Part shown: positions 1 through 64,000 of the stretch, piece after piece
Numbering within the stretch: position 1 is the stretch's first letter
Layout of the letters: each line of letters opens with the position of its first letter
Source of the DNA: Symbiodinium natans
Lineage: Eukaryota > Sar > Dinophyceae > Suessiales > Symbiodiniaceae
Direction of reading: 5' to 3'
DNA length: 64,000 bases
Assembly (NCBI GenBank): GCA_905221605.1
Contig: CAJNDS010002035.1
Coordinates: 1-64,000 of the forward strand
Position numbers and translations under genes: made by a program
The notes under the pieces: model-generated
The model's input: the letters and a program-made list of their open reading frames with translations, nothing else
The model's database searches: none
What the model was told of the DNA's origin: nothing

Positions 1-411
1 GGGATGAGGATGAAAATCAAATTCAAAAAAGAATTAAGTTCGAATTTAATTCATTCTGGACGGGCAGCCCACCCCCCGCAGGCCGAAGGATTCAATTCGA
101 ATTTAATTCCTGAAATGAAGCCTCGTAGCACAGCACTTAAGCTTAAAATTGAATTTAATCCTCCTTCCTGCCGGAAGGATTAAATTCAAATTTAAGCTGC
201 CTCAGACGAGGTTGCACGGTCACTCGCACTTCGGTTTTCGCACGCTCGGCCCTTGCTCTACGCTTCGGTTTTTACACTCTCGGCCCTTGCTCCAGCTTGG
301 CGCGCTTCGGCGGCTGCTGGATCACAGGCTCTACTGCATCAAAGTGGTTGAAACCTGTGAACGCCAAGTAGACAGGTGACCCCCACACGTCTTCACTAAC
401 CATGTCTGGTG
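1..411. other. Non-coding repeat-rich left edge
   Basis: No convincing gene. The stretch repeatedly contains the motif TTCGAATTTAA (near 48, 93 and in looser form at 150 and 185) joined to GC-rich spacers. A 76-codon open frame at 149-379 has no recognisable domain and is treated as chance. The same AATTCGAATTTAA core returns as a 44-bp tandem repeat at 968-1099, so both belong to one repeat family. Confidence 0.5.
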
Positions 412-448
412 GAATTCTATTGCCATGCAGTGGTGTTGTAGAGAAATC
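412..448 (+). repeat. Left arm of perfect 37-bp inverted repeat
   Basis: This stretch is the exact reverse complement of 945-981, both ending in a GAATTC site at the outer edge. The arms enclose about 500 bp of telomere-like minisatellite. Homology stops abruptly on both sides of each arm. Confidence 0.9.
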
Positions 449-474
449 TCTTCCTGCTACTGCAAGGGCGGGAA

Positions 475-940
475 CCCTTTTCGGGTTTGGACTTGGTGAG
501 GGTGTAAGGCTTAAGGGTTTTGGGTTCAGGGTTTGAGGGTTTTGGGTTCAGGGTTTGAGGGTTTTGGGTTCAGGGTTTCAGGGTTTTGGGTTCAGGGTTT
601 GAGGGTTTTGGGTTCAGGGTTTCACGGTTTTGGGTTCAGGGTTTCAGGGTTTTGGGTTCAGGGTTTGAGGGCTTTGGGGTTCAGGGTTTGTTTTGGGTTG
701 AGGGTTTGAGGGCTTTGGGTTGAGGGTTTGAGGGCTTTGGGGTTCAGGGTTTAAAGGTTTTTGGGTTCAGGGTTTGAGGGCTTTGGGTTCAGGGTTTGAG
801 GGTTATGGGTTCAGGGTTTGAGGGTTCTTGGGTGCAGGGTTTGAGGGCTTTGGGTTCAGGGTTTGAAGGTCTTCGGTTGAAGGTTTGAGGGTTTTGGGTT
901 CACAGTTTGAGGTCTTAGGGGTTCAGGGTTTTAGGTTGGC
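475..940 (+). repeat. Degenerate telomere-like minisatellite
   Basis: About 20 imperfect copies of a roughly 22-bp unit of the form GGGTTTGAGGGTTTTGGGTT. The unit looks like expanded TTTAGGG/TTTGGGT telomeric repeats with frequent substitutions (CTTTGGG, TTATGGG, TCTTGGG). The array sits exactly between the two arms of the 37-bp inverted repeat. Confidence 0.85.
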
Positions 941-944
941 TTTG

Positions 945-981
945 GATTTCTCTACAACACCACTGCATGGCAATAGAATTC
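945..981 (-). repeat. Right arm of perfect 37-bp inverted repeat
   Basis: Exact reverse complement of 412-448. Its outer end runs into the first unit of the 44-bp tandem repeat that follows, so the right arm overlaps that array. Confidence 0.9.
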
Positions 982-1099
982 GAATTTAACTCACGCGTGC
1001 TAAGTACTGTATGGTAATATAATTCGAATTTAATCCCCGCGCGCTAATGACTGTGTGGCAATATAATTCGAATTTAATCCCCGCGCGCTAATGACGGTC
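968..1099 (+). repeat. 44-bp tandem repeat, three copies
   Basis: Three units start at 968, 1012 and 1056, each beginning TGG(C/T)AATA and containing AATTCGAATTTAA followed by a CGCG-bearing segment and CTAA. The last two units are nearly identical and the first is more diverged. Confidence 0.85.
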
Positions 1100-1551
1100 A
1101 CTCACTCACTCACTGATACGCAGCTCCGAATCGGGCTGAGCGTTGCTCAACCTGTGAGAAAAATTGCAGCCGCCGCTCTGATTACAGAGACTGAAAGGGC
1201 TGTCACGGAAACTGAAAGAAATTTAGGAGGCTAGGCTACACCGTTGCCGCTTGAGGTAGTGTCTTCGTGTCCCACGGGCTTTACAAGGGGTTCAGGGAAA
1301 AGGAAATGATAGGCAACTGGGGCTAATGGCGTCGCATTCGGTGACCTATTCGGTGACATATTCGGTGACATATTCGGTGACATCTTGGGTGACCTATCCG
1401 ATGAGATGGTCGCTGGGAGAAAAATCTGGGATCTTGTTGGTAGCGTTTCTGCTACGTATTCGATGACATATTCGATGAAGTCTTCGCTGACTTGCTGATG
1501 GTCATATTAATAAGTAACACTCAGCTATACCTACCTGGTTCAGGTTTTCAG
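1100..1551 (-). other. 3' non-coding region of the LINE
   Basis: This lies downstream of the ORF2 stop. It holds two short clusters of a 12-bp repeat (ATTCGGTGACAT and variants, 1336-1406 and 1456-1492) that also occur inside the start of ORF2. Nothing else coding was seen. Confidence 0.55.
1336..1492 (+). repeat. 12-bp repeat clusters (ATTCGGTGACAT type)
   Basis: About six units at 1336-1406 and a few more at 1456-1492, alternating ATTCGGTGACAT, ATTCGATGACAT and TCGCTGACTT forms. The same unit array is found at 5163-5254 inside ORF2. Confidence 0.8.
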
Positions 1552-4500
1552 CTATTTTTTGGTTTGAAAGGGGGGTTCACGGCGATTGGCTGCATCTGCT
1601 ATTTCGTTCCAATGCGCAGTGATAGAGGCATCGAAGTGCGCTTCAGGATGTAGAAAAGCATACGCTTCCTCAAAGGTGTTCAGTAACCAATTTGCCCTTG
1701 GTTTGCCAACTCGACGTACATGCACGCTTCTAGGAATGTTTTGTCGTGGTTGAAAAAGTATTTCACGCATTGGGTCGTCATGTGGTGCTCTTAGAATATG
1801 GCCTAACAAGGTAAGTTTTTTCTGCATCCACTTTGCTGAAAGTTGGACATATTTGTATTTATGTGAACGCCATAAAGTGTCTATGATTCTTTGGTTCGTC
1901 CAACTTCTGTCGACGTGAGTGGGCGGTATGTTTAGAACGCGTCGAAACATTTTGAGCTGAAAAGCGTTAATTTGGTTTTGCTCACGCTGTGTGAGTTGGA
2001 TGGTTTCCAAGCCGTAAGTCAACTTGTTAAGGACAATGGATTCCATCACTCTTAGTTTCCATTTTACAGTCGTGCGGGCTTTTGACCAGAACAGGTTTAG
2101 CTGCTTCGCAACTGCTGTGGCTTCTCCCATTCTTCGGATAACTTCTTGATGATTGTCTATGGCATCTGTTAGAACTGCTCCAAGATATTTTGCCTGGGTT
2201 TTTCTCGGAACGGCCGTACCGTCCATAAATTTGATAGAGGACTGCTTGCGATTTATGGTGAGATTAATGCATTTATCGAAATTGAGCTTCATATTGTAGT
2301 TAGCTGATTCAGTCTGTATTTGTCGCAAAAGCTTGTTAATTGTATGGGTGTGCGTACCGAACAGTAATGTGTCGTCTGCATATAGGACTTCTGCGTAGTT
2401 TATGCCTGGTATAGGCTGTAGCTGCTTTGGCGTGTTTAAGACTGTCTTGATGTCCTGGAAAATTGCAGTCATTAGAACTCCAAAAAGGTACGGTGATAAG
2501 GGGCATCCTTGTCGAATACCTGAATTTTGTATCTGATAATCGGAGCGGACGTTGCCTTTCACTACTCTAAACTTTGCTTGTTCATATATGTTTTGGATAA
2601 GGCAGATTATACGTTGGGGTATGCATAGCCGTGCCAAAACTTCAACAAGTTTGTCCTGGTCTACTTTATCAAACGCCTTCTCCCAATCTAACAGTACCAA
2701 CGTGAGATTTGTTCCTTGCCTTTCTGCCATATCCATAAGCCTTCTTGCAATGAACAACGCTTGCGATGTTGACTTCTTTTTGCGGAATCCATATTGGGTT
2801 TTTGATATCCACGGCTCTAGCGCAGGTTCCAAGCGGTTTTTAACTAGGGCTGCCAGTATTTTGTAAAACGTTTGCAAGAGTGCAATTGGGCGGTAGTTTT
2901 CCAATTTTGCTGGGTCTCCTTTTTTGTAAATGGAAGCAATGTTGGACAAGTTTAGAGAGGCCGGGTAGGTGCCCTTTAGCAGTATTTCATTGAAGTGCAC
3001 TAACAATTTTGCTCTGTTGTCGTTGTGCAACCATTTTATTAGCTCTGAGGTAACCTCGTCAGGACCCGGACTCTTGTTACTTTTAAGCCGTTTGATCACT
3101 GCGTTAAGTTCTTCAAGTTCAAAAGCGGACTGGTTAACTGCTGCGCCGACCTCTGAGAGAGAAGTGTTCTTTTGTTCGTGCGCAGTTTCTGGTTTTTTCC
3201 ATTGCACACTACTCAGGTATTCTGCTGCCGCCGCAGGAAAGCTGCTTTCAGGAATTGGGTTGCCGTCCTTATCTTTGAATTTTGTATGTCTCGGGAAGAA
3301 TTTTTTCTTCATTTGCTTCAAGCCTTGCCACTTATACCCTTGCTTATCCATCTCTTCTAGTTGTTGCAGCATACTCTTTCTTTGTCCTTGGCGAATTTGT
3401 TTTCTCAGTTGCTTTTCAAGATCCTTGGCAGTTTCCGTACTTCCTGCATGGTTGTGTTGACGCTTTTTGCTTAAAAGGTCCCAGGCCTCTGCTGAGATGT
3501 AGGCTTTCCTTTGCGCTGGAGGAAACATCGTAAATGCATTGTTAGCTGCTTCATGCAAGATATCGGCCCAAAGCTTTAATGGGTCGTCTGTAGCTTGGGG
3601 CACTCTGTCCTGAACTAGTTCTGCAACCTGCATGTTGTATTTATGAATTTGATTTTGCGTGGGAGGTCTGTATTTTGGTCGTTTTGTTGTTTCCGCGTAG
3701 CGCCGCTTTGCAAGTTTCACACGCAGATTAGCAACTAAAAGCTTATGGTCTGTTGTAATTGGGTGAAAGCAACTAGATTCAACGTTGGTTATCGCGTTTT
3801 TCCATCTTGAGTTGATTAGTACAAAATCCAACTGAGCAAAACGTGATGTCGTGAAAGGTTCCGAAAAGTTGGGAGTTGTGGTATTGCGATACGTTACAAG
3901 TTTCGCAGGATCCTTCTGAAAAAGTGTATTTGCAGCGACGAGGTGATTGTCTTGACACATTGAGATAAAACGTTCCCTATTGTCTTGCTGTTGTTCAGTT
4001 AGTAGGTCTATGCTATCTTCGTGCGTGCCGAAAATATGTTCGCCTAAGATCGTTTCTTCGTGTGGAAGTCTTTCCATAAGTCTGACATTGAAGTCGCCAA
4101 TTGTCAAAATAATGTCATGTTTCGGTAACTTACCCAGAGCGTCGTTTAACTTATCATAGAAATCGTCCTTTTCCCTTTGGGGACGAAGCGCATGCGGAGC
4201 ATAGGCAACAATAATGTGGGTGCAGAGTGGTCGTGTGTCGAAAGTTGCGACTAGAAGTCGTCCATCTATCTGCTGTATATTCTTCTTGTAATGCCGAAGT
4301 TTGTCACTGTACACTAACCCAACTCCATGTTTCTCCGCATCCAGATTGTAGAGCTGTATTTCGGACAGACCTGTGTTTGCACATTGCTTGTGTTGTTCTC
4401 TTTTCTGCTCTGCGAACACTTTGGTCTCATGAGAAACTCCTGATGAGAAGTAAAAAGTGTAATCATCATGTTCTTCCTTTGAACAGTGGTTCACCCTTGT

Positions 4501-5289
4501 TTCTTGCAAAGCTAGAATCTCGATGTGGCTTTCTTTCATTAGATGCACTATTTTTTGCCTGCCGGAAATGTGTGTAATCCCTCCTCCTAGATTTAATGTA
4601 GCCATCCTCATGTTCGACCACTTCAGTCTTTCATGAGTTTGAGTATTTTGTGTCATGGGCTGATCTGATTGAATTTTGGTACTTTCGGTAGAGCATTCTT
4701 GAGCTACTTGATAAGAGTTATACTGCGTAGCCTCAACAGTATAACACTTCCTCAACTTACGGTATTCTTTGCGCCTTTCTTGTCTTCGCTGCTTTCGGTT
4801 GGCTTTTCGTATGATCTCAGCAATGGGAGACCTTTTGTAAATTCGCCCAGTAGAGTTTGCTTTTTCTGTGTTTTTGCTGGTTTCCGGTTGAGACTTCGGG
4901 TCTGTCACCTTTTCGTTCCCACTGCTCGTTGAGCTGCGGGGCTCCCGCCACTCCATGGGGGGGAAGGTGTAAGCAATGTCATTTGTCACACGCTGGAAAG
5001 CTTGTTTGGCTCGTCCATAAATACCTTTGTTTTTGTAACTGTTTCGTGTGTTGTTACAGTTGTCAAGCTTTTTGAAAGAGAGAGGCCTAATGCTGGCAAC
5101 TGGCACTTTTGATGGCATCTTCGCAGACGCATGCATCCGCAACATTTTGTTCCTCTCAACGTACATTGATGACATCTCTGACATATTCGATGACATATTC
5201 GGTGACATATTCGCTGACTTATTCGGTGATATATTCGATGACATATTCGCTGATCTAACCCCCACTGTCTTATTGTCGCTAAGGTCCAA
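1552..5289 (-). CDS. LINE ORF2: endonuclease / reverse transcriptase
   Basis: This 1245-residue protein would nick target DNA and copy the element RNA by target-primed reverse transcription. An APE-type endonuclease spans about residues 225-522, with LQETR (261-265), GDFNVRL (398-404) and TDHKLL (513-518) as the usual catalytic blocks. The reverse transcriptase spans about 780-1040, with LLDWEKAFDKV near 866, IRQGCPLSP near 925 and YADD at 970-973. A C-terminal region of about 200 residues follows; no RNase H was seen. Residues 14-40 are a low-complexity NMS repeat encoded by a 12-bp DNA repeat, so the true start may lie downstream of it (for example the Met after that repeat). The ORF is intact, so the protein may be functional. 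The domains are clear; the exact LINE clade is not assigned. Confidence 0.92.
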   Translation of the reverse strand: MDLSDNKTVGVRSANMSSNISPNKSANMSPNMSSNMSEMSSMYVERNKMLRMHASAKMPSKVPVASIRPLSFKKLDNCNNTRNSYKNKGIYGRAKQAFQRVTNDIAYTFPPMEWREPRSSTSSGNEKVTDPKSQPETSKNTEKANSTGRIYKRSPIAEIIRKANRKQRRQERRKEYRKLRKCYTVEATQYNSYQVAQECSTESTKIQSDQPMTQNTQTHERLKWSNMRMATLNLGGGITHISGRQKIVHLMKESHIEILALQETRVNHCSKEEHDDYTFYFSSGVSHETKVFAEQKREQHKQCANTGLSEIQLYNLDAEKHGVGLVYSDKLRHYKKNIQQIDGRLLVATFDTRPLCTHIIVAYAPHALRPQREKDDFYDKLNDALGKLPKHDIILTIGDFNVRLMERLPHEETILGEHIFGTHEDSIDLLTEQQQDNRERFISMCQDNHLVAANTLFQKDPAKLVTYRNTTTPNFSEPFTTSRFAQLDFVLINSRWKNAITNVESSCFHPITTDHKLLVANLRVKLAKRRYAETTKRPKYRPPTQNQIHKYNMQVAELVQDRVPQATDDPLKLWADILHEAANNAFTMFPPAQRKAYISAEAWDLLSKKRQHNHAGSTETAKDLEKQLRKQIRQGQRKSMLQQLEEMDKQGYKWQGLKQMKKKFFPRHTKFKDKDGNPIPESSFPAAAAEYLSSVQWKKPETAHEQKNTSLSEVGAAVNQSAFELEELNAVIKRLKSNKSPGPDEVTSELIKWLHNDNRAKLLVHFNEILLKGTYPASLNLSNIASIYKKGDPAKLENYRPIALLQTFYKILAALVKNRLEPALEPWISKTQYGFRKKKSTSQALFIARRLMDMAERQGTNLTLVLLDWEKAFDKVDQDKLVEVLARLCIPQRIICLIQNIYEQAKFRVVKGNVRSDYQIQNSGIRQGCPLSPYLFGVLMTAIFQDIKTVLNTPKQLQPIPGINYAEVLYADDTLLFGTHTHTINKLLRQIQTESANYNMKLNFDKCINLTINRKQSSIKFMDGTAVPRKTQAKYLGAVLTDAIDNHQEVIRRMGEATAVAKQLNLFWSKARTTVKWKLRVMESIVLNKLTYGLETIQLTQREQNQINAFQLKMFRRVLNIPPTHVDRSWTNQRIIDTLWRSHKYKYVQLSAKWMQKKLTLLGHILRAPHDDPMREILFQPRQNIPRSVHVRRVGKPRANWLLNTFEEAYAFLHPEAHFDASITAHWNEIADAANRREPPFQTKK
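5163..5254 (+). repeat. 12-bp repeat array inside ORF2 N-terminus
   Basis: Seven to eight units of the ATTCG(A/G)TGACAT type. On the minus strand they encode the repeated Asn-Met-Ser motif at the start of ORF2. Because 12 is a multiple of 3, changes in copy number keep the frame. Confidence 0.85.
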
Positions 5290-5508
5290 AGGTATTTGCG
5301 CTGTGCGATAGAAAGTGTTCGGACCCTGTCTGGGGGAAATCTTCTTCCGTATGTTAAGAGTGTTAACAAAAGGATCCCAGATGTACTTGCAACCCCGAGC
5401 TTGGAGCCCTTTAATGTTACAGTAGGGAGGCTTAGGGGACTTGGAACGTTCGCTAGGGCGGCAGCGGTGGCTGTTAAGCCGGTGAGACCTAGCGCCTTGG
5501 GCAGCTAG

Positions 5509-6666
5509 TCAACTCCAACGGGTCAGCAATTTGTACAAGTGCTCATTGTATGTCTTGACGAACTCGGTTGTGGCCAAAGATAGCACTTCTATGCGGAACG
5601 GGAGCTCGCTCTTCATGGCTCGCTCGACTGTCGTGCTGTAAGCATTCCGCTTTCCTTTTCCCTCACTCTTTGCGAGCCCAATCTGTTCCATAAAGGATCC
5701 TTCCGGATTCACAACGTCGTCTCTTGACAAGTTGCCAACAGTGGCCAGGGTTTTGCTCTTGCTTTTTCCCCAACCTTTCCGGGACGTCCAAGCGAACTCT
5801 TGGGCTGTGATCGCCTGTCTGAAGGCCCTTTTGTCAAACAACTCTTCGTTGATATATATCACACATCTCCCATGAAGATGGTCTAAAGCACACCAAGCGA
5901 GATATGTCTCCACTTGCCCGGCTGCATCCGGGATGAACACTGTGTTGTGGGCCCAGTCCTTTTTCCATGTAAGATCTGGTCGCAACTCAGAGATCACAGT
6001 CATGACCAACTTGAGCGGGATGCTTTGGACTTTGTCAAACGTACTGATCATGGGCTCAAAAACCAGCGTCCCATTCACGCCGGTTTTGTTGTAGCGGTCT
6101 GACCTCATAGCACCGATTTCCGTTTGGAGTGTGGAATCAACCCATTCCTTTACTTTGTTGGCGTACTGCCCTTTCATGTGTTCCAGAAACAGCTGGCGGG
6201 TTCGAGAGTCACCTGTGTCTACCACACAAAAGGGACTCAGATTTCTGCCAACGTAGTTGGAGTACTTGAAGGACTTGATTTTGCCATCCACTATGCCGGC
6301 CTCTTTTGCGTAGAACTCAATCAGAGATTGCCGATGCGATTCCATGGCAAAGTAATCTCGGCTGCCTTGCAACTCATATTTCCACCAATTCTTGATGGAG
6401 ATCTTGGTGCTGGCTTCTTGCCTTTGACGTTCTGCACATTGCCAAATCAAAAATCGTACCTGCGCTTGTTGCTGATTGAAATCGTCCGTCATATCCTTGA
6501 GGTCATGTAGCACATCACCGATTCGTTTTGAAGGCGAATCTTGGAGCAACTCTTCATCCAGGTTGCGTTGGCGCATTGACTCTTCACTCTTGGATCTTTT
6601 GGTGTCTCTACCAGGCGGCGGTGTGTATAGCGATTGCCTTTTGAAACGTGGATCATCCTCGTCCAT
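5509..6666 (-). CDS. Probable LINE ORF1 protein
   Basis: An uninterrupted 385-codon ORF lies 219 bp upstream of ORF2 on the same strand. Its position fits the ORF1 nucleic-acid-binding protein of a two-ORF LINE. The N-terminus (residues 1-60) is charged and rich in Arg, Lys, Ser and Glu, followed by a Gln-rich helix-like stretch and a globular region with several Trp residues. A basic GWGKSKSK segment lies near residue 300. No RRM, zinc knuckle or other named domain was recognised, so the function is inferred from position. It could instead be an unrelated gene next to the LINE. Confidence 0.6.
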   Translation of the reverse strand: MDEDDPRFKRQSLYTPPPGRDTKRSKSEESMRQRNLDEELLQDSPSKRIGDVLHDLKDMTDDFNQQQAQVRFLIWQCAERQRQEASTKISIKNWWKYELQGSRDYFAMESHRQSLIEFYAKEAGIVDGKIKSFKYSNYVGRNLSPFCVVDTGDSRTRQLFLEHMKGQYANKVKEWVDSTLQTEIGAMRSDRYNKTGVNGTLVFEPMISTFDKVQSIPLKLVMTVISELRPDLTWKKDWAHNTVFIPDAAGQVETYLAWCALDHLHGRCVIYINEELFDKRAFRQAITAQEFAWTSRKGWGKSKSKTLATVGNLSRDDVVNPEGSFMEQIGLAKSEGKGKRNAYSTTVERAMKSELPFRIEVLSLATTEFVKTYNEHLYKLLTRWS

Positions 6667-6707
6667 TGCTAACCCTTCTTTGACATTTGCTCGACCCTGA
6701 GTGGCTA

Positions 6708-6735
6708 AGTGATTGTGAGTGTGAGTGTGAGTGTG

Positions 6736-6766
<31 letters not shown>

Positions 6767-8172
6767 CTGTGTGTGTCTGTCTGTGTGTGTCTGTCTGTGT
6801 GTGTCTGTCTGTGTGTGTCTGTCTGTGTGTGTCTCTCTGTGTGTGTCTGTCTGTGTGTGTCTCTCTGTGTGTGTCTCTCTGTGTGTGTCTCTCTGTGTGT
6901 GTCTCTGTGTGTGTGTGTGTGTCTCTGTGTGTGTCTCTGTGTGTGTGTGTGTGTCTCTGTGTGTGTGTGTGTGTCTGTCTGTCTCTGTCTCTGTCTCTGT
7001 CTCTGTCTCTGTCTGTGTCTTGTTCTGTGTCTGTGTCTGTGTCTGTGTGTGTGTCTCTGAGTGTGTGTGTGTGTGTGTGTGTGTGTGTCTGTGTGTGTGT
7101 GTGTGTGTCTCTCTGTGTGTCTCTCTGTCCGTGTGTGTCTCTGTCTGTGTGTCTCTCTGTCTGTGTGTCTCTCTGTGTGTCTCTCTGTGTGTCTCTGTGT
7201 GTCTCTGTGTGTCTCCGTCTCTCTCTGTGTGTCTCTGTGCCTCTGTGCCTCTGTGCCTTCGTGCCTTCGTGCCTCCGTGCCTCTGTTCCTCTGCTCGTGT
7301 CTGTGTGTGTGTGTGTGGTTCTGAGTGTCTGTGTGTGTGTGTGTCTGTGTTGGTGTGGGGTTGGTGTGTGTTATGTGTGTGTGTGTGTGTTCTGTGTGTT
7401 GTGTTTGTGTTGTGTTGTGTGGGCTGTGTGGTTGTTGTGTGGTCTGTGTGTGGTGTGTGTGTGTTCATGTGTTGGTGTGTGTGTGTGTATGTGTGTGTGT
7501 GTGGTCGGGTGTGTGTGTCCTGTGGTTATGTGGTCTGTGTCTGTGTTGTGTTGTGTTGTGTGTGTGTGTGTGTGTGTGTCGTGTGTGTCGTGTGTGTCGT
7601 GTGTGTGTGTCGTGTGTGTCGTGTGTCGTGTGTGTGTGTGTGTCGGTGTCGTGTGTGTCGTGTGTGTCGTGTGTGTGTGTGTGTGTGTGTCTCGTGTGTG
7701 TGTGTGTGTGTCTCGTGTGTGCGTGTGTGTGTGTGTGTCTCGCGTGTGTCTCGTGTGTGTGTGTGTGTGTCTCGTGTGTGTCTCGTGTGTGTGTGTGTGT
7801 CTCTGTAGGTGTCTCTGTGGTGTCTCTGTGTGTGTCTCTGTGTGTTTCTCTGTGTTTGTCTCGGTGTTGTCCTGTGTGTGTCTCTGTGTGTGTCCTGTGT
7901 GTGTCTCTGTGTGTGTGTCTCTGGTGTGTGTCTCTGTGTGTGTGTCTCTCTGTGTGTGTCTCTGTGTGTGTGTCTCTGTGTGTGTGTCTCTGTGTGTGTG
8001 TCTCTGTGTGTGTGTCTCTGTGTGTGTGTCTCTGTGTGTGTGTGTCTCTGTGTGTGTGTCTCTGTGTGTGCGTCTCTGTGTGTGTGTCTCTGTGTGTGTC
8101 TCTGTGCGTGTCTGTGTGTGTGTGTGTGTGTCTCTGTGTGTGTCTCTGTGTGTGTCTGTGTGTGTGTGTGAC
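6708..8172 (+). repeat. 1.46-kb GT/GTCT microsatellite
   Basis: Continuous GT, GTCTCT, GTGTCT and GTGTCGTG variants without any complex sequence. The very long open frames on both strands (Cys/Val/Ser on plus, His/Thr/Arg on minus) are a trivial result of the repeat lacking stop codons. Confidence 0.97.
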
Positions 8173-10216
8173 AGTTGCAGTGTGTGCAAGCCCAAGCTCT
8201 ATGACATTGTACGACCTTGAGTCCTTGAGGATTGAGCAGATTCTTGGCTTCACTCTGAGCTTCGAAGGGGTTCGAACGTCGAAATGCCCTACGTCCCGCG
8301 TACCCCCCTACCCGCCCGCCGAATACAAGAGTCGCTTGAAAAGCTCAGGTCTGTTTGCCACCAGCTGTGGGAATGTGTGGTGCGTTTGCTCTTTCTGTCT
8401 TGCCCTGAGGCGGCAACGCGGATGTTGCAGCCGTGGCCAGACGAGAGTCCGAAATCTGACGGCACCATGGGGTTCTGAAGCTTGCGCCTTGGACCGTGAT
8501 CCCGTCACAGTCGACGCCTTCGCGAAGCGTCGCCTCTGGCCTTTGGCTTCGACATGCTGCTCCCACCTGCGTCCCGCGCGCAGTCCTCGCGCTGCCGCCC
8601 CGGTGCCGTGCGGCTGCTCCTCGCGGAGTGCCCTGTCCTGGCTGTCCTGGCCTTGGACTTTGGGCAGGGCCTTGGAGCGCCCCCTGCTGAGCGATGGGTG
8701 ACACTTGCGCCTCGTGAGATGTACTGTTTTGGCTCGGACCGTACCCCTGTCGAGTGCTTGAATGACACTTGCCCTTTAAACAACCTAAACCCCACCAAAG
8801 CACTGAGACTCTTAGACTCGTTCTACGAGAGCACGTTCCCGCTGGGGCCTGACCGGCTGGACTGCTCTGCACGAAGGCCTGGGCATGGAAACATGCAAAA
8901 CTCATCTCTCTTTTCCGCCTTTTCCTCCCTTGTTCATGCCTACATGACATCCATACCCACCCCGTCACGATAACACTTTGCTGCCTTTCCTCTTCACACC
9001 ACTTCGCACCTGCAAACCCTGAACCACAACCCCGGCGAGCTTCATCAAGTTGCAACGGCGTTGCTGCATCTTGCTGCCCAAGCTGCCCTAGAGGCCAACG
9101 TGGCCGCCGCACCAGCGGCGACAGCCATGGCAGTCTTCTGGCCTTTGCCGGGTTCAGGTTGTTTCAGGGTTTGGTGAGTGCCAGTGTTCGGTTAAACCAG
9201 GTACTTGGGAGATCCGAACTGGCTTTCGTCGGTTGCGACTCTTGCGACATGTTCTGACCCTGGGATCAAGGTGCCGTTTCAGCCACTGAAAACCGCCCCA
9301 AAAGGGGGCGTGCAGGTCCTCGATCTTCTTTCGCGAAGAGCAAAGCCGGGTAAGGCGTTGGGATCATTTCGAAGGGGAGGAGGGGGCTCCCTGGTGGCGG
9401 TGCTCCTGCTACAAGCATCTGCAACACGACAGACACCCCGTCACCCCAAACGGCCCCAAGCTCGCGCAATCTGGAGGCCCCCCGCTTGAGGGCATGGTTG
9501 CAGATGTTGCAGCGACTGGAGGAAAATCTAAGGTACCAGTCAGAATCTGCAAGGGCCACACAAAGCCTGCGGCGGAGCACGGTGCATCAAGCGTCTGCGC
9601 CTAGCTTCCTAGGCCTTGCGCGCTCCGTTCTGCAAAGTTCGAGCGATAAATCAAGCAAGTTCTCTGTGTGACCCCTGCGGGAGAAGCCCTCCGAGTAACC
9701 CAGGTACAACAGTCTTACCCTCTTTTCGGGGTAGCTGAGGGACCTGACTGCCATCTTCGAAGACATGCGAAAGGTACAGAGAGTGCATGGAGAGAGAGAC
9801 GGAAAGAGAGAGCGAGACAGGGAGACAGAGAGAGAGAGATGCTACTCCAGCACAGTTTTTTTTGCCCTCGGCAAAGCCCTCTCCATGAGTCTTTGAGTCT
9901 GTGGGATGTGACACGGTGCAGTCGATGTCAGTCGACATCCATGTTCTGAGGATTGTCGTGAACCTGAAAGGTGTAATGAGTCTCATGATGTCTCATGCCA
10001 AACCATGTCAAACAATGTCATCCCTTCGACAAAAGGGCAAGAGGGAAAGGGGCCTCCTGCGGCTCGTCGCCCTTGGCTTGCTCCGGCTCCTCTACAGATG
10101 AACGTGCAGCAAAGCTTTGCTGGAGCTCTAGAGAGCTGCTTCTAAGTTCAGGTTTGATATGGGCATCTTTTGGCATATGTAGGCTCGGAAGGACGAAGCG
10201 ATGTGGGGGGGGGTGC
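8173..10216. other. Region downstream of the HSP110-like gene
   Basis: No complete gene. Short minus-strand segments bounded by AG/G and G/GA or G/GC look exon-like (about 8585-8660 and 8515-8565) and could be more 3' exons of the HSP110-like gene or of the next gene. A GA-rich tract lies at about 9775-9840. Confidence in any exon here is low. Confidence 0.35.
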
Positions 10217-10324
10217 CTCCTCCTTGCTCTCGTCCTCGGCGCCGTCCTCCTCCATGTTGGCCTCGGCGTGGACGTCCTCGCCGTTTTGACCCTTCTCGGC
10301 TTTGTCGCCTTTGTCGCCCTTCTC
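10217..10324 (-). CDS. HSP110-like segment 46: acidic tail
   Basis: A 36-codon exon rich in Lys, Asp, Glu and Gly (for example EKGDKGDKAEKG, MEEDGAEDESKEE), bounded by a TTGCAG acceptor and a GC donor. It fits the charged C-terminal tail of HSP110. At least one further exon with the stop codon must lie to the left. Confidence 0.65.
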
Positions 10325-13300
10325 CTGCAATTTCAGCGTGTTGCGCTTCTTGTGGCTCTTCCGAAGCTCGCGAAAAGCAACGCGCACCACTGGTTTGACC
10401 CTGGGCAGAACACAAGACACAGCCGCGCCCCCCCCCCCCCCCAACAATACAAAACAGAATCCCGAGAACGTCACGCCTTCCTGGCCCTCTTCTCCTTGGG
10501 CTCCCTGATCTCCTCATCTCAAATCTCTTACATCTCAAACTTTCACGGTATCAAAGGGAATCCTTGCTCAGGCTTCTGCTGTGGCATTTGCCTGCTGCTT
10601 AGGGTTTAGGGCTTAAGGCTTAGGGTTTAGGCCCTAAACTTTAGGGTTTAGGGTTTGGGGTTTAGCGATTCCCCTTGCTCCTTGGGCTCTTTCAAGATGT
10701 CGTCACAGAGCTTGGCAAGCTCCTTGCAAGATGGGACTTGACAGCAAAAACCGAAGCCAGTTACAGAGCGTTGATTTACAGCGGCCGCGAAAAATATGCC
10801 TCTTTGTTGTTTCTTGTTTGTACGTGATATTGTTGCTCATTCATCGGCTTTCGGTACAAAGTCCTGTACCTGCGAGCATACGGAATTTACGTCCAGCAAA
10901 ACTAACCTTGGATTTCCTCACCTTGCCAAGAGGGATTCCGACATGTTTATGAGTTGCAAAAAGCTCGCGTTTCCCAGCGGAAAACGCAGACTTCTTGTCT
11001 GGACACACAAGCGCTCGGAAATCGGGATTGCCATCATGTTCCCAAGAGGGAACCCTCATGGTCTGTCGCGTGTTGGGAATTTCAGGGTTACCTTGTATTT
11101 CCGACAATAAAGCCCAATATTTTTACTCTAGGCAGAAAAGAAGCCCGTGTTTCCGGAGGCTTCTTTCAGAGGTTCCCTTCGGGTTTTGATTCAGAATGGT
11201 TTGGTCATGAGTTATCTCACAACAAGGTGGAAGATACGGATGTCCTATGAACAAGTCCAACAAGCATGGAATTTCTACATGATTCCAAGCACCGTTTGCT
11301 GTTCAGAAGCATACTGGAGGTCCGCAGCGGCTGAGGCAGTCGTAGGTGCAAAATGCAACTCATTTCATCTGGGTGATTTTCCCCTTCTTCGGCTACAAGG
11401 GAATCAGAAGTTGTAAACCACATCTGAAGCCAACCCTTTAAAACACCATGTAAAACTGTCTTATGTGGGAAATCATTGCCCAACCAATGTAAACCACATC
11501 GATCCAATACTTGCCACTATCCTCTCACACTCGAAAAGAAACATTGCCCGCGATCGTGCTTCCTTCTCAAAGGTCGGGGCGCTGCTCTCTTCGTTGTTGA
11601 ACCCTAAACCCTAAACCCTAAACCTGAAAAGCACAGCTTGCCTCGGCCTTGGCTGTGGGCGCCAGGGGTGCCCACGGGTCCCATGGCGACCCCTCTTTCT
11701 CCGCATCCGAGTCGAGTGGTGTCGCCCCCCAGCATGGGAAGAAGTACTTAGAGAGATTGAAGCTATCTCCCTGCCACGCTTGGCGCACGTATGGAAGACT
11801 GAAGTACGTGACCCTTGCTTCTTACATCAATCAGTACGATAATCTTGCTATGGTCATTAGTTCAGGTGTGATTCCCCTAAACCCGAAACCCTAAACCCTA
11901 AACCCTAAACCCTAAACGCTAACGGTCACTGCTGGAACATGTACGGTGATTCCGGAGATTGTGCTGGTGAGTCCTGTTGTGGCTACTGAGTAGCGGCTAC
12001 TGCTGCGCTTCCGGCAAGAACTTAAGGAAACGTCATTTTATATGTTTTCCAACAAGCACACCCTTCTTCTCTGCAAGCTTGCCACAAAAGCAGGCTTTCC
12101 TTTCCAATCCCAGACGAACAAGGAACCCACACTACAAAGCAAACGAACACAAATCACAATCGCACAACACAGAAAAAAGACCTCCGTTTGGATTGCCCGA
12201 GCCGTATCTCTTTCAAAGCTGCTTGGTGCTGCCTTGGGGGGGGGGGTAGAGTCCCCTCCCCACACATCCAAAAGCCAACAAAGCCAATGAAACCAAGACA
12301 CACGAAAGAAGAAAGCAACGAGGAGACGAAACAATCAGAAGCCAGACCGCGCAAATCAAACCAGAAAGCTAAGCTTAGAACTAAAAATTGAGCAGGGAGC
12401 AAATTGGACATCTCAGAAAAGACAGCAAGAAGCCGAAGGGCGAGCAGCCAACACAAGCCGTAACTGTTGAAGCCAGGGAGCGCTCCGCCCCCCCAAAAAC
12501 AAACACGAAAATCCATCGGACTTCCAAAGATAAAAAAAGATCGTTTGTTCCAAGGTGGTGCTGCCTGGTCTCCATGTACACGTGCACGGTCCTGATTCCT
12601 CTTGTCCATCTCTCCAGTGGTCAGCACGGGCTTCTGGTGCTTCGGGAGGCCATCCTGCGGTCTAGTGCCTTGAGGTTTTCTTAGGGCTTAGGGCTTCGGG
12701 CTTAGGGCTTAGGGCTGAGGGTCACCATGATAATGGACCCCCAAAACACCCAACAGAGCCTGCTGCGTCTTCTTCTCCTGAAGCCAGGTCTCCAGCCTCG
12801 AACGCCCCCCCGCCGCATCTCTAGAGAGGTGTTGGGGGGTTTAGGGTTTAGGGTTGAGGGTGTTTAGGGTTTTCAGGGCTCAGGGTTCATGGTTCAGGGT
12901 TCAGGGTTTGGTAGGGTTTCGACCTGGATCACACTCCCCACAAGGGAATTTGAAAGCTCGAAACTCTCTTCGCAGATGGCTTGCTGTCACCCTTGCTGCA
13001 ACCGTTTAGGGTTCAGGGCTTATACACCCTAAACCTTAAGGGTTTAGGGCTTCGGGTTGAAGAGTCTTCGAGGTCTCTGGGCGCTCCCACTCCGTGCAAG
13101 CTGAGAGGATCTTCTCCAGCTTGGCGGCTGCAATGTGACCGTACCTGTGGAAAGATAGGGGCACCCTCGTTTCTTTGATGTGGTTTTGCCTCTTGTCGTT
13201 TCTTTCGTTTCTGTTTCATTTTTTTTGGGGGGGTGGGGATCCCAGGGAAGCTTTGAGGGGGATTCCATTGTACTCGGGGCACAAACACATTTGCTGGAAC

Positions 13301-16300
13301 CCTAAACACGAAACCCCAAGCTCTAAGCCGTAAACCCTGAACGGGTGACAGGCAGACGGGTCTGGGCGGAGAGCACTTCTCGCCGGGGTTCTGGGCCACC
13401 TTGCGGTAGTTCCTGGCATGAGCCCTTCCAAGGGCTTAGGGCTTAGGGCTTGGGGCTTAGGGCTTAGGGCTTAGGGCTTAGGGCTTAGGGCTTAGGGCTT
13501 GGTGCTTTGGGTTTAGGGTTTAGGTAGGGTTCAAGGATGTTTAGGGCGTGGCATCTACGCCCCAGACCCTACACCCGACACAAGAAGACCGACTGCAGCT
13601 TCATTCCTGAGCACTAAACCCCGAAAACCCCCCGACAAAACATGGGTGGGCGTACATGGGGGTTTCCGACAAATAGGGGTGCCTGGTCCTTATGATAAAG
13701 GAATCCTACGACGTGGGGGACTCTATTTGGGGGTCCCCTGATTTTCGTAAAACCCCCGGAAATTGGCGTTCTGATCTATTCCCGGCTCTGCTCCTGTCTA
13801 GTAAAGCAAGTAAGAAGCAAGCCGTAGCCGCCCGATGGTCCCCAGCAGCGCGGTGACCCACTCCTCGCGCGTGCCGAACTCCTGAAGGGGATGAGTCAAG
13901 TGGTTGAAACCGACACCGAAACTTACAAGAATTAACCTCACAAAGGCAGCGTTCGGGTAGTTTGCGAAAGGGGGGTCCATATTTTCCGGGTGCAGTACTA
14001 TATAGGGTTCCCCAGAATAGACCCTAATTGAGAGAAGTGCCCAATAAACACAACACAAGCAACAATCACCCGCAACCGTATTCACATGATGCCGTATTCC
14101 ATCCGCAGTCATACGACTACGATTGCACCCTGCAAGCATCAAGGTCAGCGAGTTGTTGCGGCTCTAGCCTTGGAAGCGACCCAGCTGGAACATGTGACAG
14201 CGCATGGCAAGGTCAGGGCGTCTGAACCACACCGGTAGGATAAAACGTAAAGCCGCCTGCTGGCAGAAATTAAGAGATGTTTGGGGGGGCATGCATGCCT
14301 TTTTCATCAGGGGAGCCGAGGGTGCGCGCCTTGTGCCGGCGCTGGATCGGGTCTCCGACACCTCCGGCGCTCGCAAACTCGAACTAAGTCGTCATTGAGA
14401 GGAACAACCAAGAGGGTTTTGGGTTTAGGGTTTGGGTCTAGGGCTTTAGGGTTTAGGGCTTTAGGCTTTAGGGTTTAGGGTTTAGGGTTTAGGGTTTAGG
14501 GTTTAGGGTTTGAAAGGCCCAAAAGCAGGAGGCCTCTCAGCTCGTCCAGCTTATCGATGTACTGGATCTGTTCAAGGATCGGAGGGCTCAAGGATGCAAG
14601 GGCTCACCAGCAGAAGGGGCCTTGGTCGCGTCGAAGTTGTCATAGAGCCAGTCCTGCAAACACCCCGTGGGGCGGGGGGGGGGTCGTGTTTAAGAAAGAC
14701 ATTGATCCATGGAGGCAAAGTTGCACCCACCCCGTCCCCGTGGCCTCCGCCTTTTGCAGGCTTTCAAGGAAAGGCGCCAGGTCGGATGGCACCACGAAGT
14801 CTGCCCACCTCGCCATCCCAGATCCACTTGGGGGGGGGTGGGGGAGGGGGGCACTTTGCACACCTTTCGGGTCCTCAAAGGAGCTCACGCAAAAACACCG
14901 AGGCGCCAACTCGCCCTGGACCTCAGGGCTTGTGTGTTGTAGGCACAGCGAAGGAGCGCACATCTCACGGCCTTGTTGCGCGTGGTGAAGATGTAGCTCT
15001 CGAGGTCGTTTCTCCTACAGGATTCAGACGAAAGCGAAGTCTCGAGTCCTGGGCAGCGGGTCTCCTCTCGTCCGTTTCAATGATCTCGCGCATGTCCGCC
15101 TGTGACAACACTGATGACATCACATGGCGCCTGAACTGCATCAGACGTGCTGCTCAGAGTCTCAGAGCATGCCCGTGAAAGGCGCTGCCACATGGAGGAA
15201 CATGCTGCAAGGCCCACCTGCATTGCCGTCTCCTCATCCTGACCTTAACTTCTCCAACGCAGGGCCAACGAATGAAATTCTCTCATGCTTGCACTTGTAG
15301 TGACAGTCGAAGGCGATTGCGGATTGCCATACGATGATCTTGGGATCAATATTTTGCTCAACGTGCAGGTCTATCAAAGCAGAAGCTCAAGAAAGTTAGT
15401 TGGGCGGCTTGGCCGTCCAAGTCCGCTGACAGAGCATGTCTTTCAAAATCACATACTCGCCCCACAACAGCACACCAAATTCGACATGACAAATGTTGCC
15501 TCGGCTTCCGGTCGAGAGGCGTGTGTGGAACAAGCAGACCACGACCTGGCCCCTTCCCAACCCTTTCACCCGCAAAATCTCCACCGCCCCCCCCTCCTCT
15601 GTCACCTGAGCTGCTTGAAGGAGACTCAATCCGATGTGTCCGGTGCTTCCAGGCTTTGGGCCTTGTCCGAACACCCGGGACCCCCCTGCGCCCGTCCATC
15701 CGGGACTGGAACTGCACCGAAGTCTGCGCTCCAGGAACTGCACCCCGCATGTGGCCGGCGCGGCTGCCGAGGCAGCGCGCGCAAGCGTTTACAGTTAAGT
15801 AAATATGAGCCTGTGTAAATTGGTTCTTTTCAATGACATGCTGGATTCTCCAAGCCTCCATCTGCCACGCAAGCGCATGCACAAAACACGATGCAGTCTG
15901 TCGGTTGACTCCGTAGGCACTGCAAGAATTCTGTGCCAATCCACCCTTCCAACTGCACGGCTTCACCCAGTTGACACCTGAAGCAAAGCCCAAGGAGGCC
16001 GGCGTTTCTGCATCATCTCATCAGACAGGCCTGGTAGGGTTCGGGATGGCCCTGATGCCAACGCGAGTGTGAGACTGCGGATACTGTGGGAACACTGCGG
16101 GGACTGCAGCCACGGGTCCAGGTCATGAGGTGCTACACACACACACACACACTCGGGAGCTAAGAACTCCAGTGAAACCCCAAAACAAGGGAACCTCAGG
16201 CACCCCAGACATGCAGCCCTCGCAACATCCCTACAGCGGCCAGACACACCCTCACGCAAGCCCCGCCTGGTTTTCCGGACACGGAGATTTGCAGGTCTGT

Positions 16301-19300
16301 CCCTTAGACTTCGAACTCTGAAGAGGTGAGTCAAGCTGAGAGTGCTTTCAACGATGCGGATCAACAAGAACCAGGTCTGAACAGGTCTGGTCGTGGCATG
16401 CACAGCGGCTGCCCGCAACGATTCTAAGAACAAAATCCCATGTTCTCGCCCCCTCTCACACCACAACCGACAAGAACCTACTCAGCGCCTCCATCTTGGG
16501 TGGAAAGCTCTGCGGATCTCACTCTGGGGTTGTCGGCGTCTGAGGCGCTTCCTCTTCTTCACCACGCTTACCCACTCGTAGCGCGGCTCCTGGCAAGGGT
16601 TTCGAGCCTGGCACCCTAAACCCTCTTAAGTCTTCAGGGCTTAGGGTTTCACATCAAGCCTAAACCCTAAAAACCCCCAAACCCTAAACCCCAAACCCTC
16701 AGCCCAAACAATAAACTCACTTGGCTTGGGAGGCTCAGGAGTTCGGGGAGCCAGTTGGAAGTGCTAGGAGGTGTCATATGAGGGGGTAGGCCGGGCTCAT
16801 GTATCTGGGGGAGGGGGTTAAGCAGGATTCAGCAACTTTGACTCTGTTTCCAGGCGCCGAATTTCTGGAAAGGTCTCTTCGCTTTGGACCTTCTGCTCCG
16901 CGGCGCTTCAGGCACTGCGGGTGGGCGGGCCTTCTTCTCAGGCTCCGCAGGCTTGTCCTCGCACGCGCGCGAGACGTACACTAGGGCGCCACTTTGGGCT
17001 TAAAAGCTCATCTGAGGCACTTCCATGTAATCCAAACCTAAATTTTTTGAGCTCTAACGTGCAAAGAGCAAACCCCTACCGAGCCTCCTTGGCATCCACC
17101 TGAGCAAAGCGGGCACTTTCTCCGCAGAAACTCCGAGGGCTTGGAACTCCAAACCCCCTCAAAACCGCGCTTGCGGTTCAAAGAGATCCCCCCCCAAGAG
17201 GCTCCCAACTTTAAACCCCCTGAAACCCTATGAGACCCGCAACTCGCTCCCTTTGCCTCCATGGGAGTTTCCTCCTCCTGCGGGGTTTCGGACTTCAGGC
17301 TCAATTCAAGGGCTTTGGTTGAGGTTGCAACAAACTGCGTGTGGGGCTTCGTGAATACATGAATGCAAACCAGAAGGGGCTCTCACAAACAGCGATTGCT
17401 GGAAGAATTCTCAAGGGGAGCTCCAACATATAATCGATGCTCAGCCTTTTGCCTTCCCAGACACTTGGGCTCCTCGGCTTTCTTCTCCTCATCCTTGGGC
17501 TTGTCCTGGTCCTCAAAATTGCCCACCGCCCACGTCCCCCCCCCCATCTCCCCAACACGTAGCGCAAGAGGATGCCAGGGGGAGGCTACAGATTGAGGAG
17601 CCTTCCGAAGCCCGGTATGAGCTTTCACTGCCGGGCCGCTACAAGTGCAACGTCTACTGTGCTCAAAGCCCCACACTTTTTTGGGTTGTATGTATATACA
17701 CACACATTTTTTGTTCAACCCTATAAACCCTAGAAATACATATACATACATATACATACATATATATATATATACACATATATACATATATGTGTATACA
17801 TATATGTATATATACACCCTATGACCAAATGCGTGGCCGAGCCTCTTCCTTGGGCGCATCTCCATTCGTCGGCTCTGCCTTCGGCTCCTTCCAGCGGCGC
17901 GCGCGCCACGCATTAGGGGTTTAGGGTTTGCAGGGTTTATAGGGTTTATAGGGTTACTAGGGTTATTAGGGTTATTAGGGTTTATAGAGTTTATAGGGTT
18001 AATAGGGTTAATAGGGTTAATCGGGTTATTAGGGTTATTAGGGTTATTAGGGTTTATGAGGTTTATATGTAGGGTTTATAGGGATGCAATACATTTGCTT
18101 ATAGGGTTTGTAGTGTTTGCAGGGCTTATAGGGTGTATAGGGTTTATAGGGTTCAGGGTTCAGGTGGAAAGATTGGGGTTTGGGGGCTCGGGGGTTTCTG
18201 GGGGTTTGGGCGACCGACACGAGGGACAAAGCTTGACAGCGCCACACACAATGAAACCCCCTACAAAAACAAGCCCCCCTAAGCACAAGACTAGGACACC
18301 CCCCCCCCCAAAGAGCAGGGGGGGGAGAGGATGAGAGGAAAGGAGGAGGAGGAGGAGGAGGAGGCGAGGAGGCGCAAAATTGCAGAGGGCTGCGGGCCTC
18401 GGCCTTGGCCTCCTCTTTGGGCTCCTCAGCCATGGGCTCCTCGGCCTTCGGCTTTTGGGGCTCCTCAGCCTTCGGCTCCATGGCCTCCTCCTCCTCCTGA
18501 GGGCTGAACGGAGGGCTGAAAGGAGGCCTCTGAGGCTTCCGCCCCTGCTATCCCCATGGGCCTCTGGGAGCTCGCGCCACTCCTGACACGAGCTGGAAAA
18601 AGAGGGAAAACCCTAAACCCTGAACCCTAAGCCTTTAAAAGACGGGGGAAAACATTGATGTGCTTCTCTCAGCTTCATGGGCATCGCAGGGCCTTGACAG
18701 TCTCTTCGTACTCTTCTTCTTCGACTATCTGGGCAGCGTCGATGAGGAAGGTGCCGTGCATGCCTCGGGAAGACGCAAGTCACTTCCCGAGGAAGATATT
18801 TGCCATGATTCGTTTGCGGTTATGAATATGATTGGCTGTGACCGGAGAGTCTTGTCGCACCACCACTTGGTATGCGTGGCCACAGATTAGTTCAGTTCTG
18901 AGCTGGACACTGAGCTTTGCCTTCACTTTGACCTGTCGCACGTGTCTATTTCGCGAAAACCATGTGCAACCTGATTTAGAATGTCGAATTTTGCAACTTG
19001 GGAAGGACACCAAATGAATGCATTGCCAACCATGCGATGCCAGCCCTTGAAAAACCTCTCCCAGCACTTGGCAGATACCAACCCTCTTTTGTAAAGGGCC
19101 CCTCCGACCTCCGTTAAGCCACAGGAATTTGAAAGACCTCACAGACCCAAGGCTCGGAGCGCTGTTTTCCCGGCTGCCTTGCCTTCTTGGCCTCCGTCTG
19201 TGCTGGCACGTCCACCTGTTTGAAGAAAAAAGGGAAGAGGCAGCTCTGGCGCGGCGCACAAGGCCTCGGACATCCCACGACTAGCTTCTCAGAACAATTC

Positions 19301-22300
19301 CAAGAACAGCTCAGAAAGGCAGGGGGAGCACCTACTCTCTCTCCTTGAGAAACCCCCCTCCAAAAAAAGAGCGGAAAGGGCAGAAAGGTCGGAATCGGCC
19401 TGGTAGGTGCCCAGGCCACGCTCCGTGCCGGGAGGCAGTGGGGCCTCCGGCAGGAACTCCGCCTGCCCGACGTCTGCCGAAAAAAGGCTCAAAACTTGGG
19501 ATGTTCCCCCCCATACTAGCAGTCCTTAGTAGGGATTGTAACAGGGGGGCTATATACAGAACTGTTGGTACATGGGGGAACAAACATCCCAAGCGAGACT
19601 TCTCTCAAGTCTATGGCGAAAAGAAGTGTCGAGAGACCGCTGAAGCGTTTGGCGCTGAAGATGTGTGCTTGGCAAAAGCACGCCTGGAGCTTGAAGGGCC
19701 CAGTCCTCCAGGAACAGATCTTGCAAGGTCTTTTTCGGGGGGGGAGCCAAACAAAACTCCGAAGACTACAAGGCATCCTTTGCAGGCCTTGACAGGTTGA
19801 AGGCGTCTCAGCTTCTAAGCCGAAGATTCTAAAAAAAGGGGGGGAGCACTACCCAGCGGGGGCTGAGGATGGCTTCAGGCGTCCCTCGGGTGTCCTGTAG
19901 AAGCTGAGCATCTTCACCTCCAGCACCGGTGACGAAACATGCGGGGGATCCGTCCATCCCGAACCCTGAACCCTGAACCCTAAACCCTAAACCCCAAACC
20001 CTAAACCCTACTTCCTAGCTTCCTAGCTGCAGTGCGCCTTGCAACCGAAGTCGTCACACCAACTTGCTTCAGCCGTCAGTCGCGTGACCCTCTAACAAGT
20101 TAGGTCATCACCCATCCTTCTCGAGGCCCGAACCATGTCCATTGCTGAGCCAGCAGGAAAGAGGGGCATCATCCTGCAAGGCGGCTCTACATGACAGGCT
20201 ACGGTCTCTCCTGAGTCTCCATGATGCAAGAAGTCTTCCTGTATGCCTTATCGTTCTCGAACTTCTCGAAGACCCAAGCAAAAGAGTGTCATGTTTCGAA
20301 CAATCCGGCGCCCCCCCCCCCCCCAGTTTCGACCCTGGGCCTTCCGAGCTCCGCCGTGGCGCCGTCCGTCCTGGGAACAACAACGTACTACTTTCTGTGC
20401 CTTTGAGACAACATGTTCACAACATGTCTTGCATTTCATTACTGCACTTCTGTGCCCCCAGGCCATCGAAGCCCGACGCCGAAGGGCGAGACGTCCTGGC
20501 GCGCTCCGACTGCGCTGGGCTGCAGAAGACACACGGAAGATCACGGGAGCGCACGCCTTGACCTCGAAGTCCCGGACCTTCGAAGGCGCAACAAGGCGCC
20601 CCAAAAGGGGAAGCGGAGGAAGCGGAGGATCCCCCAGCCTTGTACAGCGGCGACAACATCGCCGCCTGCCACACTGAGATTACACCGAAAATCCCTCTTC
20701 GATTGATCTACCTGATCTGCAAACATCCTCGATGTTTCGATACACCCTGACACGAAAGACATTGTAATCCAACGTCGCCCCCCCTTCCCTTTCGAGCATT
20801 TTTCGGGGTGTCGGCGTGCCATGGTTCTCCCCAAAACCCACCATCTCCTTCTCTTCCCATTTCTTCTTTCGAGCGCATGAAAAAACTAACAACCCCCAAG
20901 GGGTGCTCTCAACTGCTGGAAGGACCGCCCGAGCCATAGCGCTGGTGTCGTACAAAAGGATTCCCCGCCTTTCCCCAAGAAGCAACAATTCACATTTGTG
21001 GCCAATTTGCGGCATCCCCAACGCAGAGCGGACAAACTACGAATTGCTTCGGTAAAGGCGACGCGGGTCGCGCATCATTAAGAATATGCCTTAGACTACA
21101 CCTCCTTGAGAAGCCTCTCAAGAAAGCCAAGGCCAAGACACCCCCAAAACCTTTCCCTAAAACCTTTCGAGTACAGGGCACATATAAACATACCCCCAAG
21201 CCGCCTGGAGGGCGCAGCCCCTGGCCACACTCTCCTCCTGCGAGATTCATGTACTTTGCTGTGAGGGGGCACCGTCATGAAGTCCGCTCCTGGTTCATGG
21301 TGGTGGAGAGGTCCTGAAATGTAGGGTTTTTGCTGCGCCCAACAGAGTTGCACAGTCGGCATCACACCCAGCCTTGCCAAAAGCCTGGGAGCACAGGCGC
21401 TTGACCCATGGAACGCGGGACCTTGCTTGCGCGCGGGAGCGAAAGATTGGCTGAACCACTCTGAGGGTAGTTACATGGTCCCTCAGTATGGGCCTTTAAA
21501 AGGGGACCCCTTATGTCCCGCAGTATGGGCCTTTAAAAGGGGACCCCTTATAAACCCCATTATACTTATACCCTTAGAACCACTAGTCACGTGCCAATCA
21601 CCGTCTTAACGTCTTAGGCCGTCTGCCCGCCGCCCACCATCTCGACGCTGTCGATTTGGCTGAGCCTTCGTTCAGAGCTCTTGAGGTCTACACCCTAAAC
21701 CTAAACCCTAAACACCGCAAAGGCGGGGAGGAGTACAAAGGAGCATATCCCGGTTGAGGCCCCGGCTCCAGCTGGGCGGACTCAATCGCACCCTGCAGCA
21801 CCGCCTTCTCACGGAAGATATGGCTCTGTCAGTGGAAAAACATATGGCTCTCCTAGTTGAAAGATGTGGGGGCCAAAATATGGGCAAAACTCGCCCTCTG
21901 CTGCACTCCTTGACTCGGTCCATCATGGGAGAGCACATCTTCTCGAAGTCCTCGCGCGTCATCTGGCCTCGGAGAATCTCACAGTGACTACAAGCCCCGG
22001 CCTCGCGGGGTTTGACTACAACCCCCCAGCCGGTTCTCTTAGTGTCTCCGTTTTGTCGCCTACAGTAAAGCAAGGGGGAGGTGAGCAGAGGTGACGAGTG
22101 AGCTGCGCTATGTTTGCCCTTCGCTCGTGGGCTCCTCAGTTCTTCAGTTCAAGCGGCTGTGGAAATCCTCGTCCTCCATGAGGCACCTCGGCACCGACGC
22201 AGCACAAGAGCTTGAAGGCTTATGTGGTTGCAAGTGGCTTTAGGAGCACATTAATGCCTGCAATGTCTACAAGCATGACTCAACAGAAATTCTAAGCCAA

Positions 22301-25300
22301 CTTTTCTCAAGAAGTAAATAGCAGGGCTGTCAAGTCTCCGGCTCAACAGAGAGGTTCGCCTCACTGTTGGCAGAGAGAATCTTCTTCGTCTTGGTGACGG
22401 CCTCGGTAAGGGAAGCCCGACGGTGGCTCGGGGCATTTGAGGCTCTGTCTCTGTTCACCGTGTTTTCAAGACGTACGATGCTTCTTCTCGTGTATTTTCT
22501 GATGCAGGGGTTGAGTCCTCACACCACTCTACCCACTCTGAAGAGAGAGTCTGAGAACGTCCGGAGTCAACTCACGAGTGAAGCGCTGGCCCACATCCTC
22601 CCTAGGATTCCCGTGTTCCTGGGATGCTGGCATCCTCCAGTTTGAAGGACGCCTGAAGAATCACAAGCAGCATATATCTGCAATATCAGACAGGTCATGC
22701 AACGTGCCTAAGCCCTGACTCCCTGAACCCTGAAACCAAAAGGCACCCTTTAAAGCCTGGCCTTCTTGTTGCTCAGCGGATCGCAGCCCACCTGCAAGCG
22801 AGGCACCATGGGAAATTGAAGTGGGGTTATTGCTGACATCCTTTAGACGGACGCCCCCTTTTGCACCTTCACCAGAATTTTCGACTTGCTAAAGGTTGCA
22901 AAAGTTAAAGGCCCCTATATGCACGCACGATGACCATAATGGAAACCCTGGCTCACACCACACCCACACGGGGCACCTTCTTCTTGAATTGGGCTGCGAA
23001 CTCTCGCATGAGGCACTCATCCATGTCACGTCCGCCCACCTGTGTTGAGGGCTTAGCGTTTGGAGTGCTGGGGGGATCCTTGGATTGGGGTTTAGGGTTT
23101 AGGGTTTAGGGCTTAGGGTACCCCAAACCCTAAACCCTAAACCTGGAAGCAGAATGAAAAGGGATGGCATCCTCCCTCCCACTCTCGGCTGGGATGCTGC
23201 GCGCGCTGCCGAAGCCGCGCCTTGTCGGACTTCTCGCTGATGACGCGGAGCTTCCCGCGCACCTCGGGGGCGCAGTTTGGGGCCGGCAGGGCAAGCAACC
23301 AAAAGAAGCCGCACCAAGGACACTTTGGGTTTGTCAGATCACAACGAGTTCATCCCGGGTCTCCCGCAAACTGGACGATGCTCACCGAAAAAATGGAGTG
23401 GCCCATAGAGCAGAACCTCAATGACACGACAGGTCCCTCAGTAAACTGCAAGCAGCAGCGCAACGATGTCCAGTTAGGGCTTAGGGCTGGTAGAAGATGG
23501 GGGTAAGCTTAAATGCTCCAAGAATGCTGCACAGCCCCTACAGGTGGCTGCCACCGGCTGCCCATGAAGGTAAAAAGACTTGAACCCAAAAACCCCAAAA
23601 CCCCAAAAACGCCAACGGAAGGGTGCAGAAATGGTGCTTAAAAGATGTGCCGAATTGTGCACCCAGGGCTTCGGGCGCGACGGTCATGGGCTGCTCCGGG
23701 TCGAAGTCGTTGGATCGGTAGATCCCGTACGCCAAGGCCGTCGCCTCTCTTTTGGGGGGGACGCAAGGCTTCTTGGGGATCTTTAAATTCAGATTCTTTA
23801 GGGATTTCCTTCAGGTGCTTGATCCTCTCCCTCTGGACAGGGCCTTGGGTGGGCCTTTAGAACTTTCGAGGGTTGCGGAGGGAAGCTTCGGCTTGCCAGG
23901 GCTTCAAAGTGGTGACACCCTCACCGAAGGCCCTTCTGAATGGATGCACCCCTGGACAGCTCGCAACCCTAGACCCCAGACCCTCCCCCCCGCGGCCGTA
24001 TGCTCGTTCATCACGCGCAGCACGGAAAGCCCTGCGATGCGCGCTGCATCTTGCACGGCCTTCAGGTTGACTGGGGGGGGGGCAACTTTTAGGCTAAAGA
24101 GGCTGCCATTGGCGAGGGTTCCATTTCTTCGGGCTTCCAGGTTTCTTCTCTTTTTGTTTGTATTCTTCATGAAGGTTCAGACTCGATCGTGGCACGGCTT
24201 AAGCCGTCGTTCTGCATGTTGGGAGCACCTGATTGACCAGCAGCTTTTCCTGAGTCCGCGCTTGATTAATCGGGCCTGCCGCTGCGTATCAGAGAAGGAG
24301 GACGGCACAGCAATCACCACGTCCTGCACCTGGAAACTTGGTGGCGTTACCCCGGCAAAGCACCTTCATCATTGATCAAATGCCAGGCAATACCCCTCAC
24401 TGCCCCATGTCGCACCTTCGCCTGGCACCACTTTTCGGTGTTCTCCTGGCTCAACGCTGCATGCTGCATGAGAATAGGCTCAGGCCCCTAAAAAAAAGGT
24501 GAAATCTCAGAAATCTGTCCTTGAGGTGCGTAAGGTACATTGCCGTGCATTGCGTGGCCTCTGCACACTAGACGCGACTTCCAAAATGCATTCTGAAAGC
24601 CTTCCTGAATCTCTCTTTGCACGAACTGAACAGCCAGCATCAGCCAGCTCAGCATGGTGCCATCATTTGCCTGGCGTCGCCTTCGAGTCTATTGCCCCAA
24701 GGACATCGCAGCAGAACATCCGAGAAAACTCCGGCACCGGCCGGTGGCTCACAGCGCGCCTTTGTAGCTGACGCTGTACCCAGCGAAGCCATCCTCGCAG
24801 GTCGTCAGCTCCGAGGTCGACCAGAACTTCTCGATCTCCCTGGCACAGTCTGATATTGTCAGTCGCTCGCAGGCACTCTTCGGCTCTGTGCAGCGGAGGC
24901 AACCCCTACCGCACAGCAACGCGCACAGTGGGGAGCGCACACGTCCGGCGCATCCAGCTTGCGACCCAACCTCGGGAGCAGTGGGTGTCCAGTCCGTGGC
25001 ACCGCCCACAGACTTTGAAGCTTCCCTTGTTCTCTCGTTCTGCTCATGTTTGTCTGCCGGCTTTGTTTGCATGCAGTGAGCATGATCCCCGAAAAAGTCG
25101 CGCCGAGGGGTGAGCTGGTGCATGTGATGCCCCTCCCACGTTGGTCAGTCGTTTGGGCTATGGACTATTGAGTAAAGGATTGAGACGCGAGGGTGTGAGC
25201 ATCTGCGAGCCAACTGCGTCGGCTGTGCTCTGACCTTTAGGATCCTCCCAGGGCGTGAAACATGGGTTTCATCCGTCACGGGGTAAAGAACAGACACCTG

Positions 25301-25494
25301 GTGGTAAGAGAGATGTGTCCCTTGGCATTCCCACCGGAGTAGAGGATCCATGTTCTCGCTCGTCTCTTTCTTTCTTTATTTCTTCTGGTGTTTTTTTCTT
25401 TCTTTCCTTCCTTCTTTCTTTCTTTCTTCCTTTCTTTCTCTCTCTCTCTCTCTCTCCGTCCCTCCCTCCCTCTCCCTCCCTCCCACTCTCTCTC

Positions 25495-25543
<49 letters not shown>

Positions 25544-26136
25544 GGGTCGCCCGCAGGTGCTTGAAGCCCCGGCAGGTGTTCTTGGCGTTTGACCGGATCT
25601 GGGCCAGCGCCGCATCGCCTCGGGGGGTGACGGCCAAGCGTAAGACCACTGCTCTCCGCACGAAATGCATCTGCAACGCACACTGCAACGCCACACGCGC
25701 GCCTAAAAGGCGCTCTCTGTCTGTAAAGCCCACCAAAGTGGAAGTGGCTCGCTTGGACACCTGGGGCACATTGGGGCACTCCACATGGCGGCATTGACTC
25801 CACTCTGCTGGCTCGGGCAACGTTGGGGCCGAGCGCCTCGTTCTGCACAATGTCCACGATACCCTTGCCAACGTATGCAACATATGACCTCAGAAAGAAC
25901 GACCCTTTTCCCGCCATGAGCCATTAAGCATGTCGTAGGCACTGGAGGAAACATCCATGTCTACGTCCTTCTTCCTACGATCTGCTTCGCACACGAGCAC
26001 GAGTCCAGGAGGCAACGCCATGATGCAGAAACGGACCCAATCGCCACGATTGGCTCCATCTCGGAGAGCTGAATCAGGTCTAAGTGCCCTACTCGCTTGC
26101 CCCCAAGTCAATGCCACATACCACCGGCTTGGCCGC
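10217..26136 (-). CDS. HSP110/HSPA4-like chaperone gene, ~46 short exons
   Basis: This is a cytosolic-type HSP110, the HSP70-superfamily nucleotide-exchange factor and holdase. The gene was rebuilt from minus-strand segments in collinear order. The nucleotide-binding domain shows CGIDLG (26.1 kb), FTDRERLLG (25.7), KNTC (25.6), IAVPSSFSDTQR (24.3), DAARIAGL (24.0), ATALAYGI (23.7), GGRDMD (23.0), KKILSAN (22.4), TREDFEKM (21.9) and VEMVGGG (21.6). The HSP110-specific MNQ-EESVARGCALQ-AAMLSP-LYK run follows at 21.3-20.6, then the beta domain, an acidic Glu/Lys/Pro loop (18.5-16.9) and the helical lid (DWLYDNFDATK, GDPIQRR). Segments are 20-108 bp and sum to about 2.2 kb, against the roughly 2.4-2.5 kb expected, so some exons and both ends are missing from this model. 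Donors are mostly GC or GA, some GT; acceptors are AG before G. Each boundary may be off by a few bases. Confidence 0.87.
10596..10665 (+). repeat. Telomere-like tract (TTTAGGG variants)
   Basis: TTAGGG, TTTAGGG and GCTTAGG units with one inverted CCCTAAA unit in the middle. It lies between segments 45 and 46. Confidence 0.85.
10681..10722 (-). CDS. HSP110-like segment 45
   Basis: Encodes ELAKLCDDILKEPK, equivalent to the l...c.pil.kpkP end of the HSP110 lid. GCAAG acceptor and GA donor. Confidence 0.83.
11601..11624 (+). repeat. Short CCCTAAA tract
   Basis: Three perfect CCCTAAA units, opposite in orientation to the tract at 10.6 kb. A longer CCCTAAA tract lies at 11878-11920. Other short tracts in this intron set are near 12665-12722, 12836-12915, 13003-13055, 16611-16710 and 18609-18632. 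Confidence 0.9.
11878..11920 (+). repeat. CCCTAAA tract
   Basis: Five to six CCCTAAA units with one CGCTAA variant. No exon was found between 10.72 and 12.60 kb, so this lies in a long intron. Confidence 0.9.
12599..12654 (-). CDS. HSP110-like segment 44
   Basis: Encodes DGLPKHQKPVLTTGEMDK, equivalent to the lpk..dPvl...ei block. CCGCAG acceptor and GA donor. Confidence 0.9.
12750..12796 (-). CDS. HSP110-like segment 43
   Basis: Encodes LETWLQEKKTQQALL, the WL.ek...Q helix. It joins segment 42 as TEWE-LETWL. TCGAG acceptor and GT donor. Confidence 0.9.
13085..13144 (-). CDS. HSP110-like segment 42
   Basis: Encodes YGHIAAAKLEKILSACTEWE, corresponding to the y.hi...e...V...c.e.. helix near the HSP110 C-terminus. 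ACAG acceptor and GC donor. Confidence 0.88.
13378..13412 (-). CDS. HSP110-like segment 41
   Basis: Encodes NYRKVAQNPGEK. It joins segment 40 as GRLR-NYRKVA and segment 42 as EK-YGHI. GT donor. Confidence 0.85.
13428..13535 (+). repeat. GCTTAGG / TTTAGGG array in intron
   Basis: About 12 units of GGGCTTA, a one-base variant of TTTAGGG, followed by canonical units. Confidence 0.92.
13823..13881 (-). CDS. HSP110-like segment 40: lid
   Basis: Encodes EFGTREEWVTALLGTIGRLR, following HK as the R..al..l...i helix. TTCAG acceptor and GC donor. Confidence 0.8.
14330..14361 (-). CDS. HSP110-like segment 39: lid
   Basis: Encodes VGDPIQRRHK, the GdPi..R..E motif. CCGGAG acceptor and GC donor. Confidence 0.92.
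14413..14515 (+). repeat. Telomere-like TTTAGGG tract in intron
   Basis: Mixed TTTAGGG, TTTGGGT and CTTTAGGG units ending in a run of perfect TTTAGGG copies. Confidence 0.92.
14536..14567 (-). CDS. HSP110-like segment 38: lid
   Basis: Encodes IQYIDKLDELR, equivalent to the y..kl.eL. helix. GAACAG acceptor. Confidence 0.92.
14621..14653 (-). CDS. HSP110-like segment 37: lid
   Basis: Encodes DWLYDNFDATK, the WLYd.g.da.k lid motif. TGCAG acceptor and GC donor. Confidence 0.95.
14751..14808 (-). CDS. HSP110-like segment 36: lid
   Basis: Encodes ADFVVPSDLAPFLESLQK, the helix before WLYd. GCGAG acceptor and GC donor. Confidence 0.78.
14972..15011 (-). CDS. HSP110-like segment 35: lid
   Basis: Encodes NDLESYIFTTRNK, the N.LE.yiy..R.k motif of the helical lid. 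TAGGAG acceptor and GC donor. Confidence 0.92.
15065..15099 (-). CDS. HSP110-like segment 34: lid
   Basis: Encodes ADMREIIETDER, fitting the helix before the NdLESYi motif (e.el...E.em...D). TCACAG acceptor and GA donor. Confidence 0.7.
16931..16957 (-). CDS. HSP110-like segment 33: acidic loop
   Basis: Encodes DKPAEPEKK. 27 bp, phase 0, GCGAG acceptor and GC donor. A possible further basic exon (KKRKRLRRR) lies near 16524-16565 without a clear acceptor. Confidence 0.5.
17251..17292 (-). CDS. HSP110-like segment 32: acidic loop
   Basis: Encodes SETPQEEETPMEAK. 42 bp, phase 0, TGAAG acceptor. Confidence 0.62.
17464..17511 (-). CDS. HSP110-like segment 31: acidic loop
   Basis: Encodes DQDKPKDEEKKAEEPK. 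48 bp, phase 0, TTGAG acceptor. Confidence 0.68.
17690..17817 (+). repeat. TA/CA-rich microsatellite in intron
   Basis: About 130 bp of TATACA, CATATA and TATATA units with one short T-rich interruption. Confidence 0.9.
17843..17887 (-). CDS. HSP110-like segment 30: acidic loop
   Basis: Encodes EPKAEPTNGDAPKEE. 45 bp, phase 0, GGAAG acceptor and GC donor. Confidence 0.65.
17917..18175 (+). repeat. TTTATAGGG / TTATTAGGG telomere-like array in intron
   Basis: About 250 bp of AGGGTTTAT, AGGGTTATT and AGGGTTAAT units, a diverged TTTAGGG derivative. It lies between two acidic-loop exons of the HSP110-like gene. Confidence 0.9.
18404..18484 (-). CDS. HSP110-like segment 29: acidic loop
   Basis: Encodes 27 residues of Glu/Lys/Pro/Ala repeats (EPKAEEP and KPKAEEP units), typical of the long acidic insertion between the beta domain and helical lid of HSP110. 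81 bp, phase 0. Confidence 0.75.
18693..18763 (-). CDS. HSP110-like segment 28
   Basis: Encodes MHGTFLIDAAQIVEEEE then YEETVK, i.e. the (n)..G.f.v..A..vE strand leading into the acidic loop. CCGAG acceptor and GC donor. Confidence 0.88.
18903..18932 (-). CDS. HSP110-like segment 27, 30-bp exon
   Basis: Encodes VKVKAKLSVQ, the KvKvk..l strand. CGACAG acceptor. Confidence 0.8.
19118..19137 (-). CDS. HSP110-like segment 26 (weak)
   Basis: Encodes VFQIPVA, placed where the family has (i)G.f.i.. before the KVKvk strand. It is only about 20 bp and may be chance. Confidence 0.35.
19421..19462 (-). CDS. HSP110-like segment 25
   Basis: Encodes AEFLPEAPLPPGTE, matching the a.Y.e...LP.gt linker of the beta domain. 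GGCAG acceptor. Confidence 0.65.
19496..19592 (+). mobile_element. MITE-like element, copy 1 (in intron)
   Basis: About 97 bp bounded by an imperfect inverted repeat starting GGGATGTTCCCCC. It has inner CTAGCAGTCC ... GAACTGTTGG arms and the core TAGTAGGGATTGTAA. A second copy lies at 28539-28657. No coding capacity. Confidence 0.65.
19895..19917 (-). CDS. HSP110-like segment 24, 23-bp exon
   Basis: Encodes VKMLSFYR, the k.lTFyR strand of the substrate-binding beta domain. GGAG acceptor and GA donor. Confidence 0.82.
19967..20011 (+). repeat. CCCTGAA / CCCTAAA tract
   Basis: Seven units switching from CCCTGAA to CCCTAAA. Located in the intron between segments 23 and 24. Confidence 0.9.
20117..20173 (-). 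CDS. HSP110-like segment 23
   Basis: Encodes DDAPLSCWLSNGHGSGLEK, placed where the beta domain has the i.l.W strand. TGCAG acceptor and GA donor. Confidence 0.7.
20557..20577 (-). CDS. HSP110-like segment 22, 21-bp microexon
   Basis: Encodes VRDFEVK, continuing LSPLYK-VRDFEV. It is only seven codons. CGAAG acceptor and GC donor. Confidence 0.87.
20639..20665 (-). CDS. HSP110-like segment 21, 27-bp exon
   Basis: Encodes AAMLSPLYK, which follows ALQ in HSP110 proteins (A.LSP.fkvr.F). GGCAG acceptor and GC donor. Confidence 0.93.
21205..21237 (-). CDS. HSP110-like segment 20, 33-bp exon
   Basis: Encodes EESVARGCALQ, the diagnostic E.vArGcALQ motif that separates HSP110 from canonical HSP70 (ArGaA.QA). 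CGCAG acceptor and GC donor. Confidence 0.93.
21290..21313 (-). CDS. HSP110-like segment 19, 24-bp exon
   Basis: Encodes DLSTTMNQ, the tlN.dEa region. TTTCAG acceptor and GA donor. It continues directly into segment 20. Confidence 0.85.
21344..21372 (-). CDS. HSP110-like segment 18
   Basis: Encodes LGVMPTVQL, placed where the family has (R)iP.vk. The match is short and the boundaries are guessed. Confidence 0.5.
21478..21560 (+). repeat. Direct repeat, two copies (~43 bp)
   Basis: Two copies of a unit containing CAGTATGGGCC, TTTAAAAGGGG and ACCCCTTAT, in the intron between segments 17 and 18. Confidence 0.8.
21624..21659 (-). CDS. HSP110-like segment 17
   Basis: Encodes QIDSVEMVGGG, the conserved adenosine-binding VE.VGG turn. 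Confidence 0.9.
21767..21804 (-). CDS. HSP110-like segment 16
   Basis: Encodes AVLQGAIESAQL, the L.dAgL helix before the VE.VGG strand. GC donor. Confidence 0.85.
21895..21967 (-). CDS. HSP110-like segment 15
   Basis: Encodes QMTREDFEKMCSPMMDRV then KECSR, the TR..FE.lc..l..rv helix of HSP110. Confidence 0.95.
22146..22186 (-). CDS. HSP110-like segment 14
   Basis: Encodes CLMEDEDFHSRLN, corresponding to the cl.e..Df.s.itR block. It joins segment 13 as SVE-CLMEDEDF. GA donor. Confidence 0.9.
22343..22401 (-). CDS. HSP110-like segment 13
   Basis: Encodes AVTKTKKILSANSEANLSVE, the vEktKk.LSan.eA...ve block. GC donor (GTTGA/GCCGG). Confidence 0.94.
22755..22791 (-). CDS. HSP110-like segment 12
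   Basis: Encodes VGCDPLSNKKARL, the DplsN.KA.lRL block. The 3' edge is uncertain by a few bases, and a short link to segment 13 may be missing. Confidence 0.78.
22977..23039 (-). CDS. HSP110-like segment 11
   Basis: Encodes VGGRDMDECLMREFAAQF then KKK, the GG.d.D...... hf...f motif. CACAG acceptor and GT donor. Confidence 0.93.
23088..23142 (+). repeat. Converging TTTAGGG and CCCTAAA tracts
   Basis: TTTAGGG units followed, after GGTACC, by CCCTAAA units, so the tract is an inverted repeat able to fold. It lies between segments 10 and 11. Confidence 0.85.
23221..23262 (-). CDS. HSP110-like segment 10
   Basis: Encodes VRGKLRVISEKSDK, fitting the kgklkVl..s.D stretch before GGRDmD. Length 42 bp, phase 0 at both ends, GC donor. 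Confidence 0.82.
23362..23416 (-). CDS. HSP110-like segment 9
   Basis: Encodes FCSMGHSIFSVSIVQFAG, the phosphate-2 region (family consensus v.fvDmGhs). The usual Asp of DMG/DLG reads Ser here, a possible catalytic change or a sequencing error. GA donor. Confidence 0.85.
23677..23744 (-). CDS. HSP110-like segment 8
   Basis: Encodes ATALAYGIYRSND followed by FDPEQPMTVA. It joins segment 7 as NE-ATALAYGI. GC donor. Confidence 0.93.
24003..24059 (-). CDS. HSP110-like segment 7
   Basis: Encodes AVQDAARIAGLSVLRVMNE, the A..dAg.iAGL.vlr..NE block, one of the strongest HSP70-superfamily signatures. Confidence 0.95.
24261..24329 (-). CDS. HSP110-like segment 6
   Basis: Encodes VQDVVIAVPSSFSDTQRQAR, the VitVPayF.d.qR.a block. 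The 3' edge ends AATCAAG/CGCGG or one to two bases earlier. Confidence 0.9.
24760..24839 (-). CDS. HSP110-like segment 5
   Basis: Encodes EIEKFW, a Ser/Thr-rich turn, then CEDGFAGYSVSYKG, matching the dG.vg..V.Y.G strand pair. Acceptor CCAG/G, donor AAAG/GCGCGC. A short piece between this and segment 6 is missing from my model. Confidence 0.8.
25366..25545 (+). repeat. CT-rich (GA on coding strand) simple repeat in intron
   Basis: Nearly pure C/T for about 180 bp, grading from TTTC to CTCTCT. On the gene strand it is a purine tract at the start of the intron after segment 4. The long ORFs across it are artefacts. Confidence 0.9.
25551..25618 (-). CDS. HSP110-like segment 4
   Basis: Encodes DAALAQIRSNAKNT then CRGFKHL, equivalent to the GdaAknQ...N.kNT...K block. 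It is bordered on the plus-strand left by a long CT-rich tract that lies in the next intron. Confidence 0.92.
25703..25760 (-). CDS. HSP110-like segment 3
   Basis: Encodes VSKRATSTLVGFTDRERLLG; FTDRERLLG is a hallmark of the HSP70 superfamily. Spliced to segment 2 it gives NEVSKRAT. Donor GC. Confidence 0.92.
25837..25888 (-). CDS. HSP110-like segment 2
   Basis: Encodes SYVAYVGKGIVDIVQNE, matching the second strand and the conserved NE of HSP110 (normally followed by S/N-R-x-TP). GC donor. Confidence 0.88.
26102..26136 (-). CDS. HSP110-like segment 1: phosphate-1 start
   Basis: Encodes AAKPVVCGIDLG, the opening beta strand and glycine turn of the actin-like ATPase fold. A CTGCAG acceptor precedes it and a G/GCAAGC donor follows. 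The start codon must lie in an earlier exon that I could not find. Confidence 0.8.
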
Positions 26137-27384
26137 CTGCAGCGCCCCCAAAAAAAAACATGGAGATGCCGCAAAACGGTGTCTCAACACAATGAGATGG
26201 GCTGGGGAGGGAAGCGGCCGTGACTGCCAAAAGCTTGCGAGGCGCACACCAGAAAATGTCCCAGGTCTTACGCAATAGACCGAGGGAGGTGCGTGCTGAA
26301 ACCGGCCGAGGCTCGAAAAGAAAACCTGAAGATTGCTAGAGATTATGGGGTGACCACGTCCAAGCTCCCGGCCACCATGGCGGATGGCAACGCAGCCTCA
26401 GGGAAGGAAGCCGCACTTGGAGGCTCAAGAAAGGCCTTTGAGGCGACCTAAAACCTCCTCAGGCTCCGGCTGCTAGCCTCCGATCTGTGCTCAGAGGCCA
26501 CAAAATGCCGCATGACCAAAAAATCCCCCCCAAAAAAAACCCACAGAGAGCTGCTAGTTGTGTTGTGGCTGAGTCGGTGCAGTAACCGAGATTTTTGACA
26601 AAGAATAACCAAGTAACTACTCTAAGTTTGTCAACCCACAATCGACCCAAACTCGCAAAGACATGAACATGAGGCCCAGCAAAGGCAGAATCTAACCCCA
26701 AAGGCCGCAAACCTGTCACAAGCTGAGCCAAGGCAGGGATGAAGGCACAAAAGTCTCCACAACTTTGAAACCGAAGCTTTCTTGCAACCTGGGCTCAAGG
26801 AACTCGACCCACCCCAGGGTTTCAATGCTTTCACGCCGGAATGAAGTTTCAGGCAACCACATAAACATGTGCCTTGCTAAGTATATGTTATATATATATA
26901 TGTGTTTCTTAATGAAGTTGTAACCGGCCATACACATCAATCTCAACGAGATTCAATCTTCAAAAATTGAGTAGGGAAAAGTATATAAAGGCAAGTGGGC
27001 TCCACGTGAATTAGCGCTGGGGCGTGCAACATGGCAACCGAAGTCGAAGTACGTGCAACAAAGGAGACAAGTTCCAGCCAACAAGCACACGGAGAACATG
27101 CGCACACCTCGCCGGTGGTGTGACAATGTGGGTTTTGCCAGGAAAATGGACTTCAAACATCCGTCCCTGCTATGTCCCACTTGTGACTTTCTTTCAAGCG
27201 ATCTGGCCGTACCATCTGTTGCTGCAATGTCTATCGGCATCCGCGCGCTTTTCTCTTGAATCTTTAAAACTGCCTGCCGCACAGTTCTCCAAAGTTGGAG
27301 CCAATGAAAGATCCTTTCATGAAAACGACGTGAAACCGTGTGAAATTGAACCCCTGGATCCATCTGTGAACATATCCTCAGGTA
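26137..27384. other. Spacer between HSP110-like and XKR-like genes
   Basis: No firm gene. A plus-strand open stretch at about 26291-26449 (including ARKENLKIARDYG and KLPATMADGN, then a stop) has protein-like composition and could be a terminal exon of an unrelated gene. The unseen first exon of the HSP110-like gene should also lie here, to the right of 26136. A small TA repeat occurs at about 26888-26902. Confidence 0.3.
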
Positions 27385-28524
27385 TCATTCAATGCCGGGA
27401 AAAGGGATGCCAAAGGTGACTGCCTCAAGCTCCATGCCACTTTGGACCTGCCCCTCAATACCCTTTCGGCTTTCTCGGTTTTCCCAACTCATGCAAGTCC
27501 GCATGAAGACCAGCAGGACCAGATTAAAAGCCATCAGCCCAAAAAACATCGCGACTTCGTCGATCGGCGGAAGGCCGCAGGTTGTCTTAGCAATGGTCAA
27601 ACCCAACAGGCCGTAGATGGTCATCTCAAGGTACCTGAAGGGCAGTAGCCCGTAGATGTAGAAAGTCCTCCAGCACGTGTCCTTCATTCGTGACTTGGCC
27701 TGTGCCGGGCGCAGGCAATCTCCGAGGCTGCTCAATGGCACCAGGATTCCACCCACTATGCCACTCAAGAATCCAATGCATGGGCTCCCTTCCACCTTCC
27801 AGGATACCACAAATGCCACTAGCAGGAAGAGCACGGCCAGTGGGATCCCGATAGGCCGCACGGCTCTCGAAAACGCGAAGGCATAGCCAGCAGCTCGCAG
27901 CAGCTGGTCGCTGGCGAGGAAGGCGCCGAAGGCGACTTTCTGCCTGAACCGCGGGAAGAACCTCTCAAACCGGGGTGCTGCTGCGGCCCAAAACTTCGTT
28001 AGTCCCACGCTTAAAGACACCGCAGATGTCAGCACCGAAGTCACCCTGAATAGATCCCTATGGACGCTCACGGTGAGAAGGAATACGTAGGACTGCAAGT
28101 ACAGCTGCGGCGTGCACTCGAGCATCTTGACGGCGATGTCTCGCACCAAGATGGCCTCACGACCATCCTCATGCTGATCTCTACCAGAGATGGCATTGCA
28201 GAGATCGACGAGGTAGCTCAGCTGGAACATGGACGCCAAGAAGAGGGCGCACTGCCGCACAGGGCCACCAGCACGTGCACCGGAGGAATAGAAATAAGCC
28301 GAGATGCTTGTGGAGACCAGCAGGATGGCGGCAGAAAGCCCGAACCACCACCAGTATGGCTCGCAGATGGTGTCTTCGGTCAGATACACACGGCAATTCG
28401 GGCGGGACTGGCAATTCAGCAGATGTTGGCTCAAATCTTCGGTCATGTTGACAGGAAAACTTCGTGGACAAGAGGTGCTGAGATCGCTGGGGGCCAAGCA
28501 ACCATACTGAAGCGTCACAATCAC
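27385..28524 (-). CDS. XK-related-like multi-pass membrane protein
   Basis: A 379-residue intronless ORF with about eight hydrophobic segments (roughly 59-79, 90-107, 140-155, 163-180, 222-242, 248-268, 285-312, 322-342). Residues 136-144 read ECTPQLYLQ, the E.xPQL.LQ motif of XK-related (XKR) proteins, some of which scramble phospholipids at the plasma membrane. The N-terminus up to about 58 is Cys-rich and polar and the C-terminal tail is short. The length is close to that of XKR proteins (about 350-450). Scramblase activity is only inferred. A separate upstream segment at 28830-28960 has similar character and could be a first exon, in which case the start used here is internal. Confidence 0.7.
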   Translation of the reverse strand: MIVTLQYGCLAPSDLSTSCPRSFPVNMTEDLSQHLLNCQSRPNCRVYLTEDTICEPYWWWFGLSAAILLVSTSISAYFYSSGARAGGPVRQCALFLASMFQLSYLVDLCNAISGRDQHEDGREAILVRDIAVKMLECTPQLYLQSYVFLLTVSVHRDLFRVTSVLTSAVSLSVGLTKFWAAAAPRFERFFPRFRQKVAFGAFLASDQLLRAAGYAFAFSRAVRPIGIPLAVLFLLVAFVVSWKVEGSPCIGFLSGIVGGILVPLSSLGDCLRPAQAKSRMKDTCWRTFYIYGLLPFRYLEMTIYGLLGLTIAKTTCGLPPIDEVAMFFGLMAFNLVLLVFMRTCMSWENRESRKGIEGQVQSGMELEAVTFGIPFPGIE

Positions 28525-28538
28525 CTTTACAGGTCCCT

Positions 28539-28657
28539 GCTGGGGATGTTCACCCTCATGCTAACAGTCCTTCATAGGGATTGTAAATGACTATAGTACC
28601 CCCCATGATAATCCCCATTGCGGACTGTTAGTTTAAGGGGGAACATGCCAAGTCCTT
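28539..28657 (+). mobile_element. MITE-like element, copy 2
   Basis: About 119 bp sharing CAGTCCTT, TAGGGATTGTAA and GGGGGAACA with copy 1 at 19496-19592. Inner 10-bp arms CTAACAGTCC (28561-28570) and GGACTGTTAG (28623-28632) are perfect inverted repeats. It lies just upstream of the XKR-like ORF. No coding capacity. Confidence 0.7.
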
Positions 28658-28809
28658 CTTGGAAAGCAAAACATCAGTTTTACGACGTCTGTCAACCAAA
28701 CAGACGCCTGAATTCACTTAAACATTGCAGGGTCATCAGTTGGGATCTTTCCGACAGCCACATGCGTCAAAGCTGATTGGCGGCCTTGTTACACATCGCA
28801 CCCTACAAA

Positions 28810-28960
28810 GAAGGACACCCAATTAAAGAAAGACAATCCAAAGTGATCTGAGGAACATCTGTGGCGAAGTCGGCCAAGTTGAGCGCCAAGGTCACTAGCC
28901 GATCAACAACCAGCAGAAACCAAGGACTTGGAAGAATCGACGCAAAGAACCCCATGCCAC
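28810..28960 (-). CDS. Candidate exon, membrane segment
   Basis: A minus-strand open stretch reads PWFLLVVDRLVTLALNLADF then ATDVPQITLDCLSL. One hydrophobic helix containing an acidic D.atD motif resembles the first helix of XK-related proteins. It is on the same strand and about 300 bp upstream of the XKR-like ORF, so it may be its first exon. No splice sites were confirmed. Confidence 0.35.
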
Positions 28961-29009
28961 GCAAAGTTCGTATCCAATGAATTGGCCTAGTGTGGCACTG
29001 ACGCAACGA

Positions 29010-30925
29010 TGAAAGTGAGAGCTGCGCAGCATCTTCTGCTGTGAGGGTGAACTTAACGGTTATTGCAACCCCCCTGAGCCTGAAACTTCAGCAGCATGTT
29101 ATGTGCATCAATCGGTAAATCTGACCGGCATTCGGCCCCCCTGAAACCGAAAAAGTCATTGGGCACTGGAAAAATCAAGGGTCTAGGGTCGTTTTGGAAC
29201 CCTGGGTTGCAGGTTTGCTGAGGTTTGAACCTGTTTGATGTTTGCTGTGATGGAAGCTTCTGGAAACGCAGGCGCCTGCAGCACGCAAATCCGGCACCCA
29301 GGCTCGTTTTCGCAATGTTGGAAGCGGAAGGGTATATCATGTTGTACTGAATACTCACGGAAGAAGACACAAACGACATTTATGGGAAAGGATGTGCCCC
29401 TTTAAAGACCTTCAAGCCAACATGAAAGCAGAATCCTTGAACCTTTGGGGATTGGGTTTTGACGTTCAAGGTCTGTCCTGACAAGTCCTGATAAACATGG
29501 ACTTGCGAAGATGATTCATTGCTGTCAGGACCCTTCAGGGCTTACTAGTGCTTCGGGCTTGCGGGCGCTCAATAAACTTCTCCACCCCGTCAACAACATC
29601 TGCTCCAGGCGGCCTACGCCGCTAATTTTTGTGTCTGGAATACCCCAAAAAAACGTGCCCTTAAGAGAACATGCTACCTAAGCGACGCTACCTTTTTTGA
29701 GTCGCATCGTCTGCCCATCGCTTCTCAACTGAAGCGACTATCGAGCTCAAGACCCACGCATCGTGAAAACTGGGGTTTAGTCCCCGAGACTTCTGACTTA
29801 ATGAAGGCATCTGATCAGTAATTGATCAAGCGCAAAACGCAAAGAAAACTCAGAACAGACCAAGCAGCCCTGACACCTACATCTGAGGCCGGCGCGAGAT
29901 CAGAAAGGCAACTAGAAAGAAACCAGTCAGAGCAAGAAGGCTCGCACGTGCAATAGGAGGCACATGTGAGGGATGCCGAGCAGTCAGCAGAGTTGCAACT
30001 GCAAGCCTCTTGACTGGGGAGTATGGTTTGAGGGGAAAAATGGGGACTCCCGAAGGCTGAGATTGTTAAAGGCTTAGGGGGTTGCCCGCATCGACCCGCA
30101 TCTGTGGATCGATGAGCCGAGGCTCCATGACCCAAAAAGGGGCCGGAGTTCAAACTCAAACATTACACCATCGAAGACCCCAAACAGAATTCATCGAATC
30201 ATACCGGTTCAAGTTGGAATTTGTTGGAACCCAATGGCTTCCCTTACAAATTTTGTTAAATTATATGGGTTTTTAGTATTCTCTCTTGGTGATGTGACCG
30301 CTTAGGGAATGAGTGAACAGAACCCCAAAATTCGTGCACCAGTTTACAATAGTATTATTATGGGGGTCTTTTCACCCTCATTTTCGGCTGTTACCTTCAC
30401 GACTCAACAGATTAACTCCTAAAGACAGAGGTTAAGGTGTCAAAACAGTGGGCTTTTGGGAACAACAGATCAAGATTAACCGTTCACACCCTTGGAATCG
30501 CATGCCACGTTAACCGTATTAAAGGCTGAGTTCGTACCACTGAGTGAATCCTAGACCAAACAAAGGCTAACGGATCACCAAGCCAGTCAAGAGGTACACC
30601 ATAACCGCGGTGAAGCATGAATACAACTACGCAGAGAATATTCGAACAAGCGACCGAATAAAAGAATGAAGTGAGTTCGCGAGATTATAATATGAACGAA
30701 GTGCACCTGTCATCTAATGCGTGACGAGAACAGTAATAATACTATGAATGAAGCATTATAAGTTAACGCATGAATGCTGCATTCGTACATTATTACGTGA
30801 ACGAAACCACGAAATGAAGGATATACCATTACAAGAACTGTATGGTTAATCTATAGCTCTTCATATGGGTACTTCCTCGGCTATCTTCCTATCTTTTGCT
30901 TGTTTCCTTATATTTTCCTTCTTGA
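29010..30925. other. Non-coding stretch
   Basis: No gene recognised. The ORFs here lack domain-like composition. The part at 30600-30850 is AT-richer than its surroundings and contains scattered GAACGAA and ATGAATGAAGC short repeats. Confidence 0.5.
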
Positions 30926-30929
30926 TCGG

Positions 30930-31360
30930 TCTGACGCTGCACCCGCTACTCTTTTGGTAGCTTCTGTACGCTTGCACGCCAGCGGCAAGGCGCGAAACAC
31001 AACAAAATCCAGAGCGTTTAATGCGTCAGCTGGACAAGCAGACTCAACCTGGAACACTTGCACTTGCCTGCGGCCGCTGTGGTGCGCAGTGAGACACTGA
31101 TCAGCGCTAAGGGTCAGAACGTTGAGTGGAGTCAAACTGCAGCGCCAATCTTGTCGAAGTGTGTGGCAGCGATACGACCCTTGATCGCTGACGCGGTACC
31201 CGCTACTCTTTCGGTAGCGACTTCTATACCCCTGCATGCCAGCGGAACGGCTCGAAAGCAAAACAGGACCCAGACTGTCTACATCGTCAGCTGGACACTC
31301 GGAGGCTTAGCGTAGAAAACGTGCGTTCACAGTGAGACACTGCTCAGCGCCAAGGGTCAC
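30930..31360 (+). repeat. Two diverged copies of a ~200-250-bp repeat
   Basis: Copy 1 starts near 30940 and copy 2 near 31198. Both contain CCGCTACTCTTT(T/C)GGTAGC, a CCAGCGG(C/A)A segment, GTCAGCTGGACA and AGTGAGACACTG(A/C)TCAGCGC. Copy 2 leads straight into the GGTCACAAC minisatellite. Confidence 0.8.
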
Positions 31361-31361
31361 A

Positions 31362-31785
31362 ACGCGGTCACAGCGCGGTCACAACACGGTCACAACACGG
31401 TCACAACGCGGTCACAACACCCTTACAACACGGTCACAACGTCACAACACGGTCACAATGCGGTCACAACGCGGTCACTACGCGGTCACTACGCGGTCAC
31501 AACGCGGTCACTACGCGGTCACAACGCGGTTACAACGGACACAACGCGGTCACAACGCACAACGCGGTCACAACGCGGTCACAACGAACAACGCGGTCAC
31601 AGCGGTCACAACGCGCCCAACGCGGACACAACGCAGTCACAACACGACGCGGACACAACGCGGTCACAACGCGGTCACAACACAACGCGGTCACAATGCA
31701 ATTACAACGCGATTACAACGCGGTCACAACGCGGTCACAACACGGTCATGCAGTCACAACGCAGTCACAACACCGCGCTGCTGTT
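31362..31785 (+). repeat. GGTCACAAC(GC) minisatellite
   Basis: About 40 units of GCGGTCACAAC and shorter variants (ACGGTCACAAC, GCAGTCACAAC, GCGGACACAAC) over 420 bp. It is followed by a short (CTG)n run at about 31779-31800. The 164-codon ORF across it is repeat-encoded. Confidence 0.95.
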
Positions 31786-31933
31786 GCTGCTGCTGCTGCT
31801 CTTTCAAGCAAAGATTGACACATTAAATCATTCTTGGCTCATATTTCGTCATTCTCAATATTATTGAAAATAATAGATTTATTTGTTGTGTCATTTTTGC
31901 AATGGAGTAACTGCACGCGCACGCGCACGAGCA

Positions 31934-31964
<31 letters not shown>

Positions 31965-32099
31965 TTTTTGTTTTAGTGCTCCACTGGGACCTGTAGTGGA
32001 TGCTGTTCCGGAAATGGATATGCTCGAACAGTAGACAAACTCGTGAGTGATGAAATAGAAAGGTCGCGAATGAAGCGTTATGTGATATATCACCCTACA

Positions 32100-32420
32100 C
32101 ACACGAAAAGAGTGCGTTAACATGCTCTGCTTACATGCTCTCAAGACGTCAACATGCTCAGACGTGAAAACATGCTCAATCATGTGCGCTCTGGACGTTG
32201 ACATGCTCTGACATGAAGACATGTTCAAGCACTCATGTTTGGCAAAACCCACTGACATCACTGTGACATGTTGGAATGCACATCACTTCAATTGTTCATG
32301 ACATGCTCCGAACGTTCCCGAACCTGCTTGATGTTCTCGTCCGTGCTCATGCATGATCCATCCGCATGCTCATGCAGGTATGCTCATGAAAGTATGCTCT
32401 GCTGCGACACTACCGCGACT
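32100..32420 (+). repeat. ACATGCTC-type dispersed short repeats
   Basis: At least ten occurrences of CATGCTC or its close variants, separated by 5-30 bp of unrelated sequence. Irregular spacing; no coding sense. Confidence 0.7.
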
Positions 32421-32454
32421 CAACAAACTGCACCACCGAACATCCAATTTTTTT

Positions 32455-32765
32455 TTTGGACTGACGCCTCTTTACTACATCAGTAGCACAGTAGGCCGGT
32501 CTTGTTGGGCTCGACGTAAAGGGTGAAACAAAGTCAGCGCACACAATCCGCCAGACACACCAAGCAACCACCAAGCCAACAAACACCAAAGAAACAAAGC
32601 GAGCAATCGCGCTGAACTACTAGATACCCCACGGACTCAGTACTCGAAGTCGTCAATGAAGTCCCGGTTCACAAGGAAGCACAGAGCTTGTGGGGGAATC
32701 GCAAATTGCGACATTGCCAGATTCTCAAAACCACCATCATGTAGCCACTGGTGCGACAGCGGTTA
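32455..32765 (+). repeat. Dispersed repeat family, copy 1
   Basis: Shares long near-identical blocks with 53230-53475, including the stretch around CAGTAGGCCGGTCTTGTTGG and the stretch around AAATTGCGACA(T/C)TGCCAG. This copy has an extra internal segment of about 65 bp. A partial relative of the second block occurs at 33960-34015. Confidence 0.85.
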
Positions 32766-32884
32766 TTCAAACCGAGGTCATCAGAAGAGGTTCGGATCAC
32801 GTACTCGTTGTCAAGGACAGACAACCGACACTCAATGGCGAAAGGATGTTGCAAGTCAGACTCCCTAGGGGTGATGAAAGATGT

Positions 32885-33425
32885 GCATATGCCCCATGGT
32901 GGTCAGCCAGTGGGGACTTAACAGCAAGAACAATCAAGGCAAGACCGGCCCAGGGCACTCCATGGTGGTCAGCCAGTGGAGTAGCTCCGAGCTCTGGGTG
33001 CTCCATTCACCTTGGCGTACAAGTGCCCACCCAGAGAGGTGTCCGCGCCCGGCACAGGGGGCATATGCCCCATGGAGGTCAGCCAGTGGGGACTTTAACA
33101 GCAAGAACAATCAAGGCAAGACCGGCCCAGGGCACTCCATGGTGGTCAGCCAGTGGAGTAGCTCCGAGCTCTGGGTGCTCCATTCACCTTGGCGTACAAG
33201 TGCCCACCCAGAGAGGTGTCCGCGCCCGGCACAGGGGGCATATGCCATATGCCCCATGGAGGTCAGCCAGTGGGGACTTAACAGCAAGAACAATCAAAGC
33301 AGGACCGGCCCAGGGCACTCCATGGTGGTCAGCCAGTGGAGTAGCTCCGAGCACAGAATTCTCCAGTCAACCTGGCGTACAAGTGCCCACCAGAGAGGTG
33401 CCCGCGCACGGCCAGAGGGGGGGCG
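32885..33425 (+). repeat. Tandem repeat, period 176-184 bp, three copies
   Basis: Units anchored at 32891, 33067 and 33251. Each holds two copies of CATGG(T/A)GGTCAGCCAGTGG about 67 bp apart. Units 1 and 2 are almost identical; unit 3 diverges at its right end. The 270- and 183-codon ORFs are repeat translations. Confidence 0.9.
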
Positions 33426-33479
33426 AGAGTAGCTGCAGCTACCGATTCCACGGGGAGAGTCCACAGCGAGTTACCAAAC

Positions 33480-35060
33480 CCTTAACGCCACAGGGTTTAT
33501 AATAACAACGAGGAACCTCCCAGTCCAGGCATCTCACACAAGGCCACGCAACCTTGGCGCTGGCCTGCGCATCGGCACGCATCAGGTCCCTCCAAACCCA
33601 AACCCGCGAGGTACGTCGGTAAGGAGATGGGAGGGCTCACATCACATTGGTGCCGAAGTGCAAGGATCTCCATGGTATTGCTACTTTGATCCAATCAGAG
33701 CCTTCAGGTAACATCCACGCGGGCGGGGAGCCCACTTGCCCTGCCGCAGGCCAAGCTCAGACGAGGGTGACCCTCTAGAGTCTCAAGAGGGCCAGGTTGT
33801 TCTACAAGTGGGGAATGGCTCCCTGCCAAGTCAGCGGGTGCATAATCTCCACGTAGAAGTGTCCACAGCCAGCGCGCCGAACTGCTAGGTCACCCTGTGC
33901 ACTCAGTACTCGAAATCGTCGAAGAGGCCGGGAGCACACATGTAGCACCGAGTGCGCAGGTGCGTCGCAAAATGCGACGTTGCCAGATTCACAAAACCAC
34001 CATCATGCAGCCACCGATGCGAATACATTCAGCACCAGCCAAGGCCGTTCACGAGAAGGTTCACAAGTCCGCCATCACAGGTGGGGCATAGTCGTGCCTT
34101 GGCACGGGACGTTGCAGGTGTCAACCTTCTTGATCCGAAGTATAAAGTTGCCCCATGGTGGTCAGCCAGTGGGGACTTAACGGCAAGAACAAAGGGTAGG
34201 ACCAGCCCAGAGCACTCCATGGTGGTCAGCCAGTGGAGCCTCTCCCCAGTCGAAACTTCGCACTCAAGGCCAAGCAACTATCTCCTTGGCCGGTGAGGGT
34301 TGAGGGTTCAATAACCAGAATCAGACCCTCCATGCCCAAACCGACAGACGTCGGCGAGGAGATGTGAGGGCTCACATCATGCTTGGCCACCTACCGATGG
34401 GGAGGTAGTATGGCTGCTTGGACGCAAGCAGAGATATACACCCAAGCAGGCAGAGAACCCCGCAGCAACCCAAGCACAGGCGAGAATGGCTCTTGTGAAG
34501 GCCAGGTTGTCCACAGGTGCTCGATGGCACATTGCCAGAAAAGTGGAAACCTGATCTCCGCGTAGAAGTGTCCACAGCCCAGAAGCAGCATCCCCTAGCT
34601 GGTCTCTCCCAATTGGCATGACGCCGTTGTACGACAAGGGGGTGTCACCGTCCAGACGAGAGATGGTCAACACTCAAGTCCGAGGAGTTCACACACGGTC
34701 GTAGCACATAGAAGCGGGCAACCTGCCCACCTAGAGGGGGCAGAGGAAAGGAAGATTGGCCGTTTTACCGATGACAAAGCTGGAACATCCAGGCCGGACC
34801 GGTCCAGGGTAGTCCGTGGCAGATGGCCAGTGGAGCAACCACGAAAGAAAGGCCCCCCCTTCCCACAGGCACACCGCGGAGCCGACCCAGAAGGGTGTTC
34901 ACAGCTGCAAGCTGTAAGCACACAGACGACAAGCACGATCCAATCCGTGGCAGAGACTGCGAGAGGGTTGCCAAACCAAGAGTATCCCGAGGTAGTCTTG
35001 CGGCATGTATCGGCGAGGAGATGTGAGGGCTCACATCACGCTAGGCAGCATGCCATGAAA
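33480..35060 (+). repeat. Diverged higher-order copies of the same repeat family
   Basis: Blocks recur at about 650-700-bp spacing. GTCGG(T/C)(A/G)AGGAGATG(T/G)GAGGGCTCACATCA occurs near 33614, 34351 and 35009. The CATGGTGGTCAGCCAGTGG block recurs at 34154 and 34218, and the TCGGTACGA-adjacent block near 33897. No gene seen. Confidence 0.75.
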
Positions 35061-35064
35061 GGAC

Positions 35065-36482
35065 TCAATGGTGCGCTCGCATGGCGTCAGTCGGAGCCCT
35101 CAGATGACAGTTTGCTGTCTCTTGCCAGGAGCCATCCCAGTCCGGACGCCGGGAGCGATGGCCAGCTGAGGTGGCATGGGAACGCTTCCCGGTACGGCTG
35201 GGCATGACCTGCATTGGAGGCAGCTCTTGCTCATCAACCCCCCACTCAGAGATGCCGTCCGGAATGGGGATACGCATGTATCTTGTCATTGAGGTTTGGG
35301 CCGCGAGCCACATCACCCGGACAGCTTCCTGGATTTGCCTGTACTGCACAACACCTTCGTCCTTATACTGAAAGGGGAAGGAGGTAACTGCAGCACGCAG
35401 GGCCGAAGGATCAGGGTCCTTGGGGGTGCCATGACAGTACATCCTAAACCAGAAGCGTTGAGTCGCTGCTTGGTTGGATGTTTGGCTCGCATGAGCCCCT
35501 TAATGGCAGCCCAATGAGCAGTGGCTGCGTCATACCACGCATTTTGGGGACGTTGGGGCCCATGCTTGGTGGGTGTGGTGCTGATCTCTTTCCAATGCGC
35601 ATCAAAGATGACTGGCAGCCGGAAAGGCGCGGAGACATCCACTTCTCGCAAAGCTGCAAGGTCAGTGGTTCGCAGCTCCGAGAAGCGCCAATCATTCACC
35701 TGTGCCTCGGATTCGTCCTCCGCGTCTGACATGTCATCCATCGGGCAGGGAGAGTCTTCGGTTTCGGAAGAGATGCTGACGACCTCCGGTGAGGTTGCTG
35801 CAGTGTTCGCTTCCACAGGCGCAGCACAGGGCGAGGAGAGCAAGCACTCTAGGGGCAACACTCGCCGTAGAAAAACAGCCATTCTGTGAGAAGTGTCAGG
35901 CCATTCCAAGTTAAAAACTGACCAAAAATGTTCAATGTTTTGGTTGGCCACCGAGGCCGCAAGAGCAAGCCGGATGGCGTCAAGGAAATTGGCAGGGGGG
36001 AGGTCCGGCCTAAATTCTTGATAGTGCCTTTGCCCAAGTGTCTGTGTGCCCTGCAGCGTGATGCCTAGGAACGTATTCAGGCTGGGCTGGGCAAGTCTGG
36101 CCGTTTCCACGTCCGTGTGCTTAGCAGCTGCGGCCCATGCCGGAGGCTTGGCCAGTGACTTGTGGCAGTCCACTGCGCGCGTCCATCACATATATGGTAG
36201 TAGGGCACGTGGGACACCGATAAGCGCGGCCAGCCAAGAAGCTGCAGGCGGCACATTGATCTGCAGGTCAGTAATTTTATTGTCAGATTCAGGAAAACCA
36301 ATAACAGGGCAGCCCTGCCGTACGCTCCAGGGGACCTTTTTGGTGGGACTCGAATGCGACAGAAGTGCACCCAGCCAATAATCTGGGTCAGCGTAGCTGA
36401 GCATTGCAGGAAAACTGGCATTGATGACACTCGGCAAGTCCGACACCGCAGAGAAAAGATCCGCGATGTACTGCGCTGTGGT
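35065..36482 (-). pseudogene. Frameshifted coding-like sequence, function unknown
   Basis: Three minus-strand frames with protein-like composition follow one another: 36548-36186 (120 codons, partly inside the LTR), 36173-35313 (286 codons) and 35442-35065 (125 codons). Natural continuation appears to switch frame near 36180 and near 35445. The middle piece contains NTFLGITLQGTQTLG, IEHFWSVFNLEWPD and an acidic Ser/Asp/Glu tract. No domain was recognised. It may be an old gene or retroelement remnant, and its upstream part may lie beyond the copia insertion at 45945-46186. Confidence 0.4.
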
Positions 36483-36487
36483 AAGAA
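36483..36487. repeat. Target-site duplication, left copy (AAGAA)
   Basis: AAGAA directly abuts the left LTR and is repeated at 45940-45944 right after the other LTR. Five bases is the usual size for copia-type integrases. Confidence 0.9.
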
Positions 36488-36886
36488 TGTGAAAACACAG
36501 CAGCAGCGCGCTGAACCCTCTTTTTCTCACGACTTGAGCCAAAGTCATAAGCCGGAGGCTTCGTCAGTGAAACTCTTTACACACAGGTGAAAACTCTGCT
36601 CTGCCACGTGTTCTCCACAGCCACAAAACAAACTCAAACGTCAGTGGGAGTTCTCGGGACCTACCCAACTACACCTAAAGCAAGCAAAAACGTGTACAGT
36701 CACTCCTACAGCTTTCAGACACACATCCCTACAACTCAAGCAATTCAAAAGGCTTTCCCACTTAAAGCAGCACTCCCGTCGAGCCTCCAAGGCACAACTA
36801 CGGAGTTCCTCCAACTACACACACACAACTCTGAGCCAGCATGCAGGACAACAAAGTTAACATGTCCTTAGACAGGAACTTTCACA
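36488..36886 (-). repeat. Copia LTR (3' LTR of the element), 399 bp
   Basis: Starts TGTGAAA and ends TTTCACA on the plus strand, a short terminal inverted repeat with TG...CA ends. By eye it is identical to 45541-45939 over the full 399 bp. An identical 94-codon ORF in both LTRs is a by-product. Confidence 0.97.
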
Positions 36887-36895
36887 CCCCCGCTT
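36887..36895 (-). promoter_or_regulatory. Polypurine tract (plus-strand primer)
   Basis: On the element strand AAGCGGGGG lies directly against the 3' LTR, the expected site for plus-strand priming. Confidence 0.75.
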
Positions 36896-37001
36896 GGACT
36901 GTAATGCCTCAGAGCCACGCACTTCTTCACAGCTCGGTGTTTCCAGTGCTTAAACATCTCATCCCAGGCAAAGTCCGAAAGCGAGCACTCCTACTGCCGA
37001 C

Positions 37002-40000
37002 CTAAGAAGGTGTTCCTACAAGACCTAACGTGACTTTCGCAGCACGCAAAAGAGCTCTACCCAGTTTAGTCGGATAGATACCTGTTTCTTCGACACTAGC
37101 AAGTGAAACATGCTGATGACTTTTGTCACAGGGCTTTCCAGAGAAGATTTCACTCCACTCCTCTCGGTTTGTAGCAAAGAACCACCGCTTAAAGACCCCG
37201 TCGAAGGCACAACGGTCCACAACCCTTCCAAAGTTCAGACCAAGGCGCTTCTTTTCTTTCAGATAACTTTCCTCCTTCCAAAGACCACAGTTCTTTGGCC
37301 ATTCCTGGGTAACCAGGATCTCTTTGCAGCGGTCCTCCAGAAGTCGTCCTAAAGCTTTCCAAGAGGCAACATGCTTCTTGACCTGCTCTCGCCACCGATG
37401 TCGAAACTTCGGTCGATGCCAGTTCTTAAAGCGGTAGCTACATCCAGCGGTACACGGGGAAGCTATGTGGACATAGATCTGGGGCGGTTTCCTACTCAAC
37501 AGACACAGCAAGACCTCTCCTAGAAACATTTGAGTACTCTTGCTTAAGAAGTCTTCTTTCTCAGTTATGCCAATATATGCTACTCGGTCACGAGCACACG
37601 CTCGGCACAACGCACTGTCCGTTGAACAAAACACCTCGATCACAAGCAGAGGAACAGATCCCAACGCAAGGTCTCTTGCCACTGGCTCGTACTTCGCCAG
37701 GTTTGTCGGGATTTTCTCAAGCTTTTCACATACTTCTTCAAGTTCTTCCATTCGTTCACGAAGGTGTTCAGGAACTACAAGACCCTGAAGGTCTTCTTCA
37801 CACACTCTTTCCAGTCCACACGCAACCAGCAAATGCTCAAGCAACAACTCCTCAGGAGATTTCGTCAGTCCATCGGCTGGATTCCGTTCTCCACTGATGA
37901 AGCTTAGAATCAGCCTTTCCAGGTGGACTAGCTCTTGAAGATAGCGATGACGAAGCTCCAGGTGCCGAACACGGCGTAACAACCCCGTCATTTTGCTAAT
38001 CGACAAAGCGGCTTCCGAATCCGAAGCCAGGTGAATCGGAAACTCACCGGTCTCTCCTTTGGGCATTCCATACAGGAGCGTTTCCATGAGCAAAGACAAG
38101 TACACCGACTCTTTGGCTGCCTCAGTCAGGGCTGCCAATTCGGCCTCCGCCGAACTCAACGCGGTCACCGACTGTTTCCGCGAGAAAGTTTTGATCATGA
38201 TGCCATGCCACTTCACAATGGCACCAGACACAGAGCAAATGTTCCATGACGCATCCACAAAGCCAGAGAGCATGGTTTCCGAAGCGCAGCAAGGATACTC
38301 AAACGCTTCTGCCGAAAATCGCTGAAGGTACTCAGGCAAAGCCATCACCCAACGAACCACGCGTCTCAAGCAAGCTTCTGCCTGGCTATCTGGGTCACTC
38401 TGATACCGGCCCAGAAATCCTACCGGGTAGGACAAATGCGGCAACGTCAGGCTTGCCCACATCAACTTACCAAGCACACGTCTATAGCGTTCATACGCCT
38501 CAGTGCTGATAGGTGTTCCAGCCTCCTTCTTCCGGTACTCCCTCTCGAGGTTTCCCAGCACTGGTTTCACACCTTTTCCGCTAATGCCAAACTCTTCTCC
38601 AAGCGACTTCAAGTACCCCGGCTTCAGGCCAAAGAACACAGGCCCGTGCTCAGTGGTTCGGGCGATCACTCGACCCAAGAACTCGAGCTGCCCAGTCTTG
38701 CCAGGTTCTAGAAGCCCTGTCTGCTTCATTTTATAGATCTTCGCTAGCTTAGCGTACAGATCCTTGGCAACTGGCGGATTCTGGGAAAAGATGATGAGAT
38801 CGTCAACATACACTAACACCAAGGTCAGCGCACCATCCTTCTCAAGCCGGTGATGCACAGTAGGGTCGGCAGTCTCACCAAACCCAAACTGCTTACGCAG
38901 CGTGCTTGTAAACTCTAGGTACCAGCTCAGTGGTCCTACTCTCAAGCCATTCATGGCTTTGTGTAGCTGCGCAAACAGCGGCTTGTTCTCCTCATCATAC
39001 ATCCCATTCGGAAACCGGATACACTCTACTCCCTGCACAGGCGCTTGCATGAAGGCAACGCTCACATCTGCTGACAACAAGGTGCCACCTCTGACAGCAT
39101 GAATAGCAAGGACACCCCTCAAGGCTTCCAAAGACGTGGTGGGGGAATATATCCCGTCAGCTAGAGGATTGGATCCAAATGCATAGTCTCTCACAACAAG
39201 ACGAGCACGAACTCGTTCAGGGTTCGTGGCCGACGGTTTCGAAGTCAGAACCCACCTAGTCGTATGGATTCTTCGTGTAGCTCGTTTACGGGCCTCAGCT
39301 TCTCCTATAATCGTAGCTACACCAAAAGCATCAAGTTCTGAGAGCTCGAGTCTCATACCTTCTTCAAGATGCTTACGAGGCAAAACCTTGCCAGAAACTT
39401 CGCAAACCGCATTGTCCGGGACATGGACCCAAATCTTCTTTCCACCAAACTTCATACGGAACCACTCTTTGACATCATCTCCCTTACGGATTTTTGTCGT
39501 TACTCTCAAGTCAGGCCCATCAAAGAGTTGCCTAAGGCCATGCTCATAGAGCCACGTCAGGCCCTCTTCCATGGCATCGTCTTCTCCTGGATCCATAGGA
39601 GCGTCGAGGTCCTCAAGACCTACGCCTCCGGGAGGCTCAACCTCCATGCCTGTTTCTTCAGGCACGTCCGAAAAATCCGGAGAATACCCATCCAACTCTC
39701 CTTCTTCTTCCATTGCTTCAGGGCCCTCAAGAGCAGGTGGTTCGGTGCGTTCAACAGGAAACTCAAGACTTCCTTCAGGGATATTTGGGGAATCAAGCGG
39801 AAGACTCGGACCATCGATTGGAACATCGAACTTGATGGGTCTTTCAGGGTCTTCCTTATTACCTCGAAGGTCACGCAAAGCAGCTTTGTCAAACTCCACT
39901 GGATCTTTGGCACGAAAAGAGCTGAAGATTTCCAAAAAAGGGGGCTTTCCAATACCTATTGGAACAAAGACTCGAATCCCAGAGCCATTAGCACCGTGAG

Positions 40001-43000
40001 GTCCTACATAGAGTGCCCTCACCAAGCGCTTTCCGCGGTGCTCTGGGTAGTCCTTCTGAGGCTTCCCAAAACCCACAACCCCAAACTCACAGCTCTTCAC
40101 TGGCTGAACTGTCGACCCACGTAGTCTCTCCAACGGCGTGCTGTGTTCCTTGGACACATGAAACAAGTTATGCATCCTCACAGAGTACCTCATGGCCTCA
40201 ACAAACAGATGGCTCCCTAGAGGCAACTTTTCACCTACACGCTCTTCTAAGCCCAGCCAAACAGACCAGAACGCTTCTTTCACAAGGCAAACATGGCGTT
40301 CAACGATGCCCTTCGCTTGAGGTCTGTTTATCGCGAACGGGACCCAGTGCATTGACCTCCCCCCGAATGTCCGGTGTTTCGCTGCATTGCGGAAAACACT
40401 CTCGAGGAGATTTTCTTGGTCCCCGTGGACAACAATGTCCAATCCACTCAATCCCATTTCCGTAAAGGCTTTGCAAACCGATACAGCGGGCACTTCATCC
40501 TCAGGTCCTAAGACCACGGTATGTATGTACCCCGACACCACATGAACCATGAGAAGGAAACGAACATTCTTTCCGAAAAATCCAAAGTCGACTTGCAACT
40601 CTCCGGGTCCGTGGTGGTGTTTCATGTGCTTCCTACGAGCCGGCACTCTCCCTCTAGCGCTTTGACATGTGTCACAGCAACTAAGATAAGGTTGGTGGCC
40701 CTTATTTCGGTGCGCCTTCAGCCGCTCCGAGGTCAAATAGACCGGAACCTCAGGATCCAGAGCATCGCTCACCACCTCCGGGGAACTCAGGGCACCCGGT
40801 TCACCTGAGGGAACATTCTCCACACGGGGTTTCTTTCGAACATCGGAGGGCCTAGGGGGTTCACTTCCGCTGGGTTTCGCAAGTTCAGCTTCCAACGGAT
40901 CAGGAATCAACTCTTCCTCCGACTCCGAATTCACAACAACCGGGGTCGGCAAACCAGCAAGCATACGCAGGGCCTCAGAACGTGCCACGGCCTTCTTTTG
41001 CTCGGACCCCCGCAGGGACCCAAGCCCACACAAGGCCCACTTCTTCAAGGCACGCCAACGTTTCATCATTGGCCCTTTTGCTTCCTCGCCCGTAGGCTCA
41101 GCTTTCAACTCACAAGCAAGCACGCCACGCAAAAACAACAGGCGGCGCACAACACTCCAAGACCTACGTGGCACACGTCCTACCAAAGTTACACGCACAA
41201 ACTTCAGCCTACTCCTACGGCGCACACTCAAAAGCTTCACGCACCTACGCAGCCAACCTCTGAAAACCAAACCCAGAACCAACCCTAAAGCCAAGGCACT
41301 GCTTCCTTTCCATGAAGACCTGGGCACAGAGGGACAGTGTGCAGACCCATTCGCGGCAGGCAGGCTGCACTCACAGTCACCTACCAAGCACTCAAACGCT
41401 CCTACCCTACCTCCTAATGCACACAGCCAGTCTCCTACGGCAAACAGCAGGGCTTTCAGACCTACTCCTACCAATTTTGTGCATTGCGGCGAAGATCGGA
41501 GCAGCTCATGCCCGGCTTTTAAATTTAGGCCCTCAGGGCCCATACCCAAGCATATCAATCCATCTCGGAGCCAGAGTCTCCCACATCCGAATTGTCCATC
41601 GGTGGATTTGGAACCACCATACTCGTCTCTGCCGGCGGGGTCAAAGGAGAAGCGCTCCCCGGACTTCCAATGCCACCGACCATTGGCTCCATTGGGACCT
41701 CGGAACTCACGTCCATAGGGGTCCCAGGGGCACCGAATGCCTCCACGGGCGTCATCGGCATCTCGACCTCCATTGGAACCTCGCCCGCAAGCTCCCTCAA
41801 TGTATCTGGGTGCGGTGTCGATGGAGGAGGTAGAGGAGGCGGAGGTATAGGCAGGCTTGCTTCCATAGGCGTGCCTGGTGCCCAAGATGGAGGAGGTAGA
41901 GGAGGCGGAGTTAGAGGCATGCCTGCTTCCATAGGCGTGCCTGGTGCCGACGATGGAGCATAGGAAAAGACGGACGGCGTAAGCGGGGAAGGAGGGCTGA
42001 ACAGCAAGAAAGCCGGAGGCCCTGGTGGAAAAGCGGGGCCCGTCGACGATGATGGAGCCACCTCGGCTGTTGCAGCTCTCTTCATGTCGGCATGCAATCG
42101 AATCATTGCCTCGGCTTTTGCACGCGCTTGGTTGAGCAAAGCCCACCCCGAAGGAGGTGGAGCTGGAGCACTTTTGTGAAGAGGCGGTGCCGTGCCACCC
42201 GACGCGGATGGTGCAACATCCGGTATTATAGTTGGCGGTTGAGCAGCCAAAGTCACCCGGCGGTTGCTCTGGACGAGCACGTCCGCCAAAAGCGCTCTCA
42301 AGTCGGCAGCCGGCACACGCTCGACCTTGAGCTCGTTTGGCAGAATGCTTGCTAGCCCTGCCTCGAACAACTGGTATTGAGCAGGATGGCACCGCAACTC
42401 TCGAATCGCCTCCAGGTACAGAAGGAATTTCTTCAAGGTGAGCTGGATGCCAACCTGATTGTTGCGCCAGTACCCCCTTTGCTCGCATGGAAGGTGCGGT
42501 TGGCGGATGGTAGCAGTCACATCGGCGACTACCACCCCCATGGTGGTCAAAACATAGCCATACCTTGCATACTCTGCACGACGGTCGTGCTCTTCGACGA
42601 GGGTGTCCGTCAAAACCGACTGGTCCACCGTCGGAGCAGCAATGGCTCGCAGCTCGGCAATGAGCATAGGTTGCTTCACCGGAATGCCGCTTGTATTGAT
42701 CACCAACTCCTGTGTCTCCAACTCCCCAAGGCAGGCTGGAATCCCCAACAGCCGTTCGACCGAGCCAGGGGTCGAGGTAAAAAGGTCGATGTTTTGGAGA
42801 AGCTGCCTCGAAAGAGACAGCTGACCTTCCTCCTCGAAACGGTGCGCAAGACGAGCAATCATGCTCGTCGAAAAGGCTTCCACCTGGGCCACACTCCCAC
42901 TTTGGGAGTTCACAAGACAGAGCGGAGGCGAGGCTTCCGGAAGCTCCATCCTTTCCAAGGTCCCTTACAAAGGCTCCAGGCTTTGAGCAAAACACTCCTA

Positions 43001-45497
43001 GAGCACACAACACCAGCAATGCTTTCAGAAACACTCCTGGCCAACGCAAACTCCGAAAGGCACACTTCCTCTCTTCACTCTGTCCCAACAAACACTCAGG
43101 CACACAAGCGCTGGGGTGCAAGTCACTCCTACGTCCTACACGCAAGGCACTCCTACTCCTAATGCAAACACTCTGAGGCTGGAGCGGCACAGGCCCTACC
43201 CCTACGCACTCAAAACCCTTGTCTCCACAGCGTGTGTCCCTACTGGTTTGCTTCTCCAAAGACGTGTTGCTTGCAGACTTAAGCACAACAGCTGCGGCGG
43301 AACATAAAGCTTCAGCACAACATGCAGAGGGTGGGGTTTCCAGGTCTACTCCTACTTTCGCAACTGCAGCATGCTCACATCCACTCAAACGCTCCTGAAA
43401 AACATGCTCATGCAGCTCATGTTCCCCCACATGTTGCTTCACTGAAAATGCTCGCAACAAAAACTTAAAAGGCGTCACCTCCAATGCTCTTCCTACGTTG
43501 GGCGGTGCCTTCTTCTGCACCTTATCCACTTCCATCGCGTCGTCGTTCGGGCTCCACCCCGGCTTGGGTGAGTCCCCTTTGCTTCTTCTTCCTTTCGGCT
43601 TTGCCTTGGTAGGGCCAATCTCCTTAGCCAACGCCCACCAGCTCCTGGCTTCACGAACCAAAGGCACCCACATCGAGGAACCTCGTTCCGTCTGCTTCAC
43701 CAAGCAGCTTGCTCCAGGCTCTGAGGTGAGCCAGGTACTCCATCCCGAAAGGGATGCTTGCCAAGAACTGACTACGTTGAAACCAATCTTGCAAACCAAG
43801 ACCTGTTGAAGCACTACGGGCCCCAACTTCCCAAACTTCACCCGAATGTCAACCAACTTGACACATTCCATGGGCGTATCGCTAGCACTCATGAGCACAG
43901 GAAGAGGTCCCGAATGCTCCTTGACGACTTCGTAAAAACCCAACGCACTCTCTGACAACACGTGGCAGGTGGCTCCACTATCAATGAGCCATGCGAAAGA
44001 GCTATTCCTAGAGGAGGACTGGTTCAGTCTCTCGATCTCTCCGTTCGTCATGGTGAGACGAGGGGGCTCAGCTTCATTGGGCTCATTAGTTCTTGTCCCC
44101 GGACCCAAGCCACTCAGATGATGAGACCGCATCGCCATCACCTGGTCAGACTGCTCGTCTTCCACAGCTCGGCCCTTGGGCTTTCCTTTGTTCTTGGGCT
44201 TCCCCTTGGGCTTTCCACCCTTTCCTTTGTCTGTCTTCCCTTTGCCTTTGCCCTTGCCTTTAGGACTCTTCTCTCGATTCTTGGAACCAGAAGGCTTTCC
44301 ACCTTTCGGTTCATCCCTCTTCTTTCCTTTTCCAGAGCTCTTGTCGGGGCACTGCCAACTCATATGGCCTGATTTGCCACAGTTCCAGCAGAGGCCGCGC
44401 TCCCCAACTGCATTCAGCGAACCGGCATCACACAATCGGGTTTGCTCCTCGTAGAACCGGATGCTTTCAACCAGTTCCTCCCAGCTCCCAGACTTCCCAT
44501 GCAGGACAACGTAATGCCTACACTCTGGGCTGACAGATTGAAGAAGAAGGGTTGAACGATCAGATGCTCCAAGCCTCAGTTCAGGGAACCGATGCAGCTT
44601 CTGGTCTACCTTCCCAAGCTCGTCCTCAAGGAAGCGGACGCAGTCAAGCGGTCGCTTGTACGAACTCGCCTTCGAAGTTAGGCGAAGGGCTTCATCTCTC
44701 ACAGCAATGGCCTCCATGCGAGAGACAATGCTGAAGGTCTGGTGCATTTGACGCATCACCTCATAACCACAAGCAGCTTGTCCTTGACGCATCGACGTGC
44801 TTCTCACCAGTTCCATCCCACGTTCGAACTTCTGCAGACTTTGTTGCAGGTAGTAAAACAACCTTGCCGAACGCGATGCTACCGGAACTGCCATGTCAGA
44901 CTGCTTGATCTCACGGTCATGCGTCATTGCCTGGCGCAACTCATTGACATAGTTGTCGTCTATCAACGCCAGCCAGGAAGCAAGCACCTCGCACCACCGA
45001 TGGTACTCCTCCAGCTCTCTCACACGCCCTTTTCCCATCGACACATTATCGATGAGCGGCAATGCTGGCAGATACTTCTCTGCACGGTTACTTCCAACAT
45101 GCAGGTTCTGTGATGGCGCCGGTGGAGGAGCAGAAGCCTTTGCCGTGGGACTTCCAGCAGCTGCTGCACTTGAAGCACCCCCAAATGGGTTGCTCACAGC
45201 TGCCGACAATGCTTCCTGCTCACGTCTCCTTCTCTCGTCGGCCTCCATCTTTGCCACCAGAACTTGAAGTGTCTGTTGCTGATTCTGCATCATCATTTGC
45301 TGACTCTGCATCATCTGGACCATCATCTGCTGGAGTTGAGGGTCAAGTCCGACGACCGTGGCGGGTCCTCCCGCTGGAGCAGAAGCTCCAGGGGGTTGTG
45401 TTGGCGGTTGTTGCCCGTCCTGGGCACCACCGGGGCCAAACAAAGCTTCGTCGTCTTCGTCTTCAGGCACAGGGGTCGACAGCCCGGGGTCAGCCAT
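37002..45497 (-). CDS. Copia Gag-Pol polyprotein, 2831 aa, with extra domains
   Basis: One uninterrupted frame. Gag has a CCHC zinc knuckle (CWNCGKSGHMSWQC, near residue 367) followed by a Lys/Gly-rich tract. Protease has DSGATCH near 504. Integrase begins with an H-H-C-C finger (HQPYLSCCDTC near 1600) and shows the D, D, E residues in VDFGF (~1636), HGDQEN (~1692) and GIVER (~1733). RT has YVDD near 2231; RNase H has FVDASW (~2414), SSAEAELAA (~2450) and SDSEA (~2493). Usual copia polyproteins are about 1300-1500 residues. The excess is a roughly 1000-residue segment between protease and integrase and a roughly 215-residue C-terminal extension. The start is the ATG 31 bp after the PBS. The protein would be made as a polyprotein and cut by its own protease. 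Confidence 0.95.
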   Translation of the reverse strand: MADPGLSTPVPEDEDDEALFGPGGAQDGQQPPTQPPGASAPAGGPATVVGLDPQLQQMMVQMMQSQQMMMQNQQQTLQVLVAKMEADERRRREQEALSAAVSNPFGGASSAAAAGSPTAKASAPPPAPSQNLHVGSNRAEKYLPALPLIDNVSMGKGRVRELEEYHRWCEVLASWLALIDDNYVNELRQAMTHDREIKQSDMAVPVASRSARLFYYLQQSLQKFERGMELVRSTSMRQGQAACGYEVMRQMHQTFSIVSRMEAIAVRDEALRLTSKASSYKRPLDCVRFLEDELGKVDQKLHRFPELRLGASDRSTLLLQSVSPECRHYVVLHGKSGSWEELVESIRFYEEQTRLCDAGSLNAVGERGLCWNCGKSGHMSWQCPDKSSGKGKKRDEPKGGKPSGSKNREKSPKGKGKGKGKTDKGKGGKPKGKPKNKGKPKGRAVEDEQSDQVMAMRSHHLSGLGPGTRTNEPNEAEPPRLTMTNGEIERLNQSSSRNSSFAWLIDSGATCHVLSESALGFYEVVKEHSGPLPVLMSASDTPMECVKLVDIRVKFGKLGPVVLQQVLVCKIGFNVVSSWQASLSGWSTWLTSEPGASCLVKQTERGSSMWVPLVREARSWWALAKEIGPTKAKPKGRRSKGDSPKPGWSPNDDAMEVDKVQKKAPPNVGRALEVTPFKFLLRAFSVKQHVGEHELHEHVFQERLSGCEHAAVAKVGVDLETPPSACCAEALCSAAAVVLKSASNTSLEKQTSRDTRCGDKGFECVGVGPVPLQPQSVCIRSRSALRVGRRSDLHPSACVPECLLGQSEERKCAFRSLRWPGVFLKALLVLCALGVFCSKPGAFVRDLGKDGASGSLASALSCELPKWECGPGGSLFDEHDCSSCAPFRGGRSAVSFEAASPKHRPFYLDPWLGRTAVGDSSLPWGVGDTGVGDQYKRHSGEATYAHCRAASHCCSDGGPVGFDGHPRRRARPSCRVCKVWLCFDHHGGGSRRCDCYHPPTAPSMRAKGVLAQQSGWHPAHLEEIPSVPGGDSRVAVPSCSIPVVRGRASKHSAKRAQGRACAGCRLESAFGGRARPEQPPGDFGCSTANYNTGCCTIRVGWHGTASSQKCSSSTSFGVGFAQPSACKSRGNDSIACRHEESCNSRGGSIIVDGPRFSTRASGFLAVQPSFPAYAVRLFLCSIVGTRHAYGSRHASNSASSTSSILGTRHAYGSKPAYTSASSTSSIDTAPRYIEGACGRGSNGGRDADDARGGIRCPWDPYGREFRGPNGANGRWHWKSGERFSFDPAGRDEYGGSKSTDGQFGCGRLWLRDGLICLGMGPEGLNLKAGHELLRSSPQCTKLVGVGLKALLFAVGDWLCALGGRVGAFECLVGDCECSLPAANGSAHCPSVPRSSWKGSSALALGLVLGLVFRGWLRRCVKLLSVRRRSRLKFVRVTLVGRVPRRSWSVVRRLLFLRGVLACELKAEPTGEEAKGPMMKRWRALKKWALCGLGSLRGSEQKKAVARSEALRMLAGLPTPVVVNSESEEELIPDPLEAELAKPSGSEPPRPSDVRKKPRVENVPSGEPGALSSPEVVSDALDPEVPVYLTSERLKAHRNKGHQPYLSCCDTCQSARGRVPARRKHMKHHHGPGELQVDFGFFGKNVRFLLMVHVVSGYIHTVVLGPEDEVPAVSVCKAFTEMGLSGLDIVVHGDQENLLESVFRNAAKHRTFGGRSMHWVPFAINRPQAKGIVERHVCLVKEAFWSVWLGLEERVGEKLPLGSHLFVEAMRYSVRMHNLFHVSKEHSTPLERLRGSTVQPVKSCEFGVVGFGKPQKDYPEHRGKRLVRALYVGPHGANGSGIRVFVPIGIGKPPFLEIFSSFRAKDPVEFDKAALRDLRGNKEDPERPIKFDVPIDGPSLPLDSPNIPEGSLEFPVERTEPPALEGPEAMEEEGELDGYSPDFSDVPEETGMEVEPPGGVGLEDLDAPMDPGEDDAMEEGLTWLYEHGLRQLFDGPDLRVTTKIRKGDDVKEWFRMKFGGKKIWVHVPDNAVCEVSGKVLPRKHLEEGMRLELSELDAFGVATIIGEAEARKRATRRIHTTRWVLTSKPSATNPERVRARLVVRDYAFGSNPLADGIYSPTTSLEALRGVLAIHAVRGGTLLSADVSVAFMQAPVQGVECIRFPNGMYDEENKPLFAQLHKAMNGLRVGPLSWYLEFTSTLRKQFGFGETADPTVHHRLEKDGALTLVLVYVDDLIIFSQNPPVAKDLYAKLAKIYKMKQTGLLEPGKTGQLEFLGRVIARTTEHGPVFFGLKPGYLKSLGEEFGISGKGVKPVLGNLEREYRKKEAGTPISTEAYERYRRVLGKLMWASLTLPHLSYPVGFLGRYQSDPDSQAEACLRRVVRWVMALPEYLQRFSAEAFEYPCCASETMLSGFVDASWNICSVSGAIVKWHGIMIKTFSRKQSVTALSSAEAELAALTEAAKESVYLSLLMETLLYGMPKGETGEFPIHLASDSEAALSISKMTGLLRRVRHLELRHRYLQELVHLERLILSFISGERNPADGLTKSPEELLLEHLLVACGLERVCEEDLQGLVVPEHLRERMEELEEVCEKLEKIPTNLAKYEPVARDLALGSVPLLVIEVFCSTDSALCRACARDRVAYIGITEKEDFLSKSTQMFLGEVLLCLLSRKPPQIYVHIASPCTAGCSYRFKNWHRPKFRHRWREQVKKHVASWKALGRLLEDRCKEILVTQEWPKNCGLWKEESYLKEKKRLGLNFGRVVDRCAFDGVFKRWFFATNREEWSEIFSGKPCDKSHQHVSLASVEETGIYPTKLGRALLRAAKVTLGLVGTPS
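37005..37645 (-). other. Methyltransferase-like C-terminal extension of copia Pol
   Basis: Residues about 2617-2830, after RNase H. The order VIEVFCSTDSALCRA, HIASPCTAGCS, VTQEWPKNCGLW, RWFFATN, ending in a GIYPTKLGRAL stretch, resembles the motif I, IV (Pro-Cys), VI (Glu) and later blocks of Rossmann-fold C5 cytosine methyltransferases. The match is by pattern only. The residue after PC is Thr rather than the usual Gln, and ENV is replaced by EWP, so activity is uncertain. Confidence 0.5.
41555..42958 (-). CDS. 467-codon ORF overlapping the copia polyprotein in another frame
   Basis: Same strand as Gag-Pol but shifted by one base. It has its own ATG and stop, and covers the polyprotein's codons about 847-1315 between protease and integrase. 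The first 240 residues look like a folded helical protein (for example IARLAHRFEEEGQLSLSRQ, LTDTLVEEHDRRAEYARYG). The rest is Pro-rich (PPPLPPPS, APGTPME repeats) with an acidic end. In contrast the polyprotein frame here is rich in Cys, Ser, Gly and Arg and looks like a by-product. No family was recognised. It may be a captured gene or an accessory ORF, with translation perhaps by frameshifting or a separate transcript. Confidence 0.55.
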   Translation of the reverse strand: MERMELPEASPPLCLVNSQSGSVAQVEAFSTSMIARLAHRFEEEGQLSLSRQLLQNIDLFTSTPGSVERLLGIPACLGELETQELVINTSGIPVKQPMLIAELRAIAAPTVDQSVLTDTLVEEHDRRAEYARYGYVLTTMGVVVADVTATIRQPHLPCEQRGYWRNNQVGIQLTLKKFLLYLEAIRELRCHPAQYQLFEAGLASILPNELKVERVPAADLRALLADVLVQSNRRVTLAAQPPTIIPDVAPSASGGTAPPLHKSAPAPPPSGWALLNQARAKAEAMIRLHADMKRAATAEVAPSSSTGPAFPPGPPAFLLFSPPSPLTPSVFSYAPSSAPGTPMEAGMPLTPPPLPPPSWAPGTPMEASLPIPPPPLPPPSTPHPDTLRELAGEVPMEVEMPMTPVEAFGAPGTPMDVSSEVPMEPMVGGIGSPGSASPLTPPAETSMVVPNPPMDNSDVGDSGSEMD

Positions 45498-45527
45498 GGC
45501 TTCTAGTTTCTACGAGCGTGCTACACA

Positions 45528-45540
45528 CGCTCCGCTACCA
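45528..45540 (-). promoter_or_regulatory. Primer-binding site, initiator tRNA-Met type
   Basis: On the element strand TGGTAGCGGAGCG follows the 5' LTR with no gap. It would pair with a tRNA 3' end CUCCGCUACCA, close to eukaryotic initiator Met tRNAs (AGCxGAG acceptor stems). The host tRNA was not seen in this window. Confidence 0.75.
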
Positions 45541-45939
45541 TGTGAAAACACAGCAGCAGCGCGCTGAACCCTCTTTTTCTCACGACTTGAGCCAAAGTCA
45601 TAAGCCGGAGGCTTCGTCAGTGAAACTCTTTACACACAGGTGAAAACTCTGCTCTGCCACGTGTTCTCCACAGCCACAAAACAAACTCAAACGTCAGTGG
45701 GAGTTCTCGGGACCTACCCAACTACACCTAAAGCAAGCAAAAACGTGTACAGTCACTCCTACAGCTTTCAGACACACATCCCTACAACTCAAGCAATTCA
45801 AAAGGCTTTCCCACTTAAAGCAGCACTCCCGTCGAGCCTCCAAGGCACAACTACGGAGTTCCTCCAACTACACACACACAACTCTGAGCCAGCATGCAGG
45901 ACAACAAAGTTAACATGTCCTTAGACAGGAACTTTCACA
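45541..45939 (-). repeat. Copia LTR (5' LTR of the element), 399 bp
   Basis: Appears identical to 36488-36886. It should hold the element promoter on its minus strand. An 11-base stretch (45586-45596) reads TTTGGCTCAAG in the element direction, the same as the end of the dinoflagellate spliced leader. Confidence 0.97.
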
Positions 45940-45944
45940 AAGAA
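45940..45944. repeat. Target-site duplication, right copy (AAGAA)
   Basis: Matches 36483-36487 on the other side of the element. Confidence 0.9.
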
Positions 45945-46186
45945 AGCCATACCACCAGGGACTCCGAGAGCCTCGCTTTGTCCAGCTGCGGGACCGGGCA
46001 ATCCAACATTTCAGCAAGGTCGAAATGCTGCAATGCCCCCGACAATCTAAGGCACTGCGTGACGATAGGGTCATAAACCTTCAAATACGCTGCCGGAAAC
46101 GTTTCAGGCAGATGCAGTAGCGTGTCAGCGATTCCGATCAGCATATCCGAGTCTTGCAGCTGGTTCGGTACGCCGTTCAAAAACAC
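45945..46186 (-). pseudogene. Coding-like sequence cut by the copia insertion
   Basis: A minus-strand open frame with protein-like composition (IADTLLHLPETFPAAYLKVYD, cut short at 46186 on its 5' side) runs into the right LTR. Removing the element and one target duplication joins it to the coding-like sequence at 36482, but in a different frame (shifted by one). The locus was therefore probably already damaged, or an intron lies here. Function unknown. Confidence 0.4.
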
Positions 46187-46189
46187 CTC

Positions 46190-47690
46190 ATAGGCCCTAT
46201 ATGCCCGAACTGCTGGCAGTGTGTTGTGAGGTGTTGCGAGTCACGCAGGTTCATGTAGGGCCGAGGTTTGACATTCTTGCCAAAGTGATGTCCCGCTGCA
46301 AGTGCGCGCCACATGAGATCACAGGTTGACAGCCGGTCCGACAATGGCCTTCAGCCCGGCGGCCTGCATGACTTCGGTTTGACGATGCTCATACAGAGAA
46401 TCGATTCCAGCATCGATACCGCTGAGAACCACACCTCAGACGCTCCAGAGGAACGGTGAGGCTTGCTCCAAGAGGGCATCTCGCCTGGTCCCTTTTTCCA
46501 CGGGCCGGAACTTTGGGCCGTTTGCCGCAAAAGGGCCGGCAAGGTGGCTGGCGTGTGGAGGTCGGCAGAGACCGCATTGAGGCCAAAATCGTTTGCTCCA
46601 ACAACTCCGTGATGAAGTGTTAATTGGGTCGCGATCCTCCAGCGGGCTGTCTGTGGTCGCCAATCATAACATCAAGTGCATGCTTGATGTGCGCCAGAAT
46701 GTGTTGGAACCAGACGTGTCCAATTACTGGGCTTCATCTCGGAGGAGCAACTCAACATCCTTTTGACGGTTAATGAGCTGTGAGTAGGGAAAGCTCAGCC
46801 TTGCCACAATCGTTCCATGTGTCGTGGCTACAAGTAGCCCCCGGTACAAATCGTGCACAGGAGCTTATGTGTGTCCTTCTCCTTGTTACCCGGCGTGCGA
46901 ACGATGCGGCTTATCAACCGCTTCGACACAGGCCCGAACCGATTTATTGCCATGAGCGGTGTTTAGGGTGAGCCGGCTCGCAGGCACGCAAGGAGTAATT
47001 GTAGAAACGCGCAGGATTCCGCTGCCGGGCGCACCCGTTGTGAATACAGAAGTACGATTCGCACCTTGATAGCTCAAGGTCTCGTGTCGTGATTACAGCT
47101 TAAAGAATGCGCCCCATGCTCGAATAGCAGATGTATCTTCCCCGAGTCAGCTGTCGCTTGCTGCACATGACGTCTCGCGGCCACTGTGGCATGTTGCAGT
47201 CGGCTCTTGCTCAAGCGTTCAAAAGAATCGTCCTGCCCAGTGGAGTGCCCACTCCATGTCGGCATGCATGCAGAAGTTGCGCTTGATCGAGTCCACCTGT
47301 GCCATGCCTCTGCAAGACCCCCTTAGCAGGCACGCTGGCCAGTCGACGTTCAACTTTGTATTGGCGATCCCATTTCCCACCAGTACGTGCAAAGGTAATC
47401 ATCTTGCAACGTGCCACCAGCTCTCCAGGCCGTGTGGAGCAACGGGCTCTTTGGGCTGCCTGCGCGGGCCCGCGGAGGCAGCGAACCGGTTCGGATCCAG
47501 CTCTTCCCGGTAGTAATGCACTGCAACCGGAAGTGTGGCCAACTCAACATCCCAAGAAGGCTCTTGGTTGTTTTGGTGCGGCGTATTGGAAGGAAACCCT
47601 TCTTTGTCTCCAGCTCGCTGGCTTGGAGATGGAGCAAGTCAAAAATGACGAAAGCAGATGAGATGTGACCACACAAACAACAGACTCTAC
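46190..47690. other. No clear gene
   Basis: Short frames on both strands, none with a recognisable domain. A minus-strand stretch at 46351-46620 has some protein-like composition and may continue the decayed sequence at 45945-46186. Confidence 0.4.
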
Positions 47691-48101
47691 GGCCTTCAAG
47701 CCTTTGTGTTTACAAAGGGAAAATGAACTTTGTGTGAAATGCAGGAAAATGTCCAAGTAATTGAAGACTGGAAGCCAGGCTGCGGAAGAGGCAGGCAGCA
47801 GGTTTTGCAGGCTTGCTGTAGGGTCTGTTGGGGCGGCGTGCGGCAGGGTCTGGTTCTGCAGGCGCTGCTGACCTGCAGGCTGCTGCAGGGTCTGCAGGCT
47901 TGCCGACAGCCTACAAACCCTGCAGTGTTACATGCAGGTTCTGCAGAACGCAGCCCGACCTGAGAGCTACCTTGAAATTGCAAGGACTTGGAACCTGAAG
48001 GATGCTTGTCTCCGGTCACAAGCCCTTGCATGTGCCCCCGAGCCCCGCAATGTTGGATGCCGAAGGTCGGTCTGACATGACCAACGTGTTGCAACATTGC
48101 C

Positions 48102-48537
48102 CTGGCGCTCGAACAGTTGGGCGGACTCTGCGATGTTCTATCCGGATCCATCAGAGGGAACCTGGCCTCTATTAACTTCGTCAATCATGTACATGTTTGA
48201 TTTGTGATGAAAATTACGTTCTTGTTAATAATATATGCGAACAAAAAAATGTTTTAAATTGTTAAATTTATGAAGAGTAAAATTTTAATGATCAAAAATG
48301 CGTAGAATGTAACAAAGGATTTTATTTATTCGAAAATTAATGTCATAAAGGTAATCTAAAATATTGTGAATCTTACTTCTCAATCTGGACATCAAAAAAT
48401 TACACTATAGAATAATATTGATGTTGTAGTTGAAAATAGACTTAATAAGAGGGTTCAAAGTGACCGAAATGAGACACTAATAGGACCAAGAATACGTGGT
48501 TAAAGGCACTATGTGTCCCATTCAGTATAAGTTTGAC
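48102..48537 (+). mobile_element. 436-bp insertion defined by comparison with sister copies
   Basis: In copies 2 and 3, block A joins block B directly (AACATTGC(C/T)ATTGGGG). Here 436 bp intervene and TTGCC occurs on both sides (48097-48101 and 48538-48542), as a 5-bp target duplication would. The ends are not inverted repeats and no LTR is visible. The first ~85 bp have normal GC content and the rest (from about 48185) is strongly AT-rich, unlike anything else in the window. Confidence 0.75.
48203..48421 (+). pseudogene. Cys-rich protein fragment readable only with TAA = Gln
   Basis: In frame from 48203 the AT-rich insert reads CDENYVLVNNIC, then NC-Q-IYEE-Q-NFNDQKCVECNK, then GFYLFEN-Q-CHKG and KYC, where each Q set off by hyphens is a TAA codon. 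The Cys spacing with C..C..GFYL....C is typical of the furin-like or growth-factor-receptor-like Cys-rich repeats of ciliate surface proteins. Ciliates (also hexamitid diplomonads and some green algae) read TAA/TAG as Gln. The frame ends at TGA near 48419. It is a fragment, not a working gene here. Confidence 0.55.
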
Positions 48538-49720
48538 TTGCCATTGGGGAAAGGGGATTTTCGACAACACTTATTGATTTGGGACAGGTCGGCCCTTTGC
48601 TGCGGGTTTGGAGAATGTGCCTCAAGTGAAGCCAAATCCGACCCCAGAAAGACACAAGAAGCGTAGGACACGTTTGAGTGCCCCCGCAGTTGCAATTCAG
48701 CTTGTCATGTGCAATACCTGTTCCGTTATAACGCTATTGCCAACAGTTTTAAGCGACCGCTGACTATCTTTGCGCCCGACCCAAACATGTGGTGCATGCT
48801 TTGCGTGTCTCCGCAAAATTGAAAGCGCACTTGCCTTGCCACGTTTCACGGCCCATTCTGGGGTCCTATTTTTGGGCCCCAAAGCGAAGCCCAAAATGGG
48901 ATCTTCTCTAAGAGTTTCGAATCAGGCAGACCCAGTTTTGGAACCCAATTTCTGGCCTCAAAATGAAGGCCAAAAACTGTGCGATTTCTGATAAGAAGAC
49001 ACACTTTTGAAGCTCGCCGAAATTTGCCCGACGTGAGGACCGCTCCCGACATAAGACAATAAAAATGCACCGCTGCGTGGCAAGCGGTCGGTGGTGGGCC
49101 TGTACTTATTCATAAAGGCGCCATTCAGGTTGCCACTGGGGGGGTACTCTGATGCGTCCTATGTTTCTCGTCGTTTGTCGGTCCTGAATGTGGACCCGCG
49201 CGATACCGCGTTTTTTAGCGGTTTTTCCAACGGGCAGCCCGCAAAAGTTGGAAAAAAGGCTCTGGGAGTCCTGATGAGGTTTTGGAGCCCTTGAAGGGGA
49301 TTGTGAGGCCTTACTTGAGTATTTGAAAGACTGGTAAACCGTATAACCCTTGAGAAAGCGCGTGTAGCAGACCTGTACACGAGTACTACACTCAAAAAAT
49401 GCGGGAAAACAGCGTGTAGTACCTTGATTCCAAGTAGAAACATTACATGGACATGAACCTTAAAGTTTTGAAAAAACTATGCATTCATGTAGTACACTGT
49501 GGTTTTTCCCCAGCGCGGAGCGTGTAGTACCAGTTTTGATGAAATTACACCCGAGGCGAAATCCAGCTTTTCCCACAGCGCGGAGCGTGTAGTACTAGTT
49601 TTCATGAAATTAGACTGGCGGAAAAATCCAGCTTTTCCTACAGCGCGGAGCATGTGACACCTGGTTTTTAATTTGCAGTTCTACAGGTCAGGGGCTTTCA
49701 AGCTTCCTGCAGACTCTGGG

Positions 49721-52378
49721 GCCTTCAAGGCTTTGTGTTTACAAGGGGAAATGGACTCTGTGTGAATGCAGGAAAATGCCCAAGTAATTGAAGACTGGAA
49801 GCCATGCAGGCTGGGGGAGAGGCAGGCAGCAGGTTTTGCAGGCTTGCTGTAGGGTCTGTAGGGGCGGCGTGCGGCAGGGTCTGCAGGTTGCCCGCAGGCG
49901 CTGCTGGCCTGCAGGCTGCTGCAGGGTCTGCAGGCTTGCCGACAGCCTACAGACCCTGCAGCTGTAGGCTTGCTGCAGGGGTCTGCAAGCTTGCTGCGTC
50001 AGGCTGCTGCAGGGCCTGCAGGCTGGCTGCAGATTCCGCATGCTTGCTGCAGGTCTGCAGGGTCTGCAGGTTGCTGCAGTGTTACATGCAGGGTCTGCAG
50101 AACGCAGTAAGCAGCGCAGCCCGACCTTGAGAGCTACCTTGAAATTGCAAGGACTTGGAACCTGAAGAGCCTGGAAAAGGATGCTTGTCTCCGGTCACAA
50201 GCCCTTGCATGTGCCCCCGAGCCCCCAATGGCAATGTTGGATGCCGAAGGTCGGTCTGACATGACCAACGTGTTGCAACATTGCCATTGGGGAAAGGGGA
50301 TTTTCGACAACGCTTATTGATTTGGGACAAGGTAGGCCCTTTGCTGGGGGTTTGGAGAATGTGCCTCAAGTGAAGCCAAATCCGACCCCAGAAAGACACA
50401 AGAAGCGTAGGACACGTTTGAGTGCCCCCGCAGTTGCAATTCAGCTTGTCATGTGCAATACCTGTTCCGTTATGACGCTATTGCCAACAGTTTCAAACGA
50501 CGCTGACTATCTTTGCGTCCGACCCAAACATGTGGTGCATGCTTTGCGTGTCTCCGCAAAATTGAAAGCACACTTGCCACGTTTCACGGCCCATTCTGGG
50601 GTCCTATTTTTGGGCCCCAAAGCGAAGCCCGAAATGGGATCTTCTCTAAGAGTTTCGAATCAGGCAGACCCAGTTTTGGGACCCAATTTCTGGCCTCAAA
50701 ATGAAGGCCAAAAACTGTGCGATTTCTGATGAGAAGACACACTTTTGAAGCTCGCCGAAATTTTGCCCGACGTGAGGACCGCTCCCGACATAAGACAATA
50801 AAAATGCACCGCTGCGTGGCAAGCGGTCGGTGGTGGGCCTTTACTTATTCATATAGGCGCCGTTCAGGTTGCCACAGTTGCAATTCAGCTTGTCATGTGC
50901 AATACTTGTTCCGTTATAACGCTATTGCCAACAGTCTTAAGCAACCGCTGACAATCTTTGCGCCCGACCCAAACATGTGGTGCATGCTTTGCGTGTCTCC
51001 GCAAAATTGAAAGCACACTTGCCACGTTTCACGGCCCATTCTGGGGTCCTATTTTTGGGCCCCAAAGCGAAGCCCGAAATGGGATCTTCTCTAAGAGTTT
51101 CGAATCAGGCAGACCCAGTTTTGGGACCCAATTTCTGGCCTCAAAATGAAGGCCAAAAACTGTGCGATTTTCTGATGAGAAGACACACTTTTGAAGCTCG
51201 CCGAAATTTTGCCCGACGTGAGGACCGCTCCCGACATAAGACAATAAAAATGCACCGCTGCGTGGCAAGCGGTCGGTGGTGGGCCTTTACTTATTCATAT
51301 AGGCGCCATTCAGGTTGCCACAGTTGCAATTCAGCTTGTCATGTGCAATACTTGTTCCGTTATAACGCTATTGCCAACAGTCTTAAGCGACCGCTGACAA
51401 TCTTTGCGCCCGACCCAAACATGTGGTGCATGCTTTGCGTGTCTCCGCAAAATTGAAAGCACACTTGCCACGTTTCACGGCCCATTCTGGGGTCCTATTT
51501 TTGGGCCCCAAAGCGAAGCCCGAAATGGGATCTTCTCTAAGAGTTTCGAATCAGGCAGACCCAGTTTTGGGATCCAATTTCTGGCCTCAAAATGAAGGCC
51601 AAAAACTGTGCGATTTCTGATGAGAAGACACACTTTTGAAGCTCGCCGAAATTTTGCCCGACGTGAGGACCGCTCCCGACATAAGACAATAAAAATGCAC
51701 CGCTGCGTGGCAAGCGGTCGGTGGTGGGCCTTTACTTATTCATATAGGCGCCATTCAGGTTGCCACTGGGGGGACTGGGGGGGTACTCTGATGCGTCCTA
51801 TGTTTCTCGTCGTTTGTCGGTCCTGAATGTGGACCCGCGCGATACCACGTTTTTCAGCGGTTTTTCCAACGGGCAGCCCGCAAAAGTTGGAGGCTCTGGA
51901 GGTCCTGATGAGGTTTTGGAGCCCTTGAAGGCGATTGTGAGGCCTTACTTGAGTATTTGAAAGACTGGTAAACCGTATAACCCTTGAGAAAGCGCGTGTA
52001 GCAGACCTGTACACGAGTACTACACTCAAAAAATGCGGGAAAACGGCGTGTAGTACCTTGATTCCAAGTAGAAACATTACATGAACCTTAAAGTTTTGAA
52101 AAAACTATGCATTCATGTAGTACACTGTGGTTTTTCCCCAGCGCGGAGCGTGTAGTACCAGTTTTGATGAAATTACACCCGAGGCGAAATCCAGCTTTTC
52201 CCACAGTGCGGAGCGTGTAGTACTAGTTTTCATGAAATTAGACTGGCGGAAAAATCCAGCTTTTCCTACAGCGCGGAGCATGTGACACCTGGTTTTTACA
52301 GCGCGGAGCATGTGACACCTGGTTTTTAATTTGCAGTTCTACAGGTCAGGGGCTTTCAAGCTTCCTGCAGACTCTGGG
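49721..52378 (+). repeat. A-B-C tandem duplication, copy 2 (B triplicated)
   Basis: Block A at 49721-50283, block B at 50284-50876 followed by two further partial B units (50877-51322 and 51323-51766, periods 444 and 446 bp), then block C at 51767-52378. Successive B units are almost identical. Confidence 0.9.
49800..50110 (+). repeat. CTGCAG-rich minisatellite in block A
   Basis: Dense CTGCAGG, GTCTGCAG and GCTGCAG motifs about every 10-20 bp. The same array occurs in copy 3 at 52458-52770 and in shortened form in copy 1 at 47790-47945. Confidence 0.9.
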
Positions 52379-53092
52379 GCCTTCAAGCCTTTGTGTTTAC
52401 AAGGGGAAATGGACTCTGTGTGAATGCAGGAAAATGCTCAAGTAATTGAAGACTGGAAGGCATGCGGGCTGGGGGAGAGGCAGGCAGCAGGTTTTGCAGG
52501 CTTGCTGTAGGGTCTGTAGGGGCGGCGTGCGGCAGGGTCTGCAGGTTGCCCGCAGGCGCTGCTGGCCTGCAGGCTGCTGCAGGGTCTGCAGGCTTGCCGA
52601 CAGCCTACAGACCCTGCAGCTGTAGGCTTGCTGCAGGGGTCTGCAAGCTTGCTGCGTCAGGCTGCTGCAGGGCCTGCAGGCTTGCTGCAGATTCCGCATG
52701 CTTGCTGCAGGTCTGCAGGGTCTGCAGGTTGCTGCAGTGTTACATGCAGGGTCTGCAGAACGCAGTAAGCAGCGCAGCCCGACCTTGAGAGCTACCTTGA
52801 AATTGCAAGGACTTGGAACCTGAAGAGCCTGGAAAAGGATGCTTGTCTCCGGTCACAAGCCCTTGCATGTGCCCCCGAGCCCCCAATGGCAATGTTGGAT
52901 GCCGAAGGTCGGTCTGACATGACCAACGTGTTGCAACATTGCTATTGGGGAAAGGGGATTTTCGACAACACTTATTGATTTGGGACAAGGTAGGCCCTTT
53001 GCTGGGGGTTTGGAGAATGTGCCTCAAGTGAAGCCAAATCCGACCCCAGAAAGACACAAGAAGCGTAGGACACGTTTGAGTGCCCCCGCAGT
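52379..53092 (+). repeat. A-B-C tandem duplication, copy 3 (truncated)
   Basis: Block A at 52379-52945 and only the first ~147 bp of block B, which stops within CCCCCGCAGT. Unrelated sequence begins there. Confidence 0.88.
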
Positions 53093-53229
53093 AGCTCCAG
53101 TTCCACTAATTCTACTTTCGGGGGAACCAATATCTCTTGTCCTCTGTCAAAAGGCGCAAATTCGATATCCGCTCCCACAACTTCTTGCGTGTCCGGCACT
53201 TCCGAAGGTAGGCCTTCCCACAGGGCTTG

Positions 53230-53475
53230 GGAGTTTTTTTGGACTAACGCCTCTGCACTACATCAGTAGCGCAGTAGGCCGGTCTTGTTGGGCTCGACAT
53301 AACAAGTAAAACAAAGTCAGCGCGCTCAAACCACCAAACACACCACGCAACCACCCAAGAACAGGTAAAGTCCCGGTGCAATCATACAGCACAGAGCATG
53401 CGGGGAATCGCAAATTGCGACACTGCCAGATTCTCAAAACCACCATCATGTAGCTACTGGTGCGACATCATTCGA
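53230..53475 (+). repeat. Dispersed repeat family, copy 2
   Basis: Matches 32455-32765 with an internal gap. It begins just after a T-run and GGACTAACGCCTCT, and ends around CTACTGGTGCGACA. Confidence 0.85.
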
Positions 53476-53479
53476 ATCC

Positions 53480-54545
53480 GGAGCGTGCCTTTGGCTGCGA
53501 GGATGTTCTCCAAGAAATATGTGCTCCACAGTAAGGAATATTAAGAAGACAGAAATCTTTCTTGAGCAAAGACCTTAGTTGGCACTGACGCTTCTGATAC
53601 ACTTGTGACTTACGGTTGCGGAATGTTGCTGGGCGGCCGCAAAGCACAATGGAAGGGTTGGTGCAGGTTGGACGTTTATCGACTGGCCCAATCCACCGTG
53701 TCAGCAGAAGAATCTGGCTTTAATCCAACTTCTACGGCATGTGGAAACAACTGTGGACGTTACTTATAAAAGCAAAGTGGCGCTGCGCCAGCTCCAATTG
53801 GCGCAGGGTGCTTAATAACTGGAATGCTAAAGCCGTCGACGGGCGGCGCAGGCCCAGCCTCTAGGTAGAGCGGTTAAACAGTATTTGGCTTAAAGTCTTT
53901 TTGAAAGTTTGGCACCAGACTTTTCCAGCATCTTCCACGTGCCATAGACGGCAAGTTCCTGACTGCGGATAAGGCGTTAAACAAGTTGTGGCCTTCTAGC
54001 CGCCAGGCGTTGTGGTTCTTAGTTTGGTGGAATTTGCTTGTCTTGCCGTTGCATTGGCCAGCAGGGCATAAGTGGAAGTCCTTCAACAAAGAAGCTTACC
54101 TGGCGTCGTCCAGAAACGCTTTTTTAAAGTACCTAGCAAACAACTACACACCTGCGCAATATCTTGCTTCTTTGCACTGGTTCGCGTCAGACGCACCTTA
54201 CAGACTGCTTGACAGCAGGCAAAGGTCAGTTCGAAGAACTGAACTGGGTTTTTAGCTGGCTCGTCAAGTTTCAAAGTCCAACTCGAGCATGTCAAGCACA
54301 CATTTTTTGGTTCCAGCCGTTGGGCGGCCTTGGAAACCACCTTTGCAACGCTTCTTCTTTGTAAGAAACGTCTTGTCAACCACACGATTTTGCCTTTGCC
54401 GCCAAGCTAAGCAGAATTCAAACGAGCGACACACAGCCACAAAATGCTTCTAACACGCCAGGGCATTGCCTTCTTTTGGAGATTCCGGACAGGAGTGCTT
54501 GCACCTTGAAGCTTTTATTTGAAGACATGTTGTTGCTGGCAGTTT
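53480..54545. other. Possible 5' part of a decayed transposon
   Basis: Plus-strand open stretches (for example 53986-54255, containing WKSFNKEAYLASSRNAFLKY) look protein-like but have no recognised motif. They precede the transposase remnant at 54550 and may belong to it or to its host gene. Confidence 0.3.
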
Positions 54546-54549
54546 GATT

Positions 54550-54935
54550 TTTACAGACAGCTTCAAGATGTATGCTTGGTTGTCAAAGCCAGACTCTGGC
54601 TTTGTGCATTGCTGCGTGAATTACAAACGCCGTAAGTTTTCCAGAAACAATTTTTGGAAAGGAAGTTGTGGTGTCAACGAACGCAGCTGAAGGGCTTTTC
54701 GGCCGCTTGAAGGCCTTTTTTGCGAGCCAAAGGCGCCAAGAAGGTGAGTCGAGACAGCTACGGCGGTCTTCTGTCAGAGTTTTTGTGGACTGCAAGATGT
54801 TCAGCACGCCAAGTGGATCCCTTTGCGGATTTGCTTGATCAGATAAAGTTTTGGCAGAACCAACACCTTGAGAAAGAAATTTATGCTATGTTGTTAAAGG
54901 ATTCAATTCCGGAGGAGGTGCTCGAGGACTTCCTA
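54550..54935 (+). pseudogene. ISXO2/IS1595-like transposase remnant, frameshifted
   Basis: Three collinear plus-strand pieces in different frames. They are TDSFKMYAWLSKPDSGFVHC with VNYKRRKF (from 54553), then VVVSTNAAEGLFGRLKAFF (from 54668), then KKVSRDSYGGLLSEFLWTAR (from about 54735). Together they match the TDg..Y..L...H..vNh..f, TN.aEg.f..lK and y...l.EF.Wr blocks of ISXO2-like DDE transposases, the group to which eukaryotic Merlin elements belong. Frame changes fall near runs of T (about 54645 and 54718), so either decay or homopolymer sequencing errors could explain them. No terminal inverted repeats were found. Confidence 0.62.
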
Positions 54936-54937
54936 GT

Positions 54938-55447
54938 GTGTGCAAAGCACCCGCGCCTGCAAGTCCGCCAGGTGAGGCTTCTGTGCCCGAGGCTTCCGAG
55001 GCAGCCCCAGAAGACCTTTCGGTTAAATCTCCATCTGAGGTTTGCGACAGTGACAGCAGCAATGTGGAACTTGTCTTGGTTCGACCTGCAAAGCGGGCCC
55101 GTGCCACTGTCAAACTTGAGAATGTGCTGCAAAATGACCTGGGGGTAAAGACAGAACCCGCTGCGAAGCAGTCGCAGGTGGTGAAACAAGAGCCGGCGAA
55201 GAAGCTCTGCCCCCATGATCGTGAGCCACCAAGGAAATTTTGCCCCCAAGGTTACGACCTCATGTTAAAACCGTTGGGCACGTCGACCTCCTCAAAGCGG
55301 GTTGGTCGGAGGGACATCCCTCTCGTTCATTGGAACAGGGTGTCCTGTGACTTATGCGGAAGTGTCAAGGAGCAGGATCACACATGGAGATGTGACACCT
55401 GCGATTGGGATGTATGCCTAGAGTGTGCATCCCTTGGGCTTTGCTGA
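54938..55447 (+). CDS. ORF with ZZ/DC1-like zinc finger, downstream of transposase
   Basis: 169 codons from a GTG; a true start was not seen because the frame probably continues from the transposase by a frameshift or splice. Residues 1-60 are acidic and Pro/Ala/Glu-rich. Three VK.E motifs (VKLE, VKTE, VKQE, residues 58-84) resemble SUMO acceptor sites. Residues 137-163 hold six cysteines as CX2C-X11-CX2C-X4-CX2C with WRCDTCDWDVCLEC, like ZZ or DC1 fingers that bind proteins or lipids. The final His pair of ZZ is lacking. It is probably the C-terminal part of the transposase product. Exact role unknown. Confidence 0.55.
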   Translation: MCKAPAPASPPGEASVPEASEAAPEDLSVKSPSEVCDSDSSNVELVLVRPAKRARATVKLENVLQNDLGVKTEPAAKQSQVVKQEPAKKLCPHDREPPRKFCPQGYDLMLKPLGTSTSSKRVGRRDIPLVHWNRVSCDLCGSVKEQDHTWRCDTCDWDVCLECASLGLC

Positions 55448-55619
55448 GACCTGTTTGCGAAGCATGGTTTCTGTCAATTACAGGAGGTGAAATTGTTGTG
55501 GTGCCAATGCTGCCTAGAATGAAGGATGCTTTGCAGGGCAGTCTGATCTGTTTCCCCTGCCGAACAGTCTTCAGTATCTGAACGAGTTGACGTGTTTGCA
55601 GCCAGGGTCGTTCATTCTC

Positions 55620-58300
55620 TTTGTATAGTTTGAGAAGAGAAGCTGGCGCAACAACAGTTTTGATGCTGCGAGGAGAGATTGAAAGCAGTGTCTGCTGGTG
55701 TCACTTTTGTCATCCAAAGTTGCCCGTACAGACAAACAACATGTTGCATTTTGGAGCAGAGCGGTTAATGATATGCCGGCTGGGTTCATCTGGTGGTGCC
55801 TCTAAATCTCCTAAACCTGAAAGAGCAGAGCCTTCGAGATCAAAACAACCGTTCTCGCAGTTGGGGGTTGACAGTTTGGCCGAGATATGGAAAATGTTGT
55901 TGCTTCTTGTCGTCCTAAACCTCAAAAAAGCATGTTGTATCAAAACTTGCAGTTGCGGCAATGCGGTTTGACAGTGTTGTGGTGAGCAGAGCGGTTTTGA
56001 CGGTTTTTGTGGTATAAAGAACAAAGCCTGCGAGATCAAAAAAGCATGCTGTATCAAGTTTTGCAGTTGGGGCAGATCGGTTTTGACAGTTTTGTGCTAT
56101 GCTGGCTGGTGTTGAAAAAGCAATACCTGCTGGTGTTGTTTCTTGTCATTCAAACCTGAAAGAAGAAGATCGAAAAACGTGTTGTGTCAAGTTCTGCAGT
56201 TGGGGCAGAGCGGTTTTGGAGTATTGTGGTCTGCTGGCTGATTTTTGAAAGAGTAATGTTTGCCGGTGTTGCTTCTTGTCACCCTAAACCTGAAAGAACA
56301 AAGTTTTGGAGATCCAAAAAGCGTGCTGTATCAAATCTGCAGTTGGGGCAGATCGGTTTTGACAGTTTTCTGGTATGCTGGCTGGTTTTGAAAGTGCTAT
56401 ACCTGTTGGTGTTGCTTCTTGTCACCCTAAACCTCAAAGAAAAAAGCCTTCGAGATCAAAAGAACGTGCTGTATCAATTTTGCAGTTGGGGCAAAGCGTT
56501 TTTGAGAGTTTTGTGGTATGCTGGCTGAATTCTGAAAGAGTAATGTCCGCTGGTGTTGTTCTTGTTTCTCACCCTAAACCTGAAAGAGCGAAGCCTTCCA
56601 GATCACAAGAGCGTGCTGTATACAGTGACCGAGCAGTGTCTTCTGGTGTTGCTTTTTTGTCATCCTAAACCTGAAAGGGCAGAGCCCTCGAGATCAAAAA
56701 GCCGTGCTGTATCAAACATCGCAGTTGGGTGAGAGCGGTTTTGACAGTTTTCTGGTATGCTGGCCGAGTTTTGAACAATGGTGTTGCTTCTTGTCATCCT
56801 AAACCTGAAAGGACAGAGCCCTCAAGATCAAAAAAGCATGTTGTATCAACAGTCAATTGGGGCAGAGCGGTTTGACAGTGTTGTGGTATGCTGGCAAAAG
56901 TTTGAAACAGCAACGTCTGCTGGTGTTGCTTTTTGTCATCCTAAACCTGAAAAGAGCAGAGCCCTCGAGATCAAAAAGCCGTGCTGTATCAAACATCGCA
57001 GTTGGGTGAGAGCGGTTTTGATAGTTTTCTGGTATGCTGGCCGAGTTTTGAACAATGGTGTTGCTTCTTGTCATCCTAAACCTGAAAGGACAGAGCCCTC
57101 AAGATCAAAAAAGCATGTTGTATCAACAGTTGCAATTGGGGCAGAGCGGTTTGACAGTGTTGTGGTATGCTGGCAGAAGTTTGAAACAGCAACGTCTGCT
57201 GGTGTTGCTTTTTGTCATCCTAAACCTGAAGGAACAGAGCCTTCGAGATCAAAAAGCACGTGTTGTATCAACTCTTGCAGTTGGGGCAGAGCGTTTTTGA
57301 CAGTTTTGTGGTATGCTCACTAAGTTTTAAAAGAATAGTAAAGGGGTCGGGCTGGCCTGTACCTGAACCACCCCCAACCCCTAACCTTAAGGCTCCAAGC
57401 CGGGCAGTTTCTGGCTTAAGGCTGCAGGGTCGGGCAGTCTTGGGCTTAGGGCTCCAAGCTGGGCAGTCTCTGGCTTAAGACTTTGGCTTAAGGGCAGTCT
57501 TTGGTTTGAGGCTCCAGGCCGCGCAGTTTTTGGCTTAGGGCTCTAGGCCAGGCAGTCTTTGACTTAAGGTTCCAGGCCCGGGCAGTCTCTGGCGGTAAGG
57601 CTTCAGGCTTTGGCCTGTTGGTGTTGCTTCTTTTCATCCTCAACCTGAAAGGGCAGAGGGGTATTGAGAGTATTGTGGTATGCTGGCTGAATTTTGAAAG
57701 AGCAGTGTTTGCTGGTGTTGCTTTTTGTCATCCTCAACCTGAAAGAGCGAAGCCCTCGAAAACGTGCTGTATCAACTCTTGCAGTTGGGGAAGAACAGTT
57801 TTGCGGCATGTTGGCTGAATGTTGAAAGGGCAATACCCGCTAGTGTTGCTTCTTGTCGTCCTAGACCTGAAGGAAAAAACCTTCAAGGATCCCAAAAACA
57901 TGCTGTATTCAAGTTTTCAGTTGGGGCAGAGCGGCTTTGACAGTATTGTGGTATGCTGGGAGAACTTTGAAACAGCAACGTCTGGTGGTGTTGCTTCTTT
58001 TCATCCAAAACCTAAAGAGCAAAGCCTCCCGAGATCAAAAAAATCGTGCTTTATCAATTTTTGCAGTTGGGGCAGAGGGGTTTTGACAGTATTGTGGTAT
58101 GCTGGCAATTCTGAAAGAGCAGTGTCTGCTGGTGTTGCTTCTTGTCATCCTAAACCTGAAAGAGCAAAGCCCTCCAGATCAAAAGCACGTGTTGTATCAA
58201 CTCTTGCAGTTGGGGCAGAGCAGTTTTGACAGTATTGTGGTATGCTGGCTTTGAAACCGCAACGCCTGCTTGCTGGTGTTGCTTTTTGTCATCCAAAACT
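55620..58300 (+). repeat. ~140-bp satellite, about 15 copies
   Basis: Units carry GGTGTTGCTTCTTGTCATCC, TAAACCTGAAAG, GAGATCAAAAAG, GTGCTGTATCAA, GCAGTTGGGGCAGAGCGG and TTTTGTGGTATGCTGGC in that order. Starts of the GTATCAA anchor (about 56050, 56187, 56327, 56470, 56708, 56842, 56984, 57118, 57266, 57769, 57905, 58049, 58193) give a period of 134-148 bp. Two adjacent units at 56650-56900 are repeated as a dimer at 56935-57180. ORFs across it are repeat translations. Confidence 0.92.
57345..57612 (+). repeat. GGGCAGTCTTTGGCTTAAGG minisatellite inside the satellite
   Basis: Seven or so units of about 35-40 bp (GGCTCCAAGCCGGGCAGT, TCTGGCTTAAGG forms) interrupt the 140-bp satellite, which resumes on the right. 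Confidence 0.88.
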
Positions 58301-58334
58301 TGAAAGAACAGAGATTGTGGCTTTTGCATGGTTT

Positions 58335-58600
58335 CGCAAGACAGAAGGCTTTGTTCCAGCCGAGGGCTTGTTCCAGCCAGGGCGTTTTCCAGCCCCTGGC
58401 TGGTTCCAGCCCAGGGCGTTTTCTAGCCTGGGGCTTCTTCCAGCTTGAGGCATTGTCCAGCAAAGGGTGTGTTCCAGGCAGAAGCTTGTGAAAAATATTC
58501 TCGGCATGTTCCGGGCCTGGGTATTTTCCAGCAGCAGCCTGGTTCCAGCCCCGGGCTGTTTCCAACGAGGGGTCGTTTCCACCTCTGGGCTCATCACCCC
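58335..58600 (+). repeat. TTCCAGCC(C)(A/C)GGG minisatellite
   Basis: About a dozen diverged units of 20-22 bp such as GGCTTGTTCCAGCCAGGGCG, following directly on the satellite. Confidence 0.85.
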
Positions 58601-60170
58601 CGAGGGGTGTTGTTCCGACTTGGTGTTCTGCTCTGCGCCGTTTGGACCTCCTTGCGCTGGAGGGATTCATGTGGATCCCGCCCGCTAGAATCCACATTCA
58701 ACCCTCCGCCTCCGCTCTGATTGGCATTAGTCTGCGTACGAAGACTACGAAATCAGGCATTCCCTGGAAGGTTTATGCACCAGGCCTTCTCGGCTTTTGT
58801 GGTCACTCTTGGGCCGCCCGCTGGCTTTCCGTTCTGAAGCAGGTCCTCGCCGATACTCTGGCCGTGTCATTGACTTTCTGCCTGCAGTTCTGTCTTCGGA
58901 CCCTGCCCACTCTATAATAGTTAAACCGCTGCACCGCGATCAGGTAGTGCCCTAGATCCGCTTCTTGCTTTGCCATCTTTGGAGCCAGCACGTTCAGATC
59001 CCATGCCGCGGAGTTTGATCTGATCGCAGTATTCTGTCAAGACCACCTTGCTTGCTCTGGGTCCGGCAGTTGGACCTGCCTGCCAACAAGGGCATCACCC
59101 CGTCCGGTTCTGAAAAATCTGTGTCCCTCTGCAGCCGAGACGACACAGGGCCGATACTGACCTGTCAGCAGTGGTTGTCTGCGGTTCGTGCTGAGTTCGC
59201 GGTACTGAGCGCGGCACCCCCAAAAAAGGTAGTCGTAAACCGACTAAAGACCTCAGTCAGTGGACTGGAAGTCAGTGTTCAGCGGAGCAAGAGTGCAAAG
59301 GTACGTGGTACAACTGCAGGAAGCATATCGGAGAGTACGCCGCACTAACCGTATGCAGCTGGAAGGAAACAAAGCACGCGGTGCAGAGGTTCCGACCAGC
59401 GGTGTAAAGCGTCAACACCGTACTTTAATGGCGTGGGTTTTTGTTACCGGTTTAGGAGGTTTATTGAAGAAATGTAAGCGTGTAGTAAGACGTTGATAAG
59501 TTCTACGCAACCCCCTCGCAACAAGTTATAAGAGGTGGTAAGCAGTAAGGCCTATTAGAGGGATTTAGCTAAGCATCAAGCTAAGAGCGATAAACGTTTA
59601 TTGGAATTATCCAAGTTAGGACCGAAGTTGCTAAGGACTTAAGTTAATTTGGGTAAGTGGTTATGGGACTTATTAAGTGAAGAAGTAAAGCGTGAATGGC
59701 ATATAGCAGGGATGATTTCTTGAAGACCTGGGCGGAAGTTGCCCGGTGAAAGGGGGCGTTGCGGAGCTTGTGACGGGCGTTTGGCGGGATGTGCTGCAGT
59801 GCGGGTAGAGAGAAAGCGATTGACAGAAAGTGAAGAGACGTGTTTATATAGATATGTGCAAGTGTGTGCAAGCATGAACAAACGCTGAAAGTGAAAGAGC
59901 GCCCATGGTGCAGGATTGCATCGGGAAAGCTGCCATGTATGCAAGCTTGTTATCTGCAGCTTGCGCGGTCCAGGAACACGGTGAGTTTATCGCCAGAAGG
60001 GGTGGCTGAAACAGGAGCGCTATCCGAGCCCGAGAGTTCCTGAGCAATGTTTGTTCCGCAGCGTAAACCTCAAAGGGGCAAGCTTGAAAGGCCAGGGCTT
60101 GTCTCATGTTTGGGCGATATGTGTCTGCAGCACGTGTGTGTGTGTGCACACAAGTTCAGAAGTGTGAACG
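58600..60170. other. No clear gene
   Basis: One plus-strand open stretch (about 59070-59250, including ILTCQQWLSAVRAEFAVLSA) has protein-like composition but no recognised domain. It could be an isolated exon. The remainder shows nothing. Confidence 0.35.
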
Positions 60171-60173
60171 CAG

Positions 60174-60320
60174 CAGTGACTCATTTCAAGGACAGAAATG
60201 AGTCACGGCTCCGTGCCCCCTCAACGCAAGCAGTGACTCATTTCAGGACCTGAAATGAGTCACCGCTCTGTGCCCCCTCAACAAACAGTGACTCATTTCA
60301 GGGCCTGAAATGCAATACGC
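60174..60320 (+). repeat. Tandem array of palindromes (GTGACTCATTTCAGG type)
   Basis: Units start at 60176, 60233 and 60288. Unit 1 forms a 12-bp stem with a 7-base loop. Unit 2 is a 15-bp perfect stem with a single-base centre. Unit 3 keeps only the inner ~9-bp stem. They are separated by a conserved CCGTGCCCCCTCAAC-like spacer. Confidence 0.9.
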
Positions 60321-60500
60321 TGGCTCTGGGGTCTTAAGGCTGGACCTCGAGGTGTCAAAAAAATTGTTTGGTCCTAAGGCTGGGCACTAGAGTCAACCAG
60401 TTATTGGTCTTAAAGCTGGGTCAAAGCGTTTTGTGTTTTTTAAGGCTGGGTCCCTCGAGGGTTCAAACTGTTTTTGGTTTTAAGGCTGGGCCCTGCGGCG
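60320..60500 (+). repeat. TTTTGGTCTTAAGGCTGGG minisatellite
   Basis: Five diverged units of about 45-50 bp, each with (T)GGT(C/T)(T/C)TAA(G/A)GCTGGG. Confidence 0.8.
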
Positions 60501-60674
60501 CTTCTTCGAGGCCATCGCCACCGGACCTGCTTATGGTCCTCATTTTCGTGACGTGCAACGCTGGTGTAGTGTGACCCCTTTATGTCAACGTCAAAGGCAT
60601 TCGGACCTACACAGTTGGGACCTCAAGAGATAGGGTTTCGTTCGTGTCTGCCAAATCTTAGAGTGCTTGATTCC

Positions 60675-61349
60675 TCAATCCTGAGAGTGGATTGTAATTG
60701 GAGGACAACGAATAGTGTTAACAAGCAGCTCGGGCCTGCCTTCATTGTCAGTGAAGAAGACTTCTTCTTCTCTACCACTGTCAGATCTGACGCTGTCAGC
60801 GGCAAGTCCTGCAAGATGATCAGCGACTTTATTGCCTATTCGAGGCACATATGACCAATGGACTTTGACTGGCGATTGCGCAAGTAGTTGCCAAAGGGAG
60901 TCTAGCTTTCTTACAAGGTCAGCTCTGTGGATGCAAATGGCGCCCGCAAAGTGTTTTACAATGTTTAGGCTGTCCCCTTGAATGATCACTTCTTGAATGC
61001 CTTACAAGCGGCAAGCTCAAGAGTTTCAGCAGTGGTTTCGACAGCCGCAACAATTTCCGCAAACATAGAATCGGAGCAGGGTTGAAGAGGCACTGCAATG
61101 GTTTCGAGAATGTTGGGTGTTGGCCCAGGGGCCCAAATGACACCTCCTGCCCCGCCTATGCCTGCCTTCCTGGACGTCGAACTGAGCGACAAGGTGGGTG
61201 TCTTGAAAGGGCTTGAGCTCCACGATAAGTGGAGTGAACGCAGGCAGGTCTGATAGTCGTAACCTGAAGATGTAAGCTTCCGCAATGGCACATCTTAGGA
61301 AAAAGAGCGACATTAGGCATGCCTGACGCTTGATGATACATTGGAGCAA
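60675..61349 (-). pseudogene. LINE RNase H remnant
   Basis: The N-terminal half reads THLVAQFD (61026-61349 frame), then continues as GIGGAGGVIWAPG and SMFAEIVAAVETTAETLEL in the 60986-61291 frame. The C-terminal half reads IIQGDSLNIVKHF and VHWSYVPRIGNKVADHLAGL (60675-60989). These match the D, E, D and N.aDhlA blocks of RNase H1, split by two single-base frame shifts. Confidence 0.8.
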
Positions 61350-61623
61350 GGACTAAGGAAGTAGTGCGGTGGGTCCAAAGTTGCAAGGATGTGGTTGTAG
61401 GAGGCATTTATGTTGGCGACAGTGATTCCCTGTGCGCTCGATTTTATGAGTGAAGAGAGAGGGTTTCTCACTTCTATCCGCAAGTTGCTCTCGTGACAAC
61501 ACACCTTGGCTTTATCACAGTTTATCCACCATTCTGGCAGCGTCTTGGGCATGAGGATGCGGGGAACATTTATCCAAATGCGCGAGGCAAGCAAGGCAAG
61601 TTTGGTCATATGTTTGCTCCGAT

Positions 61624-62211
61624 TCACCCAGGGTGCCAGGTACATTGTTCTTCCATAGTGTACCTTCTCATAGTTGCGAGCCAAAAAAGAGCAACAGCAC
61701 AGAGGCGCTTGTCCATCTTACTTCCATTGCTTTCAAAATCAAGAGCTTGCTTCAGCGTACTAATGAGATTGTCTGCTAAAGTATAGCCCAGTTCATGCAG
61801 ACCAATGAAAAGCGAAGCTCTGGATATATCACAATTAGTGATCCAATGCTCGGTGGTATTGGAGGCTTTGCCACAAAGTAGGCAGGGAGCTTCTATATAC
61901 TGTGCTTGCGACGCATGTGGCAGCGCGGCACGATATATGATCTGCCGGCCTAGATTTTTGCTCTTGGTTTGCAGGGCTCTGCAAAACCGGGCATCGACCA
62001 TCAGCACGTCCTGGGAACATAGCTTGAAGGTAGTCTTGAACATCAACCGGGCAATCTTCCCAGGTAATACACGCAGCACATATAGGGAGGCAACCGTACC
62101 CTTGATCATACAGGAGATTTCGCCCTTTGCAGTGAAGTTTACAAGCGCGGCAAATTTCATCCCTTGTAGCGTGCTGACGGTAAATAAAGTACGTGTCAGC
62201 CTCTTCAGCAA
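61624..62211 (-). pseudogene. LINE zinc-binding (zf-RVT-like) region
   Basis: A 195-codon frame with CLLCGK then TTEHWITNC (about 61831-61888), the CxxC...H....C motif found after RT in many LINEs. Composition is otherwise typical of RT connection regions. An additional frame at 61313-61684 continues toward RNase H. Confidence 0.72.
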
Positions 62212-62420
62212 CCGCCCATCTCAGGGCATAGCGCCTCGTGATGTTGCTCGCAATGGTCTTAGGCGGAAGATTCAGCGTTAGTAGAATCGTTCCAAGAAGG
62301 TCAGCATGGAAGTGGTTAGAAATCTTACTCTTCAGGTATTGCTGAGCTTGGATGCATGCAGCATTCCTTAAGACTGCACGTAGTGCGAGCTGGGCTTTTT
62401 TCAGACCTTGTACAATAGGC

Positions 62421-63105
62421 TTATTGTACCGAGGTGAGAGGACATCGTCGCAGCTTTTCCTCGCTGCACGTTACCGCCTTTTGGACCTTTCCCTTGACCT
62501 GCTCTAAGAGTTTATGAAGGAAGGGTTGGAGTCTGTCCTCAATAGGATCAAGGTCGTAAAGAATGGCATTCAGAGTCCATCTTCCTTTCCATCTCAGGAG
62601 CAGTCCTACCTGCGAAAGTGTTGAGTTGATTTGAGGGTCCATCACTCTTGGTGCCTTAACAAAGTCCAGCGACCCAGCCCAGTGCCGAGCTTGTAGCCAT
62701 GGTCTTCGCAAGATCGTATTGCTAGGCCAGCAGAGTGGGGGCAAAGGTTATTTGCGCTTGATTTATCCACCGTACGCCTTTGGCTGCAGCACTATTATCA
62801 TCCATGTACGCAGTTAAGCGAATGAAGGCGGAGACATTATGGAGAGCACAAATCAACGGGTCAAGGGCTAAACAAAAGAGAACCACAGAGGTGGCTCGTC
62901 CCATCGCTAATCCTTGATTGATCATCAAAGGAGGGAGGAAGTGCCCTTGTATCTTATGCTGGATTCTCCTGCCAAACAGGAGGTGAATGACATAGGCTTT
63001 GACCCATGCTGGGGCGACTCTGGCTGCAAGGCATTCAAGCACCCACCAGGGATTGATCCGTTCAAAAGCCTTAGCAAAGTCAGCTCAATTTGCATGTTTT
63101 GGCCA
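62421..63105 (-). pseudogene. LINE reverse transcriptase core remnant
   Basis: From about 63095 the frame reads ADFAKAFERINPWWVLECLA, then NQGLAMGRATSVVLFCLALDPL and AYMDDNS (active site near 62798-62809). A TGA stop lies just upstream of ADFAKAF. The sequence continues in another frame at 62744-62421. The QG and YMDD blocks are clear RT motifs, so the identity is firm though the gene is broken. Confidence 0.82.
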
Positions 63106-63109
63106 AGCG

Positions 63110-64000
63110 GCTGCTAGTGGTGGGACGTTGGTGGCTCCTTTCCTGCAGAGACTGTCAGGATCATGCATGCCGGCTCCGCGCGGTCAGATAGATGATGTGA
63201 TATGTTGCTGCCTTGTTTTGCTCAGACTTGCTCCGTGCCCGGACCGCGAATAAGCGGGTGTTTGAGACTTTCATGCTGCCCAGCACCGTGAAACTTGACA
63301 AACAGACATGGCGAGGCAACGAGTTCATCCAGACAAGCGCCTTCGCTGGGGACGGTCCAGGATACCCTGGCTACCGAGGACTGGTGGATGTTCTCCTTGG
63401 TTTTGGGGTCTCGTCGGTGAGTGACAAGCCCAGTTCATCGGGACTCGACCAAATCATACACGTGAGCTTTGTGCACCAAAGTGACAACTGGAAGGCGGTG
63501 GAGCAACGCCTGTCCGCGGGCATCGGAGAATGGTCTCAGATTCGGATCAAGACCTTCCATCTGCGAGCCATCTTAGTCTCAATTTTTGGCTTTGCCCAAT
63601 CGTTTTGCCCTCGCGTGCCATATTGAATGCTAACATGTCATGTGCCATCTATTCGGAAACCCCCATACTGCTTCCAAAGCTGGGAACATGATATAGCAGA
63701 CATGAGGATGGGATGAGTATGTTGTAAGCCTGAATCCAGCCTCACGATCGAAACTCCCTGGTGTAAGCCAAGGCTTGAAAGGTCTGTAATGGGGGGGGCG
63801 GTGCACCGCTGATTTTCAGACACAGGCCTCCATCCTAGGAAACAAAGCCGCACGTGTTGAGGAATTAGCGTATTCCAAATCCACATGCACGCAGGCACAT
63901 CAGCATGGATGCTCCGTAAAGCATAGATGGCCAAGACGTGCTTCACCGACCAACCCAAGCAGTCCACAACTAGCGCCGTCAAATCTTGGCAGGGTGGACC
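63110..64000. other. Right edge, one possible exon
   Basis: A plus-strand stretch from about 63245 to 63415 (containing RVFETFMLPSTVKLDKQTW and GLVDVLLGFG) ends at TCGTCG/GTGAGT, a good donor site, and is preceded by a pyrimidine-rich TTTTGCTCAG. It may be an internal exon of an unknown plus-strand gene. A minus-strand 114-codon frame at 63638-63982 is partly protein-like but unrecognised. Confidence 0.35.

Follow-up and report, generated by a model that had tools for sequence, protein, structure and literature searches.

Captured DNA enters nuclear genomes at double-strand breaks, where it remains as insertions of the type known from NUMT-like patches and filler DNA. The segment analyzed here, 436 bases at positions 48102-48537 of a 64,000-nucleotide stretch of Symbiodinium natans DNA (the window), resembles these insertions in being short, in lacking transposon ends, in occupying a single locus and in its patchwork composition. 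It differs from them in its clean 5-base target duplication and in its source, which was probably a recoded eukaryote.

A second point of comparison is provided by the furin-like and VSP-type repeats of protist proteins (PF15913, PF13948 and PF03302). The AT-rich core of the insert shares eight cysteines, a G[FY]YL motif and the NC..Y spacing with these repeats, but it is only 77 residues long, falls below the cut-off in Pfam and contains four in-frame TAA codons.

The third comparison is with two lineages whose genes make frequent use of TAA as a sense codon. In the parts of PMC1805757 drawn on here, the hexamitid Spironucleus salmonicida is described as reading TAR as glutamine, with TAA the commonest glutamine codon, and as carrying 149 genes with more than 10% cysteine, most of them closest to Tetrahymena proteins; the two likely full-length genes of this cysteine-rich group have furin-like or EGF-like domains. 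For Amoebophrya ex K. veneficum, whose host is a dinoflagellate, the portions of PMC12005148 used here report in-frame stops (58% UAA) in about half of the gene models and regard UAR as probably encoding glutamine. To judge from these excerpts, both organisms resemble the core in their frequent use of TAA as a sense codon and in their AT-rich genomes, and Spironucleus also in its cysteine-rich, partly furin-like families (PMC1805757), whereas codon choice and base composition fit poorly.

Set beside these systems, the locus is best read as foreign DNA from a recoded protist, most likely a ciliate, which was captured during break repair and holds no working gene. We regard this reading as moderately probable.

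Integration into one copy of a tandem repeat

A tandem repeat spans about 47.7-53.1 kb of the window. The copies at about 48.1, 50.3 and 52.9 kb can be aligned with each other up to the sequence TTGCC (TTGCT in the third). Alignment of the three copies identifies 48102-48537 as a 436-base insertion in one of them: in the first copy TTGCC is followed by foreign bases and then by TTGCC again, whereas the other two run on directly. The target-site duplication is exactly 5 bases long, with its left copy at 48097-48101 and its right copy at 48538-48542, as established from the three-copy alignment and a scan of nine sites. Both empty sister copies within the window hold a single site, TTGCC at 50281-50285 and TTGCT at 52939-52943, and the first 30 kb of a second contig, C2501, contribute five further empty sites with one TTGCC each as well as one filled site. 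Across the window and this part of C2501, two of the nine target sites are filled and the other seven empty, with one copy of the target in each of the seven (TTGCC in six, TTGCT in one). A preliminary description of the locus had proposed that the sister copies lack the 436-base segment and that it is an insertion flanked by TTGCC; this is borne out, with exact boundaries. Because of the duplication and the empty sister copies, and with the insert present on two contigs, we conclude that 48102-48537 is a real integration.

C2501 carries the same insert, 100% identical, within the same flanks. Its first 14,569 bases are colinear with positions 37478-52086 of the window at 99.23% identity (59 mismatches and 9 gaps), and within the 3,436 bases around the insert the two contigs show five differences, all of them to the right of 49,578. 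Beyond the colinear part C2501 has more copies of the repeat, so that its downstream repeat structure differs from that of the window. A search of the assembly (759,417,921 bases in 2,543 contigs, with the window forming the start of contig C1749) found two copies of the insert only, both in colinear duplicated sequence. Beyond the window and C2501, the 759-Mb assembly gave no match to the complete insert or to its left or right piece, and the core, searched as protein at E <= 10, likewise found only its own two copies. Most simply, the filled pair represents one event that was later duplicated or is seen in two haplotypes or strains. C2501 starts inside its colinear copy of a copia-type ORF that occupies 37002-45497 of the window on the minus strand (2,831 aa, with RVT_2 and a zinc knuckle).

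These results bear directly on the concern that the insert is an assembly artefact, in which a read from a contaminant was merged into a contig of the dinoflagellate. Other protists can live in cultures, and both contigs may share a source within the assembly process. A misjoin, however, would not make a 5-base duplication of a target that is single in the sister copies, and the same join recurs on a second contig with a different downstream repeat structure; this recurrence of insert and flanks argues against a one-off assembly chimera. Moreover, the outer pieces and the core are found nowhere else in the assembly. We therefore consider an artefact very improbable.

Mobile elements of known types fit the insert badly. 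A DNA transposon or MITE was rejected both on its ends, which carry no terminal inverted repeats (the best pairing was 5 of 10 positions, equalled or bettered by 1,766 of 2,000 shuffles), and on a copy number of two in 759 Mb, within colinear duplicated sequence. For a solo LTR the 5-base target-site duplication fits, but the ends read CTGG...TGAC and not TG...CA. The absence of terminal inverted repeats, of TG...CA ends and of other copies together argues against a mobile element.

In composition the insert can be divided into three pieces, with borders that are our own choice and were set from the reading frame and GC content. The left piece (48102-48187) has 53.5% GC, the core (48188-48421, with its terminal TGA included) 22.2% and the right piece (48422-48537) 37.1%, and the 1-kb flanks of the insert have 55.7% and 48.9%. 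The earlier characterization of an AT-rich insertion thus stands for the core and fails as a statement about the whole. Mixed GC content may mean that the insert is a patchwork of fragments, or that a single fragment came from a genome whose GC content shifts sharply. DNA searches with the whole insert gave one plasmid record and eight phage records; the plasmid match and the best five of the eight phage matches cover only 8-10% of the insert, and the best E-value among the matches listed was 0.4. Rfam and tRNA scans of the 64-kb window were empty, and no DinoSL relict was found when one was looked for there.

The window contains a number of other features. A LINE lies at 1552-5289 on the minus strand, where a single 1,245-aa ORF combines endonuclease and RVT_1, and at about 60675-63042, also on the minus strand, a short ORF that weakly matches RVT_3 (RNase H-like, slightly under the cut-off) is perhaps a decayed LINE. 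Degenerate telomere-like repeats of the TTATTAGGGTTTATAGGG type occur inside the contig at 17958-18082, in an AT-rich patch. A 379-aa ORF at 27385-28524 (minus strand) has a match to XK-related membrane proteins that is barely over the Pfam cut-off (E 6.1e-6), and a long CA/TG-rich simple-sequence tract at about 6700-8200 generates large spurious ORFs on both strands.

The cysteine-rich core and its genetic code

The core (48188-48418, plus strand) can be read as a two-unit cysteine-rich repeat of the furin/VSP-like kind, which stays open only when TAA is given an amino acid; the assignment draws on its frame, its cysteine pattern and its family scores. The frame has the cysteine pattern CTCLICDENYVLVNNICEQKNVLNCQIYEEQNFNDQKCVECNKGFYLFENQCHKGNLKYCESYFSIWTSKNYTIEQY and then TGA (48419-48421), and its 77 codons include nine cysteines and four TAA with no TAG or TGA. 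The TAA codons lie at 48263-48265, 48278-48280, 48338-48340, where the codon gives the residue before the cysteine of FEN-x-C, and 48413-48415, all on the plus strand. A cysteine-rich, furin-like frame starting at 48203 with three in-frame TAA codons had been put forward before our analysis. The cysteine-rich pattern is confirmed, but the frame already holds from about 48188 and contains a fourth TAA.

Nine cysteines in one TGA-free frame arose in 20 of 20,000 dinucleotide shuffles, counted in any of the six frames. Of the two cysteine motifs used in the shuffle test, which were picked after the sequence had been seen, C..C..G[FY][YFL] occurred in 1 of 20,000 dinucleotide shuffles and C..C..G[FY]YL in none of 20,000. 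GC content by codon position falls along the cysteine frame (0.27/0.24/0.15), and neither of the other forward frames behaves in this way. GC by codon position, the cysteine shuffles and the family alignment described below are three lines, not wholly independent of each other, which indicate that selection acted on this frame as protein.

An open code-6 frame was rejected as evidence in its own right, as AT islands of the host also carry long TGA-free frames. Two such islands, L022 6001-6532 and L018 9692-9999, have about 29% GC within host contigs of roughly 50% GC; their TGA-free frames are long and show no likeness to the cysteine-rich family. The existence of such islands in the host sample, some with long code-6 frames, lends something to the idea that AT-rich non-coding DNA merely happens to read as cysteine-rich. 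Against it, a scan of 294 kb found C..C..G[FY]YL at two places only, the insert and its counterpart on C2501, and the core attained a summed family score of 785.6 bits when the best of 117 control windows reached 36.3. These controls, of up to 77 residues, were drawn from nine AT-rich stretches translated in six frames, and they include the core in its other frames. Chance resemblance is, in our judgment, extremely improbable.

The repeat family behind this score was collected with a typed bait of our own choice, which contained the core and many glutamines; of 670 candidates, 89 proteins matched at E <= 10. Many of the 89 carry PF03302; one is named as a Tetrahymena utriculariae protein (P0066) and one as an Entamoeba marina protein (P0023). 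The core has the layout CxxC..GYYL....C....NC..Y of the fetched family, a layout that was itself our choice. To reduce the bias from the bait we set aside every protein with a 5-residue word in common with the core; it was over the 81 of 89 that remained that the core summed to 785.6 bits, with a best single domain match of 23.8 bits. None of 300 shuffles with fixed cysteines (highest 266.4) and none of 200 full shuffles (highest 231.9) reached this sum. With all 89 proteins the core sums to 873.6, a value reached by none of 500 cysteine-fixed shuffles (highest 529.5) and none of 500 full shuffles (highest 124.9). Six cysteines are invariant in a 13-row alignment and a further two are shared for the most part, so that eight of the nine core cysteines align; the first cysteine of the core is not common to the family. 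Three of the TAA codons are covered by this alignment, all in variable columns, and the fourth (48413-48415) lies outside it.

Searched alone against 5.8 billion proteins, the core found no homologue at conventional significance, and searches of PDB, viral contigs and GTDB contigs returned nothing. In Pfam the core matches Furin-like_2 (E 0.24, 12.1 bits against a cut-off of 28) and DUF4215 (E 0.87, 10.4 bits against 27), and none of 40 shuffles of the core matches either family; the VSP family PF03302 was not reported on the core in the Pfam search at E <= 10. We rejected the Pfam E-values themselves as evidence, a wrong frame having reached E 0.034 and one shuffle E 0.00056 with another family. 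That both matches of the true frame are to cysteine-rich repeat families is of some use.

The four TAA codons could alternatively be nonsense mutations that arose as an AT-rich gene of the standard code, Entamoeba-like or of another kind, decayed to a fragment. Furin/VSP-like repeats do occur in other standard-code protists, and the Entamoeba marina protein is among the weak matches to the core (E 7.9e-4 in the 89-sequence set). In 4,000 simulations of neutral decay, which allowed no indels and assumed one base equilibrium, four stops were reached after 60 substitutions on average. All four stops were TAA in 12.8% of runs, all nine cysteines were kept in 2.2%, and both occurred together in 0.6%; requiring only the eight family cysteines raised these last two figures to 3.2% and 0.8%. 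The real frame, furthermore, shows no indel and keeps its GC3 signature, which speaks against such a history. Decay of a standard-code gene is thus decidedly unlikely. Taken together, the family scores, the shuffles and the rarity of such decay in simulation make it most likely that TAA is a sense codon in the eukaryote from which the core came.

The residues placed at the TAA positions were compared by summed score, which was 785.6 for glutamine, 779.0 for lysine, 773.3 for arginine, 757.3 for X and 682.0 for tyrosine. Glutamine came first of the 20 residues, less than 1% ahead of lysine, and this ranking is biased because the typed bait held the core and many glutamines. By best single score glutamine (23.8) is exceeded by threonine (25.8), lysine (25.6), arginine (25.3) and others. 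The ranking is consistent with TAA encoding glutamine in the donor and is not proof of it; if it did, the glutamine codons of the core would be four TAA and two CAA, with none ending in G. A Mesodinium-type code, in which TAA is read as tyrosine, is disfavored, coming 20th of 21 variants by summed score.

Candidate donors

Ciliates fit the core by their code, their AT-richness and the abundance of such cysteine-rich repeats in them. As no close relative of the core was found, we infer a ciliate donor rather than identify one. The preliminary description had argued for foreign, probably ciliate DNA; integration and a cysteine-rich core in which TAA is probably a sense codon are upheld, and the ciliate donor is not confirmed by any close relative. 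Nor did the match to a TAR=Gln organism that it had named as a check appear in the protein, viral-contig or GTDB searches, whose collections offer few ciliate sequences. TAR=Gln genes would be broken in the protein collection if its entries were mainly predicted under the standard code. The only named ciliate protein fetched for the family, that of Tetrahymena utriculariae, has no match to the core at E <= 10.

The same event could have involved another donor, either a hexamitid diplomonad or a syndinean of the Amoebophrya ex Karlodinium type. A syndinean lives inside dinoflagellate cells, and its DNA would have the shortest path to the nucleus; Spironucleus contigs show sharp GC shifts, like those of this insert, in the parts of PMC1805757 used here. 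The codon fit with Spironucleus is nevertheless poor, the probability of finding no G-ending codon among six for glutamine being 0.043 and that of at most two TGC among nine cysteines 0.026. Spironucleus cysteines are, in the same excerpts of PMC1805757, mostly in CXXC motifs, and in the core this applies to four of nine. Amoebophrya from K. veneficum is 65.2% AT, less AT-rich than the core (78%), and the portions of PMC12005148 on which we draw mention no furin-like family for it. We consider a donor from either of these groups possible, if rather unlikely, and retain a ciliate as the most likely source, with the remaining probability left to other donors or to error.

Target hairpin, proposed route of entry and implications

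The target lies in a long hairpin. The empty sister site at 50223-50292 has an intact 17-bp stem, formed by 50223-50239 with 50276-50292, and contains one TTGCC; the second, at 52881-52950, carries TTGCT and has a hairpin with one mismatch. The folded empty site has a stability of -24.6 kcal/mol (z -5.63), with none of 200 shuffles as stable, and both of the hairpin copies that were folded are far more stable than their shuffles. All seven empty copies keep the 17-bp hairpin, one with a mismatch, those on C2501 lying at 12718, 15376, 26158, 27898 and 29630, and the hairpin may have a function of its own. In the filled copy only a remnant persists (48040-48101), in which the left arm lacks CAATG and the right arm is cut after TTGCC.

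The 5-base loss from the left arm spans the same stem position as the cut in the right arm. This loss could be due to chance, since the left flank of the filled copy shows eight indels over 419 aligned bases. Nonetheless, the cut right arm and the left-arm loss together suggest a break across an extruded hairpin, followed by repair with stray DNA and a five-base fill-in. In this model, a double-strand break would have occurred at the long hairpin in one copy of the tandem repeat and would have been repaired with captured DNA, leaving the 5-base target duplication behind. The captured DNA would include about 235 bases of a gene for a cysteine-rich, surface-type protein from a donor that reads TAA as glutamine; this would most likely be a ciliate that the host encountered as prey, as a grazer or as a companion. 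Later the patch may have been duplicated together with some 14.6 kb of its surroundings, or it may be common to two haplotypes or strains. Since the standard code stops the frame four times, the insert is probably a scar and not a working gene, with function absent; we infer this absence, as we do the reading of TAA as glutamine in the donor, the ciliate donor and the break-repair mechanism, from the features set out above.

Arguments for DNA transfer between eukaryotes usually rest on trees, and contamination is easily mistaken for such transfer. At this locus the direction of transfer would be readable in the code, because a frame that needs TAA as a sense codon is unlikely to be a working gene of a standard-code host. 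The transfer section of a dinoflagellate genome review deals, in the part considered here, mainly with bacterial and viral donors (PMC11453091, section 7). Likewise, in open-licence literature searched by titles and abstract openings, ciliate-coded DNA in a dinoflagellate nuclear genome was unreported among the matches listed. A more far-reaching proposal, offered tentatively and in our view unlikely to hold, is that recoded-protist DNA, possibly that of an intracellular syndinean, was trapped at the hairpin break, and that scraps of this kind make up a genome-wide record, legible through its foreign code, of the eukaryotes that the dinoflagellate lineage preyed on or was infected by.

With the insert read as a captured fragment of recoded-protist DNA, its value is that of a tagged scar. 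TAR-coded fragments across dinoflagellate assemblies would make both the rate and the sources of uptake measurable.
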